Virus record (IMG/VR): IMGVR_UViG_3300046656_000201
Span: 1-23,241 of that record
DNA length: 23,241 nt
Reading direction: 5' to 3' (one strand)
Source: a virus
Notes under the pieces: generated by a model
The model's database searches: none
Told to the model about the DNA's origin: nothing
What the model saw: the letters and a program-made list of their open reading frames with translations, nothing else
In this document: piece by piece, positions 1 through 23,241 of the stretch
How the letters are laid out: every line of letters begins with the position of its first letter
Numbering within the stretch: position 1 is the first letter of the stretch
Position numbers and translations under genes: made by a program

Positions 1-870
1 GTCCGCGCCGCCGACGTAGTATTTCGTGCGCTTCGTCTTCTGCGAGTCCACGAACGCGACGGGGTTCACCTTCGCGAGGACGCCGATCCAGGTGAGCATC
101 TCCGTCTTCGGCTTGTCGGGCGCGTGCGATCCTCCGTTCCCGTTCGGGGCCTTGGTCGTCCCGGCCTGCGGACCCGGGGGAGGACCCTCGGGGGCGGTGT
201 GATCCGGACCCGGATCTTCTTCCTCGCCCTCCCCTTCGTTGAAGGACTTGCGGCCTTCGAGGTCGTCTTTCAGGATGTCGGAACACGCCGTCCAGCGGCG
301 GACCCCCTGGACGTACCCGCGTTTCTCCGACATCTGGACGATGGTGTTCAAGGTGTCGTCCGGCGTCTGTCGGATCTGGCGGATCGTGTAGAAGGAACCG
401 CTCTTCGCCTTCTTCCTGATCTCGCGACGACGGTCGACGGGCGTCCCTTCCCATTCATCCTCGTCGTAGCAACGCTTCCACGCCCACTTCGTTTCCCCGG
501 TCGACGCCGTCCCGACGCCCATCCCGACCTCTTTCGAGTCCTCGATCCGGAAGAAGCGGACGACCGAATCGACGCGGATCTCGCCGCCTTCGAGACGTCT
601 CTCCTGGATCGTGTCCCCCCTGATCGCGAAGACCATCGAGAGGAGCTCCGCGCCTTCCTTGAACAAGGACTTCGGCGTGATGTCCCGCCCGTCCTTGTCC
701 TTCTTCTCGGTCCCCGGGATCGTCCCGTAGTGGACGCCCTTGACCATGACTCTCTGAATCACGTCGAGGACCATGTTGCGGCGCGCGATGATCTCGTCCG
801 CCGTCACGGGTTCCCCGATCAAGACAAGCGGCTTCCTTTCGGGAACCGCAACCTCTTTCACGTCCGTCAT
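1..870 (-). CDS. Recombination-associated phage protein, 3' end cut by window edge
   Basis: An open frame of 290 codons runs leftward off the window without a stop. ATG at 870 follows a strong AGGAGG ribosome binding site. Residues 44-72 contain the pattern VHYGTIPGT...LFKEGAELLSM, and about residues 165-200 contain NTIVQMSEKRGYVQGV followed by CSDILKDDLE. As I recall, these two signatures mark a widespread phage family found beside single-strand annealing and ssDNA-binding genes (related proteins read NTVLKMAKKR..VDAV...SDIFTQDLE). A role in phage recombination or replication is therefore inferred, not shown. The C-terminal part is a low-complexity Glu/Pro/Gly linker followed by a second folded-looking segment. 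It is the most downstream visible gene of the leftward operon. Confidence 0.8.
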   Translation of the reverse strand, partial: MTDVKEVAVPERKPLVLIGEPVTADEIIARRNMVLDVIQRVMVKGVHYGTIPGTEKKDKDGRDITPKSLFKEGAELLSMVFAIRGDTIQERRLEGGEIRVDSVVRFFRIEDSKEVGMGVGTASTGETKWAWKRCYDEDEWEGTPVDRRREIRKKAKSGSFYTIRQIRQTPDDTLNTIVQMSEKRGYVQGVRRWTACSDILKDDLEGRKSFNEGEGEEEDPGPDHTAPEGPPPGPQAGTTKAPNGNGGSHAPDKPKTEMLTWIGVLAKVNPVAFVDSQKTKRTKYYVGGAD

Positions 871-888
871 TGCCTCGCCTCCTGAATG
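871..888 (-). repeat. 18-bp duplicated ribosome-binding leader (copy 1)
   Basis: The 18 bases CATTCAGGAGGCGAGGCA (minus strand) directly before the gene starting at 870 are repeated exactly at 4020-4003, before the gene starting at 4003. The repeat contains the AGGAGG Shine-Dalgarno. It is longer than a ribosome binding site needs, so copying of a leader or shared regulation is possible. Confidence 0.7.
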
Positions 889-894
889 GGTTAA

Positions 895-909
895 GGACGC
901 ATTGTGTCC
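895..909 (-). promoter_or_regulatory. Palindromic operator-like site 1
   Basis: Read on the minus strand this is GGACACAATGCGTCC, an interrupted inverted repeat (GGACAC / GCGTCC, one G:T mismatch) ending 24 bases before the start codon at 870. The same element occurs at 4455-4469 and 13360-13374, with 13-base forms at 4410-4422 and 8372-8384. It could be a protein operator or an RNA hairpin in the 5' leader; the sequence alone does not decide. Confidence 0.5.
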
Positions 910-953
910 GGTACGGCTGGCCGTTCAAGCACAGAGTTTTGACGCACGTCCTT

Positions 954-1190
954 TCATCGATGTAGTCGACGCGCGTGAAGCGGGCGACGTCGACGGGGGT
1001 TGTTCACGACAGGGAGGACGGCGAGGAAGAGGAACGTCATCCAGCCGCCGAGAAACCCGAGCATCACCCAGACGGCGACGTCCCTCCCCTTCCCACGCGC
1101 GAGGGGGCCGCAGAGGATCGCGGGAACGCCCGCGACGATCATCCAGAAGACGAAGACCCAGATCCCGAACGAGGCGAGGTCCCGGAGCAT
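954..1190 (-). CDS. Small two-helix membrane protein
   Basis: This 78-residue protein starts at ATG 1190 behind a strong CAGGAGGAG ribosome binding site; longer upstream in-frame extensions lack one. Two hydrophobic segments are evident: about residues 7-30 (rich in Phe, Trp, Val and Ile) and 38-62, joined by a short Gly/Lys/Arg turn. The C-terminus is very basic (several Arg and His), so the tail probably faces the cytoplasm, giving a hairpin membrane topology. No family is recognised. Small membrane proteins like this in phage early regions can be superinfection-exclusion or holin-like proteins, but nothing specific supports either role here. Confidence 0.7.
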   Translation of the reverse strand: MLRDLASFGIWVFVFWMIVAGVPAILCGPLARGKGRDVAVWVMLGFLGGWMTFLFLAVLPVVNNPRRRRPLHARRLHR

Positions 1191-1558
1191 CGATCTCCTC
1201 CTGAAATGGGTTGTTGAAAACACGCTCGGAACCGACCGGAAAAGTGGTGGACCAGTTTGTGGAGTCCTGCGGAGAACTCGTCCAGGGGACGGGATCTCCA
1301 CGGGATTCCACGACCTCTCAACAGGGTTGCTCGGACAGTTTTCCGGGGGGTTTTCAACGCTCGACATTCCACAATCGATAGACGACGCAAGGTCCCGAGT
1401 CGCAACGGATTGCGGAATTCCCAACATTCCTTCCACGGAAAAGGAACAACTCACACCCCCTATGATGAAGATGAAGAAGTTAAAGACTCATCAAAGCCTT
1501 CAAAGAAGTCCGGGAGGAGTGGACTAAAACGACGTCCTCCCCTCCCGGATCGTCCACC
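1191..1558. other. Non-coding interval in the leftward operon
   Basis: These 368 bases are richer in A and T than their surroundings. Open frames crossing them have Arg/Pro/Ser-rich, family-less translations and no ribosome binding sites. The right end holds a hairpin just past the DUF932 stop. A 9-base inverted pair, GTTGAAAAC near 1212 and GTTTTCAAC near 1351, lies within it. A leftward promoter for the membrane-protein gene probably lies here, but I cannot pick out a convincing -35/-10 pair. Confidence 0.5.
1509..1549 (-). terminator. Hairpin after the DUF932 gene, possible terminator
   Basis: TCCGGGAGG at 1509-1517 and CCTCCCGGA at 1541-1549 form a perfect 9-bp inverted repeat with a 23-nt loop, 10 bases beyond the leftward stop codon at 1559. 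The minus-strand sequence after it is T-rich but has no uninterrupted T run, so it may be a weak terminator or an mRNA-stabilising 3' end. Confidence 0.45.
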
Positions 1559-2665
1559 CTAATTCACCCCCGCCGTCGAGATCTCCTTCCACGTCGGCGC
1601 AGGCATCTCCAGGATCTTCCCGCCCGCCCTCTCGAACTCCGTCGCGAGTTCGTAGTCCTTCGTGTCGTTGGCGACAGCCGTGACCGCGTTGAGGAGACCG
1701 TACCGCGACAGATCCCCGCCCTCGATCAGGTTGCGGAGGATCGATCCGCGCGAACCCTCGGGGAGCGCGAGACGGGACGTCGTGACCTCGACGACCTTTT
1801 CGAGTTTCGTCGATTCGATCTTCATCCCTGCGACCTCCTCCAGACGTCCGACCATCGTCCGGAAGTGGACTTCGTTGAAGGACGCGCCGACGACGTCGCG
1901 GACCTTCATCCAGAAGGCCTTATCGCTCGCCTGTTTCGTCTCGTCGCGGAGGAACTCCTGGATGCCGTCGACGTCGTTCCCCTTCCCGACGTGATGCGTC
2001 CGCAGGGACGAGTCGAGACCGATCATCCCGTTCGTGCAAGCGAGGAAGTAGGCGAAGGGTTCGATCCGGACGGCCCCGCATCCGACCTCCGAGTTCGAGA
2101 TCACGATCCCGGACTGGACGATGTCGTTCTTCCTCTTCGTGCCGCGGACTTCGATCTCGACGTTCATGAGGATCGCCTTGATGTAGAGGCGGCGATCCGT
2201 GAGTTCCGCCGATTCGACCTTGACGCCCTTCTCCTGGAGGACAGGGAGGACCGCTTCCGCGAGGTCCATGTTGTCCAGGGGACGGTAGCGGGAGGAGAGG
2301 ACCGCGCGGACGTCACCGTCGAGGGTCCGGATCATCCTGCGCGACGGCGTCTTCTTCCACCAGCGGTTCACGTTCGTCGCGAGGAGATCGGGTTCGGTCT
2401 CGAGCATCCGCTTGTAGTAGGCGCGGGGGATGTCCGTCTGTTCCGCGATCTGTTCGTGAGCGAGATCCCGGACGTGATGCGTCCCGCCGTTCATGCCCTC
2501 GATCCCGACCCTCCGTGCGACCTTCGGAGGTCCGGTTTCTCCGTCTTCCGTGACCACGTCGACCGTCATCTCCAGGGCGTCCGTCTGCGCGAGGTAGTCC
2601 TTGCGCGTCTCGATCTGGCGTTCGAGTTCCTTCGCGATCTCGACGATAGAGCGTCCTTTGTTCAT
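1559..2665 (-). CDS. DUF932-family phage/plasmid protein
   Basis: This 368-residue protein starts at ATG 2665 behind CAGGAGAT. It resembles the DUF932 (phage/plasmid-like TIGR03299-type) family: a helical N-terminus, then VLSSRYRPLDNMDLAEAVLPVL near residues 120-145, and a central core with GIVISNSEVGCGAVRIEPF followed by ACTNGMI near residues 185-217. The length fits the family. The molecular function of DUF932 proteins is not established; they are common on phages and plasmids, often near replication or recombination genes. Here the gene sits between small zinc-type proteins and the recombination-associated gene at the left edge, consistent with an early or DNA-metabolism role. Family assignment is by motif recognition. 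Confidence 0.85.
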   Translation of the reverse strand: MNKGRSIVEIAKELERQIETRKDYLAQTDALEMTVDVVTEDGETGPPKVARRVGIEGMNGGTHHVRDLAHEQIAEQTDIPRAYYKRMLETEPDLLATNVNRWWKKTPSRRMIRTLDGDVRAVLSSRYRPLDNMDLAEAVLPVLQEKGVKVESAELTDRRLYIKAILMNVEIEVRGTKRKNDIVQSGIVISNSEVGCGAVRIEPFAYFLACTNGMIGLDSSLRTHHVGKGNDVDGIQEFLRDETKQASDKAFWMKVRDVVGASFNEVHFRTMVGRLEEVAGMKIESTKLEKVVEVTTSRLALPEGSRGSILRNLIEGGDLSRYGLLNAVTAVANDTKDYELATEFERAGGKILEMPAPTWKEISTAGVN

Positions 2666-2703
2666 GACCCGATCTCCTGTTTCGTGCGCCTCTCCTCGCG
2701 TCC

Positions 2704-2767
2704 CCGGGCGTGGTGCCCGGACGTCCCGCGAGCGAGGTCGCGCGCCCCCGAGATCTCCGAAGAGATC
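2704..2767 (-). other. Two leader hairpins upstream of the DUF932 gene
   Basis: In the 118-base gap between two leftward genes the minus-strand transcript can form GATCTC-TTCG-GAGATC (2767-2752), a 6-bp stem with the very stable UUCG tetraloop. It can then form CCGGGC-ACCAC-GCCCGG (2720-2704), a 6-bp stem. No T run follows either. They may act as an mRNA processing or stability element, or tune translation of the DUF932 gene. Confidence 0.45.
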
Positions 2768-2783
2768 CCGGTCGCCCGCGACG

Positions 2784-3125
2784 TCACCGAGGAAGTTCCT
2801 TCAGGATCTTCTCCATCCTTTCCATCTTCTCGGCGACGTGTCGGAGCCAAGAGACGATGGCGACGTCCGTGACCTTCACGCGCGCCCCGTCCCCCTGTTC
2901 GATCTGGTAGGCGATGGCGTTCGCTGTCGTGGCCGTGAGTCCCGGGAACATCTTCCGCATCTCCTCGACAGCCTTGAGGTTCTCGACGACGAAGAGGGCG
3001 GTCGTCCTGTCCTGATCGAGAGGACGCATCCCGCCGATGCAATCCAGGACGATCTCGCCCTGGCAGTTGAGGACCATCGTCGATTCCGCCCTCCACGGGA
3101 GGTTCAATTCCCAATCGCATTTCAC
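2784..3125 (-). CDS. Hypothetical protein, 113 aa
   Basis: The start is GTG at 3125, which overlaps the previous stop by four bases (GTGA) and follows GGAGGACTCC. The protein has a mixed alpha/beta N-terminal half with three cysteines (residues 3, 21 and 29). Its C-terminal half is helical, with VKVTDVAIVSWLRH followed by an amphipathic Met/Glu/Lys helix (about residues 96-111) that could form a coiled coil. No family is recognised. Tight coupling to the zinc-ribbon membrane protein upstream suggests coordinated translation. Confidence 0.7.
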   Translation of the reverse strand: MKCDWELNLPWRAESTMVLNCQGEIVLDCIGGMRPLDQDRTTALFVVENLKAVEEMRKMFPGLTATTANAIAYQIEQGDGARVKVTDVAIVSWLRHVAEKMERMEKILKELPR

Positions 3126-3370
3126 GAGAGGAGTCCTCCAGCAATGAGGAGAGAAGAGGGGATCAGGATCAGTAGGGCGAGACGACGGACGGCGCGGAGG
3201 AGACGGTCGACCTTCGTCTTCTCCATCCAGCGGCGGGCACGTTCGCGGCACCGGGCGCAGTAGACGCCCGCCTTCCCGTGACGCAGGGGCGGGATCTTGA
3301 CGCGCCGTTCGCAACGGGGACAGAGACCCGCGTCCTTCGCGGCGGCGTACCTCATGGCGGGATCACTCAT
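3122..3370 (-). CDS. Zinc-ribbon protein with C-terminal membrane helix
   Basis: 82 residues. Two CxxC knuckles (Cys17/Cys20 and Cys38/Cys41) form a typical zinc ribbon. A very basic segment (residues 43-63) is followed by one hydrophobic helix (about residues 63-81) reaching the C-terminus, so this looks like a tail-anchored cytoplasmic zinc domain. The ATG at 3370 overlaps the upstream stop by eight bases and the gene overlaps the next by four. Function is unknown; zinc ribbons often bind nucleic acid or mediate protein contacts. Confidence 0.75.
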   Translation of the reverse strand: MSDPAMRYAAAKDAGLCPRCERRVKIPPLRHGKAGVYCARCRERARRWMEKTKVDRLLRAVRRLALLILIPSSLLIAGGLLS

Positions 3371-3545
3371 CGCGCGCCTCGCGATCTTCCCGCAACATCT
3401 CCATCCGGGATTCGTAGGCGTCTTCGAGCGCGGCCTCCGTCCTCTCCTCTTCGCAGGAACGGCAGAGACCGCCTTCCTCGATGCAATCGGAACACCAGTC
3501 GTTCCCGGGAGGAGGATCGACCCACGGCGGACGGGGGCGGTTCAT
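3363..3545 (-). CDS. Small four-cysteine protein
   Basis: 60 residues. A Pro-rich N-terminus (residues 1-14) leads into a compact cluster Cys18-x2-Cys21-x6-Cys28-x2-Cys31, the spacing of a small zinc knuckle. An acidic, probably helical C-terminus follows. Its ATG (3545) overlaps the upstream stop by four bases, so it is translationally coupled. No specific function can be assigned. Confidence 0.65.
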   Translation of the reverse strand: MNRPRPPWVDPPPGNDWCSDCIEEGGLCRSCEEERTEAALEDAYESRMEMLREDREARDE

Positions 3546-4003
3546 CGGCGGTCTCCGATCTCGTCGATGTCCGCCTGCGGGGTCCGGAACGAATCGACGG
3601 CGTCCTTCACGTCCTCGCCGTCCTTCCCGGTCTCGTCCTTGGGGGGTGCGGTCAACTGGACTTCGTTGAACCGGATGAACCCGTCGCACCAGCGGCAACG
3701 GTGGTAGATCCACTCGATCTGTTTCCCATCCCGGAATTCCGATCTCTTCGAGATGTCCTTCGCGTTCCCGTTCTTGTCGTGGGGGCATTTCGCCGCGCTC
3801 TTCCTGCGCTTCCCCTGGACGTGAGATCGGACGTCGCGGAGGGCGTTCTCGACCGTCGACACGTTCATCCGCGCCATGAGCCACGCCTTCGCGATCTCGC
3901 CCGCGTCGTCCCCCTCCGACGTCTTCTCTGCCTGTTCCGAGAGAATCCGCAGGGTCTCGACCCTCGCCTTCAACATCTGGATCTTGTCGCGTAACGTCTT
4001 CAT
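3542..4003 (-). CDS. Hypothetical protein with coiled coil and zinc-finger-like cluster
   Basis: 153 residues from ATG 4003, which has a strong AGGAGG site inside the 18-base leader repeat. Residues 1-60 are helical and coiled-coil-like (heptads of Leu, Ile and Met with Lys and Glu). A metal-site candidate follows: Cys73-Pro-His75 and, after a basic loop, Cys103-x2-Cys106 in a YHRCRWCDGF context. The last 35 residues are acidic and probably disordered. No family is recognised. A DNA- or protein-binding accessory role is possible. Confidence 0.7.
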   Translation of the reverse strand: MKTLRDKIQMLKARVETLRILSEQAEKTSEGDDAGEIAKAWLMARMNVSTVENALRDVRSHVQGKRRKSAAKCPHDKNGNAKDISKRSEFRDGKQIEWIYHRCRWCDGFIRFNEVQLTAPPKDETGKDGEDVKDAVDSFRTPQADIDEIGDRR

Positions 4004-4020
4004 GCCTCGCCTCCTGAATG
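4003..4020 (-). repeat. 18-bp duplicated ribosome-binding leader (copy 2)
   Basis: This is an exact copy of the 18-base sequence at 871-888, placed the same way directly before a leftward start codon and including the Shine-Dalgarno AGGAGG. Confidence 0.7.
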
Positions 4021-4021
4021 T

Positions 4022-4070
4022 CCCCGCGATCTGCGGGGCGTTTTCGTTGCGCGTCCAGGAAGGACGCGCA
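4022..4070. terminator. Tandem strong hairpins between leftward genes
   Basis: TGCGCGTCC / GGACGCGCA at 4048-4056 and 4062-4070 form a perfect 9-bp stem with a 5-nt loop. CCCCGC / GCGGGG at 4022-4027 and 4033-4038 form a second stem with a 5-nt loop. On the plus strand the second stem is followed by CGTTTTCGTT, so it looks like an intrinsic terminator in that direction. For the leftward transcript they could be an attenuator or an RNase block. They fill the 79-base gap between the genes starting at 4373 and 4003. Confidence 0.5.
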
Positions 4071-4082
4071 GACGGGAACGCC

Positions 4083-4373
4083 CTACGTCCGCGCGTAGAC
4101 GCCGACCTCCAGATCCGCGCGTCCCTTCGCGAATCCCTGGACGGCGAGGACGCCCTGTCCCTTGGGCGGTTGGACGCGCATCCAGTCGCGCCTCTGCGCG
4201 CCTTCACGATGCCCCTGTCGCGTGTTCGGATGGGAGAAGACGGCGACGGGATTCTCGACGTGGGTCGCCTTGTCGAACGTGAACGTCCAGAAGTGACCTT
4301 CGTTCCCGGTCTCGCCCGCGAGACGATCCGCGATCCGCGAGCAACGGTCGATCATGGCGCGTGCAGGATTCAT
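4083..4373 (-). CDS. Hypothetical protein, 96 aa, first gene of the leftward operon
   Basis: ATG at 4373 follows GAGGAGAGGAAC, a good ribosome binding site. The product is small and basic, with a helical N-terminus (residues 3-20) and then beta-like segments around GHFWTFTFDKATHVENPVAVF and GQGVLAVQGFAKG. No membrane segment or metal cluster is present and no family is recognised. As the promoter-proximal gene behind the operator-like sites at 4410-4469, it is probably among the first genes expressed from this side. Confidence 0.65.
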   Translation of the reverse strand: MNPARAMIDRCSRIADRLAGETGNEGHFWTFTFDKATHVENPVAVFSHPNTRQGHREGAQRRDWMRVQPPKGQGVLAVQGFAKGRADLEVGVYART

Positions 4374-4409
4374 GTTCCTCTCCTCGTTCTTTCATCCCTC
4401 GGGCCCCCC

Positions 4410-4422
4410 GGACGTCGTGTCC
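4410..4422 (-). promoter_or_regulatory. Palindromic operator-like site 2 (13-bp form)
   Basis: The minus strand reads GGACACGACGTCC (GGAC / GTCC with a 5-base centre), 36 bases before the start codon at 4373. It matches the 13-base site at 8372-8384 (GGACACGAAGTCC) at 12 of 13 positions. Confidence 0.45.
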
Positions 4423-4454
4423 AGGACAACCGTCGAGAACAGGGACCACGGTAA

Positions 4455-4469
4455 GGACACCTTGTGTCC
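4455..4469 (-). promoter_or_regulatory. Palindromic operator-like site 3
   Basis: The minus strand reads GGACACAAGGTGTCC, a perfect 6+3+6 inverted repeat. Flanks are shared with site 1: CC before it, CTTA after it, and a TTTGACGCA on the plus strand nearby in both places. It is the best candidate for the core operator of the divergent region. Confidence 0.55.
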
Positions 4470-4543
4470 GGAACAACTGTTATTTGACGCAATTCCGACA
4501 CCCCCACCATCGTCCGTTTTCGGCGGGATCTTGAAGGAATTCC

Positions 4544-4558
4544 GGACACCCTGCATCC
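4544..4558 (+). promoter_or_regulatory. Degenerate operator-like site facing the rightward operon
   Basis: GGACACCCTGCATCC differs from the consensus at three positions. It lies 10 bases before the ATG at 4569, where no Shine-Dalgarno is present. If functional it could let one regulator control both directions. Confidence 0.3.
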
Positions 4559-4568
4559 TCTCCCCCTC

Positions 4569-4898
4569 ATGAGCACCGTGAACGCCGTCGTCTGGATGAC
4601 GCCGAAGGAGATCGCGGCGGTCGAGGCCTTGGCCGACGTCGACAACCGGGACTTCTCGTCCTGGATGCGGAACGCCGTCCTCCTCTGGTTCAACCTCCGT
4701 CCGAAGACCCGTCCGCCCACCCCCAAGTCGAAGGACGTCCGGACGATCAAGAGGTTCCGGATCTCGAAGTTCGAGAAGAAGGGCCTCAAGTGGGCCGCAG
4801 GCCTCCACGACCTCACCCTCTCGAACTGGATTCGCAACGTCGCGGTCTCGACCATCCTCAACTCGCCGAAGAGACGCGCGGCCTCTTCCCGTGCCTGA
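4569..4898 (+). CDS. Duplicated ribbon-helix-helix-like DNA-binding protein
   Basis: 109 residues. Two similar units are visible: residues 7-41 (VVWMTPKEIAAVEAL...FSSWMRNAVLLWF) and 63-97 (FRISKFEKKGLKWAA...LSNWIRNVAVSTI). Each looks like a beta strand followed by two helices ending in the S(S/N)W(M/I)RNAV-type second helix typical of CopG/Arc/MobC ribbon-helix-helix proteins. Ribbon-helix-helix domains normally work as dimers, so one chain with two units would be a built-in dimer. It is the first rightward gene, next to palindromic sites, and is a natural candidate for the regulator that binds them; that link is inference. The ATG has no clear Shine-Dalgarno. Confidence 0.65.
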   Translation: MSTVNAVVWMTPKEIAAVEALADVDNRDFSSWMRNAVLLWFNLRPKTRPPTPKSKDVRTIKRFRISKFEKKGLKWAAGLHDLTLSNWIRNVAVSTILNSPKRRAASSRA

Positions 4899-5403
4899 AA
4901 TCCAACCCGACGCCCTCGTCCCCATCGACAGCGTCCGCCCTCACCCGGACAACGCCCGCGTCCACCCGCCCGAGAACATCGAGTCCATCAAGGTGTCCCT
5001 GTCCCGCTTCGGACAGATCACGCCCATCGTGATCGACGGCGAGGGGCGCATCCTGAAGGGGAACGGGACGTGGATCGCGGCGCGCGCCTTGGGGTGGCGC
5101 GAGATCCAGGCGCGCCGGATCGTCTTCTCCTCCCCCGAGGACTACACGCTGTACCGCCTCGCGGACAACCGGACGGGGGATCTGTCGCACGACGACGATG
5201 AAGTCGTCCTCGCGCAGTTGCGCCCCTTCCTGGAACAGAAGCTCGACGTCGCGGGCCTCGGGTGGTCGCAGGAGAAGATCGAGGAGATGACGGCGAACGC
5301 CCATCCCCCGGACTTCGCGCCCGGGTCCGCCCTCGATCAGTCGCCCCTCGACGTCCGTCCCGCCGTGAAGTGCCCGTCCTGCGGCCACGAGTTCCACCCG
5401 TGA
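4891..5403 (+). CDS. ParB/Srx-like domain protein
   Basis: 170 residues starting at GTG 4891, overlapping the previous gene by eight bases. The ParB N-terminal fold is evident: VRPHPDNAR (residues 15-23), SLSRFGQITPIVID (36-49), GNGTWIAARALGW (58-69, the position of the GHxRxxAAxxLG signature) and ADNRTGD (91-97). There is no ParB helix-turn-helix domain, so this is a short phage ParB-like protein, not a segregation ParB. Such domains include CTP-binding switches and nucleases. The C-terminus carries CPSCGHEF (161-168), half a zinc site. The gene overlaps the Mom-like gene by four bases (GTGA), so the two are coupled and probably work in the same DNA-modification process. Confidence 0.8.
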   Translation: MPEIQPDALVPIDSVRPHPDNARVHPPENIESIKVSLSRFGQITPIVIDGEGRILKGNGTWIAARALGWREIQARRIVFSSPEDYTLYRLADNRTGDLSHDDDEVVLAQLRPFLEQKLDVAGLGWSQEKIEEMTANAHPPDFAPGSALDQSPLDVRPAVKCPSCGHEFHP

Positions 5404-6089
5404 CCCTGCGCCTCGACTGGTGCACGCACGAGGCGGCGCGGTACGCCGTCCTGCATTGGCACTACTCGAGGCGGATGCCCCACTCGAAACTCGTGAAGGT
5501 CGGGGCGTGGGAGGACGACAAGTTCATCGGGGCCGTCGTCTTCGGACTCGGCGCAACCCCGCATCTCTGCCGCCCTTACGGTCTCACGATCCTCCAGACG
5601 TGCGAGCTCCTCCGTGTCGCGTTGACGAAGCACAAGGCCCCGGTGACGCGGATCGTCGCCATCGCCCTCCGGATGATCCACAAGCTCTGTCCCGGCCTGC
5701 GCCTCTGCATCTCGTTCGCGGACCCCGCAGAGGGGCACGTCGGGGGGATCTACCAGGGGGGCAACTGGATCTACACGGGACGCTCCCACGACTCGACGTT
5801 GTACTGGTATCGTGGGCGGTGGGCGCACGGACGCGCCGTGTCGTTGGCCGTGAAGTCGACCGGGATCGACCGGAAGACCTTGTGCCCGAGGAGGAAGATC
5901 GTGCCCGGGAAACACCGCTACATCCTGCCTTTCGACGACGAGACGCGGGCGAACGTCCGCAAGTTCTCGCTCCCGTACCCCAAGCGCGCGGATGGTGTAA
6001 AGGCCAGCACGCCGGACGTCCAGTCCGGAGGAGGCGGTTCAAACCCGACCTCCGCGCTCCAGGGGGGAGGCACAAATGGCGGCGCGTGA
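5400..6089 (+). CDS. mom: Mom-like DNA adenine-modification acyltransferase
   Basis: 229 residues from GTG 5400, overlapping the ParB-like stop by four bases. The sequence is recognisable as the Mu Mom family (GNAT fold): CTHEAARYAVLHWHYSR (residues 9-24), KLVKVGAWEDDKFIGAVVFG (30-49), CELLRVALTKH (69-79), VTRIVAIALRMIHKLCPGLRL (82-102) and SFADPAEGHVGGIYQGGNW (105-123). In phage Mu, Mom converts selected DNA adenines to the N6-glycinamide (carbamoylmethyl) form, protecting phage DNA from host restriction; the donor has been unclear. The tail after about residue 195 (SGGGGSNPTSAL) is unlike an enzyme domain: it is the translation of a tRNA-shaped sequence (5986-6061). The catalytic fold therefore probably ends near residue 195. 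Enzymatic activity is inferred from family. Confidence 0.85.
   Translation: MTLRLDWCTHEAARYAVLHWHYSRRMPHSKLVKVGAWEDDKFIGAVVFGLGATPHLCRPYGLTILQTCELLRVALTKHKAPVTRIVAIALRMIHKLCPGLRLCISFADPAEGHVGGIYQGGNWIYTGRSHDSTLYWYRGRWAHGRAVSLAVKSTGIDRKTLCPRRKIVPGKHRYILPFDDETRANVRKFSLPYPKRADGVKASTPDVQSGGGGSNPTSALQGGGTNGGA
5986..6061 (+). tRNA. tRNA-Gly(UCC)-like sequence inside the mom gene
   Basis: The 76 nt fold as a whole tRNA. The acceptor stem is GCGCGGA/TCCGCGC (5986-5992 with 6051-6057, 7 of 7 pairs). The D stem is GTGT/GCAC with loop AAAGGCCA containing the conserved GG. The anticodon stem is CCGGA/TCCGG (6012-6016 with 6024-6028, 5 of 5). The loop CGTCCAG has anticodon TCC at 6019-6021. The T stem is GGCGG/CCG-CC with one bulged A at 6048, and the loop is the canonical TTCAAAC. 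The discriminator is T6058, followed by an encoded CCA. U73, C35, C36, G1:C72, C2:G71 and G3:C70 match bacterial glycine identity. Oddities are G instead of U33 and the bulged T stem. It lies wholly within the mom frame, and the terminase Shine-Dalgarno begins at the next base. Confidence 0.75.
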
Positions 6090-6711
6090 AGAGTGGGATC
6101 GGATGGAAGGCGAAGGTCCGCGCCACTTTAAGAACTTCAACGTCTACCTCCTCCTCACCCCCGAGACCCGATCCGTCCTAGAATCCTGGAGGGTCTCGTC
6201 GGGCCAGAAGGAGGCCACGGATTGCCCCGGACATTGGAAGCGGATGGCGGCGAAGTTCCGGTGGAGGGAGAGGGGCGAGAAGTACGACGACATGATCCTC
6301 GCGAAGATGCGCCGTCTCCTGGAGGCGAAGCGTCTCCAGATGCGCGAGCGACATATGAAGATCGGCGAGTTCATGGAGCGCGTCGGGGTGCAATCCCTGT
6401 CGAAGACGGACCCCGTCACGAAGGAACGAATCCCCGTCGAGGTCAACGATCCCGGACTGGCGTCGGAGATCGCGGAGAGGGGGGTCAAGATCGCGCGTCT
6501 CGCGGCGGGCGAGTCGACGGAGAACATCTCGCAGAAGTCCAAGGTCGAGAACGTCCCGCCCGGTACTCTCGACAAGCCGTCCGCAGAGAACGCGGACCTC
6601 TCGCATCTCACCGAGGCACAACTTGACGACCTCGAAAAAATTCTCCGACCTCGGCCCCGTCCCGACGTGGAACGAAGTGAGGGCGGAACAGGCGAGACGA
6701 AGCCTTCGTAA
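6076..6711 (+). CDS. terS: Probable terminase small subunit
   Basis: 211 residues from ATG 6076, with a strong GGGGGGAGG site at 6062-6070 immediately after the tRNA-like CCA end. The assignment rests mainly on position directly before the large terminase. The content is helical and basic: residues 50-105 include WKRMAAKFRWRERGEKYDD and a long Arg/Lys/Met helix. The C-terminal third is polar (SHLTEAQLDDLEKIL), like the oligomerisation or large-subunit-binding tails of small terminases. No clear helix-turn-helix can be pointed to. It overlaps the large-subunit gene by 89 bases if that gene starts at TTG 6623. Confidence 0.6.
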   Translation: MAAREEWDRMEGEGPRHFKNFNVYLLLTPETRSVLESWRVSSGQKEATDCPGHWKRMAAKFRWRERGEKYDDMILAKMRRLLEAKRLQMRERHMKIGEFMERVGVQSLSKTDPVTKERIPVEVNDPGLASEIAERGVKIARLAAGESTENISQKSKVENVPPGTLDKPSAENADLSHLTEAQLDDLEKILRPRPRPDVERSEGGTGETKPS

Positions 6712-8260
6712 GTTCGTCGTCGAGGCGTGGCACGTCCTGGAACCGAAGACGCCGTTCGTCGGCGGCTGGCATATCGACGCGATCTGCGATCACCTTCAGG
6801 CCGTCACGGAAGGGAAGATCCCGAAGCTCCTGATCAACGAACCCCCGCGTCATATGAAGTCGCTCGCGACGTCGGTCTTCTGGCCCTGCTGGACGTGGAC
6901 CTTCAAGCCGTGGGTGCGCTGGATGTTCGCGTCCCATAGCCTCGGTCTCTCGATCCGCGACTCCCTGAAGTGCCGCCGCCTCATCCGGTCCCCGTGGTAT
7001 CAATCCCTCTTTCGGGACTCGTTCCAACTCTCGGGGGACCAGAACCAGAAGTCGCGCTATGAGAACACCGAGGGCGGGATGCGCCTCGCGACGTCGGTCG
7101 GAGGACAGGGAACCGGAGAAGGCGGCGACATCATCGTCATCGACGACGCGCACAAGGTGGGCGAGGTCGAATCCAAAGTCGTCCGCGAGGGCGTGATCCG
7201 CTGGTACGACGAGACGATGTCCACGCGCGGCAACAACCCGAGTTCCTACGCCGAAGTCCTCATCATGCAGCGCGTCCACGAACAAGACCTCTCGGGGCAC
7301 GTCCTGGAGCAAGGTGGATGGACGCATCTCTGCCTCCCCGCCGAATACGAATCGGAAAGGAAATGCGTCACCGTCGTCGACGGGAAGCGATGGGAGGACC
7401 CGCGCACGAAGGAAGGCGAGCTCCTCTGGCCCGCGCAGTTCGGACGCGAACAGTTGAAGACCCTGAAGAGGAAGCTCGGGATCTACGGCGCGGCGGGACA
7501 ACTCCAACAGTCCCCCGTCCCTCCGGGCGGCGGCATCATCAAGAAGCAATGGCTCCGCTACTACAAGTTCGAGAACGGAGGGAAACACGTCCGCCTCGGG
7601 AACACCGTGATCCCCATCGAATCCCTCCACCGCTTCCTCGTCTGCGATCCCGCCGTGACCGAGAAGGAGGAGGCGGACTTTACCGTGATCGGATCGTTCG
7701 GCGTCGTCATCCAGAACCCACCCCTCCTGATCATGCTCGACAGGGTCAAGGACCAGATGGAAGGTCCGAAGATCATCCCCTCCATCGACTCCCTCAAGTT
7801 GAAATGGCGTTCCGGATTCACGGCCTTCGAGACCATCGCGTTCCAGAAGGCGATCTTCCAGGACGCGCGGCGCAGGGGGCGCGCGTTCCGTGAGGTCTCT
7901 TACGCCCTCGACGCCCTCGTCCGGATCGATAAGGACAAGGTCGCGCGGACCTACGCCGCCGCGCCGTTCGTGGAACAGGGACGCTTCTGGGTGCCCGCCG
8001 CTGGAGAGGCGGAATGGACGGACGACTTCGTGAAGAACTTCACCCACTTCCCGAAGATGGAACACGACGACGACGTCGACGTCGCGGACATCGCCATCGC
8101 GATAGCGGAGAAAAAAGAGATCCTCGCGTCGATCTCGGGACAACGGACGCTCGTCGTCGGAGAGGATCACGACCGCGAGGAAGATCCCATGCCCGGCGAG
8201 ATCGAGGACGACAACCCGGACGACCGCCGAGGCGACGAGAATTTCCTGAAGGGTTGGTAA
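6623..8260 (+). CDS. terL: Terminase large subunit
   Basis: 545 residues. This is the DNA-packaging ATPase/nuclease that cuts concatemers and pumps DNA through the portal. The ATPase domain shows a Walker A-like EPPRHMKS (73-80), Walker B DIIVIDDAH (169-177) and a coupling segment VLIMQRVHEQDLSG (212-225). A typical linker GQLQQSPVPPGGGIIK (292-307) leads to the RNase H-like nuclease with CDPAVTEKEEADFTVI (341-356) and an acidic HDDDVDVAD (481-489) supplying the metal-binding Asp residues. The chosen start is TTG 6623, with GAGG seven bases upstream and a sensible N-terminus; GTG 6677 is the alternative and lacks a ribosome site. Length and motif order fit the family. Confidence 0.93.
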   Translation: MTTSKKFSDLGPVPTWNEVRAEQARRSLRKFVVEAWHVLEPKTPFVGGWHIDAICDHLQAVTEGKIPKLLINEPPRHMKSLATSVFWPCWTWTFKPWVRWMFASHSLGLSIRDSLKCRRLIRSPWYQSLFRDSFQLSGDQNQKSRYENTEGGMRLATSVGGQGTGEGGDIIVIDDAHKVGEVESKVVREGVIRWYDETMSTRGNNPSSYAEVLIMQRVHEQDLSGHVLEQGGWTHLCLPAEYESERKCVTVVDGKRWEDPRTKEGELLWPAQFGREQLKTLKRKLGIYGAAGQLQQSPVPPGGGIIKKQWLRYYKFENGGKHVRLGNTVIPIESLHRFLVCDPAVTEKEEADFTVIGSFGVVIQNPPLLIMLDRVKDQMEGPKIIPSIDSLKLKWRSGFTAFETIAFQKAIFQDARRRGRAFREVSYALDALVRIDKDKVARTYAAAPFVEQGRFWVPAAGEAEWTDDFVKNFTHFPKMEHDDDVDVADIAIAIAEKKEILASISGQRTLVVGEDHDREEDPMPGEIEDDNPDDRRGDENFLKGW

Positions 8261-8288
8261 TTGACTCGCGCCCGCCTCCCGCAGTAAT
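8261..8288 (+). promoter_or_regulatory. Candidate promoter before the portal operon
   Basis: TTGACT at 8261-8266 (5 of 6 to the sigma70 -35) and AGTAAT at 8283-8288 (4 of 6 to the -10, lacking the important A at position 2) are 16 bases apart, directly after the terminase stop. The 144-base gap 8261-8404 has no gene and also contains operator-like site 4. A promoter for the virion genes here is plausible but the -10 is poor. Confidence 0.35.
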
Positions 8289-8371
8289 CTCCTCCTGTCC
8301 CACGCGAGGCCCGCGCCGATCCAGGAAGAGGCTCGCCCCCCTTCCTCCCGTCCGCACCCTCTCGCGCTCCA

Positions 8372-8384
8372 GGACACGAAGTCC
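8372..8384 (+). promoter_or_regulatory. Palindromic operator-like site 4 (13-bp form)
   Basis: GGACACGAAGTCC, extended by A/T pairing on each side to AGGAC-ACGAA-GTCCT. It ends 20 bases before the portal start codon at 8405 and precedes the GGAG ribosome site. It has the same orientation relative to the gene as sites 1, 2, 3 and 5. Confidence 0.45.
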
Positions 8385-8404
8385 TCTCAACCGGAGCGCA
8401 TCGC

Positions 8405-10345
8405 GTGACCCAACCCCTCATGATCCGTTCGTACAACCCGGATCAATACGTCTGGATGCTGGAGTCGGCCTACCGCGCCGGATGGCGCGTCTTCGATCCC
8501 GACTTCGCGACGGCGTCCGACGCGGAGATCTACGAAAAGCTCCGTCGAGATCCCGACGTCGCGTCCGCCTTCAACATCCGCCTCCATGGTGTCGCCTGTC
8601 GCGACTGGCGCGTGGCCCTCTCGGGCAAGCCGTCCCTGGAGGAGAAGACGTTCGGCGGGATTGTCGAAGACGCGATGAAGGAGATCGAGGGGTTCACGTC
8701 CGCGCGCCTCGAACTCGCCCACGCGGTCATCCGTGGATCGTCGTGGGGGTTCGTCCGGTGGGGACGCCGCTTCACGCGCCTCGGTCCTCCAGGGACGCCC
8801 CGGATGTCGTGGGTCGTGCCCCTGTCGATCAAGGACGTCGACCGTCGCCGCATGAGGTACGGATTGCGGAGGAACGTCGATCCCTCGACCGGGATGGAAG
8901 TGATCGACACGCCCCTCGAAATGCGCTCCACGACGCGCGGCCAATGGGAGCGCGTCCGCGACGACGCGCCCTTCATCACGCTCACCTACCAGGACGAGGA
9001 ATGCCGCCTCGGATACGGGCGCGGCCTGATCGAGGCGTTGTACTTCTACCACTTCCTGAAAGGGAAACTCCTCACGGAAGGGATGCAGGGAATCTCCCGT
9101 TGGGCGCAGGGGATGGTCGTCCTCGGGATCGACGGCCTGCGCGAGGCGCAGTACACGAACTCGAACGACATCATCCAGTCCGCCGTGATCGACGCCCTGA
9201 AGAAGTTCCAGTCCCGCCATGTTCTCGTGAAGGACAAGACCGACGACCTTGAGATCAAAGAGTCCTCGGGGTCCGGGAACGACATGGTCCTCGAATTCAT
9301 CCACGAGATGAACCGGGCGATGCGCGTCCTCGTCCTGGGGAGCGATCTCCCCTTCGGCGGGGACAGGGGCAAGGGATCGACGGAGATGGCGGACGCGCAG
9401 GCGGCGGTCTCTGCCGAACTGATCGACTTCGACCGCGAGCTCCTGGACGAGGCGATCACGAAGTTCATCATCCGGAAATTCGTCTGGTACAACCGCCCGA
9501 ACCTCCAGAAGCTCGGGATGCTCGGGATGAGAATCCCGCGCTTCACGTCCATCAACGAGAGGTTGGAAGACCCGGAGGCGGCGGCGTCCGTCTTCGAGAC
9601 CATCCATCGGAACGGGTTGGCCGTGCGGAGGGATGAACTTTACAAGAAGGTCCGCTACAGCGTGCCCATCGAGGGCGACGACATCATCGAGGGTTCGGAG
9701 GAACCGGATCTCGACGGCCTCTTCGGGATGCCCGGGATGGGCGGCGAAGAGGACGGAGACGAAGGCGGCGGGGAAGATCCGACGAAGAAGGACGGGAAGT
9801 TCCCGCCCGCGAAGGGCAAGCCGGAAGCGAAGCCGAAGAGGAAGCCCGGGTCCGGATCGTTCCGCCGCGCGTTCCTGTTCAACGCAATGCTCGCGCATGG
9901 ACAACGCAGGGAGGAAGAGCCGATGAACCTCACGATCAACAACGCGCCCGCCCCGGCCCTCGCGCCCGCCCCTCAGACGATCAACATGAGGGTCCAGATG
10001 CCCGAGATCCCGGACGTGCAGGCGGCGAGGGACCGCGAGAAGATGCTGCGCGCGGAGATCGATGAGATCCACAAGAGGTTCGGCGAGGCGATGGCGCGTC
10101 CCGTCGACGTCCACGTCGAGGCACCCAAGGTCTTCGTCCGTCCGCAGATCACCGTCGAGGCGGCGAAGGCCCCGGACGTCCGACTCGAGGTCGCGCCTCC
10201 TCCTCCCGCGAACGTCCAGGTCACCGTCGCCGCGCCTCCCCCCGCGAACGTCGTCGTCAACATCCCGGAACAGAAGGGGAAGAGGTTCGGGTTCCAGTAT
10301 GACAAGGACGGGAAGCTCAAGGGCGCGGAGAGCACCCCGAAATGA
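8405..10345 (+). CDS. Portal protein (DUF935/Mu gp29-like) with long C-terminal tail
   Basis: 646 residues from GTG 8405 (CGGAG site). Residues 1-450 form the portal core: RRDPDVASAFNIRLHGV followed by WRV in the N-terminal wing, LELAHAVIRGSSWGFV, PLSIKDVD, a central segment LGYGRGLIEALYFYHFLKGK, and LGSDLPFGGDRGKGSTEMADA, the loop-plus-helix typical of DUF935 portals. The portal forms the dodecameric DNA gate at one capsid vertex. After about residue 445 an acidic Gly-rich linker, a Lys/Pro stretch and then a tail with a short helix and Ala/Pro-Val repeats (APPPPANVQVTV, APPPANVVVNI) follow. The tail has its own internal start (9923). Its stop overlaps the next ATG by four bases. Confidence 0.85.
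   Translation: MTQPLMIRSYNPDQYVWMLESAYRAGWRVFDPDFATASDAEIYEKLRRDPDVASAFNIRLHGVACRDWRVALSGKPSLEEKTFGGIVEDAMKEIEGFTSARLELAHAVIRGSSWGFVRWGRRFTRLGPPGTPRMSWVVPLSIKDVDRRRMRYGLRRNVDPSTGMEVIDTPLEMRSTTRGQWERVRDDAPFITLTYQDEECRLGYGRGLIEALYFYHFLKGKLLTEGMQGISRWAQGMVVLGIDGLREAQYTNSNDIIQSAVIDALKKFQSRHVLVKDKTDDLEIKESSGSGNDMVLEFIHEMNRAMRVLVLGSDLPFGGDRGKGSTEMADAQAAVSAELIDFDRELLDEAITKFIIRKFVWYNRPNLQKLGMLGMRIPRFTSINERLEDPEAAASVFETIHRNGLAVRRDELYKKVRYSVPIEGDDIIEGSEEPDLDGLFGMPGMGGEEDGDEGGGEDPTKKDGKFPPAKGKPEAKPKRKPGSGSFRRAFLFNAMLAHGQRREEEPMNLTINNAPAPALAPAPQTINMRVQMPEIPDVQAARDREKMLRAEIDEIHKRFGEAMARPVDVHVEAPKVFVRPQITVEAAKAPDVRLEVAPPPPANVQVTVAAPPPANVVVNIPEQKGKRFGFQYDKDGKLKGAESTPK
9923..10345 (+). CDS. Possible nested protein from an internal portal start
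   Basis: An in-frame ATG at 9923 lies eight bases after GGGAGG, as good a ribosome site as any in the window and not expected in the middle of a gene. It would give a 140-residue protein beginning MNLTINNAPAPALAP, with a short helix (about residues 33-55) and beta-prone Val/Pro repeats. As I recall, other phages encode similar small Pro/Val proteins as a separate gene just after the portal. Whether it is made separately, fused, or both is not decided by sequence. Confidence 0.45.
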   Translation: MNLTINNAPAPALAPAPQTINMRVQMPEIPDVQAARDREKMLRAEIDEIHKRFGEAMARPVDVHVEAPKVFVRPQITVEAAKAPDVRLEVAPPPPANVQVTVAAPPPANVVVNIPEQKGKRFGFQYDKDGKLKGAESTPK

Positions 10346-11505
10346 ATCTCCTCGGTGCCGTCAATTACGACCCTTCCTCTTCGGTCACGAAGTCCATGGC
10401 CTCGCTGCTGGCCATGACGGCGTTCGACACAACAAATCTCCGCGTTACCGCCACGGTGCCAGCGAGCGGAAAAGTGTTTTGCCGAATGCGCGTCGGCTTC
10501 GCGGCGAGTGCCGCAACCTTTCGCACTCTTTTCGGTGTGATGAATGGTGCCTCCGTGCTGGCTCGCCAAATCCCGGCCCTCACTCAGCCGCTTACGGGCG
10601 GATCGCTGTACGCCGAATTCGTCATCGTCGGCCTGACGCCGGGCGCATCCGTGAACTTCGACGCGGCCTATAGCGTCGAAGTAGTTCTTGCGGCCAGTAC
10701 GCTCAACTACGGCGGTCCCGACAACACGACGACGAACGACGCATGGGGCGGTTTCTGCTTCGAGATTTGGGACCCTCAGCCGCAAACCACCACGGGCCAA
10801 CTCAGCGTTGACGCCAACGGGCGCGTGGACGTAATTAAGGTCGCGGGCACCACCCAAACGGCAGGCGACATTCCCGCGCGGCTCCCTGCGGCGTTGACGG
10901 CGGGCGGGAACATGAAGGCGGACGTCCTCGCGATTGAGGGCGCGGACCCGACCGACACGATCCGAGATTCCATCCTCACGGACGCGACTCTCTTCGCAGG
11001 CGCGAGCGTGGCCGCGATCAAGGCGAAGACGGATCTCATCCCCGCAGGAGGACCTCCCGCCGCGAGCGACTACACGGCGGCGCGCGCCGCGAAGATCGAC
11101 AACCTCGACGCGACGATCTCCTCCCGTCTCGCGTCCGCGTCCTACACCGCGCCCGACAATGCGGGGATCGCGGCGGTCAAGGCGAAGACCGACAACCTCC
11201 CTCCCGATCCCGCAGACGCTTCGGACATCGCCGCCGCCTTTGCCGCCGTCCCCGCCGCCGTATGGTCCTCTGGATCGAGGACCCTCACGTCGTTCGGGAC
11301 TCTCGTCGCGGACATCTGGGCGTCCGTCCTGGAGGTCGGATTCAGCGCGTCCCATTTGATCCGCGTCATCGCGGCGGCGGTCGCAGGGAAGACCACCGGA
11401 GGCGCGACGGGATTCACGGCGCGCAACGTCTCCGACACGGCGGATCAGGTCGTCGGGACCGCAGACGCGGACGGGAACCGGACCCCGACGTCCCACGGGA
11501 GCTAA
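10342..11505 (+). CDS. Putative virion appendage/structural protein, mosaic
   Basis: 387 residues, with ATG overlapping the portal stop by four bases. Residues 1-190 look like a beta-rich domain (many Thr, Ser, Val and Gly) and are encoded with codon habits unlike the rest of the window. From about residue 191 on the sequence returns to the local style and has an Ala-rich, repeat-like region: AAIKAKTDLIP (near 223) and AAVKAKTDNLP (near 276), with AARAAKIDNLDATISSRLAS between. The C-terminal LIRVIAAAVAGKTTGG...DADGNRT pattern is one I associate with phage tail or appendage proteins of environmental phages. Host-contact or virion decoration is inferred; the exact structure is unknown. Confidence 0.65.
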   Translation: MNLLGAVNYDPSSSVTKSMASLLAMTAFDTTNLRVTATVPASGKVFCRMRVGFAASAATFRTLFGVMNGASVLARQIPALTQPLTGGSLYAEFVIVGLTPGASVNFDAAYSVEVVLAASTLNYGGPDNTTTNDAWGGFCFEIWDPQPQTTTGQLSVDANGRVDVIKVAGTTQTAGDIPARLPAALTAGGNMKADVLAIEGADPTDTIRDSILTDATLFAGASVAAIKAKTDLIPAGGPPAASDYTAARAAKIDNLDATISSRLASASYTAPDNAGIAAVKAKTDNLPPDPADASDIAAAFAAVPAAVWSSGSRTLTSFGTLVADIWASVLEVGFSASHLIRVIAAAVAGKTTGGATGFTARNVSDTADQVVGTADADGNRTPTSHGS

Positions 11506-11508
11506 CCC

Positions 11509-11742
11509 ATGCCCGGAGGAACGTGGTTCGGAGGGAACTGGTGGGCCTCGAACTGGTGGGGCGCGAACTGGTGGGCGCGCGGCGCGCAACCGGAGACGGG
11601 GGGATCTGGAATCGATTGGGAATTCTTCTTGTCCCTGGATGCCGCTCATCGGCTAGACTTCATCCGGACACAACGTAAGCGGCGCGACAGAGACAACCTC
11701 ACCGCCGTCGCCCTGATTCTCGCGGAGGAAGACGACGAATGA
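11509..11742 (+). CDS. Trp-rich repeat small protein
   Basis: 77 residues, ATG at 11509 three bases after the previous stop (the AGG of GGGAGC lies just upstream). The N-terminus is an aromatic Gly/Asn/Trp repeat, GNWWASNWWGANWWARG (residues 8-24), encoded by three 15-base repeats. After a Gly/Ser linker comes a helical, charged half (DWEFFLSLDAAHRLDFIRTQ, then a basic RKRRDRD and an acidic end). No signal peptide is present. The aromatic repeat could bind sugars, membranes or virion surfaces; the function is unknown. Confidence 0.65.
   Translation: MPGGTWFGGNWWASNWWGANWWARGAQPETGGSGIDWEFFLSLDAAHRLDFIRTQRKRRDRDNLTAVALILAEEDDE
11536..11580 (+). repeat. Three tandem 15-bp units encoding NWW repeats
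   Basis: AACTGGTGGG occurs at 11536, 11551 and 11566, each followed by a 5-base GC-rich spacer, giving three in-frame units that encode the NWW motif. The exact 15-base period indicates recent tandem duplication within the gene. Confidence 0.8.
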
Positions 11743-12014
11743 GACGCACGCTCCCGAACTTCGAGATCGCCGCCAAGTACAAAGAGGTCTTGCCTGCGGA
11801 CGAGAAGACGAAGACACCCGAGAAGGACACCGGGAGGAAGGGTCTCGTCGTCCGGATGGACGACCGATTCAACATCCAGATCGAGACGAAGAAGGGGGAA
11901 CCGGAACTCGGAGGCATCCGGGGGTTCAAGGGCGACTCGATCATCAGACGCGACGACGGCGGATTCGACGTCATCAAGGGCGATGACTTCATGAAGAACT
12001 GGCGTCCCGCATGA
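11739..12014 (+). CDS. Hypothetical protein, 91 aa
   Basis: The ATG overlaps the previous stop by four bases. A Lys/Glu/Thr-rich N-terminus (DEKTKTPEKDTGRKG) precedes beta-like strands (LVVRMDDRFNIQIETKKG, SIIRRDDGGFDVIKG). No membrane segment, cysteine cluster or recognisable family is present. It sits in a chain of coupled small genes after the appendage protein, so a minor virion or assembly role is possible. Confidence 0.7.
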   Translation: MRRTLPNFEIAAKYKEVLPADEKTKTPEKDTGRKGLVVRMDDRFNIQIETKKGEPELGGIRGFKGDSIIRRDDGGFDVIKGDDFMKNWRPA

Positions 12015-12457
12015 AAGACGACCGCGCGGAATGGACGTGGCTCATGTTCGCGGACCCGTCGCGCGGGGATTGCGTGGCGCAGGTCCTCCTCGATCCCGAG
12101 AAACTCGACGCGCCCCCCGCCATCGCGTCGATGCGCTTCCTCATGCAGATCCAACTCTCCTTCGCCGCGAATCCCTCGGGGGAGAAGGTGCCCGTCCCGA
12201 ACCTCAAACCCGTCTGGATTCACGACCCGATCCTGAAGCCGATCCCCTGCAAGCACGCGCGCCTCCGCTTCACGATGCTCGTCTGGTGGGGGGAGGCGGC
12301 GGAAAACATCGTCGCCATCGCCGAGAAGATCGCCCTCAACAAGCCCCTCCCGCCGCCGAAGCCCGTGATCGCTACGGAGATGGACGCGAAGGTCGAGGGG
12401 AAGATCGACGAGGAGAAGAGGAAGTTCGAGATGAAACTCGTGACGCCCTCGCCGTGA
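12011..12457 (+). CDS. Hypothetical protein, 148 aa
   Basis: ATG at 12011 in a four-base overlap. The protein has a globular-looking first half (WTWLMFADPSRGDCVAQVLLDPEKL, IQLSFAANPSG) and a strand-rich segment around PVWIHDPILKP and LRFTMLVWWGEAAENIVAIAEKI (about residues 97-119). A Pro-rich hinge and a charged Lys/Glu helix at the C-terminus follow. I do not recognise a family. Coupling to its neighbours suggests it belongs to the same structural transcript. Confidence 0.7.
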   Translation: MKDDRAEWTWLMFADPSRGDCVAQVLLDPEKLDAPPAIASMRFLMQIQLSFAANPSGEKVPVPNLKPVWIHDPILKPIPCKHARLRFTMLVWWGEAAENIVAIAEKIALNKPLPPPKPVIATEMDAKVEGKIDEEKRKFEMKLVTPSP

Positions 12458-12675
12458 GCGGACCCCACAAGCATCGTTGGCAGTACGCGCAGATGAACCA
12501 CCATCTCTCCTCGGGCGGACCTCATCCGCAGATGCGCGAGTGTTCCGAGTGCGGTAAGGCGGACCTCCGGATGGTCTGCGCGCCCGGAGTTCCCTGCGAG
12601 AAGTGCGTCAACGCGAAGTGCGTCTGTTCCTGCCATGGCCCCTCGTTCCCGAGGACGAGGCAGATCCACGCATGA
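12454..12675 (+). CDS. Small Cys/His-rich putative zinc protein
   Basis: 73 residues from GTG 12454, overlapping the previous stop by four bases (GTGA). Eight cysteines (30, 33, 42, 48, 51, 56, 58, 60), plus His5, His7, His17, His18, His24 and His61, suggest one or two zinc sites. The first half resembles a CxxCG zinc ribbon. Its coding identity is supported by start/stop overlaps at both ends. Function is unknown; a nucleic-acid- or protein-binding adaptor is the usual possibility. Confidence 0.7.
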   Translation: MSGPHKHRWQYAQMNHHLSSGGPHPQMRECSECGKADLRMVCAPGVPCEKCVNAKCVCSCHGPSFPRTRQIHA

Positions 12676-13352
12676 TGTCCCTGGACGAGCTCGCGGGGAT
12701 CTGCGACGGGGTCGCGCGGGGCCTTCCCCTCTTCGTGATCGGGGGAGGTCCGTCCGTGAAGGGCCTCGACCTCTCCAGGATCTCGGGGTTCCCCCGGATC
12801 GCCGTGAACATGAGCTTCGTCCTGGGGGCGGACGTCGTCCTGATCGGCGACTCGAAGGTCCGACGCGAACTGATCCCCTCGAGTCCGGATCTCGTGGGCG
12901 CGTGGGCGGACTTCCGGGGTCTGAAGATCATGGTCCGCTTCGAGCAAGAGGCCGTGAAACCGGAGGACGTCCCGGACATGGTCCTCGTCCCTGCGGTCGA
13001 GAAGTGGACGACGTCTCTCCGGGATGGACTGATCAGATCCACGAATACGGGGATGGCGGCGATCAACCTCGCGGACGTGATGCGCCCCTGGACGATCTTC
13101 CTCCTTGGGTTCGATCTCGTCCCGGTGGAACCCCTCACGTCGAACTGGCACGACTTCTACAAGAACTTCAAGAAGCCGGACGACTACAGATCCCACGCGG
13201 AGTCGGTCTACCAGAACATGATGACGGACTTCCTGAAGAGATGTTCCCCGCGTTCGCCTGTCGTGAACTGCAACAGGGACTCGCGTCTCCGGATGTTCCC
13301 GTTTTCGACATTCGACGATGCGGTTCTTGCGGCCCAAGGCGCGATGAAGTAG
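12672..13352 (+). CDS. MptE-like / DUF115-like protein of glycan metabolism
   Basis: 226 residues from ATG 12672 (four-base overlap). FVIGGGPSVKGLDL (21-34) is the nucleotide-sugar-type loop of the DUF115/MptE-like Rossmann fold, followed by IAVNMSF (43-49), ADVVLIGDSK (53-62) and NTGMAAINLADV...IFLLGFDLV (125-150). Relatives of this fold include 6-hydroxymethylpterin pyrophosphokinase MptE, flagellin-glycosylation Maf proteins and phage or bacterial sugar-transfer proteins. It opens the 7.6 kb cassette of glycosyl- and methyl-transferases, which favours a role in glycan transfer over pterin synthesis. The catalytic activity is not fixed by sequence. Confidence 0.7.
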   Translation: MMSLDELAGICDGVARGLPLFVIGGGPSVKGLDLSRISGFPRIAVNMSFVLGADVVLIGDSKVRRELIPSSPDLVGAWADFRGLKIMVRFEQEAVKPEDVPDMVLVPAVEKWTTSLRDGLIRSTNTGMAAINLADVMRPWTIFLLGFDLVPVEPLTSNWHDFYKNFKKPDDYRSHAESVYQNMMTDFLKRCSPRSPVVNCNRDSRLRMFPFSTFDDAVLAAQGAMK

Positions 13353-13357
13353 AACGT

Positions 13358-13376
13358 CCGGACACGAAGCGTCCGG
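13358..13376 (+). promoter_or_regulatory. Palindromic operator-like site 5 in the cassette
   Basis: CCGGAC-ACGAAGC-GTCCGG is a perfect 6-bp inverted repeat. Its core GGACACGAAGCGTCC (13360-13374) matches sites 1 and 3. It fills one of the very few gaps in the rightward transcript, between the MptE-like stop and the ATG at 13384, and overlaps the GGAG ribosome site. As RNA it could hide that site; as DNA it could mark an internal promoter for the glycan cassette. Confidence 0.5.
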
Positions 13377-13383
13377 AGTGAAC

Positions 13384-14322
13384 ATGGAAGACGTCGTCAA
13401 GGTCGTCACGATGCAGGGTCTCGGGGATGCGTTCGCGTCCCGGCCCACGATTGCCGCCCTCGTCGAGAGGCACGGTCCGATCTACATCGAGACGTGCTGG
13501 CCGCAGGTCTTCTCCGACTTCCGGGCGCGCGGCCTCGCGAAGTTCCTCGCCCCCGAACCTACGCCCCTGCGGGCGCAGAAGAGGAACGCGATGGCGCGTT
13601 CGTCCGACTACTTCGACTTCGTCTTCCCGAAGACCGTGATCCGTCTCGGGTATTCGACGGACGGATTCAGGACAGGGAAGACGATCCCGGACATGATCGC
13701 GGAGAGCGCGGGCGTGGAGCCTCGGTGGGATATGTTCCGCCACCAGTTGTGGCGATGGGAGGAACGTCACGCCCTCTCGGTCGGGGTCTATCGACTTCCC
13801 ACGGTGAGGACGGAGTACCACAACACCGCGAGGAACCCCGCGCCCGGGATCATGCCCTTCGTGATGGGGTGCATCGCGAACGTCTTCAAGGGCATCGATT
13901 GGGTCCACTTCAACGACCTTTGGGAAGGGGAGACGCTCGCGGAGGAGGACATCACCGGAGGCGCGAAGATCACGAAGGGCGAATGGGGATTCGACTCGAT
14001 CTTCTCGTTCATGGAGAGGGCCGTCTGCGTCGTCTCCCCCGTGTCCTGGATGGCGTGGGCGGCGGCGTGCATCGGCGCGCCCACCGTCTGCGTCTCGGGC
14101 GGGTACGCGAACCCTCGGCAGATCTTTGGGTCCCTGGGGATGAAGTGCAACAACTTCGCCGTCCTGGTCCCCGATCCCTTCTGCGCGTGCCTCGATCCAG
14201 TCCACGAATGCAGGAAGACGATCACGCTCGACACGGTCGGCGCGATGATGAAGATGATCGTCAAGTCGTGGTTCGACTTCGGCCTCTACGGATGCACGCC
14301 TCGGAAGGGAGTCCGGAAATGA
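13384..14322 (+). CDS. GT9-like (heptosyltransferase-type) glycosyltransferase
   Basis: 312 residues. ATG 13384 is preferred because GGAG lies five bases upstream; GTG 13378 is the alternative. N-terminal KVVTMQGLGDAFASRPTIAAL matches the opening of GT-B heptosyltransferases (G-LGD motif, like FAD/ADP-heptose transferases). The C-terminal domain has CVVSPVSWMAWAAACIGAPTVCVSGGY, the position of the GT9 donor-site segment (usually DSGxxHLAxxxGxP), with the Asp and His replaced. It probably adds a sugar to a polymer or surface glycan, but the altered donor motif means donor or activity may differ. Eleven Cys residues are notable for a cytoplasmic enzyme. Confidence 0.65.
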   Translation: MEDVVKVVTMQGLGDAFASRPTIAALVERHGPIYIETCWPQVFSDFRARGLAKFLAPEPTPLRAQKRNAMARSSDYFDFVFPKTVIRLGYSTDGFRTGKTIPDMIAESAGVEPRWDMFRHQLWRWEERHALSVGVYRLPTVRTEYHNTARNPAPGIMPFVMGCIANVFKGIDWVHFNDLWEGETLAEEDITGGAKITKGEWGFDSIFSFMERAVCVVSPVSWMAWAAACIGAPTVCVSGGYANPRQIFGSLGMKCNNFAVLVPDPFCACLDPVHECRKTITLDTVGAMMKMIVKSWFDFGLYGCTPRKGVRK

Positions 14323-14567
14323 GCACGAACGCGAAGAACGCGGAGGAATTCGCGAGGGAGATCCTCGCCGCCTTCGAGTCGATGTCCGACGCGCCCGGCG
14401 TTCAAGACGTGATTCCTCTCCTGCGGGACTCGGTGAAGCGGATCGAGAAGTACGGGATCTGTCCGTTCGCGGAATACTCGTGGGAGAACAAGGCGAGCGG
14501 ATCTCTCCAGGATTTGATCGACGGGTTCGGAGGGCGTGAAGCGATCCGCAGATTGTTGCCCGTATGA
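14319..14567 (+). CDS. Hypothetical helical protein, 82 aa
   Basis: ATG at 14319 in a four-base overlap with the GT9-like stop. The product is mostly helical and acidic in its first half (NAEEFAREILAAFESM, VIPLLRDSVKRIEKYG), with a C-terminal helix GGREAIRRLLPV. No motif is recognised. The precise start/stop overlaps on both sides support a real gene. Confidence 0.65.
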   Translation: MSTNAKNAEEFAREILAAFESMSDAPGVQDVIPLLRDSVKRIEKYGICPFAEYSWENKASGSLQDLIDGFGGREAIRRLLPV

Positions 14568-14695
14568 GCCGTCGCCTGCGAGACGTACAACGCAAGCGCA
14601 GGATCAGGAAACGGGCGCGTCGATTCAAGTTCTGGAGGATGCGTTTCGGGTTCGGGATCTGCCTTCCTTACGGAGCGATCAAGGTGAATTCATGA
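14564..14695 (+). CDS. Tiny Arg-rich basic peptide, 43 aa
   Basis: ATG 14564 overlaps the preceding stop by four bases, and its TGA overlaps the next ATG by four bases, the same coupling as throughout the cassette, which is the main support. The peptide has about 14 Arg/Lys in its first 25 residues (SRRLRDVQRKRRIRKRARR), then a short hydrophobic end (FGFGICLPYG). It could bind RNA, DNA or acidic membrane surfaces. The frame may instead simply be a translational bridge between genes. Confidence 0.5.
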   Translation: MSRRLRDVQRKRRIRKRARRFKFWRMRFGFGICLPYGAIKVNS

Positions 14696-15450
14696 AGACC
14701 GCCGTCGTCGTCACGACGTACAACCGTCCCGCGTGCCTCGCACGGTCGCTCCCGTACATCATGATCGCGGCGCGAAAGGTGAATGCGCCCGTCCTTGTGA
14801 TCGACGATGGATCTCCGGATGCTTCGGACTACGCGAGGGAAGGCGCGTCGATCTACGGCGCGAGTTTCATCGGTCTCCCCTGGAATCGCGGTCTCGCCGG
14901 GGCGATGAACATCGGTCTATCGTTCTTCCTCGCAGACCCGGAGATCGAGGCGATCCACTACTTCCAGGACGACGTCGAAGTCGACCCTCTCGCGCTCGCG
15001 GCGATCAACGATGTCCTCGCGCAAGTCGGGGACTTCTGCGTCACCGGACACGACGCGAAGGAACATCACGCGAAGCCGCATTCTCCGATCTGCGATTCGC
15101 CCTTCGGTCCGATCTGCGGGATCATGACGCGCCTCCGTCCTTCGTGCCGCGCGACCCAGATGTCCGCGCTTCGTTCGGCATGGACGAAGGTGATGCCGAT
15201 CCGCTCGAAGGGTCTCGGTCTTCCGAAGCGTGTCCCCCGCGCGCCGAACGATCCGGAACAGAGGGGCGAGGGGTCCTCCGTCGACTGGTGGATCGTGCGG
15301 GACGCGCCTCGCCGTCTCGACACGATCTGCATCCCTGGACTCGTGCGGTCGTTCTCGCACAAGGCAGAGGATTCGACGTGGGGCAATCCGCAAATCGCGG
15401 GCGAGGACGGACCTCTCCACCGCGAGGCGATCAAAGGATGGGTGAAATAA
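14692..15450 (+). CDS. GT2-family glycosyltransferase (GT-A fold)
   Basis: 252 residues from ATG 14692. Classic GT2 features are present: VVVTTYNRP at the N-terminus (residues 5-13), VLVIDDGSPDAS (34-45, nucleotide-sugar Asp pair), GLPWNRGLAGAMNIGL (61-76) and YFQDDVEVDP (90-99) supplying the metal-binding DxD-type acidic residues. It is shorter than many GT2 enzymes but has a complete GT-A core. A C-terminal region with W-W-DAP residues probably shapes the acceptor site. It uses an activated sugar to extend a glycan. No membrane segment is present, so it acts in the cytoplasm. Confidence 0.82.
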   Translation: MKTAVVVTTYNRPACLARSLPYIMIAARKVNAPVLVIDDGSPDASDYAREGASIYGASFIGLPWNRGLAGAMNIGLSFFLADPEIEAIHYFQDDVEVDPLALAAINDVLAQVGDFCVTGHDAKEHHAKPHSPICDSPFGPICGIMTRLRPSCRATQMSALRSAWTKVMPIRSKGLGLPKRVPRAPNDPEQRGEGSSVDWWIVRDAPRRLDTICIPGLVRSFSHKAEDSTWGNPQIAGEDGPLHREAIKGWVK

Positions 15451-15755
15451 TGGGACAGGCAAAACAGAGAAAGCTCGCAGGGACCTATCCCGTCCAGGAC
15501 GGGACGCGCCCGATGACGGACGCGAGGAAGTCCGGAAAGTGGAACCCGTCGTGTCGGAAATGCCACGGGACGGGCGTCGTCTCCTATTACGTCGAAGGCA
15601 CGGAGACGAAGAAGGTCGCGTGTTCCTGCGAGTTCAAACAACTCACTCCAGCGGAAAAAAAGGGCGTCGACGAACAGAGGAACATCGACGACATCCGCGC
15701 GGCGGTGGACATCGGGGTCGCCCACGCGCAGTTCGACGCGGAGAAGAAGTCGTGA
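15450..15755 (+). CDS. Small zinc-knuckle protein (CxxCHGTG)
   Basis: 101 residues. The ATG at 15450 shares its A with the preceding TAA. A basic start (MGQAKQRKLAG) leads to SCRKCHGTGVV (34-44), the repeat unit of DnaJ-type zinc domains, and a second pair Cys58-x-Cys60. Only one such unit is present, so a single zinc site is likely and this is not a full DnaJ. A charged helix follows. The role is unknown; it may be an adaptor for neighbouring enzymes. Confidence 0.7.
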   Translation: MGQAKQRKLAGTYPVQDGTRPMTDARKSGKWNPSCRKCHGTGVVSYYVEGTETKKVACSCEFKQLTPAEKKGVDEQRNIDDIRAAVDIGVAHAQFDAEKKS

Positions 15756-16324
15756 ACGGCGCGCGCCAACTCGCGCGGGACTTCATCGCACCCCTCATGA
15801 TCAACGGGACGCGCGTCCTCGACGTCTGTTGCGGGGATCGATGGGTCGAGAAGGAATTCACAAAGATCCTCGGGAACAGCGGGCATTACGAGGGCATGGA
15901 CAAGAAGGATCACGACGACCTGACAATCGAATTCGAGAAGTGGCCTACCTCGATCACCGATTGCGACACGACCGGAGACGACGAGGATGGTTGGGATCTC
16001 ATCCTCTCGATCTACGGCCTCCAGCATCTCCTCGCGGAAGAGGCGCGCGTCTGGACTCTCCTCCGCAGGATCGCGAGGCCGACGACGCGGTTCGCCTACG
16101 TCGGACGTCCCGCCCTCATGTCGTGGCGCGAGATGGATCGACAGGACCCATTGAACGCATACAGCCAAGCCGGGTTCCGAGGTCTCGCCCTCGCCTCCGG
16201 GTGGTCCGTCCTGTCGTGGCGCGAGTTCCTCTACTCGTCGGACGGGTACGATGAGGCGAAGGACCTTCACGTCACGAACGGAAACCCCAACGCCTTCGCC
16301 GCCCTCATGGAGCCTCTCGAATGA
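15752..16324 (+). CDS. SAM-dependent methyltransferase-like protein
   Basis: 190 residues from GTG 15752, coupled by a four-base overlap. RVLDVCCGDRW (21-31) is the SAM-binding motif I, with Cys residues where Gly is more usual. GMDKKDHDDL (48-57) is at the acidic end of strand 2, and WDLILSIYGLQHL (81-93) is at motif IV with the helix after it, as in small class I methyltransferases. The target is unknown; the cassette context suggests a sugar or glycan. The replaced glycines lower certainty that it is an active methyltransferase. Confidence 0.65.
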   Translation: MNGARQLARDFIAPLMINGTRVLDVCCGDRWVEKEFTKILGNSGHYEGMDKKDHDDLTIEFEKWPTSITDCDTTGDDEDGWDLILSIYGLQHLLAEEARVWTLLRRIARPTTRFAYVGRPALMSWREMDRQDPLNAYSQAGFRGLALASGWSVLSWREFLYSSDGYDEAKDLHVTNGNPNAFAALMEPLE

Positions 16325-16926
16325 AGATCCAGCATCTCGGAACGGACTACGGAGGGTGGTGGATCGACGTGGATCTTCTTCCCGAGGAGGGCGTGATCAT
16401 CGACGCGGGGGTGGGGACGGACATGACCTTCACCGAGGCCCTCCACGAATTGAAGCCCGGAATCCGCGCCGTCCTGATCGATCACACCGACGAGTCCGCT
16501 GAATACGTCCTGAAACACCGCGCGCATCCGTGGGTGACGTTCATCAAGTCCGCGCTCATCACGTCGAGGCACGAGGGCGCGGTCGAGATCTTCCGTCACA
16601 AGACGGCGGGCTCGGAGTCGGTCTACAACGACCACAACTTCGTCAACCCCGAGAATTCCTACACCGTTCCGGGCGTGCATCTCGGAGATCTCGTCCGGGA
16701 GCACAAACCTTTCCTCGTGAAGCTCGACATCGAGGGAGCGGAATACGGCGTCATCCGCGAATGTCTCGGCGTGCCTCAAGTCTGCGTCGAGTTCCACCAT
16801 CGGATGATGAAGAGGTTCACGGAGGCAGACACGAACGCGGCGATCCAGTTCTTCCTTGACCACGGATACCGCCTCGCCCATCGCACTCCGACCGACGAGG
16901 TCCTCCTCATCCTGGAGAGAACATGA
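16321..16926 (+). CDS. FkbM-family methyltransferase
   Basis: 201 residues in four-base overlaps on both sides. The hallmark FLVKLDIEGAEYGVI (131-145) is the FkbM signature; VIIDAGVGTDMTFTEAL (25-41) is the SAM-binding motif I region. FkbM-type enzymes O-methylate sugars or small glycans (the name comes from FK506 biosynthesis) and are common in phage and bacterial polysaccharide loci. Here it would methylate a sugar made or transferred by neighbouring enzymes. Confidence 0.85.
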   Translation: MKIQHLGTDYGGWWIDVDLLPEEGVIIDAGVGTDMTFTEALHELKPGIRAVLIDHTDESAEYVLKHRAHPWVTFIKSALITSRHEGAVEIFRHKTAGSESVYNDHNFVNPENSYTVPGVHLGDLVREHKPFLVKLDIEGAEYGVIRECLGVPQVCVEFHHRMMKRFTEADTNAAIQFFLDHGYRLAHRTPTDEVLLILERT

Positions 16927-17495
16927 GCATCGTCCACGACCTGCGTCTCCTGGAGATCGACGGCTGGATGGAGGAGGACGAGCTCGAGTTCCTTCACGCC
17001 ATGGCGTCCGCGTGCACCACGGGGATCGAGATCGGCGCGTTCAAGGGGCGGTCGACGTGCGCCCTCGCTCACGCCCTAAAGGACAAGAAGGACGCGCGCC
17101 TCTCCGTGATCGACACCTTCGAGGGGACGGGGACGTCGCGCGAGGCAGAGTTCAAGGGCCACCCGGAACGTCTCTTCCGGGAATTCATGGAGAACCTCGG
17201 GGAACGAGATCTCGCGGGGGTCGTGATCCCCTTCCTCGGATCGTCCGGGGATCGCGTCCTCGTGAACCACTTCGAGGACGCCTCGGTCGACTTCCTGTTC
17301 ATCGACGGATCGCACGACAGGGAATCCGTGACGCGGGATCTCGCCCTCTGGACGCCCAAGGTGAAGAAGGGCGGCGTCCTCTGCGGACACGATTACCACG
17401 AGACGTGGCCCTCCGTCGTCGAGGCCGTCGACGAGTTCTTCGTGGGCGCGAAGGTCGAGAACCCCGTGGGCGGGATCTGGAAGGTCACCAGATGA
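16923..17495 (+). CDS. Class I methyltransferase (Methyltransf_24/TylF-like)
   Basis: 190 residues from ATG 16923 (four-base overlap, GGAGAG upstream). IEIGAFKGRST (35-45) is motif I of the Methyltransf_24 group, SVIDTFEGTG (61-70) closes the second strand, and FLFIDGSHDRESVTRDL (124-140) is the metal-binding/catalytic segment seen in macrocin O-methyltransferase-like proteins. GGVLCGHDY with its His-Asp pair follows. It probably methylates a hydroxyl of a sugar. It is the third methyltransferase in a row, suggesting a polymethylated glycan. Confidence 0.8.
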   Translation: MSIVHDLRLLEIDGWMEEDELEFLHAMASACTTGIEIGAFKGRSTCALAHALKDKKDARLSVIDTFEGTGTSREAEFKGHPERLFREFMENLGERDLAGVVIPFLGSSGDRVLVNHFEDASVDFLFIDGSHDRESVTRDLALWTPKVKKGGVLCGHDYHETWPSVVEAVDEFFVGAKVENPVGGIWKVTR

Positions 17496-17797
17496 AGGAC
17501 GCATGGACATTGAAACCCGGGTCGAGGAACTGGAATCTCCGCGCGAGTTACTCGATGAAGCGCACGAAGACGAAGACGGTCCACGTCCTGTTCGTCCTGA
17601 AGACGGTCTGGATGACACCGAAGGATGCCGCCGCTCTTGTGAAGGAAACGCCCTACGCCTTCATTCTCACGGCAGAGGACGAGGCGCAGTTGAAAGAGAA
17701 CGAACGCAGGACGCGGGAACTCTGTCGTCACGTCAAGGCGGCGGCGGAAGCGTGGAAGCGAATGGACTCGCGGGTCCTCCTGGGGCTACTCAAATGA
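17492..17797 (+). CDS. Hypothetical protein, 101 aa
   Basis: The ATG overlaps the preceding stop and the TGA overlaps the next start, each by four bases. A basic N-terminus (SMKRTKTKT) is followed by a hydrophobic strand VHVLFVLKTVW and a helix MTPKDAAALVKE. A charged, probably coiled helix covers residues 60-92. The piece VWMTPKDAAAL resembles VWMTPKEIAAV in the ribbon-helix-helix protein at 4569, so a shared DNA-binding fold is possible but weakly supported. Confidence 0.65.
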   Translation: MKDAWTLKPGSRNWNLRASYSMKRTKTKTVHVLFVLKTVWMTPKDAAALVKETPYAFILTAEDEAQLKENERRTRELCRHVKAAAEAWKRMDSRVLLGLLK

Positions 17798-18510
17798 GAT
17801 TCGTGATCCGCGTCGACGACTTCGGATGGACGGGAGACGGAGATCCCGAGAACGCGCCGATCAAGCGCGTCGACCGTGGGTTCGTCCTCGCGAAGAAGTT
17901 TCACGACGCGATGCAGGGCGTCCCGTACCTCGCGGGCGTGATCCCGTCGACCGCAGATCCCGAGGCCGTCTCCTGGATCGAATCGAAACCCGCAGGGATG
18001 TCCGTCGCGCTCCACGGGTGGAACCACCAGATGCGGGAAGGGGCGCGAAACGAATTCGAGGGGATGGGCGAGGAGGGATGTCGCGCCCTCTTCTCCTCGG
18101 GGATGAAGAGGATCGGGACGACGCGCCACCTGATCCCGCCCTTCAACGCGATCACGGAGCCGATGGTCCGCGCCGCGTGGCACGAGGGCATCCGCTTCAT
18201 TTGGGGCGCGCCGTCGAACTGGAACACCCCGCCGTCTCCATACGAAATGGAGAAGGGCGTCGTCTTCGTCCCGTCCTGGAAGCCCCTCTACGGCGCGTGC
18301 GGGTGGGGACAGACGCCGGGAGATCGCGCCCTCTGGCAAGCGATGGCGGAACTCGGGAACGGACACGGGATCGCGGTCGTGACCCTGCATCTCCCTTGGG
18401 AGGTCGCGCGAGATCCGGAATTCAAATGGGTCCGCTACGTCGTCGAAACTCAACGCCGCTGGATCATGTCACCGGAGGAATTCGCCGATGCTCTACCATC
18501 TCGTCTCTAG
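17794..18510 (+). CDS. Polysaccharide-deacetylase-like (CE4/NodB-type) protein
   Basis: 238 residues from ATG 17794. RVDDFGW (6-12) gives the catalytic base and metal-binding Asp pair, ALHGWNHQM (72-80) the metal-binding HxxxH, IPPFNAI (114-120) the Arg/Pro loop region, and TLHLPWE (197-203) the last catalytic His. This order matches the NodB/CE4 superfamily, closest in style to DUF2334-type deacetylases. CE4 enzymes remove acetyl groups from N-acetylated sugars, for example in peptidoglycan or surface glycans. There is no signal peptide, so it acts inside the cell on a precursor. Length is that of one catalytic domain. Confidence 0.75.
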   Translation: MRFVIRVDDFGWTGDGDPENAPIKRVDRGFVLAKKFHDAMQGVPYLAGVIPSTADPEAVSWIESKPAGMSVALHGWNHQMREGARNEFEGMGEEGCRALFSSGMKRIGTTRHLIPPFNAITEPMVRAAWHEGIRFIWGAPSNWNTPPSPYEMEKGVVFVPSWKPLYGACGWGQTPGDRALWQAMAELGNGHGIAVVTLHLPWEVARDPEFKWVRYVVETQRRWIMSPEEFADALPSRL

Positions 18511-19369
18511 GACGTGGGCGCAGGGAGGACGGACGGGCGTCCCTCGGTTCGACTACTACATCGGGAAGGCGTTCCCGGATCTCGTCTCGATCACCCCGCA
18601 GGACAAGATCGCCCTGTCGTCCGAGGACGTCGTGATCACGGACAACCACCTCGGACTCGAGGTTCCCGAGGACGTCCCCTGCGTCGTGGTTCACCACGGG
18701 TGCGCGCCTTATCACTACCACGTCGATCCCGTCTGGAGGAACGACGAGACCCTTCGGATGGCGGCGGATCAGAGGCGCGTCCTGAAGAGGCCGAACACCG
18801 TCTTCGTCGCGCCGTCCGCGTGGGTGATGAAGGAATTCTCGAAACTCGCGGACGAGTCGTATCCGTCGCGCGCCTTCTTCATTCCCCATTGGGTCCCGGA
18901 GATCCCCGCAGGCGCGGACGGTCCTCGGATCTGGCGCGGGCCGCGCGTGATCGGGGACTGGAGGACTCAGAACAAGGGGTCGGAGATCTGGCCCTTCCTC
19001 GCGTCCTCGATGCCCGACTTCGAGTTCGCCCCCCTGAAATACGATGAGAACTCGGAGGAGGCGCGCCGCCAGTTCTACCGGAACGCGGACGTCTACCTCT
19101 GCCTCTCGCTTTCGGAGGGGTGCCCTTACTCCGTCCTGGACGCGGAGGCCGCGTCCCTTCATATCGTGACAACCGAGACCGGATCGTGTCACGAGCTCGC
19201 GCAGGGGGGCGCGATCATGATCAGGGATCGGAACGACGTCGCCGAGATCCAGAAGGCGATCACGCAGGCGAGTCTCCGCACGATGCGCCGCGTCAATATG
19301 TTCCGGTCCTTCCACTTCGCGAGTTGGCGCGCGGCGTGGGAGGACGTCATCGCCAAGGCGCGGAAATGA
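18488..19369 (+). CDS. GT-B (GT4-type) glycosyltransferase
   Basis: 293 residues from ATG 18488, 23 bases inside the previous gene; the GGAGGAATT ribosome site is within that gene's end. The C-terminal domain shows FIPHWVPEI (131-139), DVYLCLSLSEGCPYSVLDAEA (201-221), the E-G-P...E donor-phosphate motif of GT4-like enzymes, and TTETGSCHELAQGGAIMI. The N-terminal half contains VVVHHGCAPYHYHVDP. It is shorter than typical GT4 enzymes (350-400) but has both lobes. It transfers a sugar from a nucleotide donor, presumably in the same glycan pathway. Confidence 0.78.
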   Translation: MLYHLVSRTWAQGGRTGVPRFDYYIGKAFPDLVSITPQDKIALSSEDVVITDNHLGLEVPEDVPCVVVHHGCAPYHYHVDPVWRNDETLRMAADQRRVLKRPNTVFVAPSAWVMKEFSKLADESYPSRAFFIPHWVPEIPAGADGPRIWRGPRVIGDWRTQNKGSEIWPFLASSMPDFEFAPLKYDENSEEARRQFYRNADVYLCLSLSEGCPYSVLDAEAASLHIVTTETGSCHELAQGGAIMIRDRNDVAEIQKAITQASLRTMRRVNMFRSFHFASWRAAWEDVIAKARK

Positions 19370-20244
19370 AGACCCTGTTCGGCCTCCACGGAGGACTCGG
19401 GAACTCGATCTTCTGCCTGCCTGCGATCAAGTCGCTGCATCGGAACGGGGACGACGTTTCCCTCTGCGTCCAGGGGGACTACGAGATGGTCGAACTCTGG
19501 CGTCGATGCGTGTACGTCCAGGAGGTCTTCGGACCTTCGCAGGATCTTCCCGCGTTCGACCTCTACCTCTGCGGCCAGTACCTCCCGTCTTCAATGCACG
19601 GGCGCGACGTCCGCTACTGCGGATTCCCAAAGGGAACGACGAAATACGAACGTCCCGAGTGGGAACAGATCATGAGGCGCGCCGAGTGCCGAAGCATCTT
19701 CCCGGATGTCGTGGACTGGATTCGAGATCACGGAGAGGGACAGTCCTTCGACTTCTTGTGGGACATCGGGATCGTGCCCGGGTGCAAGCCCGGGGACGAA
19801 TGGTCGAGGAAGACGTGGCCGGGGATGTCGTCCATCGCGAGCGTCTTCCGGGAACAGGATCTCTCGGTCGCGGCGTTCGGCCTGCGCGAGGACTTCGAGA
19901 AGGTCCCCGCCCTCCTGAAGTACCACGTCGGTCCTTACCCGCTCGAACGGATGCCCGAACACCTTCGTCGATGCCGCGTGATCGTGGGGACCGACTCCGG
20001 GATCGTCCACCTTGCGTCCTCCCTGGGGGTCCCCTGCGTCGTGATCTACACCGCGACGTCTCCGATCAAGGGCGACCCGGTCGGAGATCCTGCGACGATC
20101 CGGAAGATCTCCCTCAACATCCCGTGTTCCCCCTGCCAGTCGACGCCTCGCTGGAAGGAATGCACGAACTGGATCTGTCGTCAAATCCCGGTGGCGGACG
20201 TGGTGTCCGCCGCCTATGATCTTCTCTCGAAGCGAAAGGGGTAA
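19366..20244 (+). CDS. GT9-family (heptosyltransferase-like) glycosyltransferase
   Basis: 292 residues, four-base overlap with the GT-B gene. FGLHGGLGNSIFCLPAIKSL (5-24) is the GT9 N-terminal loop and strand; RVIVGTDSGIVHLASSLGVP (204-223) carries the D-S-G-x-x-H donor site, followed by CVVIYTATSPIKGDP, typical for ADP-heptose-type transferases. The intact motif contrasts with the first GT9-like gene at 13384, so the two may be donor-specific partners or one may be inactive. It closes the glycan cassette; the co-chaperonin gene starts three bases later. Confidence 0.85.
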   Translation: MKTLFGLHGGLGNSIFCLPAIKSLHRNGDDVSLCVQGDYEMVELWRRCVYVQEVFGPSQDLPAFDLYLCGQYLPSSMHGRDVRYCGFPKGTTKYERPEWEQIMRRAECRSIFPDVVDWIRDHGEGQSFDFLWDIGIVPGCKPGDEWSRKTWPGMSSIASVFREQDLSVAAFGLREDFEKVPALLKYHVGPYPLERMPEHLRRCRVIVGTDSGIVHLASSLGVPCVVIYTATSPIKGDPVGDPATIRKISLNIPCSPCQSTPRWKECTNWICRQIPVADVVSAAYDLLSKRKG

Positions 20245-20247
20245 CGC

Positions 20248-20592
20248 ATGGAAGCCTCGGATCTGAAAAACCTTCGCCCCACGGACGACAACGTCCTCGT
20301 CAAGTTGCGCGAGGCCCCGAAGAAGGTCGGGCGGATCATCCTCCCCGACGTCGCCAAGGACAAAAAGCAACAGGTCGCCGACGTGATCGCGGTCGGCCCC
20401 GGGAAGTGGTATCTCCACGAGAACGGGAACTGCAAGCGCGCGCCGATGCAGGTCTCGCCGAAGGACGTCGTGATCTGCGGACCCTACGCGGGCGCGGCGG
20501 TCGTCATCGACGGCACGCCCTATCGACTCATCCACGAGGACCAGATCCTCATGATCATCGACGATCCGGACCTCGTGAAGGTCCCCGCGTGA
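20248..20592 (+). CDS. Phage co-chaperonin, GroES/Cpn10-like
   Basis: 114 residues from ATG 20248 with AAAGGGG upstream. LRPTDDNVLVKLREAPKKVGRIILPD (9-34) matches the Cpn10 opening (xPLxDRVxV...TxGGIILP). VADVIAVGPGKW (43-54) is the conserved AxVxAVGPG strand, VSPKDVVICGPYAGAAVVIDG (68-88) matches the GDxVxFxxYaGxEVxxdG segment, and YRLIHEDQILMII (91-103) is the end strand. Co-chaperonins cap GroEL; phage versions such as T4 gp31 enlarge the folding chamber for the capsid protein. Here it sits between the glycan cassette and the Mu F-like head gene, consistent with capsid folding. The mobile loop is intact-looking. Confidence 0.88.
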   Translation: MEASDLKNLRPTDDNVLVKLREAPKKVGRIILPDVAKDKKQQVADVIAVGPGKWYLHENGNCKRAPMQVSPKDVVICGPYAGAAVVIDGTPYRLIHEDQILMIIDDPDLVKVPA

Positions 20593-21347
20593 TGGACGCC
20601 GCGCAGCGAGAGTTCGAGATCCTTCGGGACCACGCCACGACGGTCTACACCGAGGAACTCTCGACTCTCGGGCGCGCCGCGTTCGATGAGAACTGGACGA
20701 AGGTCGACGCGCAGACGGACAAGATCTCGCAACTCCTTTCGGACACGATGGTCCTCTTCGACCTCCACGGTCGACGCAGGATCTTGATCGAGTCCGACAA
20801 GTTCAAGGAACCCACGGAGGAGGAGAAGAAGAAGGTCCTCTTCTGGACGGGATCTCTCCTCGTCTTCCGGGATCAACCCGTCGTCCCGCGCGTCCCGTTC
20901 GGAGAGGCGGTCAAGGATCTCCTCTCGCGCGAACCCCGTCTGAAACGGGGGTACAAGGAAGTCCAGGAGGCCTACTCGAAGTCGCACGTCTTCGCGCTCG
21001 CGAAGAAGGCGCGCGAGGAGACGGTCTCCCGCGTCCAGGATTACATCGCAGGGGCGACGGAGAGGGGGACAGGAACCATCCGGGCGGGGAAGGTGATCGC
21101 ACGGATCGGGGGATGGTCGGAATCCTACGGGCGCATGGTGTACCGCACGAACGGCGCGACGGCCTATTCCGGAGGACGATTCCAACAGGCCTTCGACATC
21201 GACGTCCGCGCGAAGGTCGCGGGGTTCGAGCTCGTCGGGATGAAGGACGCGGACACGCGCAAGAACCACGCGGCGGCGCACGGTCTTTTCGCTCCCTGCA
21301 CCCACCAGATTTGGCAACGATTCTCGTCGCCGCTCGGGTACAACTGA
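20592..21347 (+). CDS. Mu F-like head morphogenesis protein, ended by an in-frame UGA
   Basis: 251 residues from ATG 20592, sharing one base with the preceding stop. The helical N-terminal two thirds lead to the Mu F core: MVYRTNGATAYSGGR (182-196) and DADTRKNHAAAHG (219-231), then WQRFSSPLGYN (241-251). In the family the last segment continues as GYNCRC. Here the next codon is TGA, followed in frame by codons for Arg-Cys-Gly and then 54 more open codons (to 21521). So the conserved first Cys codon is replaced by TGA. Mu F-like proteins are minor capsid or head-completion proteins beside the portal. The gene may be nonsense-truncated, read through, or a sequencing error. Confidence 0.85.
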   Translation: MDAAQREFEILRDHATTVYTEELSTLGRAAFDENWTKVDAQTDKISQLLSDTMVLFDLHGRRRILIESDKFKEPTEEEKKKVLFWTGSLLVFRDQPVVPRVPFGEAVKDLLSREPRLKRGYKEVQEAYSKSHVFALAKKAREETVSRVQDYIAGATERGTGTIRAGKVIARIGGWSESYGRMVYRTNGATAYSGGRFQQAFDIDVRAKVAGFELVGMKDADTRKNHAAAHGLFAPCTHQIWQRFSSPLGYN

Positions 21348-21356
21348 CGGTGCGGA

Positions 21357-21521
21357 ATGAGGATCGTCTCCCGTGAGGAGGCAAAGCGCAGGGGATGGAT
21401 CGACCGCTCCGGGGCCGTGAAGGTGCATCGTCCAGGATCGTTCTCGCGTGCCCATCCAGACGCGGGATTCGGAAAGGGCCGTCCGGATCTCGATTACTAC
21501 CGCAAACTCGCGGGGGTTTAG
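21357..21521 (+). CDS. C-terminal remainder of the Mu F-like protein, or 54-aa reading frame
   Basis: 54 codons in the same frame as the Mu F-like gene, starting nine bases after its TGA; only a weak GCGGA precedes the ATG. Its content (MRIVSREEAKRRGW, then a charged stretch and HPDAGFGKGRPDLDYYRKL) matches the usual end of Mu F-like proteins after GYNCRC, where an acidic/aromatic tail with a PDxGF pattern follows. It could be translated only by readthrough, by reinitiation after the TGA, or be a dead remnant. TGA is the normal stop for many neighbours, so general recoding is excluded. Confidence 0.6.
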   Translation: MRIVSREEAKRRGWIDRSGAVKVHRPGSFSRAHPDAGFGKGRPDLDYYRKLAGV

Positions 21522-21710
21522 ATGCCCTTCGACAAGACCCGCTTCGCCCGTTTGAGCCTCGATCTGACACCGCGCGACAAGGAACGCCTTGATCGATTTT
21601 GTCGCATCATGGACCTCCACAAGTCGGCCTATTTGAGGGCCGCTTTGAGAGAGAAAATGCGCGAGGATCAGAGGCGCGGGGCGTTAAGGAACCGGAAGAG
21701 GTCGGGATAG
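21522..21710 (+). CDS. Ribbon-helix-helix protein, 62 aa
   Basis: ATG at 21522 directly follows the TAG of the Mu F remainder. The core FARLSLDLTPRDKERLDRFCRIMDLHKSAYLRAALREKMRE (residues 8-48) is a beta strand (RLSLDL) plus two helices with the SAYLRAAL second helix typical of CopG/MetJ/Arc proteins. The length is right for a DNA-binding dimer. Such small regulators control transcription of phage modules; the operators at 895-13376 are possible targets, but there is no direct evidence. The C-terminus is basic. Confidence 0.7.
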   Translation: MPFDKTRFARLSLDLTPRDKERLDRFCRIMDLHKSAYLRAALREKMREDQRRGALRNRKRSG

Positions 21711-21742
21711 GACGCGCCGCGAGCGAGGTATCGTCCTCGTTC

Positions 21743-23241
21743 ATGTTCCGCTGGCACTCCGAGATCGTGACGTACCACCCGTCTCCTGCGCTCCTGGAGG
21801 AAGGTGGCGCGTCCACCGACGTCGACGATCCCTCGATCATCGCGCCCTTGAAGGGCGGCGGATACACGGCCCTCCGACTCCCCAACAAGAAGTTCGCGAT
21901 CCGTGACGTCCCGATCTTCTCCGAAGTCGAGAAGATGGAACGCTGGAACGAAGAGGAAGTCGGGAAGGACTGGATGGAGAAGGCCGTCGAACGCGCCAAG
22001 GCGCGCGAAGCGGAGAACGGTTACCTCTCCCCCGTCCACGTCGACCATCACGGGTTCCTCAACACCGACGCTTCCGGCGCGGGCCAGATGCGCCTCACGC
22101 GCGTCGGGAAAATCATGTACGAGGGCAAGCCGCGCTACGCGATCTTCGCGGACCTCATCAACATCAAGCCGTCCGTCTACCAGCGGATGAAGGACGTCGA
22201 GCTTCCTTACCGCTCCGTCGAGATCCTGTCCTGGAAGAAGCCCGAGATCGCGTCCCTCGCGCTCATGGAGCATCACACCCCGCATTTCCGCCTCGCGATG
22301 CTCACCATCGAGAAGGAACTGGACGCCTCGCAGACCATCGACGGCGTCCGTCTCTCGGCGGAAGAGAGTCCGGAACTCGCGAAGAAGATCGAGATGATCC
22401 TCGCGCGGGCGCACAAGGGGACGATCTGTCTCTCCGCTCTCGGGCATCCGGACGGCGTCGTGATGCTGCAGAACCTCGCGGGGTACGGGAAGGCGAAGGA
22501 CGTCTCCGACTCGACGGACACGAAGGACTCGGAGGACGAGGAGGAGACGGATCAGGAGACGTGCCCCGAGTGCGGAAAGCCGAACAGCGAGTGCGAATGC
22601 GACGAGTCGGAAGGCGGATCGGACTCGCAGAAGATCTCCGAGATCCTCGCCCGCGTGAAAAACATCGAGGGATACATGGACGGCTCCCTCGCGCCCAAGG
22701 AAGAAAAGAAGCCGCACGAGGAAGAAGCACCTGACAAAGACGATCCCGAAAACAAGGAGACGAGCAAGATGAGCGAGAAACTGGAGAAGGAACTGGCCGA
22801 GACGCGCAAGCAGATGGCGCAGCTCATGGCCGACAACAAGCGGACGCAGATCCGTCTCTCCGTCGACTCGCGTCTTCGGGACGTGACGGTGCCTCCGGGC
22901 CTGCGGGAGAAGATCGAGACCGCGCTCAAGGGCGAGAACATGGAGGTCGTCCAGGCCTCCGTCGACGGGATGATCGAGGGCGCGCTCGCGTCCGCCACGT
23001 CGAAGAAGGCGGCGAAGGAAGTCGAGATCGACCCGAGCGGCGATCCCCTCCCGTCCTTCGAGTCGCAGGACGCGAACAACAAGAAGAAGCTCGAGGAGAA
23101 CCTCCCCGCCGAGGTCATGAAGTTCCAGGAGAAGGGGACGAAGGCCTTCGAGCAGGCCGTCGACCTCTACCACTCGTGGCAGCGCGGGCGTCGGGTCGGC
23201 GTCAAGGCGTCCCTGAAGGAATTCCTCGCCGTGAACATCGG
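21743..23241 (+). CDS. Capsid maturation protease with C-terminal scaffold, 3' end cut
   Basis: Open from ATG 21743 for 499 codons to the window edge. Residues 1-195 look like a Mu gpI-type phage protease: KFAIRDVPIFSEVEK (50-64), YLSPVHVDHHGF (94-105) with the catalytic His pair region, and LPYRSVEIL (154-162) with the active-site Ser of the SVEI motif. A linker has Cys274, Cys277, Cys284 and Cys286 in an acidic segment. The rest is Glu/Lys-rich and coiled-coil-like (MSEKLEKELAETRKQM and on), as in scaffolds. An internal start (22769) suggests that the scaffold is also made alone, as in Mu I/Z. No Shine-Dalgarno precedes 21743 beyond a weak AGGT. This is the last visible gene; the major capsid is expected next. 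Confidence 0.8.
   Translation, partial: MFRWHSEIVTYHPSPALLEEGGASTDVDDPSIIAPLKGGGYTALRLPNKKFAIRDVPIFSEVEKMERWNEEEVGKDWMEKAVERAKAREAENGYLSPVHVDHHGFLNTDASGAGQMRLTRVGKIMYEGKPRYAIFADLINIKPSVYQRMKDVELPYRSVEILSWKKPEIASLALMEHHTPHFRLAMLTIEKELDASQTIDGVRLSAEESPELAKKIEMILARAHKGTICLSALGHPDGVVMLQNLAGYGKAKDVSDSTDTKDSEDEEETDQETCPECGKPNSECECDESEGGSDSQKISEILARVKNIEGYMDGSLAPKEEKKPHEEEAPDKDDPENKETSKMSEKLEKELAETRKQMAQLMADNKRTQIRLSVDSRLRDVTVPPGLREKIETALKGENMEVVQASVDGMIEGALASATSKKAAKEVEIDPSGDPLPSFESQDANNKKKLEENLPAEVMKFQEKGTKAFEQAVDLYHSWQRGRRVGVKASLKEFLAVNI
22769..23241 (+). CDS. Possible scaffold protein from an internal start (nested)
   Basis: ATG 22769 is in frame with the protease gene and has AAGGAGA at 22754-22760, eight bases before it, the strongest ribosome site in this gene. 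Translation from here would give a scaffold that starts MSEKLEKELAETRKQM, a coiled coil, and continues past the window. In phage Mu the scaffold (Z) is made from an internal start of the protease gene I, so the same arrangement is inferred here. Confidence 0.55.
   Translation, partial: MSEKLEKELAETRKQMAQLMADNKRTQIRLSVDSRLRDVTVPPGLREKIETALKGENMEVVQASVDGMIEGALASATSKKAAKEVEIDPSGDPLPSFESQDANNKKKLEENLPAEVMKFQEKGTKAFEQAVDLYHSWQRGRRVGVKASLKEFLAVNI

Follow-up and report, generated by a model that had tools for sequence, protein, structure and literature searches.

The data show that in many phages the DNA-modification gene mom is accompanied by a conserved glycine-tRNA-like RNA, a complete copy of which lies at the 3' end of mom in the window (the whole 23,241 nt stretch of viral DNA analysed here). 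The element belongs to a conserved RNA family and is not a chance resemblance, and what is conserved is the RNA and its linkage to mom, not a peptide. Its fold, conservation, glycine identity and linkage to mom are observed directly, as is the absence of a CoA-binding motif from the Mom protein. We consider it likely that the element is a dedicated glycyl-tRNA, sidelined from translation, that acts as donor for Mom; its charging and the transfer of glycine are inferred. With somewhat less assurance, we also propose that Mom-type modification is aminoacyl-tRNA dependent and that in many phages the glycine placed in DNA comes from a glycyl-tRNA of their own, often encoded within the gene for the enzyme.

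Table 1. Features of the mom region of the window
Feature	Position	Strand	Evidence
tRNA-Gly-like RNA element (mom-tRNA) with encoded CCA	5986..6061	+	ARAGORN; Rfam 30.1 bits; model R1 73.8 bits, E 1e-15
Acceptor stem, 5' strand GCGCGGA (partner TCCGCGC, 6051-6057)	5986..5992	+	Sequence
D arm: 4-bp stem, GG in loop	5995..6010	+	Sequence; stem covaries in relatives
Anticodon arm: 5-bp stem, 7-nt loop CGUCCAG	6012..6028	+	ARAGORN anticodon; stem covariation
Anticodon UCC	6019-6021	+	ARAGORN
Position 33, G	6018	+	Sequence
T arm GGCGG-TTCAAAC-CCG(A)CC, bulged A at 6048	6033..6050	+	Sequence
U73 discriminator (6058) and encoded CCA (6059-6061)	6058..6061	+	Sequence
mom gene; Mom domain at residues 3-195; RNA element lies within the 3' end of the frame	5400..6089	+	PF25680 1.8e-41; phrog_1384 5e-51
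ParB-like gene, directly upstream and overlapping the mom start	4891..5403	+	phrog_620 1.5e-31
Terminase small subunit; begins within the 3' end of the mom frame	6076..6711	+	phrog_6299 9.5e-6

The coordinates of the element and its neighbours are given in Table 1. ARAGORN calls a tRNA-Gly(tcc) at 5984-6061 on the plus strand, the sole tRNA that it calls in the window, and the Rfam tRNA model matches 5986-6057 just above its gathering cut-off of 29 bits. The window sequence is one of the 40 training rows of the relative-derived model R1, whose score is also listed. The original prediction had described a tRNA with acceptor, D, anticodon and T arms, a UCC anticodon, U73 and an encoded CCA, with G in place of U33 and a T stem interrupted by a bulged A, all inside the mom frame. 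Each of these features is present, and the tRNA models do not score the element as background. All seven acceptor pairs form, including G1-C72, C2-G71 and G3-C70, and the cloverleaf expected of a bacterial tRNA-Gly (7-bp acceptor stem with D, anticodon and T arms) is complete. Two features expected of an elongator tRNA are missing, namely U33 and the unbroken 5-bp T stem for EF-Tu binding. The whole element lies within the open frame, and a purine-rich stretch directly follows the CCA, ahead of the terminase start. The surroundings of the element gave neither a promoter nor a terminator signal. Folded alone as a single sequence, it stands out only moderately from shuffled sequences, 5 of 200 of which do as well (z -2.0). 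This is weak evidence; the case against chance is a comparative one that rests on covariation.

The protein encoded by the surrounding frame matches the Mom family PF25680 with 142.5 bits against a cut-off of 27.1, its AlphaFold model has a pLDDT of 95, and its best PDB match is phage Mu Mom (8bv8, E 1e-12). A profile match over the cut-off and a Mom fold are what we require of a Mom enzyme; the window gene has both, and its product is inferred. The Mom domain stops well inside the frame (Table 1), so the element sits 3' of the folded enzyme. ParB-like genes adjoin mom not only in the window but also in phages of Arthrobacter (Wyborn), Microbacterium, Enterococcus (phiEf11) and Psychrobacter (Y8A), and the ParB-like neighbour may act together with Mom, as its partner or to give it specificity. 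Elsewhere in this short phage contig there is a GroES/Cpn10 co-chaperonin gene (20248-20592; PF00166 1.6e-17) and a cluster of glycosyltransferases and FkbM/TylF-type methyltransferases (14536-19369).

In relatives collected purely by similarity to the Mom protein, a similar element directly follows a C-terminal PYPK motif. Because the Rfam tRNA model scores near or under its cut-off in these relatives, a dedicated covariance model (R1) was built from 40 elements. It detects the element in 39 of 40 listed loci, nearly all of which were fetched by Mom similarity; the one that it misses (L001) keeps, by eye, the acceptor stem and UCC. Nearly every Mom relative examined in viral contigs has the element. 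Among further Mom-similarity loci, two (L036 and L054) do not have it, and in L058 the model misses a tRNA-like element that is visible by eye. The parser behind our first covariation alignment (A1) demanded acceptor and anticodon pairing, so that the counts for these two stems are partly circular. We used instead the less selected set of 38 distinct elements found through the Mom protein (A2), an alignment fitted to the model and thus somewhat in its favour. Standard pairs occupy 97.8% of the paired cells in A2, double changes are seen in 17 of the 21 pairs, and 195 cells carry a double change; shuffles give 47 (0/500) and slid controls 26-41. Acceptor pairs 1 and 2 are invariant and pair 3 nearly so, while pairs 4-7 covary. 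The T stem also covaries while its bulged A persists (35/38); for this frequency only elements found through the protein were counted, because elements found by motif were selected for a bulged T arm. Some family members have no D arm. ARAGORN detects few of the elements, and standard tRNA searches mostly miss them. The compensatory changes whose absence from related genes would have refuted the original prediction are strong in all stems.

The linkage to mom was also measured from the RNA. The 18-nt T-arm motif GGCGGTGCRANTCCGACC, used alone to scan viral contigs, gave at least 120 loci, and among the matches listed 111 of 120 encode Mom on the same strand. Searched with a canonical T arm, viral contigs gave 120 loci, none of which encodes Mom (0/120; Fisher 5e-58). 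This broader control was substituted for a stricter canonical one that gave 6 loci only. When genomes are scanned, the motif has many chance matches in GC-rich DNA and Mom is found at 20 of 119; Mom above its family cut-off is rare, and each of two sampled phyla has it in only 5-6 of 399 genomes. Taking all 137 elements together, 131 have Mom on the same strand, and strand agreement is complete where Mom is present (131/131). The element lies inside the frame after the Mom domain in 79 cases, straddles the stop codon in 16, and is downstream of mom in 7 and upstream in 29. That the element is built into the mom gene, as had been proposed, is true of the window but is one arrangement among several. 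Overlapping elements occur in all three frames relative to the Mom codons (49/29/11), and on this ground conservation as a peptide is rejected. The upstream and downstream placements fall largely into separate Mom clades on a deep tree, and the linkage, whether after, inside or upstream of mom, persists across these deep clades; the distant Mom subfamilies are true Mom by Pfam. Three viral contigs (L105, L152 and L185) have tandem duplicate mom genes.

The bacterial glycine identity set consists of U73, G1-C72, C2-G71, G3-C70, C35 and C36 (PMC9976931, Table 1). The window element meets it in full, and the fit of its acceptor and anticodon residues, pointed out in the original prediction, extends to the relatives. 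In 131 distinct elements, G1-C72 and C2-G71 are invariant (131/131 each), with G3-C70 in 124 and U73 in 127; C35 and C36 are each present in all 103 elements with a 7-nt anticodon loop. The anticodons are exclusively those for glycine. Charging with glycine is itself an inference from these residues. The product of Mu Mom is an adenine glycinamide, according to the title of Swinton 1983 as cited in PMC3874153. The glycine identity of the element matches this product and so fits a role as donor.

The position and identity of the element could also be read in terms of regulation. It might stay in the mom mRNA as a tRNA mimic that binds glycyl-tRNA synthetase or senses Gly-tRNA and thereby controls a toxic gene, and some synthetase operators do act as such mimics. 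Consistent with this, the element lies in or beside the mom message and on its strand wherever Mom is present, and the synthetase contacts are kept. Additionally, mom of Mu is toxic when overexpressed and is tightly controlled (PMC4461284). However, the encoded CCA (90 of 137 elements), the near-invariant U73 and the complete acceptor stem suit charging more than binding alone, and placement upstream, inside or at the 3' end of mom is unlike the single geometry of an operator. The mimic also leaves the match between amino acid and modification unexplained, and we regard it as unlikely, though not to be disregarded. We think it quite improbable that the RNA guides or activates Mom, or competes for the host glycyl-tRNA synthetase, without donating any glycine to DNA. 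Such a role is compatible with linkage and identity being observed and transfer not, but it too fails to explain why a glycine identity should go with a glycinamide product.

In contrast to the near-invariant glycine identity, the features used in decoding are relaxed, as judged from the aligned sequences. U33 is present in 42 of 103 elements, with G, A, C or U occurring at this position, and A34 is present in 38 of 103. Ordinary tRNAs of control phage contigs have U33 in 508 of 561 cases, and their tRNA-Gly in 24 of 25. The G33 of the window had been put forward as a residue that relatives might conserve; it is not conserved, and U33 is merely not required. Elements upstream of mom keep U33 in 11 of 13 cases and its loss is concentrated in frame-overlapping elements, suggesting that coding overlap may explain part of the loss. 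These data bear on whether the element is an ordinary phage tRNA-Gly that supplements phage translation. It shares with such genes the cloverleaf, a GCG acceptor start, U73 and an NCC glycine anticodon, and some members, as in the Arthrobacter phages L064 and L065, have U33 and a canonical T loop. It differs from them in its bulged T stem, relaxed positions 33 and 34 (U33 is absent in 61/103), variable or missing D arm, embedding in coding frames and fixed linkage to mom, which canonical tRNAs lack, and in being mostly missed by ARAGORN. We therefore give a translational role very little weight. tRNA genes are frequent integration sites of phages and can then be recognized by partial tRNA copies. 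A copied integration site or a decaying tRNA captured by recombination would fit this general habit, but this explanation, left open by the original prediction, can scarcely be credited, as it is contradicted by covariation of the whole cloverleaf, by the constant location on the mom strand, by the adjacency to mom and not to an integrase as such a site would require (the window neighbours are the ParB-like and terminase genes), and by a tandem pair of elements in Psychrobacter phage Y8A.

The enzyme itself gives evidence on both sides of the donor hypothesis. In one published view, Mom uses an acyl-CoA such as glycyl-CoA, and donor proposals have centred on acyl-CoA (PMC7824862). The pyrophosphate-binding motif expected of a CoA-dependent GNAT (R/Q-x-x-G-x-G/A) was found in the motif-A region of none of 30 Mom proteins. 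A structure search, on the other hand, ranks CoA-using GNATs and not Fem-type transferases next after Mu Mom, which counts against the element being the donor. All 30 proteins have Ser or Thr at the residue that aligns with Ser124, which is inactivated in 8bv8; this match is inferred, because it presumes a 10-residue start offset that we take to apply to the structure.

In the mechanism that we propose, the element would be co-transcribed with mom and then excised, with RNase P cutting at the 5' end, trimming at the 3' end, and addition of CCA where this is not encoded. The host glycyl-tRNA synthetase would charge the element, whose full identity set is retained. The T-stem bulge, which lies beside the 51-63 pair (an EF-Tu site), together with the frequent loss of U33 and the altered D and T loops, may exclude it from the ribosome. 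Mom, with a GNAT fold and no CoA pyrophosphate-binding motif, would move the glycyl group from the element to N6 of adenine. The first product would be N6-glycyl-adenine, an isomer of the known Mu product. From this, a Smiles-type shift through a five-membered ring, in which the free glycyl amine attacks C6, would lead to the glycinamide N6-(carbamoylmethyl)adenine. A private donor would avoid competition with ribosomes. Processing, charging, exclusion from EF-Tu, transfer and rearrangement are all inferred, and there are no RNA, charging or enzyme data.

Glycine tRNA variants that serve a non-ribosomal aminoacyl transferase have a precedent in Staphylococcus, where non-proteinogenic tRNA-Gly is used with FemXAB to build the pentaglycine bridge. 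The Staphylococcus isoacceptors bind EF-Tu weakly and may supply cell-wall glycine, and their escape from EF-Tu is proposed to result from a weakened T stem and an altered D loop (PMC4052509). The element has a T-stem bulge and loss of U33, and the Staphylococcus-type replacement of GG at positions 18-19 is not met, as the window D loop keeps GG. The Staphylococcus tRNAs are host genes with peptidoglycan as acceptor, whereas the element is a phage gene tied to or inside the enzyme gene and its proposed acceptor is DNA. The tRNA-like structures of plant RNA viruses are also charged tRNA mimics, but they are located at the 3' terminus of the genomic RNA; the Rfam Tymo_tRNA-like model scores 19.4 bits on one relative, under its cut-off of 40, and there is no sequence relation.

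Not all Mom phages have the element. Model R1 finds none genome-wide in Mu or in 12 other cultured Mom phages: Enterococcus phiEf11, Pseudomonas JD024 and PAN70, Aeromonas pAEv1818, Acinetobacter JeffCo, Listeria LP-114, Bacillus Riggi, Roseobacter CRP-902, Staphylococcus Alsa_1, Microbacterium Lupine, Proteus pPM01 and Exiguobacterium vB_EauM-23. This suggests that some Mom enzymes work without the element or with host Gly-tRNA. The Mu enzyme has the same family and fold as the window Mom and yields the glycinamide, and host Gly-tRNA would have to serve it if the mechanism is common to both. Microbacterium phage Pickles13, also without the element, has an ordinary tRNA-Gly(CCC), 33 nt after mom (L066, 2154-2228). 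No other tRNA and no other minus-strand gene is annotated in this phage, mom being on the other strand, and the tRNA may be an alternative answer to one and the same need. Cultured phages that do have the element include Salinibacter B2_17, where it is annotated as tRNA-Gly, and the Arthrobacter phages with U33 and a canonical T loop. In Psychrobacter phage vB_PmaS_Y8A, the paper on which reports no tRNA genes, two different elements without D arms follow mom in tandem, ahead of the terminase gene (L437, 2162-2299).

In bacterial genomes, the element lies within the 1.5-kb flanks of 8 of 17 Mom matches, and several of these 8 come from genomes already known to carry it. In the Bacillota bin MAS3, an element adjoins each of the four Mom genes of the genome (L449, L452, L453 and L454); elements that had seemed to be mom-less orphans in this bin are partly due to truncation of the loci. 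In Bacillota bin YP3, a metagenome bin that may be incomplete, no Mom was found for two well-formed elements (L208 and L218), which may be orphan copies or reflect incomplete assembly. The Mom phages without the element, its presence at only 8 of 17 bacterial Mom loci and the retention of U33 in upstream elements count, with the structure search, against the donor reading. Taken together, the glycine identity and the linkage to mom support the proposal of the original prediction that the element is a dedicated glycine donor for Mom, but the element is not universally needed and its role remains inferred.

No published link between Mom and tRNA was found in a literature search with little coverage of subscription journals and preprints, and the phage-encoded RNA family appears to be unreported. 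The study behind PDB 8bv8 lay outside this search, and prior knowledge of the Mom donor cannot be excluded.

To our knowledge, the donor of the glycinamide group of Mu Mom is unsettled, and the mom-linked glycine-tRNA family points to a specific donor. If the element does act in this way, it would be the first RNA-borne donor for a DNA base modification that we know of, and it would fill the place of the missing donor of Mu Mom. DNA hypermodification would then be joined to aminoacyl-tRNA chemistry, a tRNA gene would be seen to lie in the reading frame of the very enzyme that it serves, and the element could be used to recognize phages with this anti-restriction modification from their genomes.

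Follow-up and report, generated by a model that had tools for sequence, protein, structure and literature searches.

A predicted glycan-synthesis cassette among the head genes of a phage, with virion proteins as its probable target

We analysed a stretch of viral DNA of 23,241 nucleotides (IMG/VR virus record IMGVR_UViG_3300046656_000201; hereafter the window), in which twelve intact, mostly overlapping + strand genes (12672-20244) lie between portal/appendage genes upstream and GroES/MuF genes downstream and encode five predicted glycosyltransferases, three methyltransferases, and one weakly supported deacetylase. This cassette is probably a module for the cytoplasmic glycosylation of virion proteins, a reading supported by the genes present, by the way they overlap, by two core enzymes that recur as a pair and often lie among head-tail genes, and by predicted folds. 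The cassette and its context comprise the following features:

8405..10345, + strand: Mu-type portal protein, context (PF06074, Portal_Mu, 4e-32)
10342..11505, + strand: portal-adjacent appendage-like protein, Ser/Thr-rich (4 nt overlap with the portal gene)
12672..13352, + strand: MptE/DUF115-fold glycosyltransferase, Maf/GT42-like, core enzyme 1 (sia; phrog_4603 7e-15, predicted fold)
13384..14322, + strand: GT9-fold glycosyltransferase, TibC-like, core enzyme 2 (GT9a; phrog_6804 2e-25, predicted fold)
14322..14567, + strand: small intact ORF without family (1 nt overlap with the preceding gene; no PHROG match, best Pfam value 0.21)
14692..15450, + strand: GT2 glycosyltransferase (PF00535 5e-9)
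15450..15755, + strand: small ORF with a Cys-rich stretch, without family (weak DUF5351 0.04)
15752..16324, + strand: class I SAM methyltransferase, weakly Methyltransf_23 (PF13489 6.5e-4, below cut-off)
16321..16926, + strand: FkbM-type methyltransferase (PF05050 2e-9)
16923..17495, + strand: Methyltransf_24 family methyltransferase (PF13578 5e-22)
17492..17797, + strand: small ORF without family (no Pfam or PHROG match)
17794..18510, + strand: CE4/NodB-like (DUF2334) putative deacetylase (PF10096 1.3e-4, below cut-off)
18488..19369, + strand: GT-B (group 1) glycosyltransferase (PF13692 3e-8; WbnH 4xyw 1.6e-4)
19366..20244, + strand: GT9 glycosyltransferase GT9b (PF01075 4e-13; GT9 structure 3tov 1e-4)
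20248..20592, + strand: GroES co-chaperonin, context (PF00166, Cpn10, 2e-17)
20592..21347, + strand: MuF-like head protein, context (PF04233, Phage_Mu_F, 2e-9)

The original prediction had placed a tightly coupled run of sugar genes at this site, and the genes that it named are indeed open on the + strand there, with 9 of the 12 junctions from mptE (the sia gene) to groES overlapping, by 4 nt (six), 1 nt (two), or 23 nt (one). The three non-overlapping junctions measure 3, 31, and 124 nt, and a gap of 214 nt, counted from the ATG at 12672, precedes the cassette, whose genes are presumably co-expressed with the head genes. The cassette had also been described as inserted, for which the comparison gave no backing: G+C content in 1 kb steps is 0.617-0.651 in the cassette and, for the flanking DNA at 8-12.5 kb and 20-23 kb, 0.623-0.671, and no phage of matching synteny that lacks these genes turned up. 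With no G+C step, recent insertion was rejected as unproven. Among the proposed family labels, GT2, FkbM, Methyltransf_24, GT-B group 1, and GT9b lie above the curated Pfam cut-off, whereas the first methyltransferase (PF13489) and the CE4-like gene (PF10096) fall below it and remain weak assignments. The CE4-like protein gave only chance matches to solved structures (phmmer) and no clear relative, and GT9b carries Asn where the GLGD motif of GT9a has Asp (GLGN vs. GLGD). For the MptE-like and first GT9-like proteins, which had no Pfam match at E <= 1, assignment relies on PHROGs and predicted folds.

The AF2 model of core enzyme 1 (pLDDT 77) has Maf as its best PDB match (5mu5, Z 13.6, rmsd 3.9, 196 aligned residues; next Z 10.9), and with the archaeal MptE-type pterin kinase at Z 10.9 the DUF115/MptE-like fold is present. 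CstII and CstI score Z 9.5-9.7 against the model, the sia family profile matches CstII sialyltransferases (4e-5), and the annotation of phrog_4603 is 'alpha-2,3-sialyltransferase'. As a statement of function the earlier label 'MptE-like' is thus misleading, the protein being nearer to Maf and its family nearer to sialyltransferases than to pterin kinase; a pterin function was rejected as the main reading, since the model is better matched by Maf and the profile by CstII. No pterin-pathway gene occurs among the 20 scanned window proteins, and two sia relatives match the MptE-like Pfam family below cut-off, whereas the window protein has no match to it. The window protein also lacks two His common in the family (H-W-H-G-x-H reads N-W-H-D-F-Y), and in a collection of 50,697 phage records it gave one tblastn match, an uncultured phage. 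Its donor may be a nonulosonate (a sialic-acid-like sugar).

For core enzyme 2, the AF2 model (pLDDT 87) best matches TibC (4rb4/4rap, Z 20.1 over 260-262 residues; next Z 17.9), with WaaC and WaaF at Z 17.1-17.2. Family alignments reveal a C-x-C-x4-H-x-C-x-K motif in the C-terminal region, and across 30 family sequences C267, C269, C276, and D15 are invariant and H274 is kept in at least 90%. By arithmetic from aligned end points rather than by residue alignment, D15 corresponds to about TibC 109-110, and PMC4358343 names Asp-110 as the candidate catalytic base of TibC; a GT9-type catalytic fold with its Asp, as in TibC/BAHT, is present in GT9a. In the phage collection, 26 of the 50,697 records matched GT9a by tblastn, none of them a mycobacteriophage by organism tally, and phrog_6804 is listed with function unknown. 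Fold likeness gives no substrate for either enzyme: the LPS enzymes WaaC and WaaF match one model and the pterin kinase the other.

The two core enzymes recur together. GT9a relatives had sia in the same stretch in 107 of 110 loci (78/80 viral, 29/30 genome loci), as scored with profiles trained on glycosyltransferase loci and hence biased towards them, and control loci collected by terminase or by Methyltransf_24 contained sia in 2/80 and 3/80 cases, respectively. In 5/84 and 4/30 loci, sia and GT9a occupy a single open frame; the pair is also found in a 265 kb Klebsiella phage, and 60 of 80 loci collected by sia have no GT9a. Mirror-tree comparison of 40 loci found all three pairs of the sia-glycosyltransferase-methyltransferase trio correlated (r 0.39-0.61; 0/2000 shuffles). 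In the 13 loci that carry a D3-type capsid gene, GT-sia distances were uncorrelated (r -0.24; 1800/2000 shuffles as high), and the pair is therefore not strictly co-inherited; there, GT-capsid distances were likewise uncorrelated and sia-capsid distances correlated (r 0.46; 8/2000 shuffles), a correlation that tight linkage between the sia and capsid genes may account for entirely. Methyltransf_24 relatives lie directly behind core enzyme 2 in six loci (L030, L059, L184, L190, L192, and L194).

Such loci frequently adjoin head-tail genes. Upstream neighbours matched the major head protein family phrog_10 in 18 of 66 cases, and the 90 downstream or intervening neighbours included, in overlapping counts, 17 Ad1 head-tail adaptors, 14 members of another head-tail adaptor family, 11 Neck1, and 10 head closure Hc1 proteins. 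In the cultured Pseudomonas phage D3, sia lies between the major head protein and a head-tail adaptor, with a glycosyltransferase and a methyltransferase before the HK97 gp10 gene, the trio being annotated as sialyltransferase, hypothetical protein, and methyltransferase. Locus L260 runs terminase, portal, protease, major head protein, Neck1, and sia, followed by cytidylyltransferase, GT8, two methyltransferases, an unassigned gene, and NeuB; the NeuB and cytidylyltransferase beside this sia relative bear only indirectly on a putative transfer of a nonulosonate to protein Ser/Thr. Another set (L201; GT11, GT2, Methyltransf_24, a weak GT34-like gene, FkbM, and GT2) lies, by eye, ahead of genes resembling those for protease and capsid and of a sia gene. 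HNH endonucleases are also common neighbours of core-pair loci; several enterobacterial loci adjoin tail-fibre or terminase genes, outside the capsid block, and, with a narrow reference set, 27/110 GT-first and 26/80 sia-first loci lacked any head or tail gene of the D3 type within the stretch. A Methyltransf_24/GT-B pair (L342) lies, by eye, near non-head genes, and the last gene there, GT9-like by eye, has no BLASTP match to GT9b.

The outer genes are of narrower distribution: GT2, CE4, GT-B, and GT9b have almost no relatives in the collections searched, with no tblastn match in the 50,697 phage records, in which the Methyltransf_24 protein matched 56, four over most of its length. Across the collected loci, phmmer returned no match to the FkbM, first methyltransferase, GT2, or CE4 proteins and one to GT-B, and GT9b found weak BLASTP matches only (25-26%, E about 5e-5, opposite strand, L009-L012). 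When viral contigs were scanned with the portal, GT9a, or GT9b singly, no relative emerged, and the GT-B scan gave one contig, already known. None of the relatives found by the terminase scan matched the window portal or appendage at E <= 1e-3, and in five of them, inspected gene by gene, no glycosyltransferase appeared among the annotated names of those stretches.

Under the favoured reading, soluble phage enzymes, encoded with the head proteins, would build a short modified glycan on at least one virion protein in the cytoplasm. The Maf/GT42-like and TibC-like core enzymes would glycosylate Ser/Thr side chains or each other's products, the remaining glycosyltransferases would lengthen the glycan, and the methyltransferases and deacetylase-like enzyme would trim it. 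We infer that the acceptor is a protein, namely a capsid, appendage, or connector protein of the virion. The appendage-like protein is a candidate: it contains 18.9% Ser+Thr (next highest of 22 proteins, 12.9%), and its sole relative among the ORFs of the loci lies behind the sia-glycosyltransferase-methyltransferase trio of L185, although that match (phmmer 7e-15) is repetitive, with a bias of 37 of 56 bits.

Three targets had been proposed originally, and context across phages and the core folds favour virion proteins over host glycans and a DNA sugar. It is unlikely that the enzymes alter the host surface (LPS, capsule, flagellum, or pilus) in infection or lysogeny, excluding other phages. 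WaaC and WaaF, close in fold to GT9a, act on LPS, and the cassette GT-B matches the O-antigen enzyme WbnH; serotype-conversion gtr cassettes, however, comprise a membrane flippase and a membrane glycosyltransferase, neither of which was found by hydropathy among the 12 cassette proteins. With no convincing membrane segment in them (highest 19-residue mean 1.67), the cassette therefore has no flippase- or polymerase-like protein, and in different phages the core pair is sited within or next to blocks of structural genes. Pelagiphage glycosyltransferases in the tail-fibre region have, in PMC7029224, been interpreted as modifying the host surface.

Glycosylation or other hypermodification of phage DNA against restriction is quite unlikely as the role of the cassette. 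Just upstream of the terminase genes the window has a ParB-like gene and one for Mom-like DNA modification (PF25680 2e-41), and the phage therefore probably modifies its DNA. For phage DNA glycosylation, a base-hydroxylating or activating enzyme is expected in the genome, but no hydroxymethylase, base kinase, or similar was found among the 20 + strand proteins scanned in this linear fragment, and the core pair has Maf and TibC as best matches and often adjoins capsid and connector genes. Virus glycosyltransferases that hypermodify DNA exist, to judge by the title of Pyle 2024. Least probable, and very unlikely, is a passenger set of sugar genes in a permissive head-operon spot with no single function. 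Partner genes vary widely between phages, a pattern that also gives no backing to the earlier suggestion of one defined modified sugar chain, and several outer window genes drew no relative from the searched collections; against this, all twelve frames are intact with overlaps mostly of 1-4 nt, and the core pairing is near-constant in GT9a loci and extends to sia-GT9a fusions.

Beyond the window, we put forward tentatively, as one joint possibility, that many tailed phages of Gram-negatives decorate capsid, connector, or appendage proteins of their own with a nonulosonate glycan. A Maf-like transferase travelling alongside the capsid gene would begin or cap this glycan, methyltransferases and a TibC-like heptosyltransferase would finish it, and the window would represent an elaborate version, of up to nine enzymatic steps. 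Virion glycosylation is so far known from a few mycobacteriophages, and searches of an open-licence library listed no paper recognisably on the sia-GT9a gene pair. If true, virion glycosylation would be widespread among phages of Gram-negative hosts, the two enzymes together, within or close to head operons, would be its recognisable signature, and phrog_4603 and phrog_6804 would gain a meaning.

Among known systems, Maf glycosyltransferases, which target flagellin, come closest in fold to core enzyme 1, with a solved chain of 632 residues vs. 226 in the phage protein; the GT42 enzymes CstII and CstI match the sia family by profile, with a fold score below that of Maf. TibC is a protein heptosyltransferase whose N-terminal beta-barrel spans residues 1-97 and whose iron finger, in TibC/BAHT, consists of four Cys (339, 342, 358, and 370), according to PMC4358343. 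Both TibC/BAHT and GT9a carry a Cys-rich motif towards the C-terminus, but that of GT9a has three Cys and a His at closer spacing, and the barrel of about 97 residues is missing, residue 1 of the GT9a model aligning at TibC 95. Pseudomonas phage D3 and Klebsiella phage Eowyn, whose trio genes are annotated, have a homologous core pair, that of D3 inside the head-tail gene block; they have three genes, whereas the window run has nine further ORFs, and their methyltransferase overlaps the glycosyltransferase gene, whereas the weak Methyltransf_23-like gene of the window lies 1.4 kb behind GT9a. In mycobacteriophages Che8, Corndog, and Myrna, virions are glycosylated, phage-encoded glycosyltransferases acting on capsid and tail tube proteins (Freeman 2023, as cited in PMC12363180, PMC11256854, and PMC12619734). 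The window shares with them phage-encoded glycosyltransferases, here predicted from sequence and models; those of the Che8 relative Maravista lie near the genome 3′ end (PMC12619734), whereas those of the window lie in the head operon.

The sugar-modification gene run that the original prediction placed within the head module was recovered as a cassette of twelve plus-strand genes, with overlaps at nine of the 12 gene junctions counted through to groES; its description as inserted found no backing in base composition, since G+C content shows no step at the cassette borders. Terminase, a Mu-type portal, and an appendage-like protein lie 5′ of the cassette; on its 3′ side come GroES, MuF, and a gene that weakly matches protease and scaffold proteins. 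The window comprises an entire IMG/VR virus record, which is linear (23,241 bases) and probably a fragment.

Sugar-enzyme cassette of the window
12672-20244, + strand: in order, MptE-fold gene, GT9-like gene, small ORF, GT2, Cys-rich small ORF, three methyltransferases (weak Methyltransf_23, FkbM, and Methyltransf_24), small ORF, CE4/DUF2334 (weak), GT-B, and GT9
12672-13352, + strand: core enzyme sia, MptE/DUF115 fold, Maf/GT42-like
13384-14322, + strand: core enzyme GT9a, GT9 fold, TibC-like
19366-20244, + strand: GT9b, the last cassette gene

The window GT2, CE4, GT-B, GT9b, FkbM, and first methyltransferase genes are almost without relatives in the collections searched, which for the last two were the fetched loci and family libraries only. 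The GroES co-chaperonin gene of this head module (20248-20592) has similar genes 3′ of the terminase in related loci, for example L086, L109, L110, and L121. Just 5′ of the window terminase stands a pair (4891-6089) made up of a ParB-like gene and, behind it, a Mom-like DNA modification gene (PF25680, 2e-41); the terminase of locus L118 is likewise preceded by such a pair. The 3′-terminal part of the Mom frame contains a tRNA-Gly gene (anticodon tcc, 5984-6061), and because the Mom family match stops at residue 195 of 229, the tail of this frame may be mere read-through of the tRNA gene.

The two core enzymes recur together. A tblastn search with GT9a of 50,697 phage records gave 26 matching ones, to which Pseudomonas phages contributed 20, with 24-28% identity among the 25 matches listed; the homology relied on is distant (about 25-30%). 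In Pseudomonas phage D3, the genes concerned are orf7 (annotated as an alpha-2,3-sialyltransferase), orf12, and orf13 (a methyltransferase), which are scattered between the genes for the major head protein, head-tail adaptor, head closure, HK97 gp10, and tail terminator. The three genes lie within or close to structural genes in Psp6 and Mulvp2, and are adjacent and outside any recognised structural block in Klebsiella phage Eowyn. A viral contig scan with a GT9a-family alignment (A1) yielded 161 relatives; with the best 80 loci kept and four phage records added, a profile search placed sia on the GT strand in 82 of 84 loci, the exceptions being L035, which lacks sia, and L007, which begins 0.6-0.8 kb ahead of the GT gene. 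A Methyltransf_23 gene was present in 78 of these 84 loci. Among 30 GT loci from a genome scan, nearly all under proteobacterial record names, sia was found in 29 and that methyltransferase in 21. Control loci fetched by other genes gave sia in 2/80 and GT9a in 0/80 when terminase came first, and 3/80 and 0/80, respectively, when Methyltransf_24 did. These counts carry several caveats: the GT loci themselves served to train the profiles, related loci are not independent events, only the best 80 loci of each larger set were kept, and many contigs are fragmentary. Both enzymes share a single open frame in 5/84 and, in genomes, 4/30 loci, and a Methyltransf_24 relative of the window gene at 16923 directly follows the GT gene in six loci (L030, L059, L184, L190, L192, and L194). 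Pantoea stewartii CCUG 26359 carries three copies of the sia-GT-methyltransferase trio on two contigs, two sharing one contig (L171, L173, and L177). Locus L176, labelled Chryseobacterium sp., carries a trio type otherwise found in Pantoea and relatives and may reflect contamination or a mislabelled record.

The genomic place of the pair was surveyed in 41 representatives (70% identity), in which up to two genes on each side, plus those inside the trio, were scanned against PHROGs. The major head protein family phrog_10 accounted for 18 of 66 upstream neighbours, and others matched head maturation protease, head-tail adaptor, portal, or tail fibre families. Among 90 downstream or intervening genes, overlapping counts were obtained for Ad1 (17), phrog_442 (14), Neck1 (11), and Hc1 (10), together with several HNH endonucleases. 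D3-type head or tail genes, one or more per locus, were found in 69/80 viral GT loci, 14/30 genome GT loci, and 54/80 sia-first loci, as against 5/80 Methyltransf_24-first and 3/80 terminase-first loci; the low terminase-first figure indicates that the reference set is narrow, and all of these counts are lower bounds. At L342:6874-11396, relatives of the window Methyltransf_24 and GT-B genes are adjacent but, by eye, close to non-head genes, which speaks against the outer cassette genes being strictly tied to head genes. Across the 13 loci that have a D3-type capsid gene, distances of sia correlate with those of the capsid protein (r 0.46; 8 of 2000 shuffles) and GT distances do not, which could be explained by linkage or by acceptor specificity.

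When sia served as the starting point (182 relatives, best 80 loci kept), other partners came to light, GT9a being present in 20 of the 80. In L207 and L259 the partners, which precede gp10, are a methyltransferase-like gene and another without assignment (by eye). L201 holds GT11, GT2, Methyltransf_24, a weak GT34-like gene, FkbM, and GT2, then protease- and capsid-like genes (by eye) and sia; L288 holds Methyltransf_24, a weak GT25-like gene, GT2, a portal and a collagen-like repeat protein (by eye), a weak methyltransferase, sia, and another GT2-type gene. Collagen-like Gly-X-Y repeat proteins occur right behind a portal-like gene, with sia and GT genes nearby, among them a weak GT25-like one, at L288:9394-10449 and L290:6935-7414 (partly by eye). 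The most telling context is L260, where PHROGs identified terminase, portal, protease, major head protein, and Neck1, with sia (phrog_4603, 4e-19) next, and behind it, in this order, a cytidylyltransferase (PF02348, 5e-9), GT8, two methyltransferases (the first a Methyltransf_24), a gene without assignment, and NeuB (PF03102, 5e-42); this gene content fits CMP-nonulosonate as the sia donor in that phage. The head module and nonulosonate synthesis set together span L260:8770-17542, with a second NeuB-like gene at 16715 (by eye). No NeuB- or cytidylyltransferase-type gene was recognised in the window, and therefore host nucleotide sugars would be used there.

Predicted folds point in the same direction for both core enzymes. 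The sia model (34-sequence alignment, pLDDT 77) best matched Maf (Z 13.6), a protein glycosyltransferase, followed by an archaeal pterin kinase (10.9), SteA (10.3), and CstII (9.7); the sia family profile also reached CstII at 4e-5. The GT9a model (30-sequence alignment, pLDDT 87) best matched TibC (Z 20.1 over 260-262 residues), then the GT9 structure 3tov (17.9) and WaaF/WaaC (about 17). As modelled, the nearest solved structure is thus a protein glycosyltransferase in each case. TibC is described as a protein heptosyltransferase with an iron finger (Cys 339, 342, 358, and 370) and Asp-110 as candidate base (eLife 2014, PMC4358343). In the GT9a family, D15 is invariant and a C-x-C-x4-H-x-C-x-K motif occupies 267-278; by arithmetic from alignment end points rather than residue alignment, the former would lie close to Asp-110 and the latter close to the iron finger. 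By eye, the GLGD Asp of GT9a is Asn in GT9b, and two His residues that are common in the sia family are absent from the window protein, so that either enzyme may have altered activity.

The cassette enzymes look soluble and are positioned for production alongside head proteins. Most likely, they glycosylate virion proteins cytoplasmically, either while virions are assembled or earlier. The window offers one candidate acceptor, the portal-adjacent protein at 10342-11505, whose Ser+Thr content is 18.9%, compared to at most 12.9% in the 21 other proteins counted. Its one relative among 23,286 open frames of the searched loci (L185, a Mesorhizobium record, 11056-12300) lies 1.5 kb behind a sia-GT-methyltransferase trio; the phmmer match (7e-15) owes much to repeat bias, and the finding is a lead rather than proof.

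Mycobacteriophage capsids and tail tubes bear glycans made by phage enzymes, according to work cited in PMC12363180 and PMC11256854, and phage glycosyltransferases are otherwise interpreted, in PMC12619734 and PMC7029224, as DNA- or serotype-modifying. The literature searched contained no account of the sia-GT9a pair or of its head-operon position; thus, virion glycosylation is already known, and what looks new within that literature is this set of enzymes and the position in which it recurs.

Follow-up and report, generated by a model that had tools for sequence, protein, structure and literature searches.

Introduction

Most known selenoproteins are redox proteins, and Cys is the usual counterpart of selenocysteine (Sec). 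In E. coli selenoproteins of the FdhF type, the SECIS lies within the coding region right after the UGA, and the SECIS of fdhF has the loop GGUC. The published model of the bacterial element (bSECIS) describes a loop of 3-9 nt with G in the first two loop positions, a stem of 4-16 bp and a distance of 16-37 nt from the UGA (PMC13188914). A selenoprotein that is encoded by a virus and made with host machinery has been described for a eukaryotic virus, namely fowlpox glutathione peroxidase 4, which uses a eukaryotic-type SECIS (PMC8310308). Reviews and surveys of prokaryotic selenoproteins name no phage protein (PMC13188914, PMC9312934, PMC2398784, PMC5029168); the word phage is absent from a 2026 and a 2022 review of the subject, and no phage selenoprotein was found in our literature search, the coverage of which was incomplete. 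The mechanism of the bacterial SECIS is known, and a phage head-morphogenesis protein as its target appears to be new.

MuF proteins are found in ~30% of prophages over 18 kb, and their domain has been described as being of unknown function (PMC5576092). Among known systems, phage Mu gpF and SPP1 gp7 (MuF1), minor head proteins of family PF04233, come closest to the case studied here. We describe a phage muF gene that has an in-frame UGA where the family has a Cys codon.

Results

A muF gene with UGA at a conserved Cys codon

The window, by which we mean the whole stretch of DNA analysed, is a viral sequence record, 23,241 bases long. The features relevant here are the following.

6623-8260, + strand: terminase large subunit (context only)
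8405-10345, + strand: Mu-like portal protein (context only)
20248-20592, + strand: GroES-like co-chaperonin gene, directly upstream of muF (context only)
20592-21344, + strand: MuF (Phage_Mu_F, PF04233) coding part before the UGA, 251 codons, from the ORF and a Pfam match
21345-21347, + strand: in-frame UGA at the first Cys of GYN[C]RC, the proposed selenocysteine codon (residue 252), from the frame and the Cys of relatives
21348-21518, + strand: tail after the UGA, 57 codons, beginning R-C-G, from alignment and predicted structure
21366-21382, + strand: SECIS-like hairpin GUCUCC-CGUGA-GGAGGC with its loop 24 nt after the UGA, from folding and a hairpin search
21519-21521, + strand: TAG, the stop of the proposed full-length 309-residue product, from the frame

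The window MuF matches PF04233 over residues 148-250 (E 2e-9, 38.6 bits, above the curated cut-off of 29.6) and also matches phrog_220 (minor head protein and DNA pilot). It is like Mu gpF and SPP1 gp7 in its PF04233 domain up to the TGA, in its GYN-x-RC motif, in the Mu-type portal and terminase encoded on the same contig, and in its predicted head-morphogenesis/minor capsid fold. It differs from them in having UGA for the first motif Cys and in lying ~10 kb from the portal gene. Terminase and portal genes on the contig assign muF to the head and packaging region of a tailed phage, albeit at this distance. The codons for G-Y-N directly precede the TGA and those for R-C-G follow it, in the same frame as the ATG at 20592, so the original prediction of a UGA at the first conserved Cys of GYNCRC is borne out by the reading frame and by the Cys of relatives.

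The ~10 kb between portal and muF (10345-20592) contain the GroES-like gene, glycosyltransferases and unknown genes, whereas in Riverbug and MMP7, two annotated phages, portal and muF are neighbours. The GroES-like gene ends in an ordinary TGA stop that overlaps the muF ATG. Apart from glycosyltransferases, the further genes of the window include one tRNA-Gly (TCC), which at 5984-6061 overlaps the end of an ORF at 5420-6181.

UGA recurs at the same codon in other muF genes

Relatives were sought with the read-through protein aligned to four distant homologues, and 80 loci were obtained. These have Cys when aligned at the UGA site, and the Cys is invariant in an alignment of 37 rows, three of which (the window, L205 and L183) had C written for their UGA. 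Pattern scans of viral collections for (S/P)PxG[Y/F]N-TGA-[R/S]C brought in the loci L183, L184 and L198, and a search with the L184 protein brought in L205, L206 and L207, all with TGA and ~80% identical to L184. Comparison of the codon among relatives, which the original prediction had proposed as a check, gave TGC at 132 and TGT at 17 of 159 loci (window counted), i.e. a Cys codon at 149, and TGA at the other ten. The ten represent five distinct MuF genes: that of the window and four others, L183, L184, L198 and L205 (= L206/L207). The last of these is the same gene on three contigs, each with its own dataset id; L205 and L206 share 99.96% identity, while L205 and L207 show ~20 differences over 4.5 kb and have the TGA in common. 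The TGA genes occupy at least four separate places in a 114-row tree, with a minimum of five state changes, the tree having been built by a quick method that left many inner forks weak.

These data bear on the explanation that the window contig carries a nonsense mutation or an assembly or sequencing error, so that muF is defective or really has a Cys codon here. The window TGA is seen in a single contig and is one base away from a Cys codon, and the nearest relative of the window, L105, has TGC. However, exactly the same codon is TGA in four other distinct MuF genes, one of them on three contigs. A control scan with TGA at the second Cys returned one true MuF gene, L201 (3194-3220), in which GFN-C-R-TGA is followed by an open tail and by a hairpin, CCUCUC-CGGGC-GGGAGG, 17 nt downstream. 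L201 may use Sec at this second Cys or carry a chance nonsense mutation, and it shows that MuF genes can have an in-frame TGA at another site, as the error explanation would have it. Because the control yielded a real MuF gene, we dropped count enrichment over the control as an argument.

The strict TGA pattern found no such MuF gene in ~85,000 genomes, where 12 of 12 matches were chance matches outside MuF; the same pattern also misses L205. L185, L199 and L200, from the viral pattern scan, were likewise chance matches outside MuF. Single-sequence scans, with the window MuF and portal in viral contigs and with MuF in genomes, returned no relatives, and while 80 loci came from a TerL scan, the MuF proteins observed among them were of another type.

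A SECIS-like hairpin follows the UGA

The original prediction had found only weak stem-loops after the UGA and no convincing SECIS, and thereby overlooked the hairpin at 21366-21382. Comparable hairpins are present in the other TGA genes.

L198: UCUGUC-CGUGA-GACAGA
L183: CCACC-GGUC-GGUGG
L184: CCACA-GGUU-UGUGG, plus a bulged U and, lower down, two more G-C pairs
L205: CCACA-GGUC-UGUGG, likewise with a bulged U and two more G-C pairs lower down

In all five genes the loop starts at nucleotide 27-29 (T of TGA = 1), i.e. 23-25 nt after the UGA, the stem has 5-6 bp and the loop is of the GGU or CGU type. When hairpins were sought directly, those of all five genes agreed with the bSECIS model in loop, stem and spacing. 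The genes resemble E. coli FdhF-type selenoproteins in having UGA at a conserved Cys, a hairpin 23-25 nt downstream and a G[G/U] loop, as well as a bulged U in L184 and L205; the GGUC loop of fdhF itself occurs in L183 and L205. They differ in that FdhF is a cellular redox enzyme, whereas here the protein is a phage head-morphogenesis protein.

A strict descriptor (at least 5 bp, a loop 4-5 nt long that begins with NGU or GGU, 20-28 nt from the UGA) was matched by 6/6 TGA rows and 0/108 Cys rows, or 1/108 Cys rows over 16-37 nt. Since the sequences were already known when the descriptor was made stricter, and since related rows were counted separately, the p-value of 4e-10 for the association of hairpin and TGA should not be read literally. 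With a looser descriptor and independent pairs, an average of 3.7 out of 4 pairs were consistent with the association and none was opposed, four pairs being too few to reach significance. Random synonymous recoding produced a match to the descriptor in 3.8% of cases for the window, 22.6% for L198, 1.2% each for L183 and L184 and 3.0% for L205. The presence of a hairpin in the window, with a chance of about 0.04 under such recoding, counts against the nonsense or error explanation. Hairpin energy relative to shuffled sequences was not unusual for the window (z 0.09), L183 or L205. For a bSECIS, a favoured fold at -7.5 kcal/mol or below is expected; the local fold of the window has -8.6, but another structure wins in longer folds of its downstream region, and a 39-nt fold of L198 favours another pairing over the SECIS-like hairpin.

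Close relatives with Cys were compared at the same site. L203 and L204, which are 80-81% identical and close to L184, lack both loop and stem, with AAA TTT GCG (L203) and AAA TTC GCG (L204) where L184 has AGG TTT GTG and L205 has AGG TCT GTG. L208 (Cys, 60%; MuF gene at 2501-3208) retains a perfect CCACA/UGUGG stem with the loop GGAG, and its stem is possibly the relic of a SECIS. The loop-closing pair is compensated, being C-G in L183 and A-U in L184 and L205. Judged from the sequences, the pattern in L203, L204, L208 and L183 would be the expected look of a SECIS that was gained or lost together with its UGA.

A downstream hairpin would also suit programmed readthrough, in which a near-cognate tRNA inserts an ordinary amino acid, short and long forms are made and the hairpin is stimulating. 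UGA followed by C is a leaky context, which we counted in favour of readthrough. Readthrough alone, however, would not explain why the UGA sits at the position of the invariant Cys in all five genes, and the loops obey the G[G/U] rule of the bacterial SECIS. We regard this explanation as improbable, the more so as its 251-residue form would be without part of the core in the structure model described below.

The tail after the UGA is conserved

All five TGA genes keep an open, homologous tail. In the window, the frame is open for 57 codons past the UGA, and this segment aligns with relatives and holds the conserved family residues G268, D290 and G292, as expected from the family-typical tail that had been predicted. 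Over the 75 codons after the TGA, L184 and L205 are separated by 24.7 synonymous changes and 15.3 non-synonymous ones (dN/dS 0.13, compared to 0.21 before the TGA). By this measure, the post-TGA tail of L184/L205 is under purifying selection and no less constrained than the sequence that precedes the TGA.

Third-position GC in the window falls from 0.85 before the TGA to 0.68 after it, which is at the high end of relatives (average drop 0.02, s.d. 0.08). This drop could reflect relaxed selection on the tail and speaks for a nonsense change or error, but the window tail is intact and has no other lesion. Taken with the recurrence and the hairpin, we consider a nonsense mutation or error in the window unlikely.

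The AlphaFold model of the window protein has a mean pLDDT of 85.5, and its predicted fold is similar to those of minor capsid and head-morphogenesis proteins of viruses. Confidence is highest in a part that takes in residues 251-290 (pLDDT 93-97 as ten-residue means), and these residues include a predicted strand (255-260) and helix (261-266), both after the UGA. Since residues after the UGA lie within the predicted core, a stop at 251 would remove part of the fold. A sequence search of the PDB and one fold search gave no usable MuF match for the geometry of the U-R-C motif.

The predicted fold is also relevant to a split gene, in which translation stops at the UGA and reinitiates at the ATG at 21357 to give the tail as a separate peptide. 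This ATG is in the same frame, but no clear ribosome-binding site precedes it, the predicted fold takes in the tail and the relatives are single proteins, making a split gene very improbable.

TGA is an ordinary stop codon elsewhere

As originally predicted, TGA is a normal stop in the window, where it ends ~14 of 25 likely genes, the GroES-like gene included. It also ends other long frames in the L183, L184, L206 and L198 loci. As TGA is an ordinary stop elsewhere in these contigs, UGA has not been generally reassigned. Reassignment to Trp or Gly in the hosts of the TGA phages has the in-frame UGA in its favour and nothing beyond it; it is contradicted by these stops and by the presence of one in-frame TGA per MuF gene, always at the Cys position, and we give it almost no credence. 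No tRNA-Sec was found in the phage records searched, and therefore the host must supply it.

Discussion

Selenocysteine as the best explanation

Among the explanations listed in the original prediction (nonsense change, error, selenocysteine and readthrough), the comparison with relatives favours selenocysteine, which the prediction had doubted for want of a convincing SECIS. Sec is favoured because the same codon is affected in at least four places in the tree, the tails are intact (and under selection in the pair measured) and the hairpin is found in all five TGA genes and, by the strict descriptor, in none of 108 Cys rows. Most relatives carry Cys at the UGA site. We conclude that the window gene quite probably encodes a MuF head-morphogenesis selenoprotein, with SECIS-directed Sec at the Cys codon of the family; for the window itself the Sec reading is likely, one assembly standing behind its TGA.

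In the proposed mechanism, muF would be translated up to the UGA in a host that has the bacterial Sec pathway (SelA, SelB, SelC, SelD), and the hairpin 24 nt downstream would recruit SelB with Sec-tRNA. Sec would then replace the first Cys of C-R-C, and the ribosome would go on to the TAG at 21519 to give a protein of 309 residues. The data show the position of the UGA, the protein family, the recurrence, the conserved tail and the association with a hairpin; we infer the use of SelB, the identity of the residue as Sec and a functional role of selenium in the U-x-C pair, which may be redox or metal-binding. Like fowlpox glutathione peroxidase 4, the product would be a virus-encoded selenoprotein relying on host machinery, but it would be a phage head protein with a bacterial-type hairpin.

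More broadly, it is on balance probable that several tailed-phage lineages use Sec in MuF, a head-assembly protein, and that one codon alternates between Sec, Cys and an intein junction. This would imply that the C-x-C motif, as yet unexplained, has a chemical role (redox or metal-binding). If so, Sec at the invariant Cys would mark this residue as chemically active and offer a direct test of the role of MuF. Gene callers would truncate the TGA form of this head gene, and phages with TGA-form muF would depend on a Sec-decoding host.

Intein-like inserts in muF genes

Intein-like inserts were observed exactly between GYN and C in three loci, L113 (from ~2425), L239 (from ~2996) and L259 (from ~2718). 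L113 and L259 resume with CRC after an insert that ends in SN or HN, and L239 runs off its contig. L239 is the nearest neighbour in the tree of the TGA gene L183.
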